A stretch of DNA of 64,000 bases from positions 62,001 through 126,000 of the forward strand of contig JANQKF010000017.1 of NCBI GenBank assembly GCA_028281285.1. Direction: 5' to 3'. The notes beneath the pieces were generated by a model that worked only from the letters and a program-made list of their open reading frames with translations, was not told the DNA's origin and did not search any database. The translations under genes were made by a program, and so were the position numbers. The DNA comes from Cyclobacteriaceae bacterium (GTDB lineage: Bacteria > Bacteroidota > Bacteroidia > Cytophagales > Cyclobacteriaceae). Below are positions 1-64,000 of the stretch, one piece after another (within the stretch, counting starts at the first letter, position 1; the number at the start of each line of letters is the position of its first letter).

Positions 1-98
1 CCATGTCGCAATTTTATGCAAAATTACGGTGCAACAGGATACATAACCGCGTAAAATGTAGGAGTCAAATCATTATCCGCGATGGAACTGTGATTGGC

Positions 99-1781
99 TT
101 ACCTATTAATTAGCTCAATTGCCTTTTCCAGCGCATCTTTGGGATCACAGACTACATCGGGCACCACGCCTGTGCCTTCCCAATCTCTTCCGCTTTGTAT
201 ATGAATCTCATAACCTACTGGTACTAGAGCCACTAGCCCATTCGCTAATGGCAAATCAATACTACCATGTGCAGCTCCAAATGTAGTTTCTCCTACGATC
301 GTAGCACGCTCGTGATTCTGCAATAAATAGCTGAGTTGCTCTCCTGCCGATACCGTTCTTCCATCTACCAGAATGTACACAGGAAGATCTTCAAGCCTTC
401 GATCAGCGGGAACGTCTTTTGCAAAGAATTTTGTCTCTTCTCCAGCAAACATTTTTCTTTCAAAAAGCAGTGTGCCTTCAGGGAGGAAGTAACTTGACAC
501 ATACTGAGAAAAGCCATCCGCACCCCCTGTATTACCACGAAGATCAATGATCAACGCTTTTGCTTCGGACATCTTCTGCATTACTTCATCCACTCGGTCC
601 TTAGCAGTTTTTATTCGGGGGATTTGATATAACTTGAAGTAACCAATCTGATCCTCCATTATCCGGATATTCTGAAAATAGAAGTCATTCTCACGCTCAT
701 CTTTGGTCTGAGCTTTTTCCGCCTCCGTCTCGGAAAACTCGACATCATCGCCTTCGCTCATCATCAGTGATTCCGATAGCGTAGGATTATAGTCTATACC
801 AAAGTGGTGGTCATCCGTCAAGTCAATAATATCAGCCGAAAGCTGGCTGGCCAAATCCTGGGCGTTAGATACGTTTTTGTATTGGCCCATTTTCCACAGT
901 TGGTTCAGGCCTACTTTGATCTTTTCATTAGATGATGTAAAGGGACTGAATTCATTCAAATAAGAGACATAAGCGCTGATTGTCGCCAGTACTTCATCGT
1001 TAGTCAATTCCGGTGATTCGGAGTCGATCTCCCGATCCACGGTAAAGAGCTTGTCATCGAAATCCGGGTTGAGAACGATCTTATTGTATTCATAGATTAA
1101 GTTGAGGTCTCCTCGCTGTTCTTCAATTTTCGTTGGAAAGCTGATACCATCCACCGTCTTGAAGTTGCTGTAATCCCTGACCAAGCTTACCTTCCCCAAT
1201 TGTGGATGATAGCTTTGGTATTCACTTCTGATCAGTCGATAATCCTCACCGGACAGATAGACTTTTACCTTGTTTCCGGACTTCAGTATGATCTCTAAGG
1301 CGTGCCTAGTGACATCACTAATAGTGGTTGTCCCTAGCAGTTTCACCTGATGCCCTTTGGCCTCAAAATCCACTAATAAGCCCTGAAAGTCAGCATCAAT
1401 TTCCGTCCATAAATCAATTCCTTCCTTAGGTAAGGCCGATATTGTATTCGGCTGATTGACCAATGACATATCCACCACAAAAAAGGCTTCGCCATTCCCG
1501 AGTATTCTAACACTGCCCGGATTGAACTCCTCACCCTGCAAAAGAGGTCCTTGATCAAATCTATAAAAGCCTCCCTCTTTGAACCTGGCCTTGATGTCAA
1601 AAGACATTCCATAGGCCGGGATTTCTACAGTACCCTCCATCATCAAGGACTGAACCAATCCAATTTTGCCCCGTGCTTCTCTATAGTTTTTGATCAAGTC
1701 ATCTGACCTTTCCTGCCCACAACCTATCAAGGGCATCGCGAGACAAATGGTAACAAAAAAAACATCTCTGATTCTTTTCAT
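99..1781 (-). CDS. S41 family peptidase lipoprotein
   Basis: A predicted outer-membrane or periplasmic lipoprotein of 560 aa. The N-terminus is a signal peptide with lipobox LIGC (Cys21). Residues about 25-260 look like a LolA/outer-membrane-lipoprotein-sorting type beta fold, with phrases such as 'VDGISFPTKIEEQ'. Residues about 270-555 are a C-terminal-processing (S41) peptidase domain. The segment 'VDGRTVSAGEQ' near residue 478 fits the S41 nucleophile serine, followed by 'VGETTFGAAHG' and an IRBP-like end. I see no PDZ domain. By family it is a serine peptidase acting on envelope or extracellular peptides; the substrate is unknown. It stands alone, divergent from the LytS-type kinase gene. 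Fusion of a lipoprotein-like N-domain to S41 is the notable point. Confidence 0.85.
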   Translation of the reverse strand: MKRIRDVFFVTICLAMPLIGCGQERSDDLIKNYREARGKIGLVQSLMMEGTVEIPAYGMSFDIKARFKEGGFYRFDQGPLLQGEEFNPGSVRILGNGEAFFVVDMSLVNQPNTISALPKEGIDLWTEIDADFQGLLVDFEAKGHQVKLLGTTTISDVTRHALEIILKSGNKVKVYLSGEDYRLIRSEYQSYHPQLGKVSLVRDYSNFKTVDGISFPTKIEEQRGDLNLIYEYNKIVLNPDFDDKLFTVDREIDSESPELTNDEVLATISAYVSYLNEFSPFTSSNEKIKVGLNQLWKMGQYKNVSNAQDLASQLSADIIDLTDDHHFGIDYNPTLSESLMMSEGDDVEFSETEAEKAQTKDERENDFYFQNIRIMEDQIGYFKLYQIPRIKTAKDRVDEVMQKMSEAKALIIDLRGNTGGADGFSQYVSSYFLPEGTLLFERKMFAGEETKFFAKDVPADRRLEDLPVYILVDGRTVSAGEQLSYLLQNHERATIVGETTFGAAHGSIDLPLANGLVALVPVGYEIHIQSGRDWEGTGVVPDVVCDPKDALEKAIELINR

Positions 1782-1960
1782 CTTTAACCTCTTTCAAACA
1801 AAAATGTCAAGTCCGATATGTCAGGAAAAATAAATGTTACTAACCGTATGCCTGGAGGTACACAAATGTGGCATACAGGTATGAATCGTCTCTCTGATCC
1901 ATTGGAGTAATTGCTGATTTTACCTCCCCATTAGATGATTTATCTAAATTGACCTCATTA

Positions 1961-3016
1961 ATGCGAAACAGACTTATTGATATTTCATTGCATTTTGTGG
2001 CCTGGGTGTTCGTTATCGTCTACTTTGAGTTCTTTCTTGGTTTTGAGATTGAGTACGTTGTCGAGGGGGCTGACTTTTCATATACGGCCAATATCAAAGC
2101 ATTATCTCCAGCGACTTTCATTGGGATTGGACTGTTTTATTTAAATGCATTATTCCTGGCACCCAAGTATTTGTTTGGTCAAAAGAGACAGGCCTTTATC
2201 GCATACATTCTGATTGCCGTTCTGATTGCCCTTACACTTCAGAGTATTATTCACTTTTTTGATGCAGAGGTATTCAACTTGCCCTTTATCGATTTCTATG
2301 TCTATGAACTTCTCGGTAACCGATCAGTCCTTATGCTGGTAATATTTGTGATCCCCTCTTTTGTCTACTCTTACTATCACCAGAACTTAAAAATGGAAAT
2401 ACAGAAACGGTCAATATTGAGTGAAAAACTGAATTCAGAATTGACTTTTTTGCGATCGCAGATTAATCCTCATTTTCTTTTCAACACCCTGAACAATTTA
2501 TTTGCAATGGCAAAGGAACAGGGGAATGAGGAAATCGCCTCGTATATTCTAAAACTATCAGGACAACTCAGGTATGCTGTTTATGACTCCAATACCCCGA
2601 CCGTTCGGTTGTGGGATGACCTTTTTTTTATAAAAAACTATCTTGATTTATATAAACTTGGATTGTCTCATAGCAATGATGGATCGAACATTAAATTTGA
2701 GAGTAATGTGCAGGAAGACAGTCCACTCAAAATTGCTCCAATGCTTCTTATCCCCTTTGTGGAAAATGCCTTGAAATTCGGCCTGGGAAAAAAGAAAGAG
2801 GGAGAGATTAATATCCTTTGTGACCTTCAGGGGAGGAAATTGAATTTTGAGATCAAAAACACGATCATGCCTAAGGGTGATCTTGACAAAACTGGAGGAG
2901 TGGGACTCATCAATGTAAAAAAGAGATTAGAACTGATTTATCCCAATGACCATCAGCTGAAGATCAATGACGATGGAGCAATTTTTGAAGTTAAACTGGC
3001 CATAAACTTAGACTAG
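1961..3016 (+). CDS. LytS-type sensor histidine kinase
   Basis: A membrane sensor kinase of the His_kinase/LytS family, about 351 aa. Four hydrophobic segments fill residues about 5-140, followed by a short coiled stretch. The H-box 'QINPHFLFNTLNN' carries the phospho-accepting histidine near residue 171. The N-box 'PFVENALKFGLG' and a glycine motif 'GGVGLINVKKRLE' form the ATP-binding domain. The frame is open from a TTG at 1949, but the ATG at 1961 is the better start because the first helix follows directly. The gene ends 7 bp before a LytTR response regulator, so the two form an operon and a two-component pair. The stimulus cannot be told from the sequence; there is no recognisable sensor domain beyond the membrane helices. 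Confidence 0.92.
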   Translation: MRNRLIDISLHFVAWVFVIVYFEFFLGFEIEYVVEGADFSYTANIKALSPATFIGIGLFYLNALFLAPKYLFGQKRQAFIAYILIAVLIALTLQSIIHFFDAEVFNLPFIDFYVYELLGNRSVLMLVIFVIPSFVYSYYHQNLKMEIQKRSILSEKLNSELTFLRSQINPHFLFNTLNNLFAMAKEQGNEEIASYILKLSGQLRYAVYDSNTPTVRLWDDLFFIKNYLDLYKLGLSHSNDGSNIKFESNVQEDSPLKIAPMLLIPFVENALKFGLGKKKEGEINILCDLQGRKLNFEIKNTIMPKGDLDKTGGVGLINVKKRLELIYPNDHQLKINDDGAIFEVKLAINLD

Positions 3017-3023
3017 CAAACTG

Positions 3024-3725
3024 ATGTTGACCTGTGTAGTTATCGATGATGAAGAGCGTGGAGCGCGTCTAATCGAAGGTTATGTCGAGCGGACGTCTGA
3101 ATTAGAGCTTCTTGGGACATTTCTGGACCCGGAAGAGGCACTCGACTTTATTTCCAAGAATGAGCCGGACTTGATATTTCTTGATATCAACATGCCTGAA
3201 ATTTCCGGATTGAGTTTTGTGGAGCTTATGGCCGTCAAACCTTTCATTGTATTTACCACAGCCTACTCTGAATATGCTGTTGAAAGCTATGAAAAGAATG
3301 CTGTCGACTACCTGCTAAAACCAATCTCCTATGAGCGATTTTTAAAGGCCATATCAAAAGTAAAAAGTCTTGAAAGGCCAATTCACGCGCGATCACCTAT
3401 TGATGAGACCGTTTTACTAAAGGAAAAGGCAAACAAGATTCATCTCATCAGAAAAGAAGACATTCTATACACCGAAAAGGCTGGAAACTACATGAAATTT
3501 AGGACAATCGATGATCAGAGTATTATGGTCCGAATGAATATGGAAGTTGCACTCGATGCCCTCGGGGATCGACTTTTTTGCAGAGTACATCGGTCATTTA
3601 TCATCTCATTAAAGCACTTGGAGACCATTGAGCCACATCAGCTTACGATCAAAGGACTGCAAGTCCCGATAGGCCCAAAATTTCGTGATCTCCTATTTGA
3701 TCGGGTTAGGGAATACAGGTCTTAG
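3024..3725 (+). CDS. LytTR-family response regulator
   Basis: A cytoplasmic response regulator of 233 aa. The receiver domain (residues 1-120) has the acidic pair 'DDEE' at 8-11, phospho-acceptor Asp54 in 'IFLDINMPE', and Lys99 in 'YLLKPIS'. Residues about 130-233 are a LytTR DNA-binding domain with typical phrases 'ILYTEKAGNYMKF' and 'FCRVHRSFIIS'. It is the partner of the LytS-type kinase immediately upstream (7 bp gap). Its stop codon overlaps the end of the convergent acs gene by 4 bp. Target genes are unknown; such pairs in Bacteroidota often regulate neighbouring or envelope genes, which is inference here. Confidence 0.93.
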   Translation: MLTCVVIDDEERGARLIEGYVERTSELELLGTFLDPEEALDFISKNEPDLIFLDINMPEISGLSFVELMAVKPFIVFTTAYSEYAVESYEKNAVDYLLKPISYERFLKAISKVKSLERPIHARSPIDETVLLKEKANKIHLIRKEDILYTEKAGNYMKFRTIDDQSIMVRMNMEVALDALGDRLFCRVHRSFIISLKHLETIEPHQLTIKGLQVPIGPKFRDLLFDRVREYRS

Positions 3726-5617
3726 CGGGCAGTACTCTTTATTGATTCTACAACATCGGGATTGAGGAGGGTTGAAATATCTCCCATGTTGGACGTGTCT
3801 CCCGAAGCTATTTTCCTAAGAATTCTTCGCATGATTTTGCCTGACCTGGTCTTTGGTAAGCCTGGCACAATTTGAATCTTATCCGGCTTGGCAATCGGGC
3901 CGATAATCTTATTCACCGTTTGTTTAATCTCCTCTTCTAAGCTCTCCTCCGATCTGCCTTCCATGTCACAAATCACAAATGCATATATACCTTGCCCCTT
4001 GATGTCATGTGGATATCCAACCACTGCAGACTCCACTACTTTCGGATGTTCATTGATGGCATTTTCCACTTCCGCAGTTCCCATGCGATGTCCTGAAACA
4101 TTGATCACATCATCTACGCGTCCCAGAATTCTATAATAGCCATCTTCATCTCTTTTCACACCGTCCCCGGTAAAGTAATACCCGGGAAACGAAGAGAAAT
4201 AAGTTTGTCGGCATCGTTCATGATCGCCATAAGTCGTTCTCAGCATGGAAGGCCAGGGATACTTTATGCATAAATTACCCTCAACAGAGTTTCCTTTTAA
4301 TTCATTTCCTTCATTATCCACAACAACCAGTTGCACTCCCGGCATTGGCATAGTTGCATAGGCAGGTTTGGTGGGAGTAATTCCGGCCAATGGTGAAATC
4401 AAAATGCCCCCGGTTTCTGTTTGCCACCAGGTATCGACAATCGGACATTTACCCTTGCCTACATGATCGTGATACCAATGCCAGGCTTCTTCATTGATGG
4501 GTTCACCAACGGAGCCCAATACTTTTAGCGAATCAAGTTTATAAGGGGCAATTGGTTCAGTACCGAATGCTTGCAAAGCCCTGATAGCCGTAGGTGCTGT
4601 ATAAAACTGACTGACTTGATGCTTGTCACAAACCTGCCAGAATCGACCGGCATCCGGGAAGGTAGGCACCCCTTCAAACATCACTGATGTGGCGCCAGAT
4701 AGTAATGGACCATAAACGATATAAGAATGTCCTGTGATCCAGCCCACATCTGCCGTGCACCAGTACACATCTCCTTGGTTATACTGAAATACATTTCTGA
4801 ATGAATAGGAAGTATAGACCATGTATCCACCACAGGTATGTACAACACCTTTTGGTTTACCTGTCGAGCCGGAGGTATAGAGAATAAAAAGCAGGTCCTC
4901 GGAGTCCATTACTTCTGCCTTGTTTTCGAAGGGCATTCCATCTATGGCATCATGCCACCAGATATCCCGTCCTTCTTTCATCATTACATCCGTTCCGGTC
5001 CGCTTCAAAGTAACTACCGACTCTATACTGGAAGTCTTCTCCAAGGCTTCATCTACTACCGCCTTGACAGGAATTGTCTTGGCTCCCCTGAAGTTACCAT
5101 CTGAGGTAATAACCATCTTCGCCTGGCAATCATTGATCCTATCGGCTAGTGCCGAAGCAGAAAATCCCGCAAATACCACAGAATGGACTGCTCCAATTCG
5201 TGCACAGGCCAACATGGCTATCGCTGCTTCCGGAACCATTGGTATGTAGATAATCACTCGATCCCCTTTCTCAATACCTTGTGCCTTCATAGCATTTGAG
5301 AATTGACAAACTTTATGATAAAGTTCCTTGTAGCTCAGGGTGATATGATTCTCATTGGGGTCATTGGGCTCCCAAATGATTGCCGGTTTATCCCCATGAG
5401 TGAATAAGTGTCTTTCAAGAATATTCTCAGTGATGTTCAGTTTTCCATTCAGAAACCATTTAACATTAGGTTCTTCGAAATTCCAATTCACCACTTGATC
5501 CCACTTTTGTTGCCAATGGAATGAATCGGCTATTCGAGCCCAGAAATTTTCCGGATCATGGACACTTTTTTGGTACTCCTGCATATAGCCACTAAGGCTG
5601 TGAATTCTATCACTCAT
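3722..5617 (-). CDS. acs: acetyl-CoA synthetase
   Basis: AMP-forming acetate--CoA ligase, 631 aa, close to the usual 640-650. It activates acetate with ATP to acetyl-AMP, then forms acetyl-CoA in the cytoplasm. Motifs seen: the P-loop-like 'YTSGSTGKPKGV' near residue 250, 'DTWWQTETGG', 'YYFTGDGVKRDEDGYYRILGR' region (A8 hinge), 'GHRMGTAEVE', and near the C-terminus 'KTRSGKIMRRIL', whose lysine is the conserved acetylation site in this family. It is the last gene of an operon with a symporter (12 bp gap) and a DUF4212 small subunit, so uptake and activation of acetate or a similar short-chain acid are encoded together. Confidence 0.97.
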   Translation of the reverse strand: MSDRIHSLSGYMQEYQKSVHDPENFWARIADSFHWQQKWDQVVNWNFEEPNVKWFLNGKLNITENILERHLFTHGDKPAIIWEPNDPNENHITLSYKELYHKVCQFSNAMKAQGIEKGDRVIIYIPMVPEAAIAMLACARIGAVHSVVFAGFSASALADRINDCQAKMVITSDGNFRGAKTIPVKAVVDEALEKTSSIESVVTLKRTGTDVMMKEGRDIWWHDAIDGMPFENKAEVMDSEDLLFILYTSGSTGKPKGVVHTCGGYMVYTSYSFRNVFQYNQGDVYWCTADVGWITGHSYIVYGPLLSGATSVMFEGVPTFPDAGRFWQVCDKHQVSQFYTAPTAIRALQAFGTEPIAPYKLDSLKVLGSVGEPINEEAWHWYHDHVGKGKCPIVDTWWQTETGGILISPLAGITPTKPAYATMPMPGVQLVVVDNEGNELKGNSVEGNLCIKYPWPSMLRTTYGDHERCRQTYFSSFPGYYFTGDGVKRDEDGYYRILGRVDDVINVSGHRMGTAEVENAINEHPKVVESAVVGYPHDIKGQGIYAFVICDMEGRSEESLEEEIKQTVNKIIGPIAKPDKIQIVPGLPKTRSGKIMRRILRKIASGDTSNMGDISTLLNPDVVESIKSTAR

Positions 5618-5629
5618 TTTTAAAATTCT

Positions 5630-7396
5630 CTAGTCTTCGGATTTTCCAGGAATCCTGATATCCTCTACAATTGCCTGCACATCCTTAGGTGGGGCTGCCG
5701 TAAAATGGCAAACGACAAATGCGACAATGAAATTAATAATCATTCCTACTGTGCCAAACCCCTCAGGGGAAATACCAAACCACCAATCGTCAGATATTGT
5801 AGAGCCTCCAATCCACCCAAGTTTGTACCGCATCATATAATAAACAGTAATACCCAATCCTGCTATCATACCGGCAATAGCTCCCTCCTTGTTCATTCGC
5901 TTGTAGAATATCCCAAGGAAAATCACGGGAAAAAAGGAAGCAGCCGCCAAACCAAACGCCAATGCCACCACTGCGGCAACAAAATCTGGAGGATTAATTC
6001 CAAAATAACCGGCTACAATTACCGCAATCACCGCGGAGAATCGTGCAATCCATAATTCAGCTCTGTCATTCAGGTCAGGGATGAATTGTTTCTTCACTAA
6101 GTCATGAGAAACTGAGGTCGATATCACCAACAACAATCCTGCTGCCGTTGAAAGTGCTGCCGCTAAGCCACCAGCAGCCACCAACGCTATCACCCAATTG
6201 GGTAAATTGGCAATTTCGGGGTTGGCTAAGACCATTATGTCATTGTCTATATAGAGTTCATTGGCGCTGTTAGTGTCAATTAGATTTCCGATGATTCGTT
6301 CACCAAATTCGCCTCTCCCCTCTCTGAATGCCGGCTTAGCCTCGACAAAGAGTTTACCCGGACGAATCTGGACTACACCATCCCCATTCTTGTCTTTCCA
6401 GGCCATGAGTCCTGCATCTTCCCAGGTTCCAAACCATTCGGGAGTTTCTGCATAGGCCTTGTCATTGATACTATCCATCAGATTGGTTCTCGCAAAGGCA
6501 GCAACCGCAGGAGCTGTGGTATAAAGAATTGCAATAAAAACCAAGGCGTAACCGGCCGAAAGTCTCGCATGCCTCACTTTCTTTACCGTAAAAAATCGCA
6601 CGATTACATGGGGCAACCCAGCCGTCCCAATCATCAGGGCAGCGGTAATAAAGAACATGTCTCCCATAGAGCGACTGCCATCGGTATAGGCAGTAAATCC
6701 AAGTTCGGTCATCAGTCCATCGAGTTTATCCAGTAAGGAAGTCGATGTTCCAACCATATCACTACCGAATCCCAATTGAGGGACAGGGTTGCCTGTTAGT
6801 TGTATGGATATGAAGATGGCCGGCACCATAAAGGCAAAAATCAAAACACAGTATTGTGCCACCTGGGTGTAAGTGATTCCTTTCATACCTCCCAGAACCG
6901 CATAGAAGAATACGATGCCCATTCCGATGTAGACTCCATTGTTAATATCTGTTTCCAGGAACCTAGAAAATACCACACCCACACCACGCATTTGCCCCGC
7001 CACGTAGGTAAATGAGACGAACAAAGCACAGACCACGGCAACGGTTCTGGCTACATTGGAATAGTAGCGATCACCGATGAAGTCGGGGACAGTGAACTTC
7101 CCGAATTTTCTCAAATAAGGGGCTAAAAGCAATGCAAGGAGAACGTATCCGCCCGTCCATCCCATTAAATAGACCGACCCATCATATCCCGAAAAGGCGA
7201 TGAGCCCTGCCATTGAGAGAAAGGATGCCGCTGACATCCAATCTGCCGCGGTGGCCATTCCATTTGAAAGTGGCCCTATACCTCCCCCAGCAACGTAAAA
7301 CTCTTTCGTGGAATTGGCCCTCGACCAAATCGCAATAGCTATGTAAAGTGCGAAAGTGACGCCAACAATGATATAAGTCCAGGTTTGTACGTCCAT
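5630..7396 (-). CDS. sodium:solute symporter, large subunit (ActP-like / VC_2705 type)
   Basis: An inner-membrane sodium/solute symporter (SSS family), 588 aa with about 13 hydrophobic helices. It begins 'MDVQTWTYIIVGVTFALY' and has SSS motifs such as 'ATAADWMSAASFLSMAGLIAF' and 'GGLAAALSTAAGLLLVISTSVSHD' (given in part). Because a DUF4212 small-subunit gene sits 3 bp upstream and acs 12 bp downstream, the two-subunit VC_2705-type symporter for acetate or another monocarboxylate is the best call (family knowledge plus context). An extra-membrane loop at about residues 330-390 holds an EF-hand-like 'DKNGDGVVQI' stretch. Substrate is inferred from acs. Confidence 0.9.
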   Translation of the reverse strand: MDVQTWTYIIVGVTFALYIAIAIWSRANSTKEFYVAGGGIGPLSNGMATAADWMSAASFLSMAGLIAFSGYDGSVYLMGWTGGYVLLALLLAPYLRKFGKFTVPDFIGDRYYSNVARTVAVVCALFVSFTYVAGQMRGVGVVFSRFLETDINNGVYIGMGIVFFYAVLGGMKGITYTQVAQYCVLIFAFMVPAIFISIQLTGNPVPQLGFGSDMVGTSTSLLDKLDGLMTELGFTAYTDGSRSMGDMFFITAALMIGTAGLPHVIVRFFTVKKVRHARLSAGYALVFIAILYTTAPAVAAFARTNLMDSINDKAYAETPEWFGTWEDAGLMAWKDKNGDGVVQIRPGKLFVEAKPAFREGRGEFGERIIGNLIDTNSANELYIDNDIMVLANPEIANLPNWVIALVAAGGLAAALSTAAGLLLVISTSVSHDLVKKQFIPDLNDRAELWIARFSAVIAVIVAGYFGINPPDFVAAVVALAFGLAAASFFPVIFLGIFYKRMNKEGAIAGMIAGLGITVYYMMRYKLGWIGGSTISDDWWFGISPEGFGTVGMIINFIVAFVVCHFTAAPPKDVQAIVEDIRIPGKSED

Positions 7397-7399
7397 CGC

Positions 7400-7660
7400 T
7401 TAACGCTCGTTCACTTTAAATTCCCTATCCAATTTATTCATCAACCGAACGTACACGAAGATCAAAATAACAAAGGTGTAGATCGAGCCTTGTTGTGCAA
7501 ACCAAAAGCCTAGCTTGAATCCTCCCAGGCGAATTGTATTCAGTTGATCAACCAATAGAATTCCGAACCCATAGGACACTACGAACCAAATTAAAAGGAG
7601 AATTAGAAGGTACCTGAGATTACGCTTCCAATAGGCTTTGCGCTGAGCTTGATCGGCCAT
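7400..7660 (-). CDS. DUF4212 small subunit of sodium:solute symporter
   Basis: A small inner-membrane protein of 86 aa with two hydrophobic helices: 'YLLILLLIWFVVSYGFGILL' and 'GSIYTFVILIFVYV'. The start at 7660 ('MADQAQRKAYW') fits the family better than the upstream in-frame ATG at 7690. DUF4212 proteins pair with VC_2705-type large symporter subunits, and here the large subunit starts 3 bp downstream. First gene of the DUF4212-symporter-acs operon. The family assignment rests on length, the 'KAYWKRNLR' start, 'GFWFAQQGS' and gene order. Confidence 0.88.
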   Translation of the reverse strand: MADQAQRKAYWKRNLRYLLILLLIWFVVSYGFGILLVDQLNTIRLGGFKLGFWFAQQGSIYTFVILIFVYVRLMNKLDREFKVNER

Positions 7661-7687
7661 AACAACAGGATTATAAGGCCTAAAACT

Positions 7688-7719
7688 CAAAAAAGGAAGC
7701 AGGATGCTCTTCTTTTTTG
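7688..7719 (-). terminator. possible terminator of the sigma/anti-sigma operon
   Basis: On the minus strand an imperfect GC-containing hairpin (arms GAAGAGCA and TGCTTCC) is followed by a run of six T. It lies downstream of the 7828 stop codon and upstream of the DUF4212 start. The stem has mismatches, so the call is tentative. A second weak hairpin (AGGGT/ACCCT, 7784-7798) lies nearer the stop codon. Confidence 0.35.
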
Positions 7720-7827
7720 AAAAACCATGAACAAATGCCTGATTATTGAAAATCCGGTACTTAGAAGAAAGGGTTAAAACTCTAGGGTGTTATACCCTTG
7801 TTAGTTCAATACTTCCCTAAACACAGT

Positions 7828-9123
7828 TTATAAACTGAAGCCCAATCTGAATCTGAAATAGGTTTTTTCTATAACCGCCTTACGAGGGAATGAGTAAGTC
7901 CCCGTGACCCTGACCTCGTGATTCCTCCAGGTAGCCACCTTTAAACTAACTCCTCCTTCAGCCCCAGTCACTAAGACTTCCTTAAGGGGTACATAGTTAA
8001 TGTGATGAATATTAGCCGAAAGGATCTGATTGGCAACATCACTATACGAAATGGCTCTATACTCATCAAACCTTCTGATAGTGTAAGACACATTGACTCC
8101 CGCTACCATTCTAAAGTCGAATGCCCTCAAAACGGGTAATCTCCAATGTAGCCAAACGGGGACTTCCAGAGCTTTGAATTTATCATTATCGAAATATTCA
8201 TAGCTCCGATTGTTGAATTCGTTGTACACATGGTCTTTGGAATCATATTGGAAATAGTGCAGACCTACAGATACTGACAGGTTGGAAAGCAGCTTTTGAT
8301 TATAGTTAATCCCAACAGAGCCAAGAAAAAATTGGTCCTCGTACGAGAAATTTGGGGCATAGGAGATTGAAACTTCCCAGGGTGATGGTTTTTCTAAAAC
8401 ATACTGCCTTGGAATCAATTTCCCTTCTGCTCTCATACGCGAAAACATCCGAACTATCTTGTCAGGAATTGGCACAACAGGTACGTAGTTCTTTCCAAAA
8501 GCCTTTTCCCTAGCCTTGTTAAACACTTCCTTGTCAATAACAGGACTTATCATGGGCACGAATTCAATGGGATCAACGTGATTTAGAGAGGAAATAGACA
8601 GGAGTTCTGATGAAGAGCCAGCATTAGTCTTTATCTCTAAATTGGCAGTTGAGTGGTTTTTGATTGCAAGGTCCCTGCTTTTTGGTGTCTCGTTAGATAT
8701 CTCAGGATCGTGGTCTTCCCGATGAACTTTTTTTATGGTTTTCTCGGCACTTCGGAGGTCAGTCGCTTTGGAAGTTGTTTTTGACTCGAATTCCGAATGA
8801 GCCGCAACGGGTTTCAACTCCTCCGAGGGGATGGGTTTGCTTCTATCATTGGATACTTTCTGATCGGGCTGCTCGTCCAATAGTGCGTTTGACTCATCGG
8901 AAACAATGGAAGAAGAAAGAAAAGCATAAGTGCCAAGAATCAATACCAGACCACCAATCAAACCGGCCCGCAAAATTCTGCCTTTTAAAAGACCTCCTTT
9001 TCTTGAATTATGGGCCTTGAACTTCTCCCAATTGGGCTGCACATCTTCTATATAATTCGAGTCTTCTTTCAAAGCACTGCGTACTTTGTTCATTAAGCTC
9101 TTTTCGAAATCAAATTCTTTCAT
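7828..9123 (-). CDS. membrane protein coupled to ECF sigma factor, beta-barrel-like C-terminus
   Basis: A 431-aa protein of no exactly recognised family. Residues 1-45 are hydrophilic ('FDFEKSLMNKVRSALKED', 'NWEKFKAHN'), like the cytoplasmic tails of anti-sigma factors. One transmembrane helix follows at about 50-72 ('AGLIGGLVLILGTYAFL'), then a low-complexity polar linker to about 240. The last 190 residues alternate aromatic and polar residues ('SISYAPNFSYEDQFFLGSVG', 'LSVSVGLHYFQY', 'FRFRLGFSL') like an outer-membrane beta-barrel of the PorT/OmpA-like type. Its ATG overlaps the sigma gene's stop by 4 bp (ATGA), so it is translationally coupled and probably the anti-sigma partner (inference). 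No zinc-finger motif is visible. Confidence 0.7.
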   Translation of the reverse strand: MKEFDFEKSLMNKVRSALKEDSNYIEDVQPNWEKFKAHNSRKGGLLKGRILRAGLIGGLVLILGTYAFLSSSIVSDESNALLDEQPDQKVSNDRSKPIPSEELKPVAAHSEFESKTTSKATDLRSAEKTIKKVHREDHDPEISNETPKSRDLAIKNHSTANLEIKTNAGSSSELLSISSLNHVDPIEFVPMISPVIDKEVFNKAREKAFGKNYVPVVPIPDKIVRMFSRMRAEGKLIPRQYVLEKPSPWEVSISYAPNFSYEDQFFLGSVGINYNQKLLSNLSVSVGLHYFQYDSKDHVYNEFNNRSYEYFDNDKFKALEVPVWLHWRLPVLRAFDFRMVAGVNVSYTIRRFDEYRAISYSDVANQILSANIHHINYVPLKEVLVTGAEGGVSLKVATWRNHEVRVTGTYSFPRKAVIEKTYFRFRLGFSL

Positions 9124-9746
9124 TCCTTCAAGTCATTAATAATGAACAACTCTTTCAATTTTGATTTGGATCGCGATAAATAGGTGCGCGATACCGCTTC
9201 AGAAATACCCAGCATTGCACTGATCTCTTTATGGCTATAACCGTCTATTTCATAGAGATAGAAGGTAGTTTTGTGCAAGACCGGGAGTGATTCAACCATC
9301 TTCAGAATTTCCGAGTAGGTCAGATTAGAAATACTTTCCGGGGCAGTGGAGTGGTGATCATCAGCTCCAGAAATATCAAGAAATTCTTCACGCCTTTTTG
9401 CCTTTCTTAGTCGATCCAGGGCGGTATTAATAGCAATCCTTCGCATCCATGGACGCGGCCCGGTTCCTTCCTCCTTAAATTTCTTAAGGTGCTTAAAGAT
9501 TTTTATAAAGGAATCATGAATTGTCTCCTCCACATGGTACACATCATAGACATATCTACGCACCGTTTTGTAAATAAACTGATAGAAGTGTTCGTAGAAC
9601 TCCTTCTTAGTTTTCTCTGTTCCGTCCAGACAATTGGTTAGAATTGCGCGGTCCTTGACATTCTGTTCTTTCATTGAATCTATCGGTCGATGCAAAAAGA
9701 CAGAGCCTTCTTCACTAACCGCTAAATCTATTGAGATGTCTCCCAT
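9120..9746 (-). CDS. ECF-type RNA polymerase sigma factor
   Basis: An extracytoplasmic-function sigma-70 factor, 208 aa. Region 2 covers about residues 50-115 ('FYEHFYQFIYKTVRRYV', 'VEETIHDSFIKIFKHL', 'RPWMRRIAINTALDRLRK'). Region 4 covers about 140-200 ('LPVLHKTTFYLYEIDGYSHKE', in part, and the helix-turn-helix 'ISAMLGISEAVSRTYLSRSK'). The ATG at 9746 gives a 25-residue extension before 'MKEQNVKDRA'; the internal ATG at 9674 is an equally good start. The gene is upstream of, and overlaps by 4 bp with, a single-helix membrane protein that is its likely regulator. The regulon is unknown. Confidence 0.92.
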   Translation of the reverse strand: MGDISIDLAVSEEGSVFLHRPIDSMKEQNVKDRAILTNCLDGTEKTKKEFYEHFYQFIYKTVRRYVYDVYHVEETIHDSFIKIFKHLKKFKEEGTGPRPWMRRIAINTALDRLRKAKRREEFLDISGADDHHSTAPESISNLTYSEILKMVESLPVLHKTTFYLYEIDGYSHKEISAMLGISEAVSRTYLSRSKSKLKELFIINDLKE

Positions 9747-9841
9747 GCTTTAAACCAATCCTTTATTTCAAATACGTCAACATTTGATGAAACGCAACGA
9801 ACGGCACCACACATTAAGAAATTATTCCGAATTTTAGGACT

Positions 9842-10315
9842 ATGGAAAAAATCTACGAATGGGATGGAGAAATCGTTAGTGGTGGAGAAAAATGGCCGGA
9901 AGCGGCCTGCGTTATATTCCCGTATGACGTACAAGAATGCTTTGGCACAAAAGGTCAGGTAAAAATCAATGCTACTTTTGATGGAGTACCATATCGTGGC
10001 TCCATGGCCAACATGGGCTTTGGACATATTGTCATTCTACGAAAGGACATCAAAGCGAAGGTAGGCAAGAGCCATGGAGACATTGTGCACGTTACCGTAC
10101 AAAAAGATACTGCCGAGAGAGTGGTTGAAGTACCTCAAGAATTGAAAGATGCTTTCAAAACTAATCCGGACGCTAAGGCTTTTTATGATACGCTGTCCTA
10201 TACCAATCGTAAGGAATATGCCCGTTGGATTGATACAGCCAAAAAGCAAGAAACAAAGGACCGAAGATTGTCCAAGACCATTGAGATGTTATTGAATGGG
10301 GTAAAGCATCCTTAA
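9842..10315 (+). CDS. DUF1905 / YdeI-like protein
   Basis: A 157-aa cytoplasmic protein. The N-terminal 95 residues match the DUF1905 beta-barrel type ('GGEKWPEAACVIFPYDV', 'GTKGQVKINATFDGVPYRGS', 'HIVILRKDIKAKVGKSHGD' each in part). Residues about 100-155 match the OmpD-associated/YdeI tail ('VPQELKDAF', 'AFYDTLSYTNRKEYARWI', 'RRLSKTIEMLLNG'). The family is linked to bacteriocin or peptide protection in some bacteria; the biochemical role is not established. It is a single gene, divergent from the sigma-factor gene, with a REP-like inverted repeat just after the stop codon. Confidence 0.85.
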   Translation: MEKIYEWDGEIVSGGEKWPEAACVIFPYDVQECFGTKGQVKINATFDGVPYRGSMANMGFGHIVILRKDIKAKVGKSHGDIVHVTVQKDTAERVVEVPQELKDAFKTNPDAKAFYDTLSYTNRKEYARWIDTAKKQETKDRRLSKTIEMLLNGVKHP

Positions 10316-10316
10316 A

Positions 10317-10384
10317 GTCATCCTGAACCATGATCAATACAGATTCTGAATCAAGTCTGCCTGCCACAAGCGGTTCAGAATGAC
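10317..10384. repeat. REP-like imperfect inverted repeat
   Basis: Arms GTCATCCTGAAC (10317-10328) and GTTCAGAATGAC (10373-10384) are inverted repeats with one mismatch around a 44-bp centre that itself holds 'GATTCTGAATC'. It lies in the gap between convergent genes, as REP or small palindromic repeats often do. Copy number elsewhere in the genome is not visible from this window. Confidence 0.55.
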
Positions 10385-10394
10385 ATACGCTCGT

Positions 10395-11147
10395 TTAGAA
10401 AAACAATTGGGCTACCACAGCAGAACCTGCACCGAGAATCGAAATGGCCAATTTCTGCCAATCCAATTTATGATGAGGATCAGTCTCGATAAAGATGGTT
10501 GTCGAAATTTGAAGAAAGCTTCCTGTTACAATCGCAAAGAACACAATCAAGTAATTCTCAGGAAGTGTATCATGTTGACTGAAATACTCTGAAAAAAATA
10601 AGCCAAGCGGAGAGCTCAGTGCAAAAATTAAAAGTAACAACAACGCTTTCGCCTTATTCTTCAACTGAAAAATAAGTAGTGCCATCAAGGCCACCGCTGC
10701 GGGGATCTTGTGCATTACGATTCCCAGGAGAATCTTTGGAGAACCTCCGTGGCCATGTACTGAATCAGGAGCGTGATGACTATGAAATGAGTCGGTCATA
10801 ATTGAACCTTCCAGGAAAGAATGAATACCAAGGGCAATCAAAATATACCAAACTGAATAACTATGGCCCTCATGGTGATGGATATGGCCATGTTCTACCC
10901 CGTGCGTAAAGTTTTCCAGTATTTTTTGAATGAAGAACCCTATCAGAATGTAGAGACCCAGATTGAAAGGATCCAGATCACTTAAGAAGAGATCAGGAAT
11001 AAGATGGATCACTGTCATTGCAAAAAGGAAAGAACCTGCAAACACCAGAAAGTACTTTAGATTCTTCTCATTAAAGCTGCTGAGCCTCATTACCACAAGC
11101 CCTGGGATAACTACTGCGGCAAAAAGTATGATAATATTAGTCCACAT
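10395..11147 (-). CDS. ZIP family metal transporter
   Basis: An inner-membrane metal-ion transporter of 250 aa with about eight hydrophobic helices. A histidine-rich stretch 'HGVEHGHIHHHEGHSY' follows helix 3, and a second 'HSHHAPDSVHGHGG' lies mid-protein. ZIP signature helices are present: 'ALGIHSFLEGS' (helix 4) and 'GIVMHKIPAAVALMALL' (helix 5), whose His, Glu and polar residues line the metal site in the family. The usual substrate is zinc or another divalent cation; the exact metal cannot be told. It is a single gene between a REP-like repeat and ApbE, transcribed in the same direction as apbE, 67 bp downstream of it. Confidence 0.9.
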   Translation of the reverse strand: MWTNIIILFAAVVIPGLVVMRLSSFNEKNLKYFLVFAGSFLFAMTVIHLIPDLFLSDLDPFNLGLYILIGFFIQKILENFTHGVEHGHIHHHEGHSYSVWYILIALGIHSFLEGSIMTDSFHSHHAPDSVHGHGGSPKILLGIVMHKIPAAVALMALLIFQLKNKAKALLLLLIFALSSPLGLFFSEYFSQHDTLPENYLIVFFAIVTGSFLQISTTIFIETDPHHKLDWQKLAISILGAGSAVVAQLFF

Positions 11148-11214
11148 TTATTCAGCGACCGTTATTGCAACGGCATTGCAAACATACTGAACATAAAATG
11201 AAATGCACGGGTTC

Positions 11215-12255
11215 TTAATCGGTTAGATTTTTATGAAGACCGAGAATTTTGTCTTCCAGACCGGGAGAAACAAACGTGACAATGTCATCCATGTCATTAA
11301 CGTAGATAAAATAGGCCTCAAGAGAATTATCCGCAAGAATCAGCTCCTTTGACTTATCAAGCCCCATGACCATACAGGCGGTGGCATAGGCATCAGCCAA
11401 CATGCAGTTGGGTGCAAGAACGGTGGCGCTCAATAGCGTCTGCATCTTTGGAAAGCCAGTTTTTGGATCAATTGTATGCGCCACTTTTCCTCCATTCACT
11501 ACTCTGAAGTTCCTGTAATTGCCTGAAGTAGCCATCCCTTGGTTATCGAGTAAAACCGCATCGAACACGCCTCCTGTCAGGTTCTCGTCAGGAACTTCAA
11601 TCGCAATCGTCCATAGTTTGCCTTCGGCATTCTTACCCTTGGTACGCACCTCTCCTCCTATTTCTACCATATAGTTGCCCACTCCACGACTACTTAGATA
11701 GTCACCTACCACATCAATGGCCTGTCCCTTGGCAATTGCACTGAAATTCAACATCAACTCGTTGACTTCTTTTATTGCACCTTTCTGATCAAAATTGATT
11801 TTATCAAAACCTACATAATCCATAAGCGAATCCACCTGAGAACTATCGGGCCCTATAAACTCTCCCGAACCAAAACCCCAGGCATCAATTAACTGACCAA
11901 TCGTAGGATCAAAAGCACCTTGTGACTTATCATATACCATTTGACTGGCTTCCAAAACATCTGGAAAGTATGGCAAATCAAACTCAACTCTACCGGTAGT
12001 ATTGAATACCGAAATTTCTGAATTCGGAATATATGTTGACAAGGCCTGATTGAAGTCTCTTAGCAATGAATCAATTTGCGTCTTATAAATTTGGCCTTGC
12101 TTATCAAGGTATGTAATGTGATAAGCAATGGTGCCCATGGTCACTCCCTCCAGCTTCACTTCTTTCAACGTGTTCGACTCCCTATATTGCCAAACCAAAA
12201 ACACTACGGCAATAAGAACAATGGGATAAATTCTGGAGCGCACATTTCGATTCAT
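11215..12255 (-). CDS. FAD:protein FMN transferase (ApbE family)
   Basis: A membrane-anchored periplasmic flavinyl transferase of about 346 aa. It covalently attaches FMN from FAD to Thr/Ser of flavoproteins such as NqrB/NqrC or RnfG. An N-terminal helix 'IYPIVLIAVVFLVWQY' anchors it. ApbE motifs seen: 'GVTMGTIAYHITY', 'NFSAIAKGQAIDVVGDYL', 'VEIGGEVRTKGKN', 'MATSGNYRNF', 'HTIDPKTGFP' and 'MLADAYATACMVMG', which hold the FAD and Mg-binding residues in the family. The start at 12255 ('MNRNVRSRI') is preferred; an in-frame ATG at 12276 adds seven residues. No flavoprotein target gene is in the window. Confidence 0.93.
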   Translation of the reverse strand: MNRNVRSRIYPIVLIAVVFLVWQYRESNTLKEVKLEGVTMGTIAYHITYLDKQGQIYKTQIDSLLRDFNQALSTYIPNSEISVFNTTGRVEFDLPYFPDVLEASQMVYDKSQGAFDPTIGQLIDAWGFGSGEFIGPDSSQVDSLMDYVGFDKINFDQKGAIKEVNELMLNFSAIAKGQAIDVVGDYLSSRGVGNYMVEIGGEVRTKGKNAEGKLWTIAIEVPDENLTGGVFDAVLLDNQGMATSGNYRNFRVVNGGKVAHTIDPKTGFPKMQTLLSATVLAPNCMLADAYATACMVMGLDKSKELILADNSLEAYFIYVNDMDDIVTFVSPGLEDKILGLHKNLTD

Positions 12256-12376
12256 GGAACAGAAATTTTGCAGCAAAGATAGTCGTTCATTAGATCAGCT
12301 CATTGAATTTTGAATTACTTTTCGATCATTGAGTGAGAACATCGATCTTTTCTATCTTAGTAGAAATTTTTGCTGA

Positions 12377-13405
12377 ATGCGTGAAGATTATTTGAGTGCC
12401 GATGATGAGAACCTAAGTTCAACAGAAAGAGATATTGAGCGAGCACTTCGTCCCTTGAGTTTTGAGGATTTCACGGGACAAGACAAAATTATTTCCAACA
12501 TCAAGGTCTTTGTTCAGGCAGCAAAAAAGAGGCAAGAACCTTTAGACCATGTCTTGCTACATGGCCCTCCAGGACTTGGTAAAACCACTCTTTCTCACAT
12601 CATTAGCAATGAACTTGAGTCTGACATAAAAGTAAGTTCCGGTCCCGTTTTGGATAAACCCAGTGATCTTGCCGGTTTATTGACCAATCTGGAAGAAGGC
12701 GATGTACTGTTTATCGATGAGATTCATCGGCTCAACCCTATAGTCGAAGAGTATCTGTATTCTGCAATGGAGGATTACAAAATCGATATCATGCTCGATT
12801 CAGGACCTAATGCCCGGACAGTACAGATTAGCCTGAATCCGTTTACCTTGATTGGGGCAACAACACGCTCAGGTCTGCTTACCTCACCGCTTAGAGCAAG
12901 GTTTGGAATCAATGCTCGCCTGGAATATTATGATTCCAAATTGTTGACTCGCATCGTGCAGCGTTCATCTGATATATTGAATACACCAATCGATGATGAT
13001 GCAGCCTTTGAGATTGCGCGAAGAAGCCGGGGTACCCCGCGGATTTCCAACAACCTACTAAGACGTACACGGGATTTCGCTCAGATAAAGGGTCAAGGCA
13101 TCATTACCCGGCAAATCAGCGAAATGGCACTTAATGCACTTGATGTTGATTCTCATGGACTTGACGATATGGACAATCGCATTCTATCCACGATTATTCA
13201 GAAATTCAAAGGAGGACCCGTAGGAATCTCAACGATTGCCACGGCAGTAGGAGAAGAAGGGGAAACGATTGAAGAAGTATATGAGCCATTCCTGATCCAG
13301 GAAGGTTATATCAAGCGTACTTCTCGGGGTCGCGAAGCTACAGAATTAGCCTATAAGCACTTAGGCATGAAAAAGCCTGGTGAGACCGGTACACTGTTTG
13401 AATAA
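12377..13405 (+). CDS. ruvB: Holliday junction branch migration DNA helicase RuvB
   Basis: The AAA+ motor of the RuvABC resolvasome, 342 aa, normal length. Motifs: '[15 protein letters not shown]' near the start, Walker A 'GPPGLGKT', Walker B 'LFIDEIHRL', sensor 1 '[20 protein letters not shown]' (in part), sensor 2 '[12 protein letters not shown]', and a C-terminal winged helix '[18 protein letters not shown]'. It is the first gene of a likely operon with a small phosphatase and queG. A candidate -7 element TATCTTAG lies at 12353-12360, 17 bp before the ATG. Confidence 0.98.
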
Positions 13406-13412
13406 TACCAGC

Positions 13413-13742
13413 GTGAATGTCCTTTTTGTTTGTAGTAGAAATCAATGGCGTAGTCCAACAGCCGAATACTTGTTCAGGAATGTGCCTAACTTCCATGCAA
13501 GGTCTGCTGGTACTGCATCGTCAGCCAAAGTTAGGATTTCGGAAAAGCTCATTAATTGGGCAGATCTTATTTTCACTATGGAAAAGAAGCATAAAGAACA
13601 ACTTTTAAAGAAGTACCCACGAACCGCACGAACGAAAATCATTACTCTAGACATAAATGATGACTATCAATTCATGGACAGCGATTTAATTGATTCCCTT
13701 AAACAGGCCATCACACTTCATTTACCACGAATTGATTGGTAG
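13413..13742 (+). CDS. low-molecular-weight protein tyrosine phosphatase-like protein
   Basis: A small cytoplasmic protein of 109 aa when started at the GTG at 13413 ('NVLFVCSRNQWRSPTAEY'), 7 bp after the ruvB stop. The frame is open upstream into ruvB, but family members start just before the phosphate loop. The loop CSRNQWR fits the C-x5-R signature. It is shorter than classical LMW-PTPs (about 150 aa) and lacks a clear C-terminal DPY segment; an acidic 'INDDYQFMD' sits in its place. This matches a shortened Bacteroidota/proteobacterial subfamily. Substrate unknown. It lies between ruvB and queG (12 bp gap). Confidence 0.8.
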   Translation: MNVLFVCSRNQWRSPTAEYLFRNVPNFHARSAGTASSAKVRISEKLINWADLIFTMEKKHKEQLLKKYPRTARTKIITLDINDDYQFMDSDLIDSLKQAITLHLPRIDW

Positions 13743-13754
13743 AAAGGCTTTTAG

Positions 13755-14678
13755 ATGAATCCCATTTCCAAAAATACTGCCCTCGTCAAATCCATTGCCA
13801 GGGAACTCGGCTTTGATTTCTGTGGAATTTCCAAAGCCGGATTTCTGGAAGAAGATGCTCCAAGGCTTGAAGAGTGGTTGAAGAAGGGCCATCATGGCAA
13901 AATGGGCTATATGGAGAACCATTTTGATAAGCGACTTGATCCAACCAAACTGGTTCCGGGTGCCAAATCAGTGGTGTCCTTACTTTACAATCACTTTCCA
14001 AAAGATGATCTTGGATCGCCTGACCAATTCAAAATTGCCAAATACGCCTACGGTAGAGATTATCACTTTGTAATTAAAAACAAACTGAAAACATTCATGC
14101 AAATGTTGCAGGCTCAGGTTGGGGAAATTGCCGGGAGAGTTTTTGTAGACTCTGCTCCTGTTATGGAACGAAGCTGGGCAGCTAAATCAGGGCTGGGGTG
14201 GATTGGGAAACACACCTTGCTTATCAACAAAGATCAAGGTAGTTTCTTTTTTCTTGCTGAACTGATTGTTGACCTCGAACTCGAACCAGATGGCCCTGCC
14301 AAGGACTATTGTGGGACATGCACGCGATGTATAGATGCTTGTCCGACTGATGCTATCACGGCCTATAATCTGGATGCTTCTAAATGTATTTCCTACCTGA
14401 CTATCGAATTGAAGGATGAAATCCCGGATGAGTTTCAGGGTAAAATGGAAAACTGGATTTTTGGTTGTGACATCTGCCAGGACGTTTGTCCTTGGAATCG
14501 CTTCTCCAAACCACATCATGAGCAAGAATTTCACCCGAAAGATCAGTTGAAGGAAATGAAGAATGAAAATTGGCAAGAACTCACCAAGGAAGTTTTTCAG
14601 GAGATATTTCGTGGAAGTGCCGTAAAGCGAACAAAGTTTGAGGGGCTAAAGCGAAACATTGCTATGGCCCAAAAATAG
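13755..14678 (+). CDS. queG: epoxyqueuosine reductase QueG
   Basis: A cobalamin- and iron-sulphur-dependent reductase that makes queuosine from epoxyqueuosine in tRNA, the last step of queuosine synthesis. Length 307 aa, the short form without the C-terminal HEAT-like repeat found in longer orthologues. Two 4Fe-4S ferredoxin motifs are clear: '[16 protein letters not shown]' and '[13 protein letters not shown]'. The N-terminal part has '[20 protein letters not shown]' (in part) and '[14 protein letters not shown]', and the cobalamin-domain phrase '[16 protein letters not shown]'. Third gene of the ruvB operon, ended by a hairpin terminator. Confidence 0.96.
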
Positions 14679-14681
14679 TTA

Positions 14682-14704
14682 AGCCCCTTGCGGGGCTATG
14701 TTTT
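14682..14704. terminator. rho-independent terminator after queG
   Basis: Perfect hairpin AGCCCC-ttgc-GGGGCT (14682-14697) followed by ATGTTTTT. It sits between convergent queG and the 63-aa gene; A-rich sequence on the other side makes it usable in both directions. Confidence 0.75.
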
Positions 14705-14896
14705 TCAGTTTGCTACCAGTAAGAATTGTTCTTCAAGAACATTTCCGTAGATGTGCCCGAACTTGTCGTAACACCATTTTTTGAGGTCTCTTAACTCATC
14801 CGGCACGAGGGATTTGATTGCCTTCTTCAGCTCTTTCTCAAAAAGTTTTCTATCGAAGGAAACCTTCGACAAGATCGTTTTGAAATACTCCAACAT
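14705..14896 (-). CDS. small conserved hypothetical protein
   Basis: A 63-aa soluble, Lys/Glu/Leu-rich, mostly helical protein beginning 'MLEYFKTILSKVSFDRKLFE' and containing 'ELKKAIKSLVPDELRDLKKW'. I recall similar short proteins being common in Cytophagales, but I cannot name a family or function. It is a likely real gene: it has an ATG start, occupies an otherwise empty 360-bp gap, abuts a terminator at its 3' end, and no competing frame covers it. The promoter region is shared divergently with batD. Confidence 0.65.
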   Translation of the reverse strand: MLEYFKTILSKVSFDRKLFEKELKKAIKSLVPDELRDLKKWCYDKFGHIYGNVLEEQFLLVAN

Positions 14897-14935
14897 GTTA
14901 AGATCGGTTTAGTTATGAATCTATTTCTCGATAGT

Positions 14936-14954
14936 CGCGTAACTTATTTACGCG
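14936..14954. promoter_or_regulatory. inverted repeat CGCGTAA-N5-TTACGCG
   Basis: Seven-base perfect arms around CTTAT in the divergent region between the 63-aa gene and batD. The same arms occur, fused without a spacer, in the dusB/CPBP divergent region at 61201-61216. Confidence 0.45.
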
Positions 14955-14991
14955 GTCGCAGAATTTAAGTTACCTGAGTCGTAAATACGAC

Positions 14992-14999
14992 TATATTTG
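14992..14999 (+). promoter_or_regulatory. candidate batD promoter -7 element
   Basis: TATATTTG matches the Bacteroidota TAnnTTTG element exactly, 42 bp before the batD ATG. A small inverted repeat GTCGTA-AA-TACGAC (14979-14992) abuts it. I see no good -33 TTTG at the usual distance. Confidence 0.45.
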
Positions 15000-15041
15000 T
15001 GGTCACCTGAATTTTCAGCGCACTGAATTTAATAAATTCGA

Positions 15042-16499
15042 ATGAAAAAATCCAGTCTCAAATTCTTAGTTGTAACGTTACTTTCACTGGTGACTATTGT
15101 GTCGAAGGCACAGGAAGTTTCTATTGAACTCGGAGACAATGAAGTACCATTGAATAGTGTATTCACTATCAAGGTTACCGTTAAGAATGGAAAATTGAAG
15201 AGTTATTCTGACTTTCCGGTTATTGAGGGATTCGCCAAGCGTGGCACTTCTTCTTCAAGCAGCACCAACATTGTCAATGGCCAAATCAGCTCTTCTCAAA
15301 GTATTACACAACGTTACTTACCACTGGAAGAAGGCAATTTCACCTTGGGAGCCTTCACGATGGATGTCAATGGTGAAACTGTACGTTCAAACGGTCTTTC
15401 GATCAAAATCACCAAACCCGTTGATCGGCCTAGAAATTCTCGTAGAAGAGACCCATTTGGACGTAGAAGCCCCTTTGATGATATTTTTGGAAGACCTGAG
15501 GCAGACCCGGAATTTGTTGACGTAAAAGAGGACGCCTTCCTCGCCTTAACTACCGATAAGGATGAAGTTTACCTTGGAGAGGGATTCACAATGACATTTG
15601 CTTTTTATGTCGCTGATGCCAATCGTGCACCACTGCAGTTCAATGAGGCCGGCAAACAGCTCTCGACAATACTCAAGGACCTACGCCCACAAAACTGCTG
15701 GGAGGAGAATTTCAACATTGAAAACATTTATGCAGAACGGGTAACCATCGGAGGTAAAAGCTACAACAGATATAAAATTTACGAGGCGGCCTACTTCCCT
15801 CTGAACCTAGAGCCTGTTCATTTTCCTTCCGTTCCTTTTGAAATGATCAAATACAAAGTAGCTCGATCACCATCTTTCTTTGGAAGAGATCGACAGGAAG
15901 ATTTTAAAACCTTTTATAGCAGGGAAAAAACAGTAAAGGTCAAGGCCTTGCCTCCTCACCCACTGAAGGATCAAGTGGCGGTGGGCCAATTTAGTCTCGA
16001 TGAGAAAATTGACAAGCAATCGGTCGAGACTGGTTCCAGTTTCGAATACGAATTCAATATTTACGGTGAAGGAAATATTGCGGGAATCAATGACCCCATT
16101 ATACCAGAGAGCAAGAACATGGACTTTTACCCACCAAATATCAACCAGGATGTAAACCGCGGCAATGGACGGGTCAGTGGGTCGAAAAAGTACAGCTACT
16201 TTGGAATCCCTAATGAACCCGGTGATTACGAAATGAAAGATTATTTCTCCTGGGTTTACTTTGATCCTGAAAAGGAGGTTTATGATACCCTGAGGTCTCA
16301 GGTAAGCCTGAATGTTACCGGGGAAAGCAAAAAGAATGTATCCATTTCATCCACTGACTTAGGTTCATTTTACGATTCGATCGATATGAAATCGAATGAA
16401 CTTCAGAACCTCAAGGAAGGCAGGGCTATGCAGATTCTGGCTAATGTGCTAATTTTAGCAATGTTAGGCGGAGCAGCTGTTCTGTTCTTCAAAAAATAA
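15042..16499 (+). CDS. batD: BatD family protein
   Basis: An exported, membrane-anchored protein of 485 aa. The signal peptide '[17 protein letters not shown]' is followed by beta-rich BatD domains, with '[20 protein letters not shown]' (in part) at the start and the basic, proline-rich '[18 protein letters not shown]' near residue 135. A single C-terminal helix '[19 protein letters not shown]' anchors it. BatD belongs to the batABCDE aerotolerance/envelope-stress cluster of Bacteroidota; the molecular role is unclear. None of the other bat genes is nearby, and the gene instead overlaps aroC by one base (TAATG). Confidence 0.88.
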
Positions 16500-17575
16500 T
16501 GGGAAACACTTTCGGAAATTTATTCAGGATTCATACCTATGGCGAATCGCATGGGCCCGCATTGGGTGTGATTATTGACGGCTGCCCAGCAGGCTTGGAA
16601 GTTGATGAAAACTTTATTCAGGGAGAGCTGGATCGAAGAAAACCAGGGCAATCAAAAATAACTACACAAAGAAAGGAGTCAGACGAATTCGAAATTCTCT
16701 CCGGAGTCTTTGAAGGCAAAACGACTGGAACTCCGATTAGCATTCTAATCCGTAACAAAGATCAAAAGAGTAAAGACTACACACATATAGCAGACAAATT
16801 TCGACCTTCTCATGCCGATTACACTTTTCAAGCCAAATTCGGCCATAGGGATTATAGGGGAGGCGGAAGAAGCTCAGCCAGGGAAACAGTAGCCCGGGTT
16901 GCTGCCGGTGCCATTGCCAAATCGCTGATTCAGAAAACTGGTATTTCCGTGTACGCTTATGTATCACAGGTAGGTGACCTGACACTTTCCAAGGATCATA
17001 CGCAACTGGACCTATCAAAGATTGACTCGAATATCATCCGTTGCCCAGATTCAGAAATGGCGGAGAAAATGATCAATCTCATTGATGAGACCAGGAAGAG
17101 CCGGGATACCATTGGGGGTGTCATCACAGGAGTTATCAAGGGAGTTCCCGCGGGTCTGGGAGAACCAGTTTTTGACAAATTACATGCTGAACTGGGCAAG
17201 GCTATGCTCAGCATCAATGCCGTCAAGGGATTTGAATATGGAAGTGGATTTGAAGGGGTAAAGCTCAACGGATCTCAACACAATGATGAATTCTTCACAG
17301 AAGATGGGATGGTTAAAACCAAGACCAACTACTCCGGAGGAATACAGGGTGGAATCTCGAACGGGCAGGATATCTACTTTAATGTCGCCTTTAAGCCAGT
17401 TGCCACAATTATGCAAGATCAGGAAAGCATTAATGAGGCAGGTGAGAGCGTTATAGTCTCTGGAAAAGGTCGACATGACCCTTGCGTGGTGCCCAGAGCA
17501 GTGCCTATCGTTGAAGCAATGTCTGCTTTGGTAATTGCCGATTATTTGCTAATTAGCAAGACTAGTCAGCTATAA
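16499..17575 (+). CDS. aroC: chorismate synthase
   Basis: The last enzyme of the shikimate pathway; it converts 5-enolpyruvylshikimate-3-phosphate to chorismate and needs reduced FMN. Length 358 aa, normal. Signatures: '[19 protein letters not shown]' near residue 10, '[20 protein letters not shown]' and '[20 protein letters not shown]' in the FMN/substrate site, and '[18 protein letters not shown]' near the C-terminus. The ATG overlaps the batD stop by one base, so the two are co-translated. Confidence 0.98.
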
Positions 17576-17598
17576 ACTTTTCCTCAATTAGCCATTTT

Positions 17599-18993
17599 AT
17601 GAAGAAATTACCCTTACACGTCAAGATTATGATCGGACTTGTAGCGGGGGTCATTTGGGCCTTTGCTTCCAGTGCGATGGGTTGGAATAACTTCACGATC
17701 AATTGGGTCGATCCATTCGGTCAGATTTTTATTCGAATGTTGAAGTACATTGCTGTTCCTCTAGTGCTCTTTTCAATTATTAGTGGTATTTCCGGGCTAA
17801 AAGACATGTCCAAACTGGGCAGAATGGGAGGGAAAACGCTTGGCTTTTACCTGATGACTACCGTGTCTGCAGTAGGGATCGGCTTGCTTATTGTAAATGT
17901 GGTCCAGCCCGGAGCAATGATCGATGAGGATTCCCGAATTAAAAACCGATTGCAATACGAGACCTGGGCTAATCAAAATGGGGTAGAAATTCTTGATGGC
18001 AAAAATTACCTCAGTGATCCGGCATATGCCAATTATGACCGTGCCGATGAAATGACGGAAGAGGAAAAGGCTATGGTGGCTGAAAAGCAAGCCTTAGCTG
18101 CTGAAAACAAAGATGCGGGCCCGTTGAAATTCCTCGTGGATATGGTACCACAAAATATCATGTTGTCATTATCCAATGACAAACTGATGCTTCAGGTAAT
18201 CTTCTTTGCCATATTCTTCGGTATTTGTATGGCAGCGATTCCAGATGAGAAAATTGCAGGTGTCTCGGCTTTTGTAAATGGCGCCAATGAAGTCTTCCTT
18301 AAGATGGTGGAGTTTGTAATGAAGGCAGCCCCTTTCTTTGTATTCTGTCTGTTGGCGGGGGTGATTGCAAAAATGGCAGACACACCACGCGAGGTATTCG
18401 AAATCTTTAAAGGACTCGCCTCCTATTCAGTCACCCTGGTTGCAGGTCTGTTGTTCTTGATTTTTGTGTTCTACCCATTGATCATAAGGTCTTTTGTAAA
18501 AAGTCTCACTTATAGAAAGTTTTTTAACAAAATCAGCCCGGCCCAGTTCCTGGCATTTTCTACGAGTTCTAGTGCGGCCACCCTTCCTGTGACCATGGAA
18601 TGTGTGGAAGACAATCTAGGGGTATCCAAAAACGTATCAAGTTTTGTTCTTCCAATTGGTGCTACCGTGAACATGGACGGAACTAGTCTTTATCAAGCCG
18701 TGGCCGTTATCTTCATGGCCCAACTACACATGGTTGACCTCTCTGTAACACAACAGTTGACCATTGTACTCACAGCCACATTAGCCTCCATTGGATCAGC
18801 AGCCGTTCCAAGCGCTGGACTGATTATGATGATCGTAGTGCTGCAAAGTGTTGGACTGAATCCTGCCTGGATTGCCATCATCTTTCCAGTTGACCGTCCT
18901 TTGGACATGCTGAGGACGGTGGTAAATGTTACTGGGGATGCTACTGTTTCCACAATTGTTGCTAAGTCTGAGGGAGAATTAAGGGTAGACTAA
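17599..18993 (+). CDS. dicarboxylate/amino acid:cation symporter (DAACS family)
   Basis: An inner-membrane sodium- or proton-coupled transporter for C4-dicarboxylates, glutamate/aspartate or neutral amino acids, 464 aa with eight helices and two re-entrant loops. Signature segments: 'STSSSAATLPVTMECVEDN' (HP1), 'FVLPIGATVNMDGTSLYQAV' (helix 7 NMDGT) and 'SIGSAAVPSAGLIMMIVVL' (HP2). A hydrophilic loop of about 65 residues rich in Glu/Lys/Ala ('MTEEEKAMVAEKQALAAE') lies near residues 115-175. It starts 23 bp after aroC and may be in its transcript. Substrate is not certain: the helix 8 part reads 'IIFPVDRPLDMLRTVVNVTG'. Confidence 0.93.
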   Translation: MKKLPLHVKIMIGLVAGVIWAFASSAMGWNNFTINWVDPFGQIFIRMLKYIAVPLVLFSIISGISGLKDMSKLGRMGGKTLGFYLMTTVSAVGIGLLIVNVVQPGAMIDEDSRIKNRLQYETWANQNGVEILDGKNYLSDPAYANYDRADEMTEEEKAMVAEKQALAAENKDAGPLKFLVDMVPQNIMLSLSNDKLMLQVIFFAIFFGICMAAIPDEKIAGVSAFVNGANEVFLKMVEFVMKAAPFFVFCLLAGVIAKMADTPREVFEIFKGLASYSVTLVAGLLFLIFVFYPLIIRSFVKSLTYRKFFNKISPAQFLAFSTSSSAATLPVTMECVEDNLGVSKNVSSFVLPIGATVNMDGTSLYQAVAVIFMAQLHMVDLSVTQQLTIVLTATLASIGSAAVPSAGLIMMIVVLQSVGLNPAWIAIIFPVDRPLDMLRTVVNVTGDATVSTIVAKSEGELRVD

Positions 18994-19006
18994 GAAACTT
19001 TTAGGC

Positions 19007-19014
19007 TAACTTTG
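19007..19014 (+). promoter_or_regulatory. candidate nfu promoter -7 element
   Basis: TAACTTTG matches TAnnTTTG, 28 bp before the ATG at 19043. The matching -33 TTTG is not evident. Confidence 0.4.
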
Positions 19015-19042
19015 CGGTTACTCATTTTCAACTGATATCAAT

Positions 19043-19612
19043 ATGAGAGCTGTTAATATATACATGGAGGCCAATCCCAACCCTAACTCCATGAAATTTG
19101 TCGTGAACTTCATGTTACTTCAGGATGGAGTGAGTTTCGATTACCCTTCAGCGGAAGAAGCTTCGGACTCTCCTTTAGCTCAGGAATTATTCAAGATAGA
19201 CGCTGTAGAACGTGTCTTCTATATGAGTAATTTTATTACTGTTACTAAAAATCCGGAAACTGAATGGATTGACATTCAGGAGGAAATCAAATCGGTGATC
19301 AAACCCTATTTGGAAGAGGAGAAACCCTTGATCTTACAGGAGTTTGACAAAGACCCACTATTCAATGAAAATGATTCTGAAGTGGTCAAAAAGATCAAAG
19401 GAATTCTTGATGAATATATTCGTCCGGCAGTCGAACAAGATGGCGGGGCAATTGCTTTTGCCGAATTCAATGAAGGCGTAGTCAAGGTTAACCTTCAAGG
19501 GTCCTGCAGTGGATGTCCGTCCTCCACAGTAACGCTAAAAGCTGGAATTGAGAATCTCCTGAAGCGTATGCTTCCGAATGATGTCACGGAAGTCGTGGCC
19601 GAAGGTGTTTAA
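19043..19612 (+). CDS. Nfu-type iron-sulphur cluster scaffold/carrier protein
   Basis: A 189-aa cytoplasmic Fe-S carrier. The N-terminal half (1-95) is an Nfu_N domain beginning 'YMEANPNPNSMKFVVN' and including 'VERVFYMSNFITVTK'. The C-terminal half (about 110-189) is a NifU-like domain with the cluster-ligand motif in 'GSCSGCPSSTVTLKAGIE' (CxxC). The family delivers 4Fe-4S clusters to apoproteins. It stands as a single gene ended by a strong hairpin terminator. Confidence 0.94.
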   Translation: MRAVNIYMEANPNPNSMKFVVNFMLLQDGVSFDYPSAEEASDSPLAQELFKIDAVERVFYMSNFITVTKNPETEWIDIQEEIKSVIKPYLEEEKPLILQEFDKDPLFNENDSEVVKKIKGILDEYIRPAVEQDGGAIAFAEFNEGVVKVNLQGSCSGCPSSTVTLKAGIENLLKRMLPNDVTEVVAEGV

Positions 19613-19631
19613 TCCGAAAAGTTAAGAATTT

Positions 19632-19655
19632 AAGCCTCTTTTAGAGGCTTTTTTT
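19632..19655 (+). terminator. rho-independent terminator after nfu
   Basis: Perfect 8-bp stem AAGCCTCT/AGAGGCTT with a TTT loop, followed by TTTTT, 19 bp after the nfu stop codon. Confidence 0.9.
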
Positions 19656-19666
19656 ATATCTCCAAA

Positions 19667-19684
19667 ATTGCAAACGATTGCAAT
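19667..19684. promoter_or_regulatory. candidate LacI-family operator before pfkA
   Basis: ATTGCAAACGATTGCAAT is a near-perfect palindrome centred on CG, as LacI-type operators are. It shares TGCAAACG with the two CAAACGTTTG sites beside lacI and the GH31 gene. It is 68 bp upstream of the pfkA ATG. Confidence 0.5.
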
Positions 19685-19700
19685 CAACTTATTATGAATC

Positions 19701-19717
19701 AATGATTTTGAATCATT
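19701..19717. promoter_or_regulatory. second inverted repeat before pfkA
   Basis: AATGATT-ttg-AATCATT, perfect 7-bp arms, between the LacI-like site and the -7 element of pfkA. It is a possible binding site for another regulator; none can be assigned. Confidence 0.35.
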
Positions 19718-19738
19718 AGCATTACTCAGCAAAACCCT

Positions 19739-19746
19739 TAGATTTG
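19739..19746 (+). promoter_or_regulatory. candidate pfkA promoter -7 element
   Basis: TAGATTTG matches TAnnTTTG exactly and ends only 5 bp before the ATG at 19752, so the pfkA transcript may be nearly leaderless. Confidence 0.45.
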
Positions 19747-19751
19747 CTTCG

Positions 19752-20735
19752 ATGAATAAAGATATCAGGAAGATCGCAGTTTTGACCTCAGGTGGCGATG
19801 CACCGGGCATGAACGCTGCAATTCGGGCTGTGGTTAGAACCGGAAGATTCTATGAAATCGAGGTGATTGGGGTTCAACTGGGCTATGATGGACTTATTGA
19901 TAAGCAGTTCAGAGTTTTAGATGCACGTTCCGTAGCGAATATTCTTAGTCGAGGAGGGACCTTCCTCAAATCGGCCAGGAGCGATCGCTTTAGGACTCAA
20001 GAGGGTAGAAAGCAGGCTTTTGAGAATATACAGTCTGAGCAAATCGATGCCTTGGTCGTAATTGGAGGTGACGGATCTTTTACAGGTGCCGATATTTTTA
20101 GCCGTGAGCATGATGTTCCAGTGATCGGTATACCAGGTACTATTGATAATGATTTAGCAGGAACCGATTTCACTATTGGTTTTGATTCAGCTTGCAACAC
20201 TGCAGTAGAAGCCATTGACAAGATCAGGGATACCGCCTCTTCCCATCAAAGAGTATTCTTTATTGAAGTCATGGGCCGTGATGCTGGATTCATTGCTGTA
20301 AATGCAGCAATAAGCGGAGGAGCAGGAGCTGTTATCGTTCCTGAGCATGAATGGACCATCGAGCAGTTAATTGAGAAGCTTCAAGTAGCTGCACAGAACA
20401 AGAAATCTTCGAACCTGGTAATAGTCGCTGAGGGGAGTCACTTGGGAAATGCATTCAAAATTGCCAAGAAGGTTCAAAAGCAAATCGACTATTTTGATAT
20501 CCGGGTAACTGTCCTGGGGCATTTACAGCGGGGGGGTGCCCCTTCTAATTTAGATAGGGTATTAGCCAGTCGACTTGGTGTTGCTGCAGTAGAAGGCCTG
20601 AAAGAAGGCAAGTCCAAAGTCATGGTAGGCATCATTAACCAACAGCTGGTTTACACACCAATTCATGAGGCCATTAAGCTCGAAAAGCCGCTGATCGATG
20701 AGGAATTCCGAATTGCCAGGATTCTTTCTACTTGA
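19752..20735 (+). CDS. pfkA: ATP-dependent 6-phosphofructokinase
   Basis: Commits fructose 6-phosphate to glycolysis by making fructose 1,6-bisphosphate. Length 327 aa, the bacterial short form. Motifs: 'LTSGGDAPGMNAAIRAVVR' (nucleotide site), 'VIGGDGSFTGA' (GGDGS; a glycine here points to ATP rather than PPi use), 'GIPGTIDNDLAGTD' (catalytic Asp) and 'EVMGRDAGFIAVNAAI'. Its last 8 bp overlap the end of the convergent amylase gene. A LacI-type palindrome upstream suggests common control with the adjacent alpha-glucan genes (inference). Confidence 0.97.
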   Translation: MNKDIRKIAVLTSGGDAPGMNAAIRAVVRTGRFYEIEVIGVQLGYDGLIDKQFRVLDARSVANILSRGGTFLKSARSDRFRTQEGRKQAFENIQSEQIDALVVIGGDGSFTGADIFSREHDVPVIGIPGTIDNDLAGTDFTIGFDSACNTAVEAIDKIRDTASSHQRVFFIEVMGRDAGFIAVNAAISGGAGAVIVPEHEWTIEQLIEKLQVAAQNKKSSNLVIVAEGSHLGNAFKIAKKVQKQIDYFDIRVTVLGHLQRGGAPSNLDRVLASRLGVAAVEGLKEGKSKVMVGIINQQLVYTPIHEAIKLEKPLIDEEFRIARILST

Positions 20736-22287
20736 CAAAAAAGATACTCGACCAAGGATCCATTTGGAGCATATTTTGATACCTGGAATGCTGCCCATTT
20801 GAAAACAGGACAGTTGAAAAATCACCTAGTTCCTGTGGCAAGTCCCAAATCAATGGCCCTGAACTCACGTTGTGAAGCACCAATACTTCCTGATTCTGAC
20901 TTATTCTTTTGAAAATCAACAATTGCGAAACTGATTTATCCAATGGTTCAATATCACCCAAAGTCAAGGCTTCTGATCCATTGCGGGTGGAGAGAAGTCT
21001 CTTGTAAAAGTTGAAGACCGAAGCCGTATCCTTTTTTTGCTGACCAAGCGATTTCACAGCTTCATCAGTACTGTAAACAGCTTCTTCCCAAGTTGGTCGG
21101 CCATGATCTTCATCTTTTTGATCCCACAAAAACGGCTCTCGAATAAGAGGGTCGGGCTTTACCCCCAGCATACCTATTTCTTCCCCATAGTAGAGGTAAG
21201 GAGTCCCGGGCAATGAATGAAGAACGGCTGCGGCTAATTTCAGTTGGGGTATATCACCATTGAGGTCAGAGAGAATTCTATTTTGATCGTGATTAGATAG
21301 GATTATGGCATCATAGAATTCCTCTGTGAACTGACTATACTCCTCTATCATTGCCTTGTGATCAACAGCCAAATAACTTGCCTCCTCATCTTTAATAGCC
21401 TGAATTAGGCGATTGCGCAATTCAAAATTGAATGTAGAGTGTAGCCCTTGCAGAAATGGAGCCACCTCTTCCGACTCAGCCCAAACCTCCCCCACAAGCA
21501 GCACATCCGACTTGAACGACTCCATTCTTTCTCTGAATTCTACCCAAAATGCATGAGAATCAGCTGCTCGTTCATGAGGGTAGATATGCCTGGCCGCATC
21601 GAGACGAAAGCCATCCACTCCGATTTCTTTCAACCAAAACCGGCCAATGTCATAGATCTCATTTCTGAGTGGCTGGTGATCAAAATTCAGATCAGGCATT
21701 TGATTGGAAAAAAAGCCAAAGTAGCGTTGATCATTGTTTTCCACTTTGGGATCATGCCATTGATAAATGTTATCAGAATCAGGAGAGGTCTCCATCTTTG
21801 TCAACGCGGTCTTGACAGAGTCATAGTCTCCCCAGACATAATAATCCCGATATTGGCTCTGAGGGCTGGATTTAGCTTGCAGAAACCACGGATGTTGGCT
21901 ACTAGAATGATTAATCACGAGATCTATTATAATCCTAATGTCTCTCTTGTGCGCTTCAGATACAAGATGTCTAAACTCTTCTAACGTTCCATAATCTGAA
22001 TGAATGTCTCGATAGTCAGTTACATCATATTTGTGATAGGAAGGCGATGGCATTATCGGCATTAGCCAAATTCCTTTGATCCCCAGTTCTTCAAGATAAT
22101 CCAGCTTTTCAGTAACACCGTTGATATCCCCAATACCGTCACCATCAGTATCGTTAAATGACTGTACAAAGATTTCATAGCTAACGGCATTAGGCCATAT
22201 TGCCTCGAATCCAAGCTTCGCTTCGCCTGGCTTCTCACAGCCAATCGCAACAAATAGAAGCCAACTCGGAATCAAAAGACGTTTCAC
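20728..22287 (-). CDS. GH13 alpha-amylase family lipoprotein
   Basis: A glycoside hydrolase family 13 enzyme of 519 aa. The start 'MKRLLIPSWLLFVAIGCEKPG' is a lipoprotein signal with lipobox AIGC, so it is probably periplasmic or on the outer membrane. The four GH13 regions are intact: 'DLVINHSS', 'GFRLDAARH' (nucleophile Asp), 'LVGEVWAE' (acid/base Glu) and 'LSNHDQNR'. The domain starts with 'WPNAVSYEIFVQSFNDTDGD', and a C-terminal beta domain follows. It likely cleaves maltodextrins; exact specificity (neopullulanase, glucosidase, amylase) is not decidable. Its ATG overlaps the upstream amylase's stop by 4 bp, so the two are translationally coupled. Confidence 0.93.
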   Translation of the reverse strand: MKRLLIPSWLLFVAIGCEKPGEAKLGFEAIWPNAVSYEIFVQSFNDTDGDGIGDINGVTEKLDYLEELGIKGIWLMPIMPSPSYHKYDVTDYRDIHSDYGTLEEFRHLVSEAHKRDIRIIIDLVINHSSSQHPWFLQAKSSPQSQYRDYYVWGDYDSVKTALTKMETSPDSDNIYQWHDPKVENNDQRYFGFFSNQMPDLNFDHQPLRNEIYDIGRFWLKEIGVDGFRLDAARHIYPHERAADSHAFWVEFRERMESFKSDVLLVGEVWAESEEVAPFLQGLHSTFNFELRNRLIQAIKDEEASYLAVDHKAMIEEYSQFTEEFYDAIILSNHDQNRILSDLNGDIPQLKLAAAVLHSLPGTPYLYYGEEIGMLGVKPDPLIREPFLWDQKDEDHGRPTWEEAVYSTDEAVKSLGQQKKDTASVFNFYKRLLSTRNGSEALTLGDIEPLDKSVSQLLIFKRISQNQEVLVLHNVSSGPLIWDLPQELGDFSTVLFSNGQHSRYQNMLQMDPWSSIFFVK

Positions 22288-25109
22288 CTCTTTATTATTT
22301 TCTTGCGTGCAATCTCCAGGTTGTTCTCAACCGACACAATCAAAATTCCATAAGCATCACTACTCAATTCCGTCTCATAAGTATTTTCGCCTATCAATTC
22401 TAATTTTGAATGCCCGATTTCACGGCCTAACAAATCCGTGATTTTTAAATCAAAGCCATTCAGGAAATTACTCTTAAGGTTCAACACTAGTTTGCCCTCT
22501 GTAGGAGATGGATATACCCTGATATTTGCTTTGACCCTTGTATCTTCAATGCCTGTAACCACATCGGCCAGGCTAAATCTACTTATTCCTGATTCTGGCG
22601 TGGTTAAAGGCTCGGTAGTGAGAATATGATACTGGCTCATCGCCAGCGTGAACTCCTGATCCACATCTGTGATCTCAATTTCATCTCCGGTGAAGTAATC
22701 ATACCAGGTTCCGGTTGAAGGAAATTCTAATGATCCGGTAATGCTCTCTAAACCAAAATTTCCAACAATGAATACATCCATGTCATCATCCCGAAGGATT
22801 AGTCGCTTAATCAGGTTGGTAGTACTGATCGTCAGGTCTTCAGTCTGAAACACATCATTTTCTTCTCGGATTGGAAGAAAGCTCTGGTAAAACTTTAAAA
22901 GCCTTTGACGTTCAGAATTTTCGAGGTACTCCCAACGAGTAGGCTTAACATCTGTTCTGCCTTGTCCATTGTTTGAATTCAGCTCTTCATCATAGCCAAA
23001 CTCTCCAAATTGCCACATCATTTTTGAACCAGGCACTCCAAAGAAAAAGGCAGCAAGCATTTGCAGGCGGTCCACCGCATGATCCAATTGGCGCAAGTTG
23101 ACATCTCCGGTAGTCTCTCCAAAATTAAGCACCTCCCACATCAGTCTCTCCTCGTCATGACTTTCCATGTAGGCCATGAGATTGGCATCATTCCATCCCC
23201 TTCCGAAGTAGGAAAGAGAATTAAAATTGGATGATCCTCCTGCTGCCAAATCTCTAAACTGGTGATTAAAGTTAGCCCAAAGCATCATTCCATAATTCGC
23301 TAATTCTCGCTCTTCAGTACTGCCTCCTAAATGCTCGAGAATTATATATGCATCATCATCATAAGACCTTATATGATCATACATCCTTTTCAAGAGCGTT
23401 ACACGGCTGGCGTCATAGGCATTCCAGGCACCCACATCATTGCCGGTAAAGACCTGAGTGAATCCCTTGGACAGATCAAATCGAAGTCCATCAAATCGAT
23501 ACTCCGTCAACCAATAACGGTTTACCGAGTCGACATAGGCCTGAGTTCTTTCACTTTCATGATTGAAATCATAGCCTACATTGAATGGGTGTTTGGGTTC
23601 CTGGTTTAACCAGGGATTGTCAGTTGTGGGTCTACCATAATCTCCTTCATTGAAAAGTCTTACCAATGGACTGGGGCCCCATGCATGATTGAGTACCATA
23701 TCCAGAATGACTGCCATGCCCATACCATGCGCTTCATCGATTAATCGTTTCAGTGCTTCCTCTGTACCATAATACTTATCTGGAGCGAACATAAATGTAG
23801 GATTGTAACCCCAACTTAGGTTCCCATCAAACTGCATAATAGGCATGAGTTCGATGGCATTCACACCCAACGATTTGATGTAGCTCAACCTTTCTCGCAC
23901 AGCATCATAGGTTCTCCTATCGTCAAAATCACGAACGAGTAACTCATACACCACCAGTTTTGATACATCCGGTCGATCAAAATTGTCATTTTGCCAAGCG
24001 TACGCTTGCTGCCCGGTCTGCAAATAGGAAACTACGAATTGAGTATCATCTGAAGGATAGGATTTAAGGCCTTGGTAACGCCCATTTGAGATAATTTCGG
24101 CATCGCCAAAATCGCCAGGAATCGAGACCTTTTCGGAATAAGGATCACCCACTCTTAGTTGTCCATCTACCAAGTACTGAAATAAATATTCCTGACCTTC
24201 AGTCAATCCTTCCAGAGCAATCCAGAACATATCACCTCCTGGTGTCAGATTCATTTGATACTCATCATCGAGTTCCCAATTGTTGAATTCTCCAATCACA
24301 TGAATGAATTCTTTTCCAGGAGCATCAAGCACCAATGTTGCAGAGGTAGCAGAGGTATAATTAATACCCAATTGTATACCCTGAGGAAGTTCAGCCACAG
24401 TATTTTGAGCCGGTACGAAATACGAAAAGCTATCTTCAACTATTTCATTTCCATCGTTGGCGGTTACTGTGAATGTTTTTGAACCAGTCTCAGTCACGGT
24501 ATAATCGTATACCAGAGCTGTTGCATCAGCAACCTCCTTTAGAGGTTGCGTCTGTCCATCAACAGTCAAACTCAAATCAGCAGCTTTCGAAGATTCTACT
24601 TCAATTGAAATGACTTCATCCAGAGCGGCCAGTATCTGTTCATCCGATGGATTGGTGAACCTCACCTCAAACGCTCCATCTGACAATTCCAGGTAAAAAT
24701 TTTCTGTTTGGGCAGACCCGTCAGTGTTTTTGACCACCATCCCGATGATTCGAATAGGCACTCCATCTGGTACTCCATAAAAGCTTCTCGGGGTCAAAGT
24801 TATACTCCAGACATCGTTACCCTCTGAAGTCATTGCCCCTGGTTCAAATGCCTGGTTAAAATTGGTTTGACCTTCAGGGCCAAATTCAAAGGCACCGGAT
24901 TGGTCTGTCGTTCTACCTGCACCAGACCAAAGGTAAATACCATCAGTTTGTCCTAACAATCCCTGTACTCTTCCATCTTGTGATAATTTCAGGTCGATTA
25001 TGATTTTAATGGATTCATCTCCTGTCGGAAATGCAGGTTCTGATGTTACCTGAGCACGAACGCTCATGGATGCTAACAGGATTGCCAATACGAATAGATA
25101 CTTCTTCAT
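22284..25109 (-). CDS. secreted GH13 amylase with T9SS sorting domain
   Basis: A 941-aa extracellular alpha-glucan hydrolase. Signal peptide 'YLFVLAILLASMSVRAQ'. Two beta-rich N-domains follow (about 20-135 and 140-240). A CBM48/glycogen-branching-like E-set lies at about 255-345 ('EFIHVIGEFNNWELDDEYQM'). The GH13 barrel has 'ILDMVLNHAWG', 'GLRFDLSKG', 'ILEHLGG' and 'ESHDEERL'. The C-terminal about 80 residues are a T9SS type A sorting domain ('VYPSPTEGKLVLNL' to 'IARKKIIKR'). The gene is divergent from lacI over a 378-bp region holding a LacI operator, and is followed by a coupled GH13 lipoprotein gene. It probably starts extracellular starch or glycogen breakdown. Confidence 0.93.
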   Translation of the reverse strand: MKKYLFVLAILLASMSVRAQVTSEPAFPTGDESIKIIIDLKLSQDGRVQGLLGQTDGIYLWSGAGRTTDQSGAFEFGPEGQTNFNQAFEPGAMTSEGNDVWSITLTPRSFYGVPDGVPIRIIGMVVKNTDGSAQTENFYLELSDGAFEVRFTNPSDEQILAALDEVISIEVESSKAADLSLTVDGQTQPLKEVADATALVYDYTVTETGSKTFTVTANDGNEIVEDSFSYFVPAQNTVAELPQGIQLGINYTSATSATLVLDAPGKEFIHVIGEFNNWELDDEYQMNLTPGGDMFWIALEGLTEGQEYLFQYLVDGQLRVGDPYSEKVSIPGDFGDAEIISNGRYQGLKSYPSDDTQFVVSYLQTGQQAYAWQNDNFDRPDVSKLVVYELLVRDFDDRRTYDAVRERLSYIKSLGVNAIELMPIMQFDGNLSWGYNPTFMFAPDKYYGTEEALKRLIDEAHGMGMAVILDMVLNHAWGPSPLVRLFNEGDYGRPTTDNPWLNQEPKHPFNVGYDFNHESERTQAYVDSVNRYWLTEYRFDGLRFDLSKGFTQVFTGNDVGAWNAYDASRVTLLKRMYDHIRSYDDDAYIILEHLGGSTEERELANYGMMLWANFNHQFRDLAAGGSSNFNSLSYFGRGWNDANLMAYMESHDEERLMWEVLNFGETTGDVNLRQLDHAVDRLQMLAAFFFGVPGSKMMWQFGEFGYDEELNSNNGQGRTDVKPTRWEYLENSERQRLLKFYQSFLPIREENDVFQTEDLTISTTNLIKRLILRDDDMDVFIVGNFGLESITGSLEFPSTGTWYDYFTGDEIEITDVDQEFTLAMSQYHILTTEPLTTPESGISRFSLADVVTGIEDTRVKANIRVYPSPTEGKLVLNLKSNFLNGFDLKITDLLGREIGHSKLELIGENTYETELSSDAYGILIVSVENNLEIARKKIIKR

Positions 25110-25487
25110 TTTTCCAATTCATCTCGTTGCCTTACCTCTACGAAATTCTAAGACGGAGCAAAGCAAAATTTCACATATCAGGGGAAGGGGTGTTCTGGAA
25201 AAAGTACAAAATTCCGGGTGCCAGCGAATGATTTACAACCCTCTGCTCTACAGACGGAGCAATCCCCTCTCTAGATATAAATTACCCACTAAATGAGTGA
25301 TATTCAAACATGAGAAAGGTATTGCGATACTCCATATTTCAATGCAAACGTTTGAATGAGGGTTTGAATGAGCTATTTTTTTTGTAAATTTTTTCAACTT
25401 TTTCACGCATCTCACCAACATATGCCATGAATAAAGTGTTTATTATGATTACATAAGCAAAACTCGGGATACTTAAAAACCTTAATC
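25110..25487. promoter_or_regulatory. divergent amylase/lacI intergenic region
   Basis: This 378-bp gene-free stretch contains the LacI operator at 25345-25354 and two direct copies of AGACGGAGCAA (25151-25161 and 25252-25262). Possible lacI promoters: TTTG at 25351-25354, inside the operator, 19 bp before TATTTTTT (25374-25381); or TTTG at 25363-25366, 18 bp before TAAATTTT (25385-25392). For the amylase strand I see only a weak TACCTTTC element (25314-25321). No ORF or RNA gene is supported. Confidence 0.5.
25343..25356. promoter_or_regulatory. LacI-family operator (site 1)
   Basis: TGCAAACGTTTGAA contains the perfect 10-bp palindrome CAAACGTTTG with central CG. It lies 133 bp before lacI and 235 bp before the divergent amylase. 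The same 14 bases recur before the GH31 gene, which strongly suggests that the adjacent LacI protein binds both. Confidence 0.75.
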
Positions 25488-26522
25488 ATGAAAAGTGGAC
25501 AAGTGACAATAAAGGATTTGGCGAAGGAATTAAATGTGTCCTGTTCCACTGTTTCGCGTGCTTTGAAGGATTTTCCGGGTATAAGCGAGAAAACTAAGAA
25601 GGCTGCGGTGGAATTAGCGGCAAAATACAATTATCGACCAAATTCAATTGCATTAAGCCTCCGAAACCAAAAGACCAACATTATTGGAGTCATAATTCCG
25701 GAGATTGTTCATTTCTTTTTCTCCACGGTAATCAGCGGTATTGAGGACGAAGCCATGAGCGAGGGTTACAACATTATGGTTTGTCAATCTACAGATTCAT
25801 TTGAAAGGGAAGCCGACAGTTTGGATAACTTGGTTTCTGCAAGAGTGGATGGATTACTTGTGTCTGTTTCCAAAGAGACCACCGATCTCGACCATCTTGC
25901 CAAAGTGGTGAGCGATGGCACGCCATTAGTGTTTTTTGATCGACTTATTCAAGGCATGGATGTGTCGAGTGTTACTGTAGATGACTATAAAGGAGCATTC
26001 GAGGCTACAGAGCATCTTGTTCATCAGGGGTGTAAGAGTATTCTACATTTGGCCGGCCCCAAAAACCTTGAGCTAAGTAAGAATAGGTTAAATGGATATA
26101 AGGATGCCTTGGCTGCCAATGGCATCGAATATGATGACAGATTAGTTATTGAAACGAGTCTTGGGACACGAGAGGAATCAATAGACCATATCAATCTTCT
26201 TTTTGACCAAGGCACCTTAATTGATGGAATTTTTGCTTGTAATGATATGGCAGCCTTAGGTGCGATGGAAGCTGTCAAAAAACACGGCCTTAGTGTTCCG
26301 GATGATGTGGGTATCGTTGGCTTTAGTAATTGGCAGTTTTCCTCACTTGTTGAACCTGCCTTATCCAGCGTTTTCCAACCGGGATATGAGATGGGCAGAG
26401 AGGCTACGAAACTCATCATTAAAGAGATTGAGTCCTCAAACTCGGAAATAGAGAAAGAACAAGTAGTACTCGACACTGGATTAGTGGTTAGAGGCTCTTC
26501 TACTCGACTTTTGGAAGTCTAA
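25488..26522 (+). CDS. LacI family transcriptional regulator
   Basis: A DNA-binding repressor or activator of 344 aa. The N-terminal helix-turn-helix 'VTIKDLAKELNVSCSTVSRAL' (in part) and hinge 'YNYRPNSIALSLRN' are typical of LacI/PurR. A periplasmic-binding-protein-like effector domain follows ('IGVIIPEIVHFFFSTVISGI', 'VDGLLVSVSKET', 'FACNDMAALGAMEAVKKHGL'). By position it should respond to maltose, a maltodextrin or a derived sugar. Palindromes CAAACGTTTG precede both itself and the GH31 gene, consistent with autoregulation and control of both flanks. It occupies the place taken by SusR or MalR-type regulators in other Bacteroidota loci. Confidence 0.95.
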   Translation: MKSGQVTIKDLAKELNVSCSTVSRALKDFPGISEKTKKAAVELAAKYNYRPNSIALSLRNQKTNIIGVIIPEIVHFFFSTVISGIEDEAMSEGYNIMVCQSTDSFEREADSLDNLVSARVDGLLVSVSKETTDLDHLAKVVSDGTPLVFFDRLIQGMDVSSVTVDDYKGAFEATEHLVHQGCKSILHLAGPKNLELSKNRLNGYKDALAANGIEYDDRLVIETSLGTREESIDHINLLFDQGTLIDGIFACNDMAALGAMEAVKKHGLSVPDDVGIVGFSNWQFSSLVEPALSSVFQPGYEMGREATKLIIKEIESSNSEIEKEQVVLDTGLVVRGSSTRLLEV

Positions 26523-26555
26523 CCACCAAAATTTCATTTTTTTTTCAAAAATCTG

Positions 26556-26569
26556 TGCAAACGTTTGAA
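26556..26569. promoter_or_regulatory. LacI-family operator (site 2)
   Basis: TGCAAACGTTTGAA, identical over 14 bases to site 1, lies 34 bp after the lacI stop codon and about 190 bp before the likely ATG of the GH31 gene. Confidence 0.75.
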
Positions 26570-26748
26570 CCACAGTACCAGTGGGGAAAATCTTCCTTTT
26601 AAGGGAAATAGAGTCCATTTTTGGTCTTTTCGTGTTTTTAATACTCCGACTTATTTCGCTATAATTAGGCCCTGTTTTGATCGGTGAAGACCAAATTTAT
26701 GCCTTCATCGACCTAAGAACTATTGTACTAAAACCAGAAGACGAATTA

Positions 26749-29154
26749 ATGAGTCATATGAATTTGAGCATAGGAGAGGTTGAGCGTTTCTCAGAAAATG
26801 AAAACGGGCTCTTTGGAAGTGCAGGAGAATCCAAATTCGAAGTATCCGTTTATTCAGAATCTATTGTTCGTGTCAGATTGACCCGAAATCAGGAATTTTC
26901 AGGAAATCCTTATTCTGTAATTCTTGAGCCTGATTCAGATCAACATGTAGTTGCAATTAACGGAGAAAGTGCGGTCGTAAAAACCGAAAAATTGACTTGT
27001 GAGGTTCAGAATTCACCCTTTAGAGTCACATTCAAGAATGCCGAGGGCGACCTGTTAAATGAGGACGAACCTGCGTTTGGCACTTCCTGGATAGGTACCA
27101 GCGTCACCACTTACAAGACGCTGCATAAAGACGAGATTTTTCTAGGATTAGGAGAAAAGGTTGGTGGGATCAATCGTAGAGGTCAGTCATTTACCAACTG
27201 GAACACAGACAAATTTGGATATAGCACGGATGCTGATCCACTCTATCTTTCAACACCCTTTTATATAGGAATTTTAGAAGGAAGGCCTTACGGTATTTTC
27301 TTCGACAATACACACAAGACACATTTCAATTTCGGCACCTCCAACAATGAAAGGTTTACTTCTTTTGGTGCTGATGATGGCGACATGGATTACTACTTTA
27401 TCCATGGAGATAATGTAGCCGAAGTAATTGAGAACTATTCCGAGCTAACTGGAAAAATGGAGCTACCACCACTATGGTCTCTTGGTTTCCAACAATGCCG
27501 CTATAGTTACTATCCGGATTCAGAAGTCAGAACAGTGGCTAAGACATTCAGAGATAAAAAAATACCTGCTGATGTCATCTATTTGGACATCCACTATATG
27601 GATGAATACAAGGCTTTCACCTTCGACAACGAAAGATTTCCTGAGCCGGCAAAGTTGATTGAGGAGCTCGAAGACCAAGGATTTAAGGTAGTAGTTATTC
27701 TTGATCCAGGTCTCAAAACAGAAGATGGTTATGGACCTTATGAAAGAGGACTGAAAGAGGACATTTTCATCAAATATCCTGATGATTCCAATTTTGAAGC
27801 AAGTGTGTGGCCCGGCAACAGTCATTTCCCTGATTTCACAGCTGAGGCTGGTCGTGAGTTTTGGAAAAGGGAACTCAAATATTACACTGACCTAGGAATC
27901 AAGGGGTTCTGGAATGATATGAATGAGCCTGCATGTTGGGGGCAGAGTATTCCTGACTTGGTGGAATTCGACTATGACGGAAAAAAAACTACTCATCGAG
28001 AAGCACGGAACGTCTATGGGATGAACATGGTTCGAAGCACCCTTGAGGGTGCCAAAGAACAAATCGGTAATGAGCGCCCCTTTACTCTGACTAGAGCGGG
28101 GTTCAGCGGTATCCAACGCTATGCCGCAGTTTGGACCGGAGATAACGTGGATAGTACTGAACATATGATGCTCGGGGTGAGATTGGTGAATAGTCTTGGT
28201 CTTACCGGGGTTCCATTTTCGGGTTACGATGTGGGAGGTTTTGCAGGTGACGGAAGTACCTCATTATTTGCTAAATGGATTGGCATTGGTGCTTTTGCCC
28301 CTTTCTTCAGAGCCCATAGCATGGTAAACAGCCGTGATTCAGAACCTTGGGCTTTTGGCGAGGAAGTCGAAGAAATCTCCAGAAACTATATCAACTTACG
28401 CTATAAGTTACTCCCCTATTTATACAGCGTTTTTTATGAGGCTTCACAAACTGGTATGCCTGTGAACAGATCACTGGCAATTGAATACTACAGAGACAAA
28501 AATATTTATAAAAATGAGTTTGAAAATCAGTTCACTTGCGGACCAGCAATCCTGGTCGCTCCAACCGAGACGCAACAAAAGTACAGCAAAGTTTATCTCC
28601 CGGAAGGCAACTGGTTCGACTTCTTCACCGATGAGAAGGAACCGGGTCAAAGAGCAGTAATCGTTGAAACCGAGCTGGAAGACCTTCCGGTTTATATAAA
28701 AGCCGGTTCCATTATTCCAATGCAATCTGTTATTCAGTCCACCGTAGAACAACCTGATTCTACCTTGAACATCCATATTTATCATACTTACGGGCAGAAC
28801 TCTTTCCAGTATTATGAAGATGACGGTAAGTCATACGACTATCAGCAAGGAGCATTCTTCAAGAAAGACATCACCCTTGATGGCAGCGCCATGTCACTAA
28901 TTCTGGATGCCGCCAAGGGTAATTTTGAATCGAAATTCAACAAGGCAAAAATCTATTTTCATGGGTTTCAGAAAAACCTTGAACTAAGAGTTAATGGTCA
29001 ATCAGCCATCACATCACTCGAAGATTTCCGGTCTATTGACCCAATTACTGAGTTCGATCCCAAACCGGACAGAGCCAAGAAAACATTGACCATTGAGTCG
29101 ATCCCGATCATTGAGGTGGATTGGGATTCTAACAAGACATCAATTACATGGTAA
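26749..29154 (+). CDS. GH31 alpha-glucosidase
   Basis: Family 31 glycoside hydrolase of about 801 aa that releases glucose from the non-reducing ends of alpha-glucans. It has an N-terminal galactose-mutarotase-like beta-sandwich (about 20-220; 'FLGLGEKVGGINRRG'), the catalytic barrel with nucleophile Asp in 'GFWNDMNEPACWG' and acid/base Asp in 'VWTGDNVDSTEHM', then C-terminal beta domains ('YYEDDGKSYDYQQG'). No signal peptide is visible, so it is probably cytoplasmic. The frame is open from a TTG at 26677; ATG at 26749 or 26758 is more likely because the family's 'GESKFEVSVYSESIVRVRL' strand (in part) follows soon after. It starts the GH31-GH13-transporter series and has a LacI operator upstream. 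Confidence 0.94.
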   Translation: MSHMNLSIGEVERFSENENGLFGSAGESKFEVSVYSESIVRVRLTRNQEFSGNPYSVILEPDSDQHVVAINGESAVVKTEKLTCEVQNSPFRVTFKNAEGDLLNEDEPAFGTSWIGTSVTTYKTLHKDEIFLGLGEKVGGINRRGQSFTNWNTDKFGYSTDADPLYLSTPFYIGILEGRPYGIFFDNTHKTHFNFGTSNNERFTSFGADDGDMDYYFIHGDNVAEVIENYSELTGKMELPPLWSLGFQQCRYSYYPDSEVRTVAKTFRDKKIPADVIYLDIHYMDEYKAFTFDNERFPEPAKLIEELEDQGFKVVVILDPGLKTEDGYGPYERGLKEDIFIKYPDDSNFEASVWPGNSHFPDFTAEAGREFWKRELKYYTDLGIKGFWNDMNEPACWGQSIPDLVEFDYDGKKTTHREARNVYGMNMVRSTLEGAKEQIGNERPFTLTRAGFSGIQRYAAVWTGDNVDSTEHMMLGVRLVNSLGLTGVPFSGYDVGGFAGDGSTSLFAKWIGIGAFAPFFRAHSMVNSRDSEPWAFGEEVEEISRNYINLRYKLLPYLYSVFYEASQTGMPVNRSLAIEYYRDKNIYKNEFENQFTCGPAILVAPTETQQKYSKVYLPEGNWFDFFTDEKEPGQRAVIVETELEDLPVYIKAGSIIPMQSVIQSTVEQPDSTLNIHIYHTYGQNSFQYYEDDGKSYDYQQGAFFKKDITLDGSAMSLILDAAKGNFESKFNKAKIYFHGFQKNLELRVNGQSAITSLEDFRSIDPITEFDPKPDRAKKTLTIESIPIIEVDWDSNKTSITW

Positions 29155-29304
29155 TATGACTGGCCTCCTCCTACTCAAAGCCAATCTTGGCAAAATTGTT
29201 GTCGCAATAGGAAAAACTTTGGGTAACGACCTTTTTCAACCACGGTACACACCAGGAATGAATGCTGACTTGGTGTTCTGTTTTCATCTCAAAACTTGTC
29301 GATT

Positions 29305-30666
29305 ATGAAAAAAACAGCCTGGGCAGTGTTATTGCTCTATACGTTTTGCTTTGCGTGCACTCATCAGAAAGATCATCGACAAGGTGAACAAAGTGATGTT
29401 TCAACGAGCACAGTGAAAAATGTGGATTGGAGCAAAAACGCCAACATTTACGAAGTAAACATTCGCCAGCATACCGAAGAAGGAACGTTTAAGGCATTCA
29501 CAAAAGACATTCCAAGGTTAAAAGAAATGGGAGTTGATATTCTCTGGTTAATGCCTATCAGTCCAGTTGGAGAAAAGAACAGAAAAGGAACCTTGGGTAG
29601 TTACTATTCAATCACAGACTACAAGGAGGTCAACCCCGAATTTGGCACCAAAGAAGATTTGAGGAACCTGGTCAATACTGCTCATGATCTGAACATGCGG
29701 GTTATGGTGGACTGGGTAGCCAACCATACTGCGTGGGATCATCCCTGGACAGAAACAAACAAAGACTACTATACACTGACTGAAAGCGGTGATTTTCAGC
29801 CACCCGTAGAAGACTGGTCTGACGTAATTGACCTTAACTACGACAACCAGGAGATGCGAGCTGAAATGATTGATGCACTGGAGTATTGGGTGCGGGAATT
29901 CGATATTGACGGCTATCGCTGTGATGTCGCGGGAATGGTGCCTGAGGATTTTTGGAATGACGTTCGCGCGGCTTTGGATAAAATCAAACCGGTTTTCATG
30001 TTGGCCGAAGGGGAAGAAACAGAACTTCACGAGCATGCCTTCGATATGTCTTATTCATGGGAATTGATGCATTTAATGCGTGAAGTTGCCGCAGGTAGAG
30101 AACCCATCTCCGTGATCCCGGAGATGTATGAAAGAGACAAAAAGAGGTATCCCAAGGGCTACTACAAGATGAATATTGTCACCAATCATGACGAAAATAG
30201 CTGGAATGGTACCGCAGAAGAGTTCTTTGGCGAAGGACAGAGTGCCTGGTTTGTATTTGCTGCTACAACCTATGGAATGCCGTTGATTTATTCAGGGCAA
30301 GAAGCAAATAATACCAAGCGACTGGAATTCTTTGAAAAGGACCCAATCGATTGGTCAGGAGGGTCTGTTTTTACCGATCTGTACAAAAAATTGCTTTCAC
30401 TTAAGCACGAAAACCCAGCACTATGGAATGGTAGGTTCGGAGGAGATCAGGTGTTTTTAAATACCGGTACTGATAAGGTATTAGCCTTTACAAGGTCTAA
30501 GAGTAATCACCAGGTTGCCGTATTTATTAATATTTCAGGAGAAGAAGTCATAGCTCAAATAGACGGTCAGTTTGAGAATTACACCGATGTAATCGATGGA
30601 GGTAGTGCCACAGTAAATGGCACTTTAACCCTACCCCCTTTTGGTTATAAGGTTTACGCTAAATAA
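29305..30666 (+). CDS. GH13 alpha-amylase family lipoprotein
   Basis: A GH13 enzyme of 453 aa. 'MKKTAWAVLLLYTFCFACTHQ' is a lipoprotein signal (lipobox FAC), favouring the ATG at 29305 over the upstream TTG at 29296. The four conserved regions are 'DWVANHTAW', 'GYRCDVAGM' (nucleophile Asp), 'LAEGEETEL' (Glu) and 'VTNHDENSW'. It is compact, with a short C-terminal beta domain ending 'LPPFGYKVYAK'. Probably a periplasmic or surface maltodextrin hydrolase or glucosidase. It lies 8 bp before the SLC45-type transporter gene and 150 bp after GH31; the 150-bp gap holds no clear terminator. Confidence 0.93.
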   Translation: MKKTAWAVLLLYTFCFACTHQKDHRQGEQSDVSTSTVKNVDWSKNANIYEVNIRQHTEEGTFKAFTKDIPRLKEMGVDILWLMPISPVGEKNRKGTLGSYYSITDYKEVNPEFGTKEDLRNLVNTAHDLNMRVMVDWVANHTAWDHPWTETNKDYYTLTESGDFQPPVEDWSDVIDLNYDNQEMRAEMIDALEYWVREFDIDGYRCDVAGMVPEDFWNDVRAALDKIKPVFMLAEGEETELHEHAFDMSYSWELMHLMREVAAGREPISVIPEMYERDKKRYPKGYYKMNIVTNHDENSWNGTAEEFFGEGQSAWFVFAATTYGMPLIYSGQEANNTKRLEFFEKDPIDWSGGSVFTDLYKKLLSLKHENPALWNGRFGGDQVFLNTGTDKVLAFTRSKSNHQVAVFINISGEEVIAQIDGQFENYTDVIDGGSATVNGTLTLPPFGYKVYAK

Positions 30667-30674
30667 GAATCATT

Positions 30675-32186
30675 ATGGCACCAAAAAGAAGACTTTCTTT
30701 CTGGGAAATCTGGAACATGAGTATCGGTTTCCTGGGCATTCAATTCGGGTTTGCTCTACAAAACGCAAATACCAGTCGAATTTTTGAAACGCTAGGTGCA
30801 GACACCAAAAATCTGGCAATTTATTGGTTGGCAGCACCAGTAACAGGCTTAATCATTCAGCCAATTATTGGATATTACAGTGACCGTACTTGGCACCCTA
30901 AATGGGGCCGTAGAAGACCTTATTTTGCAATAGGAGCCATCTTTGCCACTATTGCCCTTTGTCTTATGCCCAATTCCTCGGCTTTATGGATGGCCGTAGG
31001 TGTGCTTTGGATAATGGATGCTTCCATCAATATTAGCATGGAGCCCTTTCGCGCTTTTGTAGGAGACATGCTCCCGGCTGAACAGCGAACCCGGGGCTTC
31101 GCTATGCAAAGCTTCTTCATTGGTATAGGAGCCATTGTGGCGTCATTTATGCCATGGATATTCGCCAACTGGTTGAACATCCCAAATACTGCACCTGAAG
31201 GAGAAATTCCTCCATCCGTGAAATACTCATTCTATTTAGGCGCTCTTATGTTCCTGGTCACTGTAATGTGGACAGTGCTTAAGACAAAAGAATATCCTCC
31301 TGAAGAATTGGTTGAAGATGGCAGTGAAGAAGGCCACGCGGAGATCACTGATATGGAAAAGGCACGTTTTATGCCGAAGTTCACCAAGGTCGGTTCGATT
31401 TTATTGGTAATAGGTGCTGCATTTTCCACTTATGTCTACTTCTCTGGAATAGATCCCCAACTCTATGTTATGGGAGGAGGCCTCGCCTTCTTTGGTATAA
31501 TGCACTTGATCGCCTATGGCCTTTTATCAAAAGATAAGAAAGGAAACGCGCTGGTACATATCGTTAAGGACTTTAATGATATGCCCAAGACTATGGTTCA
31601 ATTAGCAATAGTCCAGTTCTTTTCTTGGTTTGCATTATTCTCCATGTGGATTTATACGACCCCAGCGGTGACCTCACATATTTACAACACAACTGATACA
31701 ACCTCTGCTGACTATAACCAAGGTGCAGATCTTGTAGGAAATCTTTTCGGTATCTATAATGGAATTGCTGCACTGGCAGCATTGGCGCTTCCATGGCTCG
31801 CCAGAAAAACGAATAGAAGAATCACTCATCTCATCGCGCTTTGCCTAGGAGGTATTGGATTGATCTCTGTTTATTTCATGAGTTCGCCAGATACATTGTG
31901 GATAAGTATGATAGGAATTGGTATCGCCTGGGCGAGTATCCTTTCCATTCCATACGCAATGCTTTCAGGCTCTTTGCCTGCAGAGAAAATGGGGTACTAT
32001 ATGGGGGTTTTTAACTTCTTTATAGTTATTCCTCAAATCATAGCGGCTGCCTTGCTTGGTTTTATACTAACCACCTTCTTCAATGGCGAACCAATCTACA
32101 TTCTTGTGACTGGAGGTATATCAATGATTTTAGCCGGCTTCCTTAGTCTAATGGTAAATGATCAGGACGAGGCAATAACGACATAA
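30675..32186 (+). CDS. MFS sugar transporter, SLC45/GPH type
   Basis: An inner-membrane transporter of 503 aa with 12 hydrophobic helices. The start 'LSFWEIWNMSIGFLGIQFGF', 'GLIIQPIIGYYSDRTWHPKW' and 'GRRRPYFAIGA' match the SLC45/sucrose-type GPH symporter group, which moves disaccharides with protons or sodium. A polar central loop carries 'EYPPEELVEDGSEEGH'. Within this alpha-glucan cluster the likely substrate is maltose or short maltodextrin (inference from context). Ends with a strong bidirectional terminator. Confidence 0.92.
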   Translation: MAPKRRLSFWEIWNMSIGFLGIQFGFALQNANTSRIFETLGADTKNLAIYWLAAPVTGLIIQPIIGYYSDRTWHPKWGRRRPYFAIGAIFATIALCLMPNSSALWMAVGVLWIMDASINISMEPFRAFVGDMLPAEQRTRGFAMQSFFIGIGAIVASFMPWIFANWLNIPNTAPEGEIPPSVKYSFYLGALMFLVTVMWTVLKTKEYPPEELVEDGSEEGHAEITDMEKARFMPKFTKVGSILLVIGAAFSTYVYFSGIDPQLYVMGGGLAFFGIMHLIAYGLLSKDKKGNALVHIVKDFNDMPKTMVQLAIVQFFSWFALFSMWIYTTPAVTSHIYNTTDTTSADYNQGADLVGNLFGIYNGIAALAALALPWLARKTNRRITHLIALCLGGIGLISVYFMSSPDTLWISMIGIGIAWASILSIPYAMLSGSLPAEKMGYYMGVFNFFIVIPQIIAAALLGFILTTFFNGEPIYILVTGGISMILAGFLSLMVNDQDEAITT

Positions 32187-32210
32187 CACCCAATAATTTT
32201 CAACCGAGTA

Positions 32211-32237
32211 AAAAAGGGAGGCTGAGCCTCCCTTTTT
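32211..32237. terminator. bidirectional rho-independent terminator
   Basis: Perfect 12-bp stem (arms AAAAAGGGAGGC and GCCTCCCTTTTT) with a TGA loop between the convergent transporter and aldolase genes. The A and T tracts make it symmetrical. Confidence 0.95.
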
Positions 32238-32258
32238 AGATTATATGGTTAAACAGTG

Positions 32259-33323
32259 TTAGTTTCTGTTGACACAGTTCAAGTTGTCGAAGGCAGTTTC
32301 CAGTCTGGTTACCATACTGTCTTCTCCTTTCCTCAACCAAACTCTAGGATCGTATTTCTTTTTGTTTGGAACATCGTCACCTTCCGGGTTACCGATTTGT
32401 CCTTGAAGATAACCCTTAAACTCTTTGTAATAATTGTGAACTCCGTCCCAGAAAGCCCATTGGATATCAGTATCAATATTCATCTTGATCACACCATATG
32501 AGACGGCTTCTTTGATTTGATGCTCAGGAGATCCTGATCCTCCATGGAATACGAAGAATACCGGTTTATCTCCAGTACCATATTTGGATTGAATAAACTC
32601 TTGGGAGTTCTTCAAAATCTCAGGTCTCAATTCAACATTGCCCGGTTTGTAAACACCGTGAACATTTCCAAATGCAGCGGCAACAGTGAAAAGATCACCT
32701 ACTTCAGACAACGCTTCATATGACTGAGCTACCTCATCAGGCTGAGTATATAGCCTGCTGGAATCGACATCCGTATTATCAACACCATCTTCCTCTCCAC
32801 CGGTGATACCGAGCTCAATTTCAATTCCCATGCCCAATGCATGCATTCTTTTGTAGTATTCAACACTGATGGAAATATTGTCTTCAAGAGTCTCTTCAGA
32901 CAAATCGAGCATGTGTGTGCTATAAAGTGGTCTTCCATGTTTTGCATGATAAGCCTCTCCGGCATCCAGTAATCCATCCACCCATGGAAGGATCTTTTTT
33001 GCAGCATGGTCAGTATGCATGATTACGGGCACACCATAATGTTCAGCCATCTGGTGAACATGGAGAGCTCCGGAGATCCCTCCTTGTACAGAAGCTTTGT
33101 AGCCATCATTATTCAAGCTTTTGCCGGCATAAAACTGAGCTCCACTCACAGAAAACTGAATAATCACCGGTGAATTCACCCTGCTTGCTGCTTCCAGTAC
33201 AGAGTTAATTGTCTGTGTTCCGGTCACGTTTACGGCTGGCAATGCATATTCATTGGCCTTAGCATCTGCATACAATTCACGGATTTCATCACCGTAAAGT
33301 ACCCCACTTCTAAATTTTCCCAT
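32259..33323 (-). CDS. fbaA: class II fructose-bisphosphate aldolase
   Basis: A zinc-dependent glycolytic/gluconeogenic aldolase of 354 aa when started at the ATG at 33323 ('MGKFRSGVLYGDEIRELY'). The longer frame to 33365 adds 14 residues with no family support. Motifs: 'PVIIQFSVSGAQFYAGKSL', metal-site 'VPVIMHTDHAAKKILPW', 'LSEETLEDNISISVEYYKRM' (in part), 'IELGITGGEEDGVD', 'FGNVHGVYKPGNVEL', 'VFHGGSGSPEHQI' and 'KMNIDTDIQWAFWDG'. It follows the sugar cluster in convergent orientation, and with pfkA brackets the alpha-glucan block by two glycolytic genes. Confidence 0.97.
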   Translation of the reverse strand: MGKFRSGVLYGDEIRELYADAKANEYALPAVNVTGTQTINSVLEAASRVNSPVIIQFSVSGAQFYAGKSLNNDGYKASVQGGISGALHVHQMAEHYGVPVIMHTDHAAKKILPWVDGLLDAGEAYHAKHGRPLYSTHMLDLSEETLEDNISISVEYYKRMHALGMGIEIELGITGGEEDGVDNTDVDSSRLYTQPDEVAQSYEALSEVGDLFTVAAAFGNVHGVYKPGNVELRPEILKNSQEFIQSKYGTGDKPVFFVFHGGSGSPEHQIKEAVSYGVIKMNIDTDIQWAFWDGVHNYYKEFKGYLQGQIGNPEGDDVPNKKKYDPRVWLRKGEDSMVTRLETAFDNLNCVNRN

Positions 33324-33447
33324 TTGTGTTAATTGATTTGCTGTTGGATTCGAAATTTGACGCAAAGAAACGAAAAATTTGGTTCTTCTGACAAGTCTGC
33401 TTCGGGAGCACTGCTTAGGAGCAACAGGACACTTTTAATTCTTCGTT

Positions 33448-36400
33448 TTATCTTTTGATTATCAGTCTTTTAGTCACAATACCTTTGTCTCCAATCAGCC
33501 GGATCAAATAGATCCCTTGGGTATAAGAAGAGACATCCACGGTGACAGTCTCCTCACGTATTTTCACCTTTCTAAACACACGAATTCCATTGACATCATA
33601 GATGCCCATCTCAGGAGTGCTCATCCTCAGCAAAGTCAGATCAATGGTCACAAGATCACTTGTTGGATTTGGGTATGTTCTCAACAAGTCAGGAGAAAGT
33701 GTTGGAAGGTCAATTCCAGTTACAATTTCTCCTTCACCGGTGACTTCAATCACTTGCTCACCGCCATTTGAAGTAATGACAATTTGCCCTGCATACACCT
33801 CCGCATCGGCAGGTTCGAAAGTTACATTCACCACCTGAGAAGACGATGGGGCAATTTCTCCCGAGGTCCAGTCGGCAGAGTAGGTAGCAGGCAATTCAAT
33901 GGATTGAATCACAAGTGTCCCATCTCCGGAGTTTTGGATTTCGAAAGATAACTGCGAGGTCTCTCCAACTTCGACTGTACCAAAAGATAAATTCGCACTT
34001 GATGTTTCGATGATGGGTTCTGCTTGGTTTTCGATTATGATTACCAATGACTTTTCGAACGTCAGACCCTCTCTGTCCATCGTTTGCAATCGAATCAAAT
34101 ATTCGTTCTTGGTTTCAAAATCGAATTCCTCCTTGGAAACCAGGGTAGTCCCATTGATATCGAATGACCCGTTATCCGAATCCCCCTGGCCAGAAACCAG
34201 TGCAAAAGTATGCGTATCATTTCCGTCAGGATCTATTGCTGTGAGGTTTCCTACCAAAGTACCTGCCGATTGATTCTCTGGAATGGAAAGGTCATCCAAT
34301 TCAATGTCTGTTGCAGCTTCGTTGACATCGGTAATACTGATTGTGAAACTATTTTCAACACTTAATCCACCAACATCTGTAGATTTGATTCTCACCGAAT
34401 ACTGGTTTTTCTGTTCAAAGTCAAATTCAGCGTTTGAAGCCAGTTTGTTGCCACTAATCTTAAACAAGGAGTTATCCGTGTCGCCTTCGCCTGCTACCAA
34501 TTCAAAACTATGCGTGTCGTTGGCATCCGGATCAGTCACTTCAAAGCCACCTATCGTCAGTCCGTTGGCAGCATTTTCGGCAAGAGTAGCAGTCAGCAGA
34601 CTAAACGCAGTTGGCACTTCATTCACATCATTGATGGTGATCGTGAAAGTTTCTTCAAAACTCAAGCCGCCTGCATCAGTACTCTTCAAACGAATGTTGT
34701 AGGTGGATTCTGTCTCGAAATCAAATACCCAATTGGCCGTAAGATTGCTGTCAACTATCGCGAACAAAGCGTTGTCATCATCTCCTTCCCCTTCTGTGAG
34801 TTCAAAACTGAAGGTATCAGTACCGTCTTCATCAGTACTGGTGAGCGCTCCGATTGCTGTTCCCTTTGTGGTATTCTCATTTAAAGAAAGGTTGTCGAGG
34901 CTTATACTTGTTACCGCTTCATTTAGATTATTGACGCTAATGGTAAAGGCTTCTGCAAAAGCACCTTCAAAACCATCCGTGGTTTGAATGCGCACCGAAT
35001 AGCTGCTTTGCGCTTCAAAATTGACGATCTCCTTTGTCTTTAATTCACCCTCCACGATTTCGAATTTAGCATTGTCAGTATCACCAGCTCCCGCTACAAG
35101 TGCATAGGTAAACGTATTGTCTCCAACATCCTGATCGGTGCTACTTAGCACACCCACTACAGTTCCGATAATGCTGTTTTCGTCAATGTCATCACTGGTA
35201 ATGGCAATATCAGTTGGGTCATCGTTGGTATTAGTGATCTCCAAATCGAAACTATCAGATGCCTCAGCTCCTGAACCGTCCACGGCTGTGACAGTCACAT
35301 TGATTGTACCCACATCGTTATTCAATGGTGTACCGGAGAATGTTCTTGTTGAGGCATCAAAGCTCAACCAGTTGGCTTCAAAATCGGCTGAATAAGTAAG
35401 CTGATCACCATCAACATCATTAAAGGCATCTCCAGAAATCACTTTGGTAAAAGTGTCATCTTCAGCAACAGTTTCATCACTTATTGGAATCACCAATTCA
35501 GGTGCATCATTCACAGGGTCTACCTGGATATCAAAGCTCGTGAAGCTAGACTGTCCATCTGTTGATCCAATGATAAAGATGGTATCATCTCCATTAAAAT
35601 TGTCTTGTGAAGTAAGCTCTAAAGTTTGTCCATTCATCGATGCTTCGATGTTGTTGTTTCCAGAAATCACATAGGTGAAGGTGGCCGATGCATCAGCACT
35701 ATAGCTAAAGACGTTAGACAAGTCAATTGATCTTGAACCAAAATCCTCATTCAACACCAGGTCAGTGATCGGATTAGCCACAGACACCTGACCACTTGCT
35801 TCAGCAGTTATGAAAGCCACCTCCTGGCTCACCGATAGTTCCCCATCTGATGCCGTAACGGTGGCTGTTTCCAAGCCAATCACACCATCAACCGCTGTAA
35901 TGGTGAGGTTAGAACCGGAAACATTAAGAGCAACATTGGAAAGACTGGTAGTGGTGTAAGTCAAATCGCTGGATGCCGTCTCCAGATCGTTGAAATACTG
36001 GGAAAGGTCAAGTGTATAGGCAGGGAACCCTTCAACCAACGACTGTGATGGGATTGAAGTGCTCACTTCCGGTGCATCATTCACCGGATTAACAGTTAAG
36101 GTAAATACCTCTGCTTCAGAAACAGAATTAGTAGTGCCCAATCCATCATCGGCTGTAATGCTAAACTCTACTTGCCCATTAAAATTCTCGGAAGGCGTGA
36201 TTGTCAAAGTACTTCCATCAAGGGCAAATGTCACCTGATCATTGTCACTATTCGCTGCAAAATCAAATAAAGGCACATCGGCATCAACATCTGTTGCAGA
36301 CAGCAGAAGCACCAATTCATTGTCTTCATCAACTGCCTGATTACCGATTGTGGTAACCACCGGTTTATCGTTGACTGGATTTACGGTAAGTTCAAATTGT

Positions 36401-39400
36401 TCTATCTCACTGAACAAGTCTTCAGTCCCCTGCTCTGTCACGGTGACGGTAATCGTTGACGTACCGTTGAATTCTGCACCCGGAGTAATATTCAGTGTAG
36501 AGCCGTTCACTTCGACTGATACATCATCATCAGAAGATGTCGCAGTTATTATGAGCTCATTGTCCGGATCAGCAACCTCAAGTGCCACCTGCAAGGCGGT
36601 TTCTTCATCAGTTTGTTGGTCATCGATGGTTTCAAGTGTAGGTGAATCATTGATACCAACCACCTCAATCTCCGCATTACCTACTGCGGATCCATCTCGT
36701 CCGGGATGATTCACGGTAAATTCAAAATCATCTAACAAGCCAATTTCCGTATCAGATGAATAGGTCACAGTCCATTGAGCAAGGTTGTCGGACTTCTTCA
36801 CCTCCACCGGGCTGGTCAGGCTTCCATTGGACACTTCTTCAGTAATACTAATGCTGGCATCAGACAAACTGAAGGCACCAAATTCTACCGCAAATAGATT
36901 GATTTCTACACTCTCGTTTTCCGGAACGCTGGTTTGCGCTGCAAATACAAAAAACTGTCCGTCAGACGAACTGGATCCTTCCGTGTTGAGTACTTCCGCT
37001 CCAGTGCCTTGATTTGAAATGATGTAGGCTTTCGAATCTGAGAAACCGTTATCTGAAACCAGTTCTACCACCACAAAGACTTGTTCTGCACTAAATACGT
37101 AGGGGTGATCTACACTTTGGATTTCGAAATTCAAGCTCGTAGATCCATCCGTGAAAGTGAGGTTTTCCTTTTTATGATTGGATGAAACAGCTGTAATGTA
37201 TTGGGCATTAGTGATGTCGCTCAGGTCGTAATATTCCAATTTGAAATCATAGGATTCATTGACGACTGCGTCTTCAAAATTCAACGTCAAGCCAAGCGCT
37301 GAAGCGTCTTCAGAAATCACTTCCAGATTAGTGATCGTATGCTGTGTATCTCTGACACGGAATTTGAATCGATGCGTACCTACATCAGACTCAAGGCCTG
37401 ATTCGGTCTCCACAACCTTGAACTTGATGGCATCTTCATACACTGTACCTGGCGTTAGGTTGTTTGCAGTGAAGGTATACGTGCCTGGCTGTGCACCGGC
37501 CGTCAATGTTCCATTGGCGGGAGACTCCACGATTTCGTATTTGATTTCATCGCCATCAGGATCAAAGCCCCAAAGTCTGATCAATCTATCTCTACGCATG
37601 AACACTGGCCTTTGCGGACTAACAGCTATTGGCTTTCTATTTCTGACTCCACGGCCACCGGTGTCAATTTTCCTTTGCCCTGCATTGGATGTAATAGTCA
37701 ATTGACCAGCATAAACTTTCTCATCAACCGGTGTAAACGTAACCGTGACTGTCTTCTTTTCCCCTTCAGGAATTGACAGCTCCGATTGATCCACCGTGAA
37801 TCCCTCAGGTGCTTCTATTTTGGAGATTTCAACATTTCCGTCACTTCCTGTATTTGATAATTCTATGGTTCTTGTGCGAGTTTGTCCAATTCTGGTTCCC
37901 TGAAATGCCAAATGCCGAGTTCCATCGGTTGGGTCATCGGGGCGTGGCAAGAAGATGCTCATTGCCGGTTCGGCCTGGTTAAGCACAACAATGGTCTTGA
38001 TGTCGTCTCTGGACATCCCTCTCGCATCCGTTGTTCGTACTCGAATTGAAAGCGAATTTTTTGTTTCAAAGTCGAAGGTCGCTTTAGCAAATAGTTTATT
38101 ACCTATGATTCTGAATGCGGCATTATCGGTACTTCCCTCGCCTTGAACCAATTTGAAAGAATGCTGGTCCTCAAAATCCGAATCAGTCGCTGTAAATTCT
38201 CCTATGAAAGTCCCCGGAGGTAAGTTTTCTGCTAACTCATTATTACTCAGCGTATTTTCAGCAGGAGCCACATTCGTGGCTTCTACCACTCGCTTGAAAA
38301 TCTCAGAATCTTCATTCTGATTTCCGGACTCATCAGTGAGCATACCTTCCTTAATTTGAAGGGTAAGTTCACCATCTTCCCTGGCGCTCGCCATTACACT
38401 AAATGCTTTCCCCGAACCTTTGAAATCTGACAATTCCGCATTCTTGGCGGTGATATCTGCTATATCAAACCCAACCACCGGTTCGTCAAAAATGAAGTTC
38501 ACCTTGAATTCGTTTTTGAATACCAATGGGCTTGTCGGACTGATAATCTGAACCACCGGAGCAGTTAAGTCTACTGTTCTGAAATTCCAGGTCTCTTTAT
38601 TATCGATCCCTGGGAAATTGTTGGTGCCATCAGTGAAGGCAGTATTCGGAATTTTGACGAAGATTTCTCTTTTCTCAGGCAAGTCAACATTCGGGTTTAT
38701 AGTGACAGTCTTATCAGAAACAGTCACCTCAGAACCTGTGACATCAACGGCCATGAGCTCGGTACCAGTTTGGCTATCATTCAAGGTGATTTTACCTGTG
38801 CCTGCCTGAATAGATTCATCAAACGTGAACTCAAGATTGTTTCCTACCGGAACATTGTTAGTTCCATTTTGGGGATTGAACGCAATGATTTTCGGAATGC
38901 TGATATCATTTACCGTAATGGTAAATGCTTGCTCGGTGGTTCCACCTAGTCCATCATCGGCTAACAGTACAACATCGTGAAGTCCCAATTGATCTTTCGA
39001 GTTTCCAGTTATACTAAAATCGAAAGCAACCTTTCTGATTCGACTGGTTAAGTATGGGATAACAAACACATTTCCAGTGCGATCCACTTCAACAACTGCC
39101 GGGTTAACAAATAAGGCTTGATCAATGGGGCCATCCTGAGTACCACTTTGTGACCCTACTAATGTTGAAACAAGTCCGTCAGTCGTAACTTTTCGAATTC
39201 GGTTATTCCCCCAATCAGCTACTAGGAGGTTTCCATTTGCATCGACATCAAGCCCAATCGGGAAGTTGAAACTCGCTTGGTTGCCGGAACCTTCACTATA
39301 CCCTCCGCCTTGTATACCTGCAAGCGTTGTCACTTGGCCAGAAGGTGTCACCTTTCTAATCAAATGATTAAATGCATCAGCAACGTAAATGTTGCCGTCC

Positions 39401-42400
39401 TGCCCAATGACCAGGTCCCAAATTGAGTTGAAACTGGCTTCGGTGCCTTGACCGTCCTGTGATCCGGAAGCAGATGATCCAGCCAAGGTAGTGACCACAC
39501 CATCGGGAGTAATTTTTCTGATGGTCTGTTGACTTGCATTTTCAGCTGCATAGATATTCCCTTCTTTGTCAATTGTTAGAGCATATAAGCCATTAAATTG
39601 CGCTTCCGCACCTTTCCCATCCACAAAACCACTTGTTGCTGAACCGGCCAGAGTCGAAACATCACCTGCTTGAGTAATTTTTCTTATTCTTGTGCGATCA
39701 GTGACGTAAACATTGTCGTGGGCATCGACTGCAATTCCTGAAATGGAACTGAACTGCGCTTCACTAGCCTTTCCATCCACAGAGCCTTGCTGGCCACTTC
39801 CAGCAAAGGTACTAACCACTCCACCAGGGGTAATTTTTCTTATTCTTTTATTACCGTTGTCAGTAATATACATGTTGTTGAAGCTGTCGAAGGCGATATG
39901 ACCTGGACCATCAATTTGGGCCGTTTCAATGGGGCCATCCTGATAACCTGTTGCATTATTCAGAAATGTACTTACGCCAGGACTATTCACTCTTAGCCAA
40001 CTCGGAAGAACAGGAGCAGTAAAGGTAATAGCATCGCCATTTTCGTCTGTCGCTCTGACAGAATACAGATAGTCTTTACCTTCATCTACAGAGATAATCG
40101 GCTCTGTGGAGAATTTAGGAGCTGTGTTTTCAGAGATATTATATTTTTCGTTTTTGCCTTCAGGAAGGAGGTTTGCAAGCACATTATCCCCAAAATCAAC
40201 AATGTCTTTTCCTGACTTAAGTTCCAATCCCAACAAACCGGAGCCTTTGAGATTGATGACTTCAACCAGATAGTAACCATCACCTGCAGGTGCCTCAACC
40301 CTATTCACTATCCCCGTTACATCTCCTGTAAGGTTAAAATCAGCCCGTTCAATGTTTTTCAAACGTTCTGAAAACTCAACCAGAAAAGTGACTTTGCTGG
40401 TTCTCACATTTTCATCACGAGGCTGATGACGAGTGATATTCAAGAATTGAGGGGCTATCTGGTCAGTGACTGTAATTTCAAAATCCTGAATTGCAGAACC
40501 CCCAAAACCATCCTTTGCCTCTAATTTAACTTGAAACTTTCCTGACTCATTTCCCGGGTTGCCCTTAAGTACAGGATACAAATTCAGCCTTTTGATGTTA
40601 TCATATCGACTATCCGAGATATATAACATCCCTTGCGGGCCCATTACTATTCCTCTTGGATCAAGGAATAGGCTTGGTTCACCATTCAACTCCTCAGGTC
40701 GTTTACCTGCTAAAGTGGTTACTTCAAACGAGGGAGAAATCTTCTTTATCTTCAAACTCCCTCTTCTTTCGACTATATATAAGTTACCAAACTCATCCGC
40801 AATTATGCTGGAAGGCCCAGCCAGTTTTGCTCCGGTACCAACTCCATCCAAATCACCTTCTTCTGACCCAACAATCGTAGTGACTTCAGCATTTGGTGTA
40901 ATCTTTTTGATTTTATCAGCTCCGTGATCGGCTAGTAAAATGTTGTCCTCAGCATCAATTATAAAATCATAAGACAACCCAATTTTTGCCCCAATTCCTA
41001 TACCATCCAAATCACCATTTTCACCCGATCCAGCAAATGTGCTCACCGTACCATCTGAAGCTAGTTTCCGAATTCTAAAGTTGAATGCATCCATGATAAA
41101 GAGGTTGCCTTTAGAATCGAACTGTACTTTACTTGGTCTATAAAACTGCGCTTCGGCTGCATTTCCATCCAAATACCCTTGAGTACCAGAGCCGGCCACC
41201 AATGTAACTTCCCCGGAAGGCGAAATCTTTTTGATTTTATGATTGAAATAGTCAGCAACGTATAAGTTATCATCCTTATCAAATGTCAACCCGTAAGGCC
41301 CATTAAATTTGACTGTCTCTAATGTTCCAATTTCGTCTCCCACTACCGATCCGGCAAAGTCTGTTACCAAGCCATTAACATCTATTTTCTTGATCTTATG
41401 ATTATTTATTTCGCTTATATAAAGGTTGCCCTTGCTATCATATGCCATTCCTCTCGGTCCGTCAAATTGAGCCTGTAGTCTTTTGCCAGATAGATCACCC
41501 TGAATTGAGCCAGCAAACACCTCAACCGAATTGACCGGACTAAGGAATAACCAACTAGGTATCTCAATGCCTGTGATACTAGCTAAGTCACTGTCCGAAT
41601 CTTCCGTGGTAATTGCATAACAATAATCCTTATTGACAGAGATGTCTATATCCGGATTGGAGGTGAACCTTGGATTGGAATTAACTATCGAAAATGCTTC
41701 CTCATTTTGAGGAGTAATATCTACTAGGACATTACCAGCCAGATCTTTGATATCTTGCGACTCCGAAAGGCTAAGGTTCAATACACCTGTGGTATTGATT
41801 TGAGAGATTTTCACCTTGTATTCTCCTTTCGCTTCCAGCTTTTCAACTGAAGAAACGATACCATTTGCTCCGCCTGATTCAATTATGAAGTCATTCGGGT
41901 CAATATTCACCCCATCTTCGCTGAGTGTGACCTTGAAGCTCACCATAGCAGCATGAGCATTTTCAGAGAGTGGTTCCAATCGTTCGATAGAAATGACTTC
42001 GGGGCTAGATGCATCTACATGGATTGTAAAAGATTGTTCAGCTAAACCTCCTTTTCCATCAGAGACTTGTAGCTTCACCAAATGATCGCCCTCAGTTCCT
42101 CCTGAATTACCTTTTAGTGTAACCGAAGAGGTTATTTTTCTGATACGGAAGTTTCCATTGTCAGCAATTATCAATTCACCACCACTGGTATAAAATATCC
42201 CAGTAGGATAATTGAACTTTGCACTCAATGCTTCACCATCTGCATAATCTATATCTCCAGTTCCAGCGAATGTCCTAACGGAACCATCGCTTCCCACTTT
42301 TCTAATGGCTGCGTTTCCTTGTTCGGAGACATATAGATTACCATCATAACCAAAAGCCAAATCCAATGGTCCGGAAAATTTAGATTCTAGTGCGCTTCCA

Positions 42401-45400
42401 TTTTTAAAACCAGCTATGCCATTACCACTGAATGATGTCACTACACCATCCTTAGTCACTTTTCTTATTCGATGATTGTCATAGTCTGCTACAAAAATAT
42501 TTCCACAGATATCAACAGTAAGTCCAATAGGATTTGAAAATTTAGCCTCAGCTCCTACACCATCGATATAACCTCTGGTGCTACCTGCAATGGTAATTAC
42601 ATCAAAGTTTGGCGTAATCTTGCGTATAACGTGTAGGCCATCCGATTTACTGTTATCTACATCGGTCACATAAACATTGCCTTCTTTGTCCACTGCAATG
42701 TCAAGCGGATTGAAAAATTTGGCGTGCAGTCCGAAGCCATCAACTATAGCTGCTTCTCCTTTGCCCCCAGCATAAGACATGACCTGCCCTTCGGGGGTAA
42801 TCAGCCTTATGGTTGCAGCATATTTTGATGACCCCGAGTAGTAGCCATTATCAGCAACGTAAAGATTGTCTTTATCATCAATTGCCAGAGCATATGGAAA
42901 GCTAAAAGTCGCTGCCCTTCCAAAGTCGTCCTTTGATCCCACCTGACCTTGACTTCCAGCAAAGGTGCTGACTATTCCATCAGGAGTTATTTTTCTTATT
43001 ACCCGGGCGAGCGCGTCAGCGACAAAGATATTTCCTTTGGAGTCCATAACTGCATCCTGAGCCTGCTGGAATGCAGCCTCAGCCGCACTACCATCCTTAA
43101 AAGTACCACTTCCATTTCCCGCCACTGTTGTGACCTGCACTTTCTGTTCAAGAGTCAACCAAGATGGTAGTTGGAGTGAAGAGACCTCCAATTCATTGGG
43201 ATCGGGATCAGTAACTTCAATATCGTATTGATAATCCATGTTCAACCCTAGTGCTATGGGTGGCTGAGAACTGAATATAGGATCAGAATTTATCAGATTA
43301 TATGTCTCATAAACACCTGTTGGTGTATGATTTGAAAGACGATTACCTCCTAAATCTTCGATATCCGTTCCTCCCTGAATCTCCAGTTTAACCAACCCAA
43401 TGTCACTTGTTAATGCTACATCCACGTCATACGTCAGTCCTTCGACTCGTTCAGTAACTGCCATAATTCGATCCGAAATTCCGTTCACTCGAACCAGAAA
43501 GTCACCCAGACCTACATTCCTCACTTTTTCGCTGAATTCAACTCGGAACGTTAAGAGTGCACAGTTTGTATTTTCAGTCAATGGACTAAATCGTTTAATA
43601 TTAGTTATGCGAGGTGCAAAAACGTCTTTTACAGTAAGAGTGTAACTTTGACGTGTATTTGTAAACTCTTCATTGGCCACTGAGTAGAAATTATCAAATA
43701 CCTCCAGTGTGATCTCGTGGTCACCTGTTTTTCCCGCAGGATCACCTGACAATTCAAACTCTCCGGCCGAAACTTTCGCTATCCTACCTTGGGTTACTTG
43801 GGTGATGAAAAAATTTCCATGTGGGTCCTGGGTAATGCCATGTGGACTAACAACCCTAGCCTCCAATGGATTCTTTGCGCTCAATGAGAGTCCACCTGCT
43901 CCGGTCCCAGCGAAGTCTGAAACCTGACCCGAACTATCTATCTGACGAACAAGGTTGTTGGATCGATCAGCAACATAAAGAACACCATTAGATCCAAAGT
44001 GTAAGCCAGCAACGGAGGTGAACGAAGCATTGTTTGCACTACCATTGACTCTACCTTGAGCACCACTACCAGCGAATGTTGTCACGACACCTGCAGGTGT
44101 TACTCTTCTGATTCTATAATTGCCTTCATCAGCTACATAGAGATTGTCATCTGCATCAAGTGCAAGTCCCGTTGGTCTTGAAAATGAAGCCGCTGATCCT
44201 GTGCCGTCCACATATCCAGGACTTCCTGATCCAGCTAGCGTAGTAACGGTTCCATCATTGGCAATCTTCCTGATGGAGTGACTGCCAGTTTCAGAAATGT
44301 ATATCGTGCCGTCAGAAGCAATTGCAATTCCGTAGGGAAAATGAAATGAAACTGCAAGCCCATTACCATCAACTGAAGACGCTGAACCCGATCCGGCAAT
44401 TGTGGTTACCAGACCATCAGGTGTTATCTTTCTAATAATGTTATTTGAGAGGTCTGGAACGATGATATTTCCATCACCATCCAGATCAATGAACACTGGT
44501 GAATTAAACGAAGCTGCAGTTCCTTGACCATCCGCGTTTCCAGCAGTTCCTGATCCTGCGAATGTTGTGACTTGACCGTCAGGTGCAATCTTCCGAATTG
44601 CATGATTGTTAAAGTCAACGATGAAGAGGTTCCCACTTTGATCTGCCTTAACATCCATGGGTTGATTAAATGAGGCTTGATCTTTAAGACCATTTAGAAA
44701 ACCAGAACTCCCACTGCCTGCAAACTGAGTAAAATAACCTGGAGAGTCTCCTGATGTAGAAAGCCAATCGGGAAGATTGATTCCTCTGAAATTCAGCGGA
44801 TCACCATCTGGGTCAGAAACTTTAAGCCTATAAAGATATTGCTCATCTTCATTAACCATTAATACCGGTGAAGACTCAATTTTAGGTGCCTGATTTTCAA
44901 TAATGAAATTTTCTTCTGGCATAATCGGCAATAGGTTTTCCAATGGATTTCCTGACATATCCGTGATGTCGCTGGAATTGAGAAAATCGAGATCGACAAG
45001 ACCTTCGCTGACACCATTTAATGTAATATCAAATGTTTGATCATCGATTTTCACTAACCCTGAAACTCTTCCCTGAACTCCTGATGGGTTGAACCCAATA
45101 TCATCAGTGCCCAAGTTTTGAATTCTTTTATTGAAGGTGACTCTAAATCGAGCATCAGGATTGTGAATTTTTTGAGTCGTAGAATTTGCGCGTAAGATGC
45201 TTTTCACCCGAAGTTCTACTCTGTTGACCAAAATTGTAAAAGTCTGGCATGCACTGTTCCCTGAGCCATCTTCAGTCAACAATTGTACTTCATAATTTCC
45301 AGATTTACCTTCTGGGCTACCTTGTAAAAAGAATCCTCCATTTGCTATTTTTCTGACTCTACCTGAGCCGTATTCGCTAACGAGTAGGTTACCTGTATAA

Positions 45401-48400
45401 TCTTTTGATATTCCGTATGGATAGTTGAATGCAGCCTCATTTAAATCACCATCCTTGGCCTCTCCATTCCCTGTACCAGAAAACGTGGTTACATCACCGG
45501 TCAGACTAATTTCTCTGATGAGATGGTTGCTGAAATCAGCCACAAAAAGCGATTGGCGATCTAATACTATTTCTGTAGGTCCGTTGAAGGAAGCTGAGGC
45601 ACCATTACCATCCTGACTACCGATTGTTCCAGAACCTGCAAGTGTAGTCACTGTGCCATCGGATTCAATTTTTCTAATCTTGTTGTTTCCACTATCAACC
45701 ACATAGACATTTCCACCGTTGTCAACTGCAAGCCCTTGAGGTCGATTGAACGATGCTGCTTTTCCGACTCCTTCAACAGATCCCGAATTTCCAGAACCTG
45801 CAACAGTCGAAATTGAACCGTTGGACGCAATTCTGCGAATGGCATGATTGCCATGTTCACTCACCAATAAGTTTCCTGCATTATCAAAAGCCATTGCATA
45901 AGGCAGATTCAACGTAGCTACATCCTTGTCTCCATCATCGAAACCTGGAACTCCTATTCCCGCAAAGGTGGATACTACACCATCAGGTGTTATTTTTCGT
46001 ATTCGGTGATTTTCAGAATCGGCAACAAACACATTGTCTTCGTTATCGATTACTATGGCGATTGGCCAATTTAATTTAGCTTCTCTTCCGGCTCCATCAC
46101 GATATCCTGCATGTCCAACCCCTGCAAAAGTTGTCACCTCTCCATGTAAAGAGATTTTTCTAATCTGATGTCCAAATGATTCAGCAACATAGATATTCCC
46201 TTTGCTATCTTCAGCCACGTTTGTGAGAGCTGTAAAAGTCACGGTTTCAACACTTCCATCTCTTGATGATCCATAGGTGGAACCAGCAATTGTGGATACT
46301 TCACCTTGATTTTCCCTTATAATCTTAAGCCAGTCGGGTAAAACAGTTGCACTGACATTCAGATTTTGATCATCAGAGGTCTGAATTTGATATGAATAGT
46401 ATTCATTGTCATTAATTTGGACAAGTGGTGTTGAAGTAAAAAATGGTAACTGACTTGCACTCTGGTCAACAACAGTGATGAAAATGGTTTGTTTGGTAAA
46501 ATTGAAATTATCACTCGCTCTAATTTCAATCTCATAAACATTATCATTGTTTTTATCTTGAGGGTTAGCAACTGTTGGAATTGACAAAAACGTGACCACA
46601 CCCGTTATCTCCCCTATTTTGAAAAAGTTAGCATCTGCACCTCCTGTAATGGCATAAGAAATTGGATTATCGTCCGTGGCCTTTGCCTTATAAGCATCAG
46701 CAGTACTATTTTCAACAAAGTTGATGTTGGCTGGTGAAGTAAATACAGGAGCATCTTCATCAACATCTGTGACTGTGATAGTCACTAATTGTGAGATTTG
46801 CTGACCACCACCAGAAGCAACAATATTTATTTCATATTTATTATCTCCATTAAGATCTTCAGGTGACTCAAAATCAGGACTTGATTTAAAAAGTATTTCC
46901 CCATTTGTCCCATCTATTGTGAACAAATTATTGTCATTTGAATTCCCGAGTGAATACGTAAACGAAGTGAGTGGATAATGAGCTATAGCCTGATGCACAG
47001 TGCCTTCCTTATTTTCTTCATAGAAAACTTCGTTCGTTGATCCAAAGGAAGGTGCAGATGCTGTGGATCTGTATATAGTATAGGTTAAATTTTCATCAAG
47101 TTCTCCCCCGCGACCATCTTCTGCTCTGAATTCAGCACGGAATTGCCCTGTCGATTGAGGTGCTGTTCCTTCTAAAGCATACATAGGCAATATGACTTCT
47201 CTTATGGTATGATTCTTACTATCAACCAGATAAAAGCCGGAGAGCGTACTTGCAAGACCAATTGGACCATTGATCTTGGCTTGACTCCACTCACCATCAA
47301 CAAAACCTTGATTCGTTTCTAATAGTGTTGTTGTGATTCCTGTGCGCAGAATATGTTTTCGAATTCTATTTGCACCCGTTTCAACAATGTACAAATCATC
47401 TCTTCTATCAAAAAGAATTTCAGTTGGTGAACTCAACGTCCCATTAAGGCCATCATCAGAGCCTGCACTACCATTGCCAATAACTGTGGTCACATTTCCA
47501 ACCATATCAATTTTTCTAATGGCATGATTGGATTGATCTACTACATAAAGTGTCTCTGTAGGTCTATGAAACCCTAATGCCACAGGATTATTGAAACTTG
47601 CTGAAGAACCATTACCATTTGTGAATCCTGCCGTACCTGATCCAGCCAAGGTTGTCACAACACCATCTTTGCTAATTTTCCGAATGACATTATTCCCCGC
47701 ATCTGCTACATAAACATTCAATTTATTGTCTACAGCAACATTTACTGGTGAGTTGAATGATGCATTTGTTCCTACTCCATTTGTCGCGCCAGGAGTTCCT
47801 GTCCCGGCAAATGTGGTAACTACCCCAGTCGCACTCACCTTTCTTATTACATGGTTATCACGATCAGCAACATATAATGAACCTTCATAGTCCACGTCTA
47901 ATCCCATTGGATGATTAAATGAAGCAAAATTTATGGAGCCATTCTCAAACCCTTTTTGCCCGGCACCAGTATATGTTGTCACTTCTCCTTGAGTAGAAAC
48001 CTTACGAATTCGGTGTTTTTCTGGTTCAGAAACGAACCAACCATCATTGGTCGTTGCTATATACTGCGGTATTGAAAATGATGCATTACCCCCTATTCTG
48101 TCATCTCTACCTTCATTACCTGATCCAACATACGTCTTCAGACTTCCTGGAATTTGATTTAATGCCACCCATGACGGTATGTTAATTGGTGAAATTGAAA
48201 CTTCATCTTTATCAGGATCAGCAAACTGCAATGGCGAAAAAATTTCTTCACCTTGAACGTATCTCCCTACTGGCTTTGAAACTTGAAATGGAGCATCATT
48301 CTCATCAGTAATCGAAATGTTTACTTCCCGATTGGTTTCAATGGAACCATCATTCGCACGAACTTCAATCTTATAGACATTGTTGCGATCAGCATCGTCA

Positions 48401-49971
48401 GGATATTCGAAATTCCTTTCAGACTTCAAGCTTACTTCGCCAGTATTTTCGTTTACGTCAAAATAATCTTCATCATGCTTATTACCCAAACTATAAGAAA
48501 TAGCTGTTGAAGAAGAACCAGTAGTGGTGATGGTATATACCAGCCCTTTTTCATTCTCTTTAAAACTGACTTCTGCCGAGGAAGAAATCGAAAATGTGGC
48601 CTTAGCAACTGAAAAGAAACTCTCATGACCCTCTACCTGATCATCTGTTTGATCTGCATCTGAATCATATGCCGTAATCGCGTATTCAGTAGAGATGTCT
48701 CCTCCAGCCACCGTATATGAAGTAACATTTCCAAGGTCTATAGAAGTTGCATAAGAATACCCTGTTGGTGTTCCGTAATGTAATCTATAACCTGCCACAT
48801 CGGATTCTGCGTTAGCTGACCAGTTTAACAAAACACCAGAACCGGATGTAGTTTTTGTAACATCAGATGGCGGAGAAATTGGAGCTGTAGTATTTAAAGA
48901 AGTTAAAAATGGCGTGTAATCTACTTCATCCAGTTGAAAATCATCTGTTTGATCATATATCGCTGATTGAATTTCAGATTCAATTGTTGTACCCCAATAA
49001 TTGTTTTCAGCAGAAACAACACTAACAGAAAAGTCATCCAACCTGGTTGAAAGTCTATATTTATATTGACTTCCACCTAAAAGATTATTGCCTGTAACAT
49101 TCCCCACATGCCCAACTATATGATCTCCAGCACTGATTTTATATGTGTTGTTAATAAAATCTATATATGTTCCTTGCTGAAATTTTGAAATGTTGGTGTT
49201 GATGTAATTATTTTTAATCACATATTTTGTTCCAGCACCATAACTTTGAGGATAAAATCTACTAATGGTACAATCATTAAAAATGTTGTATTCCATATGA
49301 CATGAAGTTATACTAAAGGCAACTTCATGAAATATGTTCTTCCTGAGTATTGTGTTAGATTCGTTATCTGCACTTATTTCTCCTCTAACAAAAACATTAT
49401 TTTCAACTATAGTAGTCTCATTCACATTTGATCCCCCCCATCCGTTGAATACTATATTAACATCCTCTAAATGAGAATTAGAAAGCAAAATAGAAACCTG
49501 ATTGTTTGAAGCACCGGAATTATACTCGTGGGTGTTAACTAAATGACTGCTCGAATGTCCTCCAGACATTACAGGGTCAAAACTACCTGATGTTGGGTTC
49601 TTAATAATAGCATGCTTGATTCTATTCCCACTGTCATCACTGGGATTATAATCAACTGCACTGTCATCAAAATGTATACCTCTTCCAAATGGATCAAATG
49701 TAATTTTTTTAGCATCTGTCCCGACTGCCACTAAGGTGCCATCAACTTTAATAAAAGTATCATTATCCAATTGAATTCGGACACCAGGCTCAATAGTCAA
49801 AGTAACATTGCTAGAAACTAGGATATTTCCAGAAAGAAGGTAAGGGCTATTAGCCAAAGTCCATGTTTCATCCGATGAAATAACTCCAGATACACTAGTT
49901 TGAGTATAACTTAGTTGACAAGTAAATAGGACAAAAACTCCTGCGAATAGAGCAAGTATTCGATTTAGCAT
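33448..49971 (-). CDS. giant T9SS-secreted multidomain NHL/cadherin/Ig protein
   Basis: One open frame of about 5,507 aa. Start at 49971 ('MLNRILALFAGVFVLFTC') gives a clean signal peptide; an ATG at 50013 adds 14 residues. In order: right-handed beta-helix (about 25-360); fibronectin III (370-450); cadherin-like; six six-bladed NHL propellers at about 610-927, 1215-1544, 1735-2070, 2272-2615, 2807-3132 and 3324-3650, each blade with a 'TTFAGSG..G..DG' and 'YVAD..NH.IRKI' pattern and each nested in a CADG-type domain; SbsA-like and other Ig domains (3690-3900); a choice-of-anchor D domain (about 4000-4110); about five Ig/cadherin-like repeats (4440-4930); four cadherins (4920-5320); a second anchor-D domain (5320-5410); and a T9SS type A domain ending 'VTKRLIIKR'. 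Probably a surface adhesin or scaffold; its ligand is unknown. Confidence 0.93.
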   Translation of the reverse strand: MLNRILALFAGVFVLFTCQLSYTQTSVSGVISSDETWTLANSPYLLSGNILVSSNVTLTIEPGVRIQLDNDTFIKVDGTLVAVGTDAKKITFDPFGRGIHFDDSAVDYNPSDDSGNRIKHAIIKNPTSGSFDPVMSGGHSSSHLVNTHEYNSGASNNQVSILLSNSHLEDVNIVFNGWGGSNVNETTIVENNVFVRGEISADNESNTILRKNIFHEVAFSITSCHMEYNIFNDCTISRFYPQSYGAGTKYVIKNNYINTNISKFQQGTYIDFINNTYKISAGDHIVGHVGNVTGNNLLGGSQYKYRLSTRLDDFSVSVVSAENNYWGTTIESEIQSAIYDQTDDFQLDEVDYTPFLTSLNTTAPISPPSDVTKTTSGSGVLLNWSANAESDVAGYRLHYGTPTGYSYATSIDLGNVTSYTVAGGDISTEYAITAYDSDADQTDDQVEGHESFFSVAKATFSISSSAEVSFKENEKGLVYTITTTGSSSTAISYSLGNKHDEDYFDVNENTGEVSLKSERNFEYPDDADRNNVYKIEVRANDGSIETNREVNISITDENDAPFQVSKPVGRYVQGEEIFSPLQFADPDKDEVSISPINIPSWVALNQIPGSLKTYVGSGNEGRDDRIGGNASFSIPQYIATTNDGWFVSEPEKHRIRKVSTQGEVTTYTGAGQKGFENGSINFASFNHPMGLDVDYEGSLYVADRDNHVIRKVSATGVVTTFAGTGTPGATNGVGTNASFNSPVNVAVDNKLNVYVADAGNNVIRKISKDGVVTTLAGSGTAGFTNGNGSSASFNNPVALGFHRPTETLYVVDQSNHAIRKIDMVGNVTTVIGNGSAGSDDGLNGTLSSPTEILFDRRDDLYIVETGANRIRKHILRTGITTTLLETNQGFVDGEWSQAKINGPIGLASTLSGFYLVDSKNHTIREVILPMYALEGTAPQSTGQFRAEFRAEDGRGGELDENLTYTIYRSTASAPSFGSTNEVFYEENKEGTVHQAIAHYPLTSFTYSLGNSNDNNLFTIDGTNGEILFKSSPDFESPEDLNGDNKYEINIVASGGGQQISQLVTITVTDVDEDAPVFTSPANINFVENSTADAYKAKATDDNPISYAITGGADANFFKIGEITGVVTFLSIPTVANPQDKNNDNVYEIEIRASDNFNFTKQTIFITVVDQSASQLPFFTSTPLVQINDNEYYSYQIQTSDDQNLNVSATVLPDWLKIIRENQGEVSTIAGSTYGSSRDGSVETVTFTALTNVAEDSKGNIYVAESFGHQIRKISLHGEVTTFAGVGHAGYRDGAGREAKLNWPIAIVIDNEDNVFVADSENHRIRKITPDGVVSTFAGIGVPGFDDGDKDVATLNLPYAMAFDNAGNLLVSEHGNHAIRRIASNGSISTVAGSGNSGSVEGVGKAASFNRPQGLAVDNGGNVYVVDSGNNKIRKIESDGTVTTLAGSGTIGSQDGNGASASFNGPTEIVLDRQSLFVADFSNHLIREISLTGDVTTFSGTGNGEAKDGDLNEAAFNYPYGISKDYTGNLLVSEYGSGRVRKIANGGFFLQGSPEGKSGNYEVQLLTEDGSGNSACQTFTILVNRVELRVKSILRANSTTQKIHNPDARFRVTFNKRIQNLGTDDIGFNPSGVQGRVSGLVKIDDQTFDITLNGVSEGLVDLDFLNSSDITDMSGNPLENLLPIMPEENFIIENQAPKIESSPVLMVNEDEQYLYRLKVSDPDGDPLNFRGINLPDWLSTSGDSPGYFTQFAGSGSSGFLNGLKDQASFNQPMDVKADQSGNLFIVDFNNHAIRKIAPDGQVTTFAGSGTAGNADGQGTAASFNSPVFIDLDGDGNIIVPDLSNNIIRKITPDGLVTTIAGSGSASSVDGNGLAVSFHFPYGIAIASDGTIYISETGSHSIRKIANDGTVTTLAGSGSPGYVDGTGSAASFSRPTGLALDADDNLYVADEGNYRIRRVTPAGVVTTFAGSGAQGRVNGSANNASFTSVAGLHFGSNGVLYVADRSNNLVRQIDSSGQVSDFAGTGAGGLSLSAKNPLEARVVSPHGITQDPHGNFFITQVTQGRIAKVSAGEFELSGDPAGKTGDHEITLEVFDNFYSVANEEFTNTRQSYTLTVKDVFAPRITNIKRFSPLTENTNCALLTFRVEFSEKVRNVGLGDFLVRVNGISDRIMAVTERVEGLTYDVDVALTSDIGLVKLEIQGGTDIEDLGGNRLSNHTPTGVYETYNLINSDPIFSSQPPIALGLNMDYQYDIEVTDPDPNELEVSSLQLPSWLTLEQKVQVTTVAGNGSGTFKDGSAAEAAFQQAQDAVMDSKGNIFVADALARVIRKITPDGIVSTFAGSQGQVGSKDDFGRAATFSFPYALAIDDKDNLYVADNGYYSGSSKYAATIRLITPEGQVMSYAGGKGEAAIVDGFGLHAKFFNPLDIAVDKEGNVYVTDVDNSKSDGLHVIRKITPNFDVITIAGSTRGYIDGVGAEAKFSNPIGLTVDICGNIFVADYDNHRIRKVTKDGVVTSFSGNGIAGFKNGSALESKFSGPLDLAFGYDGNLYVSEQGNAAIRKVGSDGSVRTFAGTGDIDYADGEALSAKFNYPTGIFYTSGGELIIADNGNFRIRKITSSVTLKGNSGGTEGDHLVKLQVSDGKGGLAEQSFTIHVDASSPEVISIERLEPLSENAHAAMVSFKVTLSEDGVNIDPNDFIIESGGANGIVSSVEKLEAKGEYKVKISQINTTGVLNLSLSESQDIKDLAGNVLVDITPQNEEAFSIVNSNPRFTSNPDIDISVNKDYCYAITTEDSDSDLASITGIEIPSWLFLSPVNSVEVFAGSIQGDLSGKRLQAQFDGPRGMAYDSKGNLYISEINNHKIKKIDVNGLVTDFAGSVVGDEIGTLETVKFNGPYGLTFDKDDNLYVADYFNHKIKKISPSGEVTLVAGSGTQGYLDGNAAEAQFYRPSKVQFDSKGNLFIMDAFNFRIRKLASDGTVSTFAGSGENGDLDGIGIGAKIGLSYDFIIDAEDNILLADHGADKIKKITPNAEVTTIVGSEEGDLDGVGTGAKLAGPSSIIADEFGNLYIVERRGSLKIKKISPSFEVTTLAGKRPEELNGEPSLFLDPRGIVMGPQGMLYISDSRYDNIKRLNLYPVLKGNPGNESGKFQVKLEAKDGFGGSAIQDFEITVTDQIAPQFLNITRHQPRDENVRTSKVTFLVEFSERLKNIERADFNLTGDVTGIVNRVEAPAGDGYYLVEVINLKGSGLLGLELKSGKDIVDFGDNVLANLLPEGKNEKYNISENTAPKFSTEPIISVDEGKDYLYSVRATDENGDAITFTAPVLPSWLRVNSPGVSTFLNNATGYQDGPIETAQIDGPGHIAFDSFNNMYITDNGNKRIRKITPGGVVSTFAGSGQQGSVDGKASEAQFSSISGIAVDAHDNVYVTDRTRIRKITQAGDVSTLAGSATSGFVDGKGAEAQFNGLYALTIDKEGNIYAAENASQQTIRKITPDGVVTTLAGSSASGSQDGQGTEASFNSIWDLVIGQDGNIYVADAFNHLIRKVTPSGQVTTLAGIQGGGYSEGSGNQASFNFPIGLDVDANGNLLVADWGNNRIRKVTTDGLVSTLVGSQSGTQDGPIDQALFVNPAVVEVDRTGNVFVIPYLTSRIRKVAFDFSITGNSKDQLGLHDVVLLADDGLGGTTEQAFTITVNDISIPKIIAFNPQNGTNNVPVGNNLEFTFDESIQAGTGKITLNDSQTGTELMAVDVTGSEVTVSDKTVTINPNVDLPEKREIFVKIPNTAFTDGTNNFPGIDNKETWNFRTVDLTAPVVQIISPTSPLVFKNEFKVNFIFDEPVVGFDIADITAKNAELSDFKGSGKAFSVMASAREDGELTLQIKEGMLTDESGNQNEDSEIFKRVVEATNVAPAENTLSNNELAENLPPGTFIGEFTATDSDFEDQHSFKLVQGEGSTDNAAFRIIGNKLFAKATFDFETKNSLSIRVRTTDARGMSRDDIKTIVVLNQAEPAMSIFLPRPDDPTDGTRHLAFQGTRIGQTRTRTIELSNTGSDGNVEISKIEAPEGFTVDQSELSIPEGEKKTVTVTFTPVDEKVYAGQLTITSNAGQRKIDTGGRGVRNRKPIAVSPQRPVFMRRDRLIRLWGFDPDGDEIKYEIVESPANGTLTAGAQPGTYTFTANNLTPGTVYEDAIKFKVVETESGLESDVGTHRFKFRVRDTQHTITNLEVISEDASALGLTLNFEDAVVNESYDFKLEYYDLSDITNAQYITAVSSNHKKENLTFTDGSTSLNFEIQSVDHPYVFSAEQVFVVVELVSDNGFSDSKAYIISNQGTGAEVLNTEGSSSSDGQFFVFAAQTSVPENESVEINLFAVEFGAFSLSDASISITEEVSNGSLTSPVEVKKSDNLAQWTVTYSSDTEIGLLDDFEFTVNHPGRDGSAVGNAEIEVVGINDSPTLETIDDQQTDEETALQVALEVADPDNELIITATSSDDDVSVEVNGSTLNITPGAEFNGTSTITVTVTEQGTEDLFSEIEQFELTVNPVNDKPVVTTIGNQAVDEDNELVLLLSATDVDADVPLFDFAANSDNDQVTFALDGSTLTITPSENFNGQVEFSITADDGLGTTNSVSEAEVFTLTVNPVNDAPEVSTSIPSQSLVEGFPAYTLDLSQYFNDLETASSDLTYTTTSLSNVALNVSGSNLTITAVDGVIGLETATVTASDGELSVSQEVAFITAEASGQVSVANPITDLVLNEDFGSRSIDLSNVFSYSADASATFTYVISGNNNIEASMNGQTLELTSQDNFNGDDTIFIIGSTDGQSSFTSFDIQVDPVNDAPELVIPISDETVAEDDTFTKVISGDAFNDVDGDQLTYSADFEANWLSFDASTRTFSGTPLNNDVGTINVTVTAVDGSGAEASDSFDLEITNTNDDPTDIAITSDDIDENSIIGTVVGVLSSTDQDVGDNTFTYALVAGAGDTDNAKFEIVEGELKTKEIVNFEAQSSYSVRIQTTDGFEGAFAEAFTISVNNLNEAVTSISLDNLSLNENTTKGTAIGALTSTDEDGTDTFSFELTEGEGDDDNALFAIVDSNLTANWVFDFETESTYNIRLKSTDAGGLSFEETFTITINDVNEVPTAFSLLTATLAENAANGLTIGGFEVTDPDANDTHSFELVAGEGDTDNSLFKISGNKLASNAEFDFEQKNQYSVRIKSTDVGGLSVENSFTISITDVNEAATDIELDDLSIPENQSAGTLVGNLTAIDPDGNDTHTFALVSGQGDSDNGSFDINGTTLVSKEEFDFETKNEYLIRLQTMDREGLTFEKSLVIIIENQAEPIIETSSANLSFGTVEVGETSQLSFEIQNSGDGTLVIQSIELPATYSADWTSGEIAPSSSQVVNVTFEPADAEVYAGQIVITSNGGEQVIEVTGEGEIVTGIDLPTLSPDLLRTYPNPTSDLVTIDLTLLRMSTPEMGIYDVNGIRVFRKVKIREETVTVDVSSYTQGIYLIRLIGDKGIVTKRLIIKR

Positions 49972-50113
49972 ATTGAGGTATCTAGGTAGTACAGTAAACA
50001 TAAGAATATTCACCGAACGGAATCAGCCCATAATACTTTTTAATAGAAAAATAATGATAGACGGTAGTCATAAACAAAAAGCTCCAAACTCAACTGATTA
50101 GAAGGCTTTTACA

Positions 50114-50121
50114 TATATTTG
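50114..50121 (+). promoter_or_regulatory. candidate M28 operon promoter -7 element
   Basis: TATATTTG matches TAnnTTTG exactly, 21 bp before the ATG at 50143, in the region divergent from the giant gene. The -33 element is unclear. Confidence 0.4.
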
Positions 50122-50142
50122 AGCCTCCCAAACATCAGTATC

Positions 50143-51606
50143 ATGCAACTCCGTAACGGACTTATTTTATTAACATCCATACTTTTTCTTTCCTGTAGTG
50201 TTGAACAACAAAGCCAGGTAAGCATTTTTCAAAAAATTAATGAGGAGGTTCTTGCCAACTCTCGAGCCTACGAAACGCTTGGTGAAGCAACTTCTACTAT
50301 AGGGCATCGATTAACAGGGTCTGAAAACGGAGCAAAAGCCGAAGAATATACCTACAATCTCTTGAAAGGATATGGAATGGAAGATGTACAATACCATCCC
50401 TTTGAAGTGGAATCGTGGTCAAGAGGTGATATTGAAGTAAAAATTGGAAGCAGAACCAACAAAGAGCTTGCCTCGGCAGTAACCTTGGCGCATTCTCCTG
50501 TTGAAGCAGACATTAATGCAGAAATCATTGATATGGGCAACGGCTTGGAAGCCGACTACGCTGCCAAACCAGGAGCCGTAGGAGGTAAGATCGCCCTTGT
50601 CTATATCGGTATATTGCCCGGAAGCCCAGAAGGAACCTCGAACTTACATCGTTCTGAAAAAACGGCACTCGCTACTCAAAACGGAGCGATTGGCATTATT
50701 ATTATCAATCAGGTTCCCGGAGGAGTACTTCTCACAGGCACCGCTTCTGTAACGGGGAGTCTAATCCCGATTCCAGCAGTTTGCATTGGCCGGGAAGACG
50801 GAATGGCACTAAAGGAAAAGATAAAATCTCAGCGTCAATACGCGTCAATTAGCATGACCAACTTTTCAGAGGTGATCAAGGCACGGAACGTAATCGCCAC
50901 GATAAAAGGAAGTGAATTACCTGATGAAATTGTCATCGCAGGAGGACATCTTGATTCATGGGATTTAGCCACCGGGGCGATCGACAATGGCATTGGCTCG
51001 TTTGCAGTTTTAGACATGGCCAGAACTTTTCAGGCACTGAAGCTGAAACCCAAAAGAACTGTAAAGTTTATCATGTTTATGGGTGAAGAAGAGGGGCTTT
51101 TGGGTTCAAGACAATTGGTGAATGAAGCTATCGCAAATGGAACAATCGATCAAATTAAGTATGTGATGAATCAGGACATGTCTGGCAATCCAAAGGGATT
51201 CAACGCTGGTGGTAGGCCTGAGGCAGTGGCGTTCTTCGATGAAGTGGGGGCGCAAATCATGTCCATTGATTCTACCACTTTCAAAAATGATAATAGCAAT
51301 GGTGCCGGACTTCACAGTGACCATCAACCTTTTATGCTTCAGGGAATCCCATATACTTCTTCAAACTCCAATCTGGATCGATCAATTTATGGATGTTATC
51401 ATTCAGATTGTGATGATTTTGACTTGGTAAACAAGGAGCACATGGTGAACAATGTGCGATTCAGTTCAATGATGCTCTATGCTCTGGCAGATGCTGACGA
51501 ACTTCCCGCTAAAAAGCTGAATGATCTTGAAACCAAAGAATTTTTGGAAAAAAGACGGTTGAAGCTAAAGCTTAAAATCGGTGGCGACTGGCGATGGGAT
51601 GATTAA
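50143..51606 (+). CDS. M28 family metallopeptidase lipoprotein (carboxypeptidase Q-like)
   Basis: An exported zinc peptidase of about 487 aa. 'MQLRNGLILLTSILFLSCS' is a lipoprotein signal (lipobox FLSC) and sets the start at 50143. A protease-associated domain lies at about 120-240 ('GGKIALVYIG', 'NGAIGIIIINQVPGG'). The M28 domain carries zinc ligands and catalytic residues in 'IAGGHLDSWDLATGAIDNGIG' (HxD and D, given in part), 'MGEEEGLLGS' (general base Glu), 'MNQDMSG' and 'GLHSDHQPF'. Similar to carboxypeptidase Q/PGCP dipeptidases. Four bases before a D-aminoacylase-family gene, so probably an operon for peptide or N-acyl amino acid breakdown. Confidence 0.93.
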   Translation: MQLRNGLILLTSILFLSCSVEQQSQVSIFQKINEEVLANSRAYETLGEATSTIGHRLTGSENGAKAEEYTYNLLKGYGMEDVQYHPFEVESWSRGDIEVKIGSRTNKELASAVTLAHSPVEADINAEIIDMGNGLEADYAAKPGAVGGKIALVYIGILPGSPEGTSNLHRSEKTALATQNGAIGIIIINQVPGGVLLTGTASVTGSLIPIPAVCIGREDGMALKEKIKSQRQYASISMTNFSEVIKARNVIATIKGSELPDEIVIAGGHLDSWDLATGAIDNGIGSFAVLDMARTFQALKLKPKRTVKFIMFMGEEEGLLGSRQLVNEAIANGTIDQIKYVMNQDMSGNPKGFNAGGRPEAVAFFDEVGAQIMSIDSTTFKNDNSNGAGLHSDHQPFMLQGIPYTSSNSNLDRSIYGCYHSDCDDFDLVNKEHMVNNVRFSSMMLYALADADELPAKKLNDLETKEFLEKRRLKLKLKIGGDWRWDD

Positions 51607-51609
51607 ATA

Positions 51610-53169
51610 ATGAAGCACCTATCAATTGGTTTATTTATCGCTCTAATTGCCACGGCTTGTGGTGGGAATAGAGCATTTGATAGGTTCATTGAACCCAACA
51701 AAGACTTCCCGATTGCAATAGTCAATGGTACTATAATTGACGGTACAGGAAAAGAACCCTACCAGTCAGACCTATTGATTCATGATGATCGTATCGTCTA
51801 CATAGGCAAGGTGGACCTCGACAAAATCAATGTTGAGTCTATAATTGATGCCCAAGACAAATTCATTACTCCAGGGTTCATTGATGTCCACACTCATGGT
51901 AACCCTATACGAGGTACTTCTTTCGAAAATTTCCTGGCAGCTGGTGTTACCACAATCGTACTAGGACAAGACGGAAGCAATCCATTTCTGAGTAATCCAG
52001 AGCAACGCTGGCATGTTGTGCCATGGATGGATTCTTTGGAACGCATCGATCTTGAACTAAATATAGCCATGTTGGTTGGGCATGGAGCCCTCAGAAGACT
52101 ATCCAAAATCTCTGATCAAGGTACCCCGACAAATGATCAGATCGAAACAATGGTCGGGAATTTAAGTCGGGCACTTGACTCAGGATGTTATGGCATAAGC
52201 ACTGGTCTGGAGTATGTACCAGGCATGTACGCCACTAAGCCCGAACTTCAAGCTCTGGCGAAGGTTGTTGGTAAGGCAGACGGAGTAATGATGAGTCATA
52301 TGCGGAACGAAGATGATGATGCCATTGAAGCATCAATCCAGGAATTGTTGGAACTTGGGAGCTATTGTAAAGTCCATGCTTCACATTTAAAAGTGGTCTA
52401 TGGAAAGGGGGCGGATCGTGGTAAGGAAATTCTGAAAATTCTTGAAGAAGCAAGAGACAATGGGATTGAAGTTTCAGCCGATGTGTATCCTTACATTGCC
52501 AGCTATACCGGAATAGGGATACTCTTCCCTATGTGGAGCAAAACTCAAAGTCAGTTTAAAGAAGTCGTAAAAACAAGAAAAGCGGAACTTGAGGACTATT
52601 TACTGAAACGAGTTCTAAAAAGAAACGGACCAGAAGCCACACTCTTTGGTACAGGCAAATATGCCGGAAAGAGGTTGAGCGAAGTCGCTGAAGAGGAAGG
52701 CAAGTCCTATGTGGACGTGTTGATGGATGTTAATCCACAGGGTGCCTCAGGAGCCTATTTCATCATGGACCAGGAGCTCCAGGATGTGTTCATCACCCAT
52801 CCTGAAATCATGATTGCCTCCGATGGTTCACCCACCATGCTGCACCCCAGGGGACACGGCAGTCAGGCTAGAATTATAGAGCGATATGTGAATGAACAGA
52901 AGGTGCTAAACCTGTCACAAGCGATCTACAAAATGTCAGGTCTGCCTGCAAAGACCATGGGGCTTGAGGAAAGAGGAACCATTAAAGTTTACAATCATGC
53001 TGATATACTGGTATTCAATCCATCACGAATCAAGGAAAATGCGACATTCACTGATCCTTACCAATTTTCAGAAGGATTTGAGTATGTTATTTTAAATGGC
53101 AAGCTGACCAGGCAAAATAATGAGCTCCTGCTTTCTGATGCGGGCAGATTATTAAGAAAAAACCAATAA
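51610..53169 (+). CDS. N-acyl-D-amino-acid deacylase family lipoprotein
   Basis: A metal-dependent amidohydrolase of 519 aa with a lipoprotein signal 'MKHLSIGLFIALIATACGG' (lipobox ATAC). Metal-site motif 'GFIDVHTHGNP' follows a short beta-sandwich segment 'AIVNGTIIDGTGKEPYQSDL'. Further motifs: 'GCYGISTGLEYVPG', 'MMSHMRNEDDD', 'KVHASHLKV' and 'ASDGSPTMLHPRGHG'. These fit the D-aminoacylase/dihydroorotase-like branch that removes acyl groups from N-acyl-D-amino acids; actual substrate is unknown. The gene sits between the M28 peptidase and the TSUP permease with essentially no spacing. Confidence 0.9.
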   Translation: MKHLSIGLFIALIATACGGNRAFDRFIEPNKDFPIAIVNGTIIDGTGKEPYQSDLLIHDDRIVYIGKVDLDKINVESIIDAQDKFITPGFIDVHTHGNPIRGTSFENFLAAGVTTIVLGQDGSNPFLSNPEQRWHVVPWMDSLERIDLELNIAMLVGHGALRRLSKISDQGTPTNDQIETMVGNLSRALDSGCYGISTGLEYVPGMYATKPELQALAKVVGKADGVMMSHMRNEDDDAIEASIQELLELGSYCKVHASHLKVVYGKGADRGKEILKILEEARDNGIEVSADVYPYIASYTGIGILFPMWSKTQSQFKEVVKTRKAELEDYLLKRVLKRNGPEATLFGTGKYAGKRLSEVAEEEGKSYVDVLMDVNPQGASGAYFIMDQELQDVFITHPEIMIASDGSPTMLHPRGHGSQARIIERYVNEQKVLNLSQAIYKMSGLPAKTMGLEERGTIKVYNHADILVFNPSRIKENATFTDPYQFSEGFEYVILNGKLTRQNNELLLSDAGRLLRKNQ

Positions 53170-53916
53170 ATGGATCTTTGGGATGTTTTACTGCTCTTTG
53201 GTGTCGGTATAATCTCAGGGATTATTAACACACTTGCCGGAGGAGGATCACTGCTTACACTGCCTGTCCTTATATTTCTGGGTCTTTCTCCAAACGTTGC
53301 CAACGCCACCAACAGAATCGGTGTATTCTTCAATGGGGTATTTGCCATTCGAGGATATATGAGCAAGGGCCTTCAAATCAGCAAATACAGTTATTGGCTG
53401 GGATTAGCTGCATTTCCGGGAGCGTTCCTCGGAGCAATTCTGGCAGCCAAAATCGAAGGAGCATTATTCAATAAAATATTAGCCGCAGCTATTCTTGTTA
53501 TCGTGGCTTATATGCTGTTTGGACCCAAATCGTTTGACCACGCTGGGGAACGCACCGACCGAAAAACGAATGCTATTGGTCTTGTGATCTTCTTCTTTAT
53601 CGGTTTGTATGGAGGCTTTATTCAAGCAGGTGTCGGCTATCTTATCATGGCCGCATTGAGTATGGTCAATCGGTTCAGTCTCCTAAAAACAAATGCAGCA
53701 AAGGCCGTTTCAGTACTCATTTATACATTGGCCTCATTGATCGTTTTCATTTACTACGGGATTATCAATTGGGAATTGGGCATTGCCTTGGCAGTGGGAA
53801 ACTCGCTTGGAGGCTGGTTGACCAGCAGGTGGAGTGTAGGAGCCAATGAAAGATGGATACGCTATTTTGTCATGATCACAGCAATTGCTTTCGCTATCAA
53901 ACTCTTCTTCTTTTAG
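53170..53916 (+). CDS. TSUP family transporter (TauE/SafE-like)
   Basis: An inner-membrane protein of 248 aa with about eight hydrophobic helices and the two TSUP half-repeats: 'GIISGIINTLAGGGSLLTLP' and 'FIGLYGGFIQAGVGYLIMAA'. The family exports sulfite, sulfoacetate or other organic anions, and some members are importers. Its ATG directly follows the stop codon of the deacylase gene, so it is co-transcribed and may handle a product of peptide or N-acyl amino acid cleavage (inference). Nothing in it identifies the substrate. Confidence 0.88.
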   Translation: MDLWDVLLLFGVGIISGIINTLAGGGSLLTLPVLIFLGLSPNVANATNRIGVFFNGVFAIRGYMSKGLQISKYSYWLGLAAFPGAFLGAILAAKIEGALFNKILAAAILVIVAYMLFGPKSFDHAGERTDRKTNAIGLVIFFFIGLYGGFIQAGVGYLIMAALSMVNRFSLLKTNAAKAVSVLIYTLASLIVFIYYGIINWELGIALAVGNSLGGWLTSRWSVGANERWIRYFVMITAIAFAIKLFFF

Positions 53917-53935
53917 GCAATACGTATTTTAGTTT

Positions 53936-54520
53936 ATGGAAAGTCCTGCAGCCCTCTTATTGAAAGAAAAAATCTACGCGAAGGTGAGTCCATCAAATGA
54001 AGAATGGAACGATTTCATAGGACAATGGCAACCTTTCAATTTTGCAAAGAATCAGTTAATTACTGACTTCGGAACCATTGAACATTATTTCTACTTTGTC
54101 AGCGATGGGTTGATTCGAGGCTACTTCATAAAGGATGGTACTGAATTCAATATGGGGTTCTCGTACAAAGGAGATTTCAGTGGTGAATATGAATCGTTTG
54201 TACTTCAGCGACCTGCCCAGTATGCCATGGAAAGCCTGACCGAAGTGAACGGCTTACGTATTTCACATTCCGGTTTAATGCGTATATACGATCAGCATAA
54301 GGTTTTTGAACGTTGGGGGCGAATGTTCAACGAAATGATTTTGACTGGACTTGGTCTATTCATCCGCTCCATAATTGCCGATACTGCAGAAGAACGGTTC
54401 AAAAGGCTCATGACACAAAGTCCGCATGTGATTCAATTCATACCCCAGAAACACCTTGCCTCTTACCTGGGTATGACTCCTGAAACTTTTAGCAGGATGA
54501 GAAAGAAATGGATGGAATAA
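53936..54520 (+). CDS. Crp/Fnr family transcriptional regulator
   Basis: A 194-aa regulator. Residues about 15-130 form a cyclic-nucleotide-binding-type beta-roll ('FNFAKNQLITDFGTIEHYFY' in part, 'GFSYKGDFSGEYESFVLQRPA' in part). The C-terminal helix-turn-helix is 'IPQKHLASYLGMTPETFSRM'. It lacks the cysteine set of oxygen-sensing Fnr. The cAMP-pocket arginine is not clearly conserved, so the ligand is unknown. It is 19 bp after the TSUP gene. A palindromic TTGAT-N4-GTCAA box lies 5 bp after its stop codon, before a DinB-like gene that often accompanies such regulators in Bacteroidota (family recollection). Confidence 0.9.
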   Translation: MESPAALLLKEKIYAKVSPSNEEWNDFIGQWQPFNFAKNQLITDFGTIEHYFYFVSDGLIRGYFIKDGTEFNMGFSYKGDFSGEYESFVLQRPAQYAMESLTEVNGLRISHSGLMRIYDQHKVFERWGRMFNEMILTGLGLFIRSIIADTAEERFKRLMTQSPHVIQFIPQKHLASYLGMTPETFSRMRKKWME

Positions 54521-54524
54521 TTTC

Positions 54525-54538
54525 TTGATCTGTGTCAA
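54525..54538. promoter_or_regulatory. Crp/Fnr-like binding box
   Basis: TTGATCTGTGTCAA resembles the Fnr/Crp-type consensus TTGAT-N4-ATCAA with one mismatch, extended by C and G outside. It lies 46 bp before the DinB-like gene's ATG, upstream of TTTG (54551-54554) and a TAACTTTA -7-like element. Confidence 0.45.
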
Positions 54539-54584
54539 GTCCAAAGAAATTTGGTGGCTTTAACTTTATCACAAATTATAAGTC

Positions 54585-55157
54585 ATGAACTCAAAAGTTT
54601 TTATTGAAGAAACAGCTGGAGCATTCGAATCACTCATTGACGAGGTCATCAATGCAGTAGATGGGATGAATCACAAAGCACTCTTAATCCCGGAGGCGGA
54701 AGGCAAGTGGAATATGCTTCAATGTATTAAGCATATGTCGCTGGCTACACAGGTATACGTCCGCAATGCAGAAGAGAAACTGGCGAATACTTCCAACCCG
54801 ATATCATCAGGACAGTTCAAAGGCAGTTGGAAAGGCCGATGGTTTGTTAAAATGAATGAGCCTAAGGAAAATGGTCATATTCCATCAAAACTAAAGACCT
54901 TCAAGACAATGGAGCCCCAAAGTGAACTTGACAAACAAGAGGTTGTTGACGAGTTTATTTCGACTCACCAAAAGTTCATTTCACTGATCAAAGCATCAGA
55001 GGGGATCAATCTGGACAAAACGAGAATCCCAACGGCCATTCCAATAGTCAAGCTGCGGTTAGGCGATGCCTATCGGTTCATTTTGGCACACACTAAAAGA
55101 CATGTGGTTCAACTCAAAAGAATAAAAAGCACTGTTATAATGATGGGTGCCAATTAA
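54585..55157 (+). CDS. DinB-like four-helix metalloenzyme family protein
   Basis: A 190-aa soluble protein with the DinB/YfiT-like four-helix bundle pattern. Possible metal ligands are His in 'QCIKHMSLATQVYV' and the pair in 'LAHTKRHVVQLKRI'. 'EGKWNMLQCIKH' is the typical first-helix phrase of the family. Functions in the family include thiol transferases (bacillithiol or other low-molecular-weight thiols); no specific reaction can be assigned. Preceded by a Crp/Fnr-like box and directly after a Crp/Fnr-type gene. Confidence 0.85.
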   Translation: MNSKVFIEETAGAFESLIDEVINAVDGMNHKALLIPEAEGKWNMLQCIKHMSLATQVYVRNAEEKLANTSNPISSGQFKGSWKGRWFVKMNEPKENGHIPSKLKTFKTMEPQSELDKQEVVDEFISTHQKFISLIKASEGINLDKTRIPTAIPIVKLRLGDAYRFILAHTKRHVVQLKRIKSTVIMMGAN

Positions 55158-55189
55158 TATTTTTAACTTGAGTTCGTCTAACCAGTAAG

Positions 55190-55642
55190 ATGACTCGATT
55201 TTTCCCCTTTTGTTTCCTTGTTACATTTTTTGTTTCAAGTATAGACCTTAAGGCACAATCCAATGAGGCGCAGGCTATTGCAAAAGCATCAAAGGCGTTT
55301 TCACAAGCCTATGTAGATGGTGATCTGGAAGCACAGATGAAATTCTATACCAATGACGTGGTTATCATTCCCGGAAATCGTCTGATGATCACAGGTATTG
55401 AAGGTGTGACACGGTATTGGAAAACTCCCGAAAGTGTAAAAATTCTGAGTCATAAAGCTACCACTACTAAGCTGGAAATATCTGGAAACATGGCCTCTGA
55501 TTATGGAGTATATGAAGGTACTTCTGAGAGAAATGGTGTTAAATCCAGCTTTAAAGGGCAATACGTTATTGTCTGGAAAAAGGGGAAAGATGGTCAATGG
55601 AGAATGGCCGTGGACATGTGGAGTTCGCTAAGAAATAACTGA
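55190..55642 (+). CDS. exported NTF2-like (SnoaL/DUF4440) protein
   Basis: A 150-aa protein with a signal peptide 'FFPFCFLVTFFVSSIDLKAQ' and a single NTF2-like cone domain ('ASKAFSQAYVDGDLEAQMKF', 'YTNDVVIIPGNRLMITGIEG' and 'SDYGVYEGTSERNGVK', 'WRMAVDMWSS'). Members of the DUF4440/SnoaL group bind small ligands or act as isomerases or hydrolases; the role here is unknown. It lies 32 bp after the DinB-like gene and 1 bp before the glycine-zipper gene. Confidence 0.85.
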   Translation: MTRFFPFCFLVTFFVSSIDLKAQSNEAQAIAKASKAFSQAYVDGDLEAQMKFYTNDVVIIPGNRLMITGIEGVTRYWKTPESVKILSHKATTTKLEISGNMASDYGVYEGTSERNGVKSSFKGQYVIVWKKGKDGQWRMAVDMWSSLRNN

Positions 55643-55643
55643 T

Positions 55644-55841
55644 ATGGCAGAAGAGAACAATCAGAACAACGAACCGGAAGAAGACTATTATCCCAGAAAG
55701 GGTGGTTTGGGAATAGGTGCTGGTATCGCAATCGGTGCCGGCATTGGGATTGCCCTGGGCAACCTGGGAATAGGTATAGGAGTCGGAATAGCCATGGGTG
55801 TTGGCTTCGAGTTTATCAATAGGGGGCGTAACAGAAAATAA
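55644..55841 (+). CDS. glycine-zipper small membrane protein
   Basis: A 65-aa protein: an acidic, Asn-rich head ('MAEENNQNNEPEEDYYPRKG'), then about 36 residues of repeated G-I/V/A-G units ('GIGAGIAIGAGIGIALGN', 'GIGIGVGIAMGVGF'), ending 'NRGRNRK'. The glycine spacing fits a glycine-zipper hairpin that packs tightly in a membrane. No signal peptide is seen. The ATG comes 1 bp after the NTF2-like gene's stop, so it is probably co-expressed with it. Function unknown. Confidence 0.7.
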   Translation: MAEENNQNNEPEEDYYPRKGGLGIGAGIAIGAGIGIALGNLGIGIGVGIAMGVGFEFINRGRNRK

Positions 55842-55862
55842 CCCCAGACTTTCATCCGGGGT
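55841..55862. terminator. hairpin between convergent genes
   Basis: ACCCC and GGGGT arms (55841-55845, 55858-55862) with a 12-base loop. On the minus strand it is followed by TTATTTTC. Probably a bidirectional terminator for the glycine-zipper and ABC permease genes. Confidence 0.5.
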
Positions 55863-55877
55863 CATCATTCAAATTCT

Positions 55878-58277
55878 TTATTCGTCACGCAATCGCTCGG
55901 AAGGATTACCCACAGCGGCCTTGAACGTTTGCATGCTAATTGTGATAAAAGCAATGATTCCCGCAACAGCCGCAGCCACAACAAAAGGCAACCAACTCAA
56001 ATCGATTCGGTAAGCATAGCCATCAAGCCAATCTCCCATAAAGTACCATGCCGCTGGGAAGGCAAGCACCATTGAAATTGCGATTAGAATCACGAATTCC
56101 TTAGATAGTATTCCCACAATCTGGTTGACCGAAGCACCGAGCACCTTTCGGATACTAATTTCCTTGCTGCGTTGTGCTACTGTAAATGAAGCCAGTCCGA
56201 ATAATCCAAGACAAGCAAGGAAAATAGCCAGTCCGGAAAATATGGTGAATAACTGACTCCGCTGTGTTTCCGAGGTATAGAGAATCTGAAACCTATCATC
56301 AAGGAAATTGTAGTTGATTGGCGTGTTGGGGCTAAACTTGGCATATACGTCCTCAATCTGATTCACCGCACTTCGGATATTTCCTCCATCAATCTTAATG
56401 GAAAGATTGCGCATGCTATTAGGCCTGTTCACCAGTATGATTGGAGATATTTCGCTTTGGAGCGACTCGAAATGAAAATCCTTAACCACCCCTATGACAG
56501 TTCCTCTTACACCAGCATAAACCATTGGCTTGCCAACTGCATCCTGTGGACCATTCCATCCTATAATTTCAACCGACCTTTCGTTCAGAATAAAAGAAGC
56601 AGAGTCGCGACTAAAGTCTTTGGTGAAGTTGCGCCCATCGGCCAACTCCATTTGATAAGTAGGAATGAAATCAGGATCAACGCTCAAGACTTTAATGGTT
56701 ACCGGTGTGGGTGTCATTTCTCCATCCACCTCAACCCGTGCTCCTTGGGAATCCAGCAATTGTCCTGAAGGTACACGACTTGAACCTCCAATTGATTTCA
56801 CACCAGGTATATTGAGAACTTCATTCTTAAAGGTTTCATACTGAGCCCCGACCTGTCCACTTACACCCAGGATCATCATCTGATCTCGATCATAACCAAG
56901 ATTCTTGTTCTGGATATAACTTAGCTGTTGATAGACTACAATAGTCGAAACAATGAGAATTACGGAGATTGTAAACTGGACCACTACCAATAGTCTTCTT
57001 AGTCCTCCACTTTTGGCTCCAGTGGTGAGTTTTCCTTTTAACACTCTTAGAGGCCTAAACGATGAAAGATAAAATGCCGGATAACTGCCAGCCAAAACCC
57101 CAATCATAAGCGCAAAACCAATAATGACTGCCAGAATGTCCCAGTTTTCAACTAGACTGAATGACAATACAAGTCCTGTGAACTGCCTGAAAAATGGAAG
57201 AATTAACGATGCCAGCCCTATGGCAATGACCACCGCCAGGACTACCAACACGATTGATTCGACCAGAAACTGATTAATCAAGCTCCCTTTGGCCGCTCCA
57301 AAAACTTTTCTCATACCCACTTCCTTCGCGCGGTTGGCCGATCTGGCTGTTGCTAAATTCATATAGTTGATACATGCTATCGCCAGAATCAATGCAGCAA
57401 TTGAGGTGAATATGTAGACATAAGTGATATCACTATTCAAACCCTGCTCATCATCGAGGTTTGACCTAAGATGGACATCAGTAAATTTCTGAATATGAAG
57501 GGCTGTGAAACTTGGTCCTCGTTCACCAAGATTAGCCACAAGGAAATCCTCGAATCTCCTTTCGATCTCTTCCAGCCGTCCTCCTTCTTTCAAAGTGAAA
57601 ATGGTTTTGAAATTATTGCTCCCCCAGGCTCGCATCATGTTTTCCCTACCACCGTAAAAGGCTTCTACCAAGCTGAAGTCGGCCATCATATCCAATTGCA
57701 TTGAAGAGTTTTCAGGCATGTCTTTGTAAATCCCTTTCACCATTAAATTGGCTTGAGATCCATATTGGATTGTCTTTCCCATAGGATCATCATTGCCAAA
57801 ATATTTCCGGGCCATAGTTTCTGAGATGACCACCGAACCTGGCTGACTCAATGCCTCCTTGAGATCTCCTTCTATGACATCGAACGTCAAAATTTCTACA
57901 ACTTCAGGATCAGCAAAGCCAAAGTTAGGTTCCGAAAAAAGCTTGTCTTCATAGCTCACGGTTCCTGAAAAGGTCACGTATCGCCCGATCTTCTCAATCT
58001 CATTCGTGTATTCCTCTCTTAGTTTGGGCGCAAACGGGGGAGCTAAACTTGAAAGATGAAGCGAGGTGGTTCCATCAGGACTAAGGAACTCACGAGTAAA
58101 TCGATAAATATTATCAGAGTTCTTATGGAACTTGTCATAACTCATTTCCTCATTGATATATAATCCAATTAGGATACAGCAAGTAAGACCTACTGAGAGA
58201 CCGAGAATATTTATGAACGAAAATGCCTTGTGCTTTTTGAGATTGCGTACAGCGATTTTGAAATAATTCTTGAGCAT
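55878..58277 (-). CDS. ABC transporter permease, MacB/FtsX type
   Basis: A 799-aa inner-membrane permease with two tandem MacB_PCD-FtsX units. A first helix 'FSFINILGLSVGLTCCILIG' is followed by a periplasmic domain (about 45-275). Three helices around 285-405 include 'IACINYMNLATARSANRAKE' and 'MRKVFGAAKGSLINQFLVES', a linking helix lies near 430, a second periplasmic domain at about 455-660, and three last helices contain 'EISIRKVLGASVNQIVGILSKEF' (in part). Such double permeases are abundant in Bacteroidota and need a separate ATPase, which is not adjacent here. Substrates in the family are antimicrobial peptides, lipids or signals; not assignable. Confidence 0.93.
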   Translation of the reverse strand: MLKNYFKIAVRNLKKHKAFSFINILGLSVGLTCCILIGLYINEEMSYDKFHKNSDNIYRFTREFLSPDGTTSLHLSSLAPPFAPKLREEYTNEIEKIGRYVTFSGTVSYEDKLFSEPNFGFADPEVVEILTFDVIEGDLKEALSQPGSVVISETMARKYFGNDDPMGKTIQYGSQANLMVKGIYKDMPENSSMQLDMMADFSLVEAFYGGRENMMRAWGSNNFKTIFTLKEGGRLEEIERRFEDFLVANLGERGPSFTALHIQKFTDVHLRSNLDDEQGLNSDITYVYIFTSIAALILAIACINYMNLATARSANRAKEVGMRKVFGAAKGSLINQFLVESIVLVVLAVVIAIGLASLILPFFRQFTGLVLSFSLVENWDILAVIIGFALMIGVLAGSYPAFYLSSFRPLRVLKGKLTTGAKSGGLRRLLVVVQFTISVILIVSTIVVYQQLSYIQNKNLGYDRDQMMILGVSGQVGAQYETFKNEVLNIPGVKSIGGSSRVPSGQLLDSQGARVEVDGEMTPTPVTIKVLSVDPDFIPTYQMELADGRNFTKDFSRDSASFILNERSVEIIGWNGPQDAVGKPMVYAGVRGTVIGVVKDFHFESLQSEISPIILVNRPNSMRNLSIKIDGGNIRSAVNQIEDVYAKFSPNTPINYNFLDDRFQILYTSETQRSQLFTIFSGLAIFLACLGLFGLASFTVAQRSKEISIRKVLGASVNQIVGILSKEFVILIAISMVLAFPAAWYFMGDWLDGYAYRIDLSWLPFVVAAAVAGIIAFITISMQTFKAAVGNPSERLRDE

Positions 58278-58458
58278 GATGAGTTGGTTTTGAGTTGAGT
58301 AATGGCTTCCAAGGTTACACTTTTGGATTGGTCCTTGGTTACAATCTATCCTCTGAATAGATGTATATTATCAAATAAGGTTGCATTCTTTGCTGGAATT
58401 AGGGAATAGCAATACTATTCAGACTTTCGATATTGGCATTTTTTTCACAGATTTAAGC

Positions 58459-59310
58459 ATGAAGCGTGCAGCTCTCCTCCTTTGCCTGCTATTCATAAGT
58501 CAGTGTGTGTATCCCTTCCAAAAAAAGAAAGGTAAGGACAAGCCTGATATTACTGTAGTTTCCTTTAATATCAGATACGGGACTCCGGGTGACGGAATCA
58601 ATGTCTGGAAAAAGAGGAAGTCATTAATCTTTAACATTTTCAAAAAGTACAGGGGAGGAATTATTGCTACCCAAGAGGCCCTGATTCGCCAAATTGAGGA
58701 ACTAAACAAAGAAATCCCCAGAATGGGTGCAGTCTATCGAACCCGGCATGAAGACGATCGCAGCGGTGAGTCCATGGCCATTTTCTATGATAAAGCCACC
58801 TGGAAATTGCTTGAAGATGAGACTTTTTGGTTCTCCAATACACCGGACACTCCCGGTTCGCGATCGTGGGGCAATACCCTTCCCAGGATGACTACGACAG
58901 CAATATTTGAGAACAAGAACACTAAGAAAAAAGTGAGGGTAATGAACACACACCTGGATCATCGATCCGTCAATTCAAGGGAAAAGAGTATTGATTTGAT
59001 ATTGAAGAAACTACAGGAATACGATGAGACTATCCCAACAGTGTTGGTAGGCGACTTCAATATGGAGCCCGATGACCCACATCTGGATAAGATTAGAGAA
59101 TGGTTTGAGGACAGCTACACCGGACCGCCAGTAGAAGGGTGTACTTTCCATCGGTGGGATGGCGGGAGGCATTGTGAACGGATAGACTATGTATTTTACC
59201 CTAAGGCATCAGGTTTCGAATTGTTGAGCTCAGGGATCGATAGGTATCAAAAAGCAGGGCGATTCCCCTCAGATCATTATCCGGTCTATGCACGGTTCAA
59301 AATGAATTAG
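58459..59310 (+). CDS. endonuclease/exonuclease/phosphatase family protein, exported
   Basis: A 283-aa metal-dependent phosphodiesterase-fold protein. The start at 58459 gives 'MKRAALLLCLLFISQCVYPF', a signal peptide with a possible lipobox cysteine; the longer frame to 58381 starts with TTG and lacks support. EEP motifs: 'VVSFNIRYG', 'ATQEALIRQ' (metal Glu), 'MNTHLDHRS', 'VLVGDFNMEPDD' and 'SDHYPVYARF' (catalytic Asp-His). 'ERIDYVFYP' is also typical. Possible substrates include nucleic acids, phospholipids or sugar phosphates; extracellular placement favours a scavenging role (inference). Overlaps the convergent EamA gene end by 4 bp. Confidence 0.9.
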   Translation: MKRAALLLCLLFISQCVYPFQKKKGKDKPDITVVSFNIRYGTPGDGINVWKKRKSLIFNIFKKYRGGIIATQEALIRQIEELNKEIPRMGAVYRTRHEDDRSGESMAIFYDKATWKLLEDETFWFSNTPDTPGSRSWGNTLPRMTTTAIFENKNTKKKVRVMNTHLDHRSVNSREKSIDLILKKLQEYDETIPTVLVGDFNMEPDDPHLDKIREWFEDSYTGPPVEGCTFHRWDGGRHCERIDYVFYPKASGFELLSSGIDRYQKAGRFPSDHYPVYARFKMN

Positions 59311-60188
59311 CCCCTTTTTCGGTTGGATATAAAAACCCCGATCAATACCGCAACTATACCAGCGACTTGACCCGCTACGAGAGTTTCTCCATCATAAATT
59401 CCCCAACCTAGCGCCACAATCGGAATCAAATAAGTAACAAAACTTGCAAACAAAGGAGTTTTAATCTTGACCAATTTATTGAACATAATCAAGGCTACAG
59501 CTGTACTCATTACCCCTAAAAGAACCACATATCCAGCCGCTTTGAATCCTCCCGGAGCAGTCGCCAGTTTATTGGCAAAATCTGTTCCATATAGAAGATA
59601 GGCTCCGGCAAGGGGGCCCATAAAAAGCAAACTGACACTGGTAATAACGAGGGCGTTGATTTCCTTCAAATAGTATTTGATCACATTGACATTTACCCCA
59701 TAGCACATAGTCGCGAGTACTACAAACAGTGCATAATAATTAAGCCCGGAAAGCCTGCCTCCGCTGCCTGCCAGCATCAGCAACGCAGTTCCTCCAAAAG
59801 CCAACGTGACCCCAATACCTGCCGCTCTGGTTATTTTCTGAGCAAAAAACATAGCTCCCATGATCAATACGAATACAGGCGTTAACCCATTCAAAACACC
59901 TGTGATTCCGCTATCCAAGCGTGTCTGAGCTATCGCAAAAAGGAAGGCTGGAATAAAACTCCCTACCATTCCAATGACGAATAACAACTTCATTTGCCTG
60001 GCGGTGAGTTTTCTAAGTTTTGGAATTGAAATCGGAACCAGAAACAGTGAAGCAGCCAAAATCCTAATCGCTCCTACTTCACCCGGTGAGTAAACAACAA
60101 GTCCCTTTTTAATTAAAATAAACGAGGTCCCCCATATAAGGGCGAGTACGATTAAAATGGTCCAGGCGAGTGCGTTTTGGTTCTTCAT
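59307..60188 (-). CDS. EamA/DMT family transporter
   Basis: A 293-aa inner-membrane protein with ten hydrophobic helices in two EamA repeats. The first begins 'WTILIVLALIWGTSFILIKK' with 'GAIRILAASLFLVP', and the second includes 'MCYGVNVNVIKYYL' and 'LIPIVALGWGIYDGE'. The family exports amino acids or other metabolites; substrate unknown. The ATG lies directly next to the dusB stop codon (no gap), so it is the second gene of a dusB operon. 'SNRKRG' forms a basic C-terminal tail. Confidence 0.9.
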   Translation of the reverse strand: MKNQNALAWTILIVLALIWGTSFILIKKGLVVYSPGEVGAIRILAASLFLVPISIPKLRKLTARQMKLLFVIGMVGSFIPAFLFAIAQTRLDSGITGVLNGLTPVFVLIMGAMFFAQKITRAAGIGVTLAFGGTALLMLAGSGGRLSGLNYYALFVVLATMCYGVNVNVIKYYLKEINALVITSVSLLFMGPLAGAYLLYGTDFANKLATAPGGFKAAGYVVLLGVMSTAVALIMFNKLVKIKTPLFASFVTYLIPIVALGWGIYDGETLVAGQVAGIVAVLIGVFISNRKRG

Positions 60189-61184
60189 TTAGGCTAATGC
60201 ATAGGCATCTTCGAATGTAACAGCGATCTCGTCTAAGAGTTCCATTATTTCGCTCGGATCATTCGATTCAACCAGCCGCATTCGGAATGGTCTGAAATTA
60301 GGGATTCCCCTGAAATAATTGGTGTAGTGTCTACGCATTTCATAAATACCCAATACCGGGCCCTTCCATTCCAGCGAAAACTCAAAATGTTTCTTCGCGG
60401 TAGTCACCCTTTCCTTCATTTCCGGCACAGGCAACAGCTCTCCGGTTTTCATGAAATGTTTAATTTCATTGAATATCCAAGGATAACCAATGGATGCCCG
60501 CCCAATCATTATCCCGTCAACACCATACTTATTCCTGTACTCCAGGGCTTTTTGAGGACTGTCAATATCACCATTTCCGAATATGGGCATATGTATGTTG
60601 GGGTGGTTTTTTACTTCAGCGATGAAATCCCAATTGGCCTCTCCCTTATACATCTGTTTTCTGGTCCTACCGTGTATCGTCAATGCCTGAACTCCGACAT
60701 CTTGAAGTCTCTGTGCCACTTCCACAATTTGAATAGTAGAATCGTCCCAACCAAGACGAGTCTTGACAGTCACAGGAAGGTTCACCCGCTTGACTATCTC
60801 ATCAGTCATCTTCTGCATTTTTGGGAGATCAAGCAAAATACCGGCACCCGCGCCTTTACAAGCCACCTTTTTTACCGGACAACCATAATTGATATCCACC
60901 AACTCTGGTTCGGCCGCTTCAGCGATTGCAGCCGCCTCCCTCATCGATTCAATTTTATCTCCGAAAATCTGGATACCTATCGGACGCTCATAGTCATAAA
61001 TATCCAGTTTCTGAACACTCTTATCCGCATCCCGGATGAGGCCTTCCGCAGAGATAAATTCCGTATACATCATATCGGCTCCATTCTCCTTACAAACTGC
61101 ACGGAAAGGCGGATCGCTCACGTCTTCCATGGGTGCGAGCAAAAGTGGAAATTCTCCTAATTCTATGTCAGCAATCTTAACCAA
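60189..61184 (-). CDS. dusB: tRNA-dihydrouridine synthase
   Basis: An FMN enzyme, 331 aa, that reduces specific uridines in tRNA to dihydrouridine. Motifs: 'LLLAPMEDVSDPPFRAVCKE', 'PIGIQIFGD', 'DINYGCPVKKVACKGAGAG' (catalytic Cys), 'VKTRLGWDD', 'LTIHGRTRKQMYKGEANWD', 'FGNGDI' and 'GIMIGRASIGYPWIF'. The start is a TTG (61184), not ATG: no in-frame ATG occurs between it and the upstream stop, and 'VKIADIELGEFPLLLAPM' matches the family start. It is divergent from the CPBP gene across a 16-bp palindrome. First gene of the dusB-EamA pair. Confidence 0.95.
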   Translation of the reverse strand: MVKIADIELGEFPLLLAPMEDVSDPPFRAVCKENGADMMYTEFISAEGLIRDADKSVQKLDIYDYERPIGIQIFGDKIESMREAAAIAEAAEPELVDINYGCPVKKVACKGAGAGILLDLPKMQKMTDEIVKRVNLPVTVKTRLGWDDSTIQIVEVAQRLQDVGVQALTIHGRTRKQMYKGEANWDFIAEVKNHPNIHMPIFGNGDIDSPQKALEYRNKYGVDGIMIGRASIGYPWIFNEIKHFMKTGELLPVPEMKERVTTAKKHFEFSLEWKGPVLGIYEMRRHYTNYFRGIPNFRPFRMRLVESNDPSEIMELLDEIAVTFEDAYALA

Positions 61185-61200
61185 AGGCTTTTGAAAAATT

Positions 61201-61216
61201 CGCGTAAATTTACGCG
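61201..61216. promoter_or_regulatory. perfect 16-bp palindrome between dusB and CPBP gene
   Basis: CGCGTAAATTTACGCG is fully self-complementary. Its core TAAATTTA resembles the TAnnTTTG -7 element on both strands. It ends 3 bp before the CPBP ATG (61220) and begins 16 bp before the dusB start, so it may serve as a shared bidirectional -7 element, an operator, or both. Confidence 0.55.
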
Positions 61217-61219
61217 ATT

Positions 61220-62167
61220 ATGGCGAGAATAGAGCAAGGAATTGATCTTTCAGGCGGTAGGTCTGATAGCAACACATTTTTAATCGTGTTTGGTTTGATG
61301 ATCGCAGGCTTTTTCATTGGGCAGTTCGTGTCTTCAATGTTTATTTTTCTCTTTGCCGCAATGAGCGGCAATGGATTAGAGGCCATGACTAATATCGATC
61401 TCCTATTCGAGTCGATTAGCAATACCCAGCTCATGATTGCTCAATCTACTTATACATTGGTTTTTACTTTTCTTACTCCTTGGTTTTACCTCAAATTGTT
61501 AGCCAAAAAATCGATCGGAGATCTCTACCTTGAAAGAAAAACGCCAATCCTTCCGCTTGTTCTTACATCTGTGGCTACAGTGGCGTTTATGTTCTTCAAC
61601 AACCTGCTCATTGAATGGAATGCGAATATGAGTTTGCCGGATTTCATGTCAGGAATCGAGGAATGGATGCAAAATATGGAGGAGCAATTGGCTGAAACAA
61701 CCGAAGCTTTCACAACATTCGACAATTTTGGTCAGTTTTTATTCGCCTTTGTTGTTGTGGCCATCCTTCCGGGAATAGGTGAAGAGTGGTTATTCCGAGG
61801 TGTGTTGCAAAATTCGTTACATCGATGGTCAAAGAATGTACATCTGGCTGTTTGGTTGTCAGCATTCATTTTTGCTGCCATACATCTTCAGTTTTATGGA
61901 GTTCTACCGAGAATGATGTTGGGCGTGTTATTCGGTTACCTGTATGTATGGTCTGGTAATTTGTGGTATCCCATTGCTGCACATATCATCAACAATGGTC
62001 TATCACTTACCTTCGCGTACCTCTACCAACTTGATGCGACAAACATTAATATCGATGAGTCAGAGACGCTTCCCGCCATCTTCTCAATAATCGGTTTCGT
62101 AGTATGTGCGGCTTGTTTGTACGTTTTTAGAAATCATTACCTTAAGCAAAATTCACTCAATGAGTAA
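61220..62167 (+). CDS. CPBP family intramembrane glutamic endopeptidase
   Basis: A 315-aa membrane protein with about eight hydrophobic helices of the CAAX protease/bacteriocin-processing (Abi) family. Catalytic motifs: 'LPGIGEEWLFRGVLQNSL' (EExxxR), 'FAAIHLQFYG' (His) and 'YPIAAHIINNGLSL' (HxxxN). Substrates in Bacteroidota are mostly unknown. First of a tight operon: its last 8 bp (62160-62167) overlap the DUF2007 gene, then cdsA. With the palindromic promoter so close, the transcript may be leaderless. Confidence 0.92.
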   Translation: MARIEQGIDLSGGRSDSNTFLIVFGLMIAGFFIGQFVSSMFIFLFAAMSGNGLEAMTNIDLLFESISNTQLMIAQSTYTLVFTFLTPWFYLKLLAKKSIGDLYLERKTPILPLVLTSVATVAFMFFNNLLIEWNANMSLPDFMSGIEEWMQNMEEQLAETTEAFTTFDNFGQFLFAFVVVAILPGIGEEWLFRGVLQNSLHRWSKNVHLAVWLSAFIFAAIHLQFYGVLPRMMLGVLFGYLYVWSGNLWYPIAAHIINNGLSLTFAYLYQLDATNINIDESETLPAIFSIIGFVVCAACLYVFRNHYLKQNSLNE

Positions 62168-62369
62168 TTGGCAGACCGTTTTTAAGACTACCAATCCCCA
62201 CCAAGCTGAGATTGTTAAGGCAGTGCTTGCCGACAACCAAATTCAATCCGTGGTTGTCAACAAGAAAGACTCCTCTTATACTTTTCTTGGTAGTATTGAA
62301 CTAAGAGTAGATGGCGACCAGGTCATGAAAGCTATCCGAATTATCGAAGAAGACATCAATTTCGATTAG
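62160..62369 (+). CDS. DUF2007-type putative signal-transducing protein
   Basis: A 69-aa soluble protein starting at the ATG at 62160 ('MSNWQTVFKTTNPHQAEIVK'), with the segment 'VLADNQIQSVVVNKKDSSY' and 'GSIELRVDGDQVMKAIRI' in the ferredoxin-like DUF2007 fold. A longer frame exists upstream inside the CPBP gene but does not fit the family. Its 5' end overlaps the CPBP gene by 8 bp and it ends 1 bp before cdsA, so all three are translationally linked. Function unknown; the family is thought to resemble PII-like sensors. Confidence 0.88.
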   Translation: MSNWQTVFKTTNPHQAEIVKAVLADNQIQSVVVNKKDSSYTFLGSIELRVDGDQVMKAIRIIEEDINFD

Positions 62370-62370
62370 C

Positions 62371-63183
62371 ATGAGCAACCTGGTGCAACGTATTATTACG
62401 GCCGTATTGGGAGCAACAATTGTAATTGGCACAATTGTTTTTAGCGAGTGGACTTTTGCATTGATTATTCTCGGGATAATGATCCTTACTTTAAACGAGT
62501 TCTACACATTATCACATAAAAATGGCTACCACCCCTTTAGGCCTTGGGGATTACTATTCTCGGTAGGTTTGCTTGTATTAGTCTTTCTAAGCCAGAAAGG
62601 AGAAATTCCAGATCAGTGGCTTTGGGCTTTGCCCCCATTAGGAATGGCCTGCTTTATTCTACCACTCTACTCAAAACCTGAAGTTCATCCGATCAATTGT
62701 CTTGCGATTAGTCTTTTGGGGGTTGTCTACATTGCTCTTCCCTTTACCCTGTTGATATTCATTGCATACAATGGAGGCGCGTATGATTTCGATATAATTT
62801 TAGGGCTCATCCTTGCTCAGTGGGCCTCCGATTCCGGAGCATATATCGTTGGAAAGTCTATTGGCAAAACCAAATTGTTTGAAAGAGTCTCTCCAAATAA
62901 GACCTGGGAAGGGACGATTGGAGGAATCATCTTCGCGCTTGGCATGGTGTACGGATGGGGCCAATTTTTTGACTCACTCGATCTAATGCAGTGGCTAGGC
63001 CTGGGTTTAATTGTAGCGGTATTCGGCAGTCTTGGAGACCTTACCGAATCTCTTTTCAAAAGAACACTATCTGTAAAAGATTCTGGCACCGTACTCAAAG
63101 GACACGGTGGCTTCCTTGATAGATTTGACGGTTTGATCATGGCAATACCGTTTGCATTAGCTTACCTCAAGTTTATCGTTTGA
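62371..63183 (+). CDS. cdsA: phosphatidate cytidylyltransferase
   Basis: Makes CDP-diacylglycerol from phosphatidic acid and CTP, the branch-point of phospholipid synthesis, in the inner membrane. Length 270 aa with about eight helices. The CDS signature is present: 'SLFKRTLSVKDSG' followed by 'KGHGGFLDRFDGL'. An additional family phrase is 'WASDSGAYIVGKSIGKTK' with 'SPNKTWEGTIGG'. Third gene of the CPBP-DUF2007-cdsA operon. Confidence 0.97.
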   Translation: MSNLVQRIITAVLGATIVIGTIVFSEWTFALIILGIMILTLNEFYTLSHKNGYHPFRPWGLLFSVGLLVLVFLSQKGEIPDQWLWALPPLGMACFILPLYSKPEVHPINCLAISLLGVVYIALPFTLLIFIAYNGGAYDFDIILGLILAQWASDSGAYIVGKSIGKTKLFERVSPNKTWEGTIGGIIFALGMVYGWGQFFDSLDLMQWLGLGLIVAVFGSLGDLTESLFKRTLSVKDSGTVLKGHGGFLDRFDGLIMAIPFALAYLKFIV

Positions 63184-63231
63184 AATGGAAGAAACCTTAG
63201 ATTCTTGGATCGTATTACTTTAAATTTTCTT

Positions 63232-63239
63232 TAATTTTG
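63232..63239 (+). promoter_or_regulatory. candidate dehydrogenase promoter -7 element
   Basis: TAATTTTG matches TAnnTTTG, 32 bp before the ATG at 63272. A CTTGG (63204-63208) is a weak -33 candidate. Confidence 0.4.
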
Positions 63240-63271
63240 CCGGAACTTCGAAATCAACGAATACATCCCTT

Positions 63272-64000
63272 ATGGCATATATAGAGCCGGCTCCGATAAA
63301 GGATCGAGCGAATCCTTTTGAGTCAATGATGTCAAGATTTAACATTGCTGCAGAGGCACTAGGTCTGGACGAACAAATCTACAACGTGCTCAAGTCCCCT
63401 TCAAAGCAAGTTTCTGTCTCCCTTCCAATTACAATGGACGATGGATCGATCAAAGTATTTGAAGGACATCGTGTTGTTCATTCAAATATTCTGGGACCCT
63501 CTAAAGGAGGGGTGCGCTATGCGATGGACGTACACCTTGATGAGGTCAAGGCATTGGCCGCTTGGATGACCTGGAAGTGTGCTGTAGTGGATATTCCTTA
63601 CGGGGGTGCCAAAGGAGGTATTAAATGTAACCCACGAGAAATGTCAGCCGGTGAAATGGAACGACTGACAAGGGCTTATACACAGGCAATGTTGGATGTA
63701 TTCGGCCCTGATCGAGATATTCCAGCTCCTGACATGGGTACCGGTCCTCGTGAGATGGCCTGGATGATGGATGAATATTCAAGGGCTCATGGTACCACGG
63801 TGAACTCGATGGTCACCGGCAAGCCATTGGTTTTGGGAGGTTCACTTGGACGTGCTGAAGCCACTGGAAGGGGTGTAATGGTATCAGCATTGGCCTCAAT
63901 GGAAAAATCAAGAATCAACCCTTATCATGCAACTATTGCTGTTCAAGGGTTTGGAAATGTGGGTTCATTTGCCGCATTACTCTTAGAAGAAAGAGGATGT
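63272..64000 (+). CDS. Glu/Leu/Phe/Val dehydrogenase (3' end outside window)
   Basis: The first 243 codons of an NAD(P)-dependent amino acid dehydrogenase, cut by the window edge. It starts 'MAYIEPAPIKDRANPFESMM'. The dimerisation/catalytic domain has 'GPSKGGVRYAMDVHLDEVKA', 'MTWKCAVVDIPYGGAKGGI' (catalytic Lys in GGAKGG) and 'DIPAPDMGTGPREMAWMMDE'. The nucleotide-binding domain begins with 'AVQGFGNVGSFAALLLEERG' (GxGxxG). Likely glutamate dehydrogenase by similarity of the N-terminus; the substrate cannot be fixed without the rest. Own promoter, after the cdsA operon. Confidence 0.93.
   Translation, partial: MAYIEPAPIKDRANPFESMMSRFNIAAEALGLDEQIYNVLKSPSKQVSVSLPITMDDGSIKVFEGHRVVHSNILGPSKGGVRYAMDVHLDEVKALAAWMTWKCAVVDIPYGGAKGGIKCNPREMSAGEMERLTRAYTQAMLDVFGPDRDIPAPDMGTGPREMAWMMDEYSRAHGTTVNSMVTGKPLVLGGSLGRAEATGRGVMVSALASMEKSRINPYHATIAVQGFGNVGSFAALLLEERGC

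What the first reader, a model, noticed from the sequence alone, without database searches (positions are those of the whole stretch)
33448..49971. Six six-bladed NHL propellers, each inserted at the same point of a cadherin/Ig-like domain, in one giant T9SS protein
In all six cases the protein reads: a CADG/He_PIG start (e.g. 'VNEDEQYLYRLKVSDPDGD'), a 'LPSWL' or 'LPDWL' signature, then a complete propeller of six NHL blades, then the domain's end ('L.G.P....G.H.V.L...DG.GG' and a 'FTI.V' strand). In ordinary CADG domains only a short 'FD..TG.L' turn links 'P.WL' to 'G.P...G'. The host domain is thus split, with a propeller of about 320-340 residues grafted into one loop, six times (36 blades). 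I know of no described protein family with this repeated nesting.
Basis: partly seen in the sequence, partly recalled or inferred. Interest (0 to 1): 0.82.

Follow-up and report, generated by a model that had tools for sequence, protein, structure and literature searches.

The report
Propellers grafted into Ig-domain loops
One giant bacterial surface protein carries six disc-shaped propeller domains, each grafted into the same hairpin of an immunoglobulin-like stalk domain, and related bacteria show the same graft many times as well as the empty stalk domain, so it looks like a general way of hanging binding modules sideways on a stalk.

Summary
Confirmed. ORF 33448-50013 (-), 5521 aa (5507 from the ATG at 49971), holds six units in which a six-bladed NHL propeller interrupts one He_PIG/CADG-type Ig domain at the same hairpin. 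With the propeller deleted in silico, Pfam He_PIG matches 6 of 6 units (4 above cut-off). A profile of 17 naturally uninterrupted domains from other genomes scores highest at the proposed junction in 6 of 6, above all 200 shuffles per unit. AlphaFold of units 6 and 3 (pLDDT 92.4, 89.7) puts four Ig strands before and three after a complete propeller. One relative has two empty and two occupied copies in one protein. The own genome has 16 such units in four proteins; 61 full-length units were collected from 17 proteins. NHL propellers also sit in another He_PIG loop and in an Ig_7-like repeat of relatives. Ten keyword searches and the PDB rows shown gave no such nesting. Most likely it is a type IX-secreted, multivalent surface stalk with side-mounted binding discs. 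The architecture is well supported; binding is inference.

The parts
33448..50013 (-). Giant ORF, 5521 aa from GTG; 5507 aa from the ATG at 49971, which begins a signal-peptide-like stretch
   Evidence: signal peptide judged by eye
47065..48297 (-). Unit 1: host Ig domain split around propeller (aa 573-983)
   Evidence: joined flanks He_PIG E 7.4e-4, below cut-off
47185..48156 (-). Unit 1 insert: six-bladed NHL propeller (aa 620-943)
45223..46449 (-). Unit 2: host Ig domain split around propeller (aa 1189-1597)
   Evidence: joined He_PIG E 3.7e-7
45334..46317 (-). Unit 2 insert: six-bladed NHL propeller (aa 1233-1560)
43624..44889 (-). Unit 3: host Ig domain split around propeller (aa 1709-2130)
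   Evidence: joined He_PIG E 2.1e-4, below cut-off; AlphaFold pLDDT 89.7, pTM 0.81
43759..44751 (-). Unit 3 insert: six-bladed NHL propeller (aa 1755-2085)
42013..43284 (-). Unit 4: host Ig domain split around propeller (aa 2244-2667)
   Evidence: joined He_PIG E 8.8e-6
42124..43146 (-). Unit 4 insert: six-bladed NHL propeller (aa 2290-2630)
40462..41676 (-). Unit 5: host Ig domain split around propeller (aa 2780-3184)
   Evidence: joined He_PIG E 3.5e-7
40576..41538 (-). Unit 5 insert: six-bladed NHL propeller (aa 2826-3146)
38905..40122 (-). Unit 6: host Ig domain split around propeller (aa 3298-3703)
   Evidence: joined He_PIG E 8.9e-9; AlphaFold pLDDT 92.4, pTM 0.85
39019..39984 (-). Unit 6 insert: six-bladed NHL propeller (aa 3344-3665)
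35233..35493 (-). Uninterrupted He_PIG domain of the same protein (aa 4841-4927), internal control with the short turn
   Evidence: also found by the profile of empty domains, 47.4 bits
33457..33675 (-). C-terminal Por_Secre_tail sorting domain (aa 5447-5519)
   Evidence: (1.4e-11)

Best explanation
Supported by sequence, homologues and predicted structure: each unit is one Ig-like He_PIG/CADG domain whose chain leaves the domain at the hairpin after the P-x-W-L strand, makes a complete six-bladed NHL propeller closed by its own first and last strands (1+3 velcro), and returns to finish the Ig. The units look like modules that were mostly duplicated whole, with at least two gains or losses of the propeller on a poorly resolved tree. 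Inferred: the protein is exported by the type IX system, anchored by its type A C-terminal domain, and forms a long cell-surface stalk of Ig/cadherin-like domains. Because a velcro-closed propeller has both ends side by side, it can replace a hairpin turn without breaking the stalk, so six propellers stick out sideways as a multivalent row of binding discs (for glycans, matrix or other cells). Tension along the stalk would pass through the host Ig domains, not through the propellers. The most variable residues of each blade would make the units differ in what they bind.
For: Joined flanks: He_PIG 6 of 6. Junction optimum 6 of 6, above 200 shuffles per unit. AlphaFold of two of six units. Empty copies: two beside two occupied in L079, one beside two occupied in L089, others in the genus. 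Host and propeller identities correlate over 61 units, r 0.72, 0 of 2000 permutations as high. Host tree: 8 changes between nested and empty, at least 2 forced by starred branches. Por_Secre_tail at the C terminus and SprA in the genome. A profile of the six joined hosts plus three continuous domains matches solved Ig/cadherin-like domains, of endofucoidanase, a serine-rich platelet adhesin and dystroglycan among others. Blade positions -20 and -5 (from IRK) have the highest entropies, 3.74 and 3.72 bits, while motif positions of the blade lie at 0.3-1.6 bits.
Against: No binding partner, catalytic residue or expression is shown. AlphaFold used six rows and returned no coordinates, so Ig strand pairing and propeller orientation were not inspected; only two of six units were folded. 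Two of six joined hosts fall below Pfam's cut-off. The 17 continuous domains of the control profile were themselves found with a profile of joined split hosts, so their choice is not independent, though their continuity is. Nearest neighbours by host and by propeller agree in only 16 of 61 units, so simple co-duplication is not the whole history. Variability is weak evidence for binding: other positions come close (-22 3.54, +18 3.50, +17 3.40 bits), the propeller as a whole is no more variable than the host (mean 2.14 against 2.16 bits), and which face these positions lie on is recalled, not computed. The genes beside it that I scanned are metabolic or transport genes and say nothing about adhesion.
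Confidence: 0.62

Rival explanations
1. The propellers merely lie between Ig domains; the flanks belong to two different domains.
For: This does occur in a relative of the class: L092 propellers sit between PKD-like Ig repeats (by eye).
Against: Joined flanks make one He_PIG domain in 6 of 6; the profile of continuous domains puts the two halves at consecutive positions in units 2-6; empty copies are continuous; seven Ig strands split 4+3 in the two units folded.
Confidence: 0.03
2. The propellers are enzymes (lyase or lactonase-like) held on a surface scaffold rather than binding modules.
For: Vgb_lyase 9.2e-30 and SGL 3.0e-13 profiles match the propellers; some six-bladed propellers are enzymes (recalled).
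Against: NHL scores far higher (9.3e-82); the three profiles describe similar blades, so overlap is expected (inference). No catalytic site was sought, so this is not excluded.
Confidence: 0.13
3. The propellers are bulk or spacing elements of the stalk (stiffening, shielding, length) without specific ligands.
For: A relative keeps empty copies in the same array; the propeller is on average no more variable than the host.
Against: All six blades are kept in 61 of 61 collected units (pre-selected for few gaps) while two positions per blade are the most variable; weak evidence.
Confidence: 0.2

Closest known systems
NHL repeat propellers of NHLRC2, SOQ1, TRIM71 and teneurin-like protein (6gc1, 7djj, 7qrx, 9ifo)
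   Same: Six-bladed NHL fold; 9ifo is the best structural and the best sequence match of the unit
   Different: Best stretches of the 60 rows shown lie within profile positions 61-365 of 409, i.e. in the propeller. In teneurins FN-plug, NHL and YD-shell follow one another (passages of PMC13018210)
He_PIG / CADG-type Ig domains (e.g. Ig-like domain of endofucoidanase 6dms, serine-rich platelet adhesin 4m00, alpha-dystroglycan 9c3c)
   Same: Host profile matches them
   Different: In the window the domain is interrupted by 321-341 residues
BapP of Pseudoalteromonas tunicata
   Same: Surface adhesin with a beta-propeller and Ig/cadherin-like repeats (passages of PMC12153261)
   Different: One five-bladed propeller at the N terminus, not nested; a possible type I secretion is suggested there
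Bap1/RbmC of Vibrio cholerae
   Same: Velcro-closed propeller in a biofilm adhesin (passages of PMC10102183)
   Different: Eight blades, no Ig host described in the passages; that a beta-prism is inserted into the propeller is recalled, not read here
PorZ of the type IX system
   Same: Bacteroidota surface protein of the T9SS (search listing and abstract start of PMC5121618); that it has propellers and an Ig-like end is recalled
   Different: A component of the secretion system, not a repeat stalk

Membership tests
NHL six-bladed propeller | NHL blade motif above Pfam cut-off | tested here: met
NHL six-bladed propeller | Six four-stranded blades with closure | tested here: met
   Predicted strands of units 6 and 3 (one strand of unit 3 only two residues); all six units by profile alignment
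He_PIG / CADG Ig domain (host) | Profile match of the domain with the insert removed | tested here: met
   6 of 6 match, 4 of 6 above cut-off
He_PIG / CADG Ig domain (host) | Seven-stranded beta sandwich | tested here: inconclusive
   Seven strands predicted in two units; pairing not inspected, no coordinates
T9SS type A cargo | C-terminal Por_Secre_tail and a T9SS in the genome | tested here: met
   SprA_N (the only machinery part searched)
T9SS type A cargo | Export and surface anchoring | not testable with these tools
   needs experiment
Teneurin-like protein | FN-plug plus YD/RHS shell around the NHL | tested here: not met
   No RHS/YD family among the rows shown (all 11 for the first part, best 25 of 33 for the second)
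Bap/RTX-type biofilm adhesin | RTX repeats or type I secretion signal | not tested
   No dedicated search; no RTX family among the Pfam rows shown

The most novel reading that the evidence does not exclude
NHL propellers are plug-in modules of Bacteroidota surface proteins: because their ends meet in one closed blade, they have been grafted several times independently into different hairpins of different Ig stalk domains (He_PIG after P-x-W-L; He_PIG before the W-S-x-S-P-x-L-P strand; Ig_7-like repeats), and are gained, lost and exchanged within arrays, so that one stalk can be studded with a changing set of side-mounted binding discs.
Probability: 0.4. Interest if true: 0.76.

Novelty: new variant of a known kind. 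Interest (0 to 1): 0.64.

Why it matters
It shows a simple design rule: a velcro-closed propeller is a nearly ideal insert for a beta hairpin, so it can be displayed laterally on a fibre of Ig domains without breaking the fibre. If it holds, it explains how giant type IX-secreted proteins of Bacteroidota gain many binding sites, makes these automatically annotated 'NHL' or 'Ig' proteins readable, and offers a template for engineered multivalent scaffolds. Domain annotation can hide it: none of the four host halves that I scanned alone reached a Pfam cut-off.

Tried and rejected
A tree of propellers of nested and other kinds was not informative: 14 type A rows, 14 single ones and 1 type C row entered, all type B rows were lost to my 85% fill filter, 17 of 26 inner branches are open, and no grouping emerged. 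So independence of the three insertion types rests on their different hosts and loops, not on a tree. The automatic empty-site test (cleaned count 119 of 145 propellers, 145 of 179 having enough flank) does not by itself separate nested from inter-domain propellers, since L092 passes it; I used the alignments by eye. One of three joined type B hosts matched no Pfam family up to E 1, and the two joined Ig_7-like hosts that I scanned (of three made) as well as one continuous copy stay below cut-off. Of 20 regions fetched (one a slip, two with propeller matches too short for my filter), 17 showed a propeller with flanks: by eye 16 of 17 are not nested and only L147, already known as L093, is. So single NHL propellers of these relatives are as a rule not nested. 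The idea that propellers are always inherited with their host is only partly right (16 of 61 same nearest neighbour; in L086 hosts 75% and propellers 44% alike). A regular-expression blade count undercounted and was replaced.

Full report
What is there. The reverse strand of the window holds one ORF of 5521 aa (33448-50013, translated). Pfam finds NHL repeats, cadherin, Big_9, Big_5, Big_12, He_PIG and HYDIN-type Ig domains and a C-terminal Por_Secre_tail. Six times a P-x-W-[L/V] signature (aa 612, 1225, 1747, 2282, 2818, 3336) is followed by 321-341 residues of NHL blades and then by the end of an Ig domain. All six blades are filled in all six units of the profile alignment.

Is the host one domain? 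I deleted the propeller in silico. Pfam He_PIG matches all six joined sequences (E 7.4e-4, 3.7e-7, 2.1e-4, 8.8e-6, 3.5e-7, 8.9e-9; 4 of 6 above the cut-off). Of four halves scanned alone, two N halves gave E 0.21 and 7.2e-4 (below cut-off) and two C halves no He_PIG match. As a control I built a profile from 17 of the 30 continuous domains (longer than 78 residues, from other genomes, none from this protein). They had been found with a profile of joined split hosts, so their choice is not independent, but they are continuous in nature. In the intact protein the N half ends at profile position 45-53 and the C half starts at 44-48 for units 2-6; for unit 1 only the N half appeared (20-47). The joined score is highest at the proposed junction, against 24 cuts shifted by 5 to 60 residues, in 6 of 6 units (29.8, 58.5, 53.7, 59.5, 62.2, 74.8 bits), and higher than all 100 shuffles of the C half and all 100 of the N half for each unit.

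Natural empty sites. One empty copy reads PDWLTLS-AEN-VLSGS where the occupied ones carry the propeller. L089 (another genus of the family) has one empty beside two occupied copies. One search listed 30 continuous matches, of which I dropped one for the tree (L015, the C half of a nested unit with propeller before it). The window's protein has its own continuous copy at aa 4841-4927.

Predicted structure. In both, four strands of three or more residues precede the insert and three follow. The insert of unit 6 has 24 strands (1+5x4+3); that of unit 3 has 23 and one of two residues. Unit 3 has one low stretch (residues 401-409, its long host loop). The tool returned no coordinates, so I could not look at the pairing itself. 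Foldseek against the PDB gave 1311 matches; the 50 shown are NHL-type propeller proteins, best the teneurin-like protein 9ifo (TM 0.71 by query), then SOQ1, NHLRC2 and TRIM71. A sequence search of the PDB with the unit profile gave 74 sequences; in the 60 shown the best stretch lies in the propeller. A profile of the six joined hosts plus three continuous domains gave 17 sequences up to E 0.1: endofucoidanase, a serine-rich platelet adhesin, collagenases, dystroglycan and an IgA Fc receptor.

How common. The own genome has 16 units in four proteins: 6 here, 5 in L001 (3992 aa), 4 in L006 (3822 aa), 1 in L007 (2061 aa). Profile A1 of these 16 searched over 19 genomes of the genus gave matches at E<=1e-30 in 15 of 19; full-length matches (start at or before 10, end at or after 409) are listed for 13 of 19, the list being cut. 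Single proteins reach 10 nested units (L080, 5935 aa) and 7 (L084, 4057 aa). In 245 genomes of the family (at most 7 candidates scored in each) full-length units are also listed for six genomes of four other genera (G088, G107, G211, G271, G111, G235). In 291 genomes of the order (at most 6 scored each, list cut) one further family appears (G301). In 295 genomes of the class (at most 6 scored each, E<=1e-55) none of the listed matches outside the order is full length. Of 34 named loci from a scan of genome contigs, none has both halves of this host. These are lower bounds because few candidates were scored.

How it evolved. Of 93 aligned matches in the loci then at hand I kept 61 full-length units from 17 proteins. 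Host and propeller identities correlate (r 0.72, 0 of 2000 permutations as high), as expected if whole units are duplicated. On a tree of 61 split and 29 continuous hosts the state changes at least 8 times, of which starred branches force 2 (only 87 columns, 44 of 87 inner branches open). Against simple co-duplication, only 16 of 61 units have the same nearest neighbour by host and by propeller, and in L086 two neighbouring units have 75% alike hosts but 44% alike propellers, which suggests occasional exchange.

The same trick elsewhere. In L093/L147 (another genus of the family) and in Coprobacter secundus (L029) a propeller sits in a different loop of a He_PIG domain, before the W-S-x-S-P-x-L-P-like strand. 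Joined flanks match He_PIG in 2 of 3 (2.8e-10, none, 1.6e-7), and matches over the whole length of their profile are listed for G703, G617 and G745 of the class (I did not read these). In L094 and L095 (another family of the order) the propeller sits inside an Ig_7-like repeat. For L094 the two of six propellers that I printed have continuous copies in the same protein, 57 and 73% identical across the junction; for L095 the copy shown is in L094, 55%. Their joined hosts and the continuous copy match Ig_7 below cut-off. Full-length matches are listed for 3 of 241 genomes of the order, G295, G394 and G372. L092 shows the ordinary alternative, propellers between Ig domains, and 16 of 17 further loci whose propeller flanks I read are not nested.

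How it most likely works. The protein carries the type IX sorting domain (37 matches in the genome, 34 over the cut-off) and the genome has SprA, so surface display is likely; anchoring of type A cargo to anionic lipopolysaccharide is stated in the abstract of PMC9143113 (search listing). A closed propeller has both ends in one blade, which lets it stand in for a hairpin turn. The stalk then runs through the host Ig domains and the propellers point sideways. Over the 61 units the blade motif is well kept while two positions per blade are the most variable (3.74 and 3.72 bits), with several others close behind (3.4-3.5 bits), and the propeller as a whole is as variable as the host (2.14 against 2.16 bits). 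I take this as no more than a hint of differing ligands; that the two positions lie around the funnel on one face is recalled knowledge. The nine neighbouring genes scanned (aldolase, sugar transporter, amylases, GH31, peptidase, amidohydrolase, TauE exporter, MacB/FtsX permease) give no clue.

Literature. Ten keyword searches of the open-access library listed no paper whose title or abstract start describes NHL propellers nested in Ig domains. I saw passages only of PMC12153261, PMC3797127, PMC13018210 and PMC10102183; the rest were search listings with abstract starts. Domain insertion and propeller adhesins are known; the repeated nesting is what seems new.

Noticed in passing
L094 (G295:C26) and L095 (G394:C30): NHL propellers nested in an Ig_7-like 'GGPTTFC..GGSVTL|YLWSN' repeat; continuous copies in the L094 protein. 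Looks like an independent insertion into another Ig family.
   Followed up: partly
L147:1984-4731 (+), L029:5917-7158 (+): NHL propellers in a different loop of a He_PIG domain, in another genus of the family and in Coprobacter secundus.
   Followed up: partly
L092 (G770:C58): 3858 aa protein with four NHL propeller regions, the three that I read lying between PKD-like Ig repeats, the un-nested alternative.
   Followed up: partly
L080 (G009:C102), L084 (G007:C28), L081 (G007:C3), L085 (G015:C251): Relatives carry 10, 7, 6 and 3 nested units in single proteins; in L080, L081 and L085 some units follow each other with only 1-5 residues between. G007 and G009 have the largest genomes of the genus set (8.6 and 8.2 Mb).
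   Followed up: partly
L031 (SBHC01000081.1, Deltaproteobacteria MAG): 4120 aa protein with seven NHL regions separated by cysteine-rich repeats.
   Followed up: no
window 22284-32186: Starch or maltose use genes beside the giant gene: amylase with Por_Secre_tail, GH31, alpha-amylase, MFS transporter.
   Followed up: no
blade positions -20 and -5 from the IRK motif, 61 units: The two most variable residues of each blade.
   Followed up: partly
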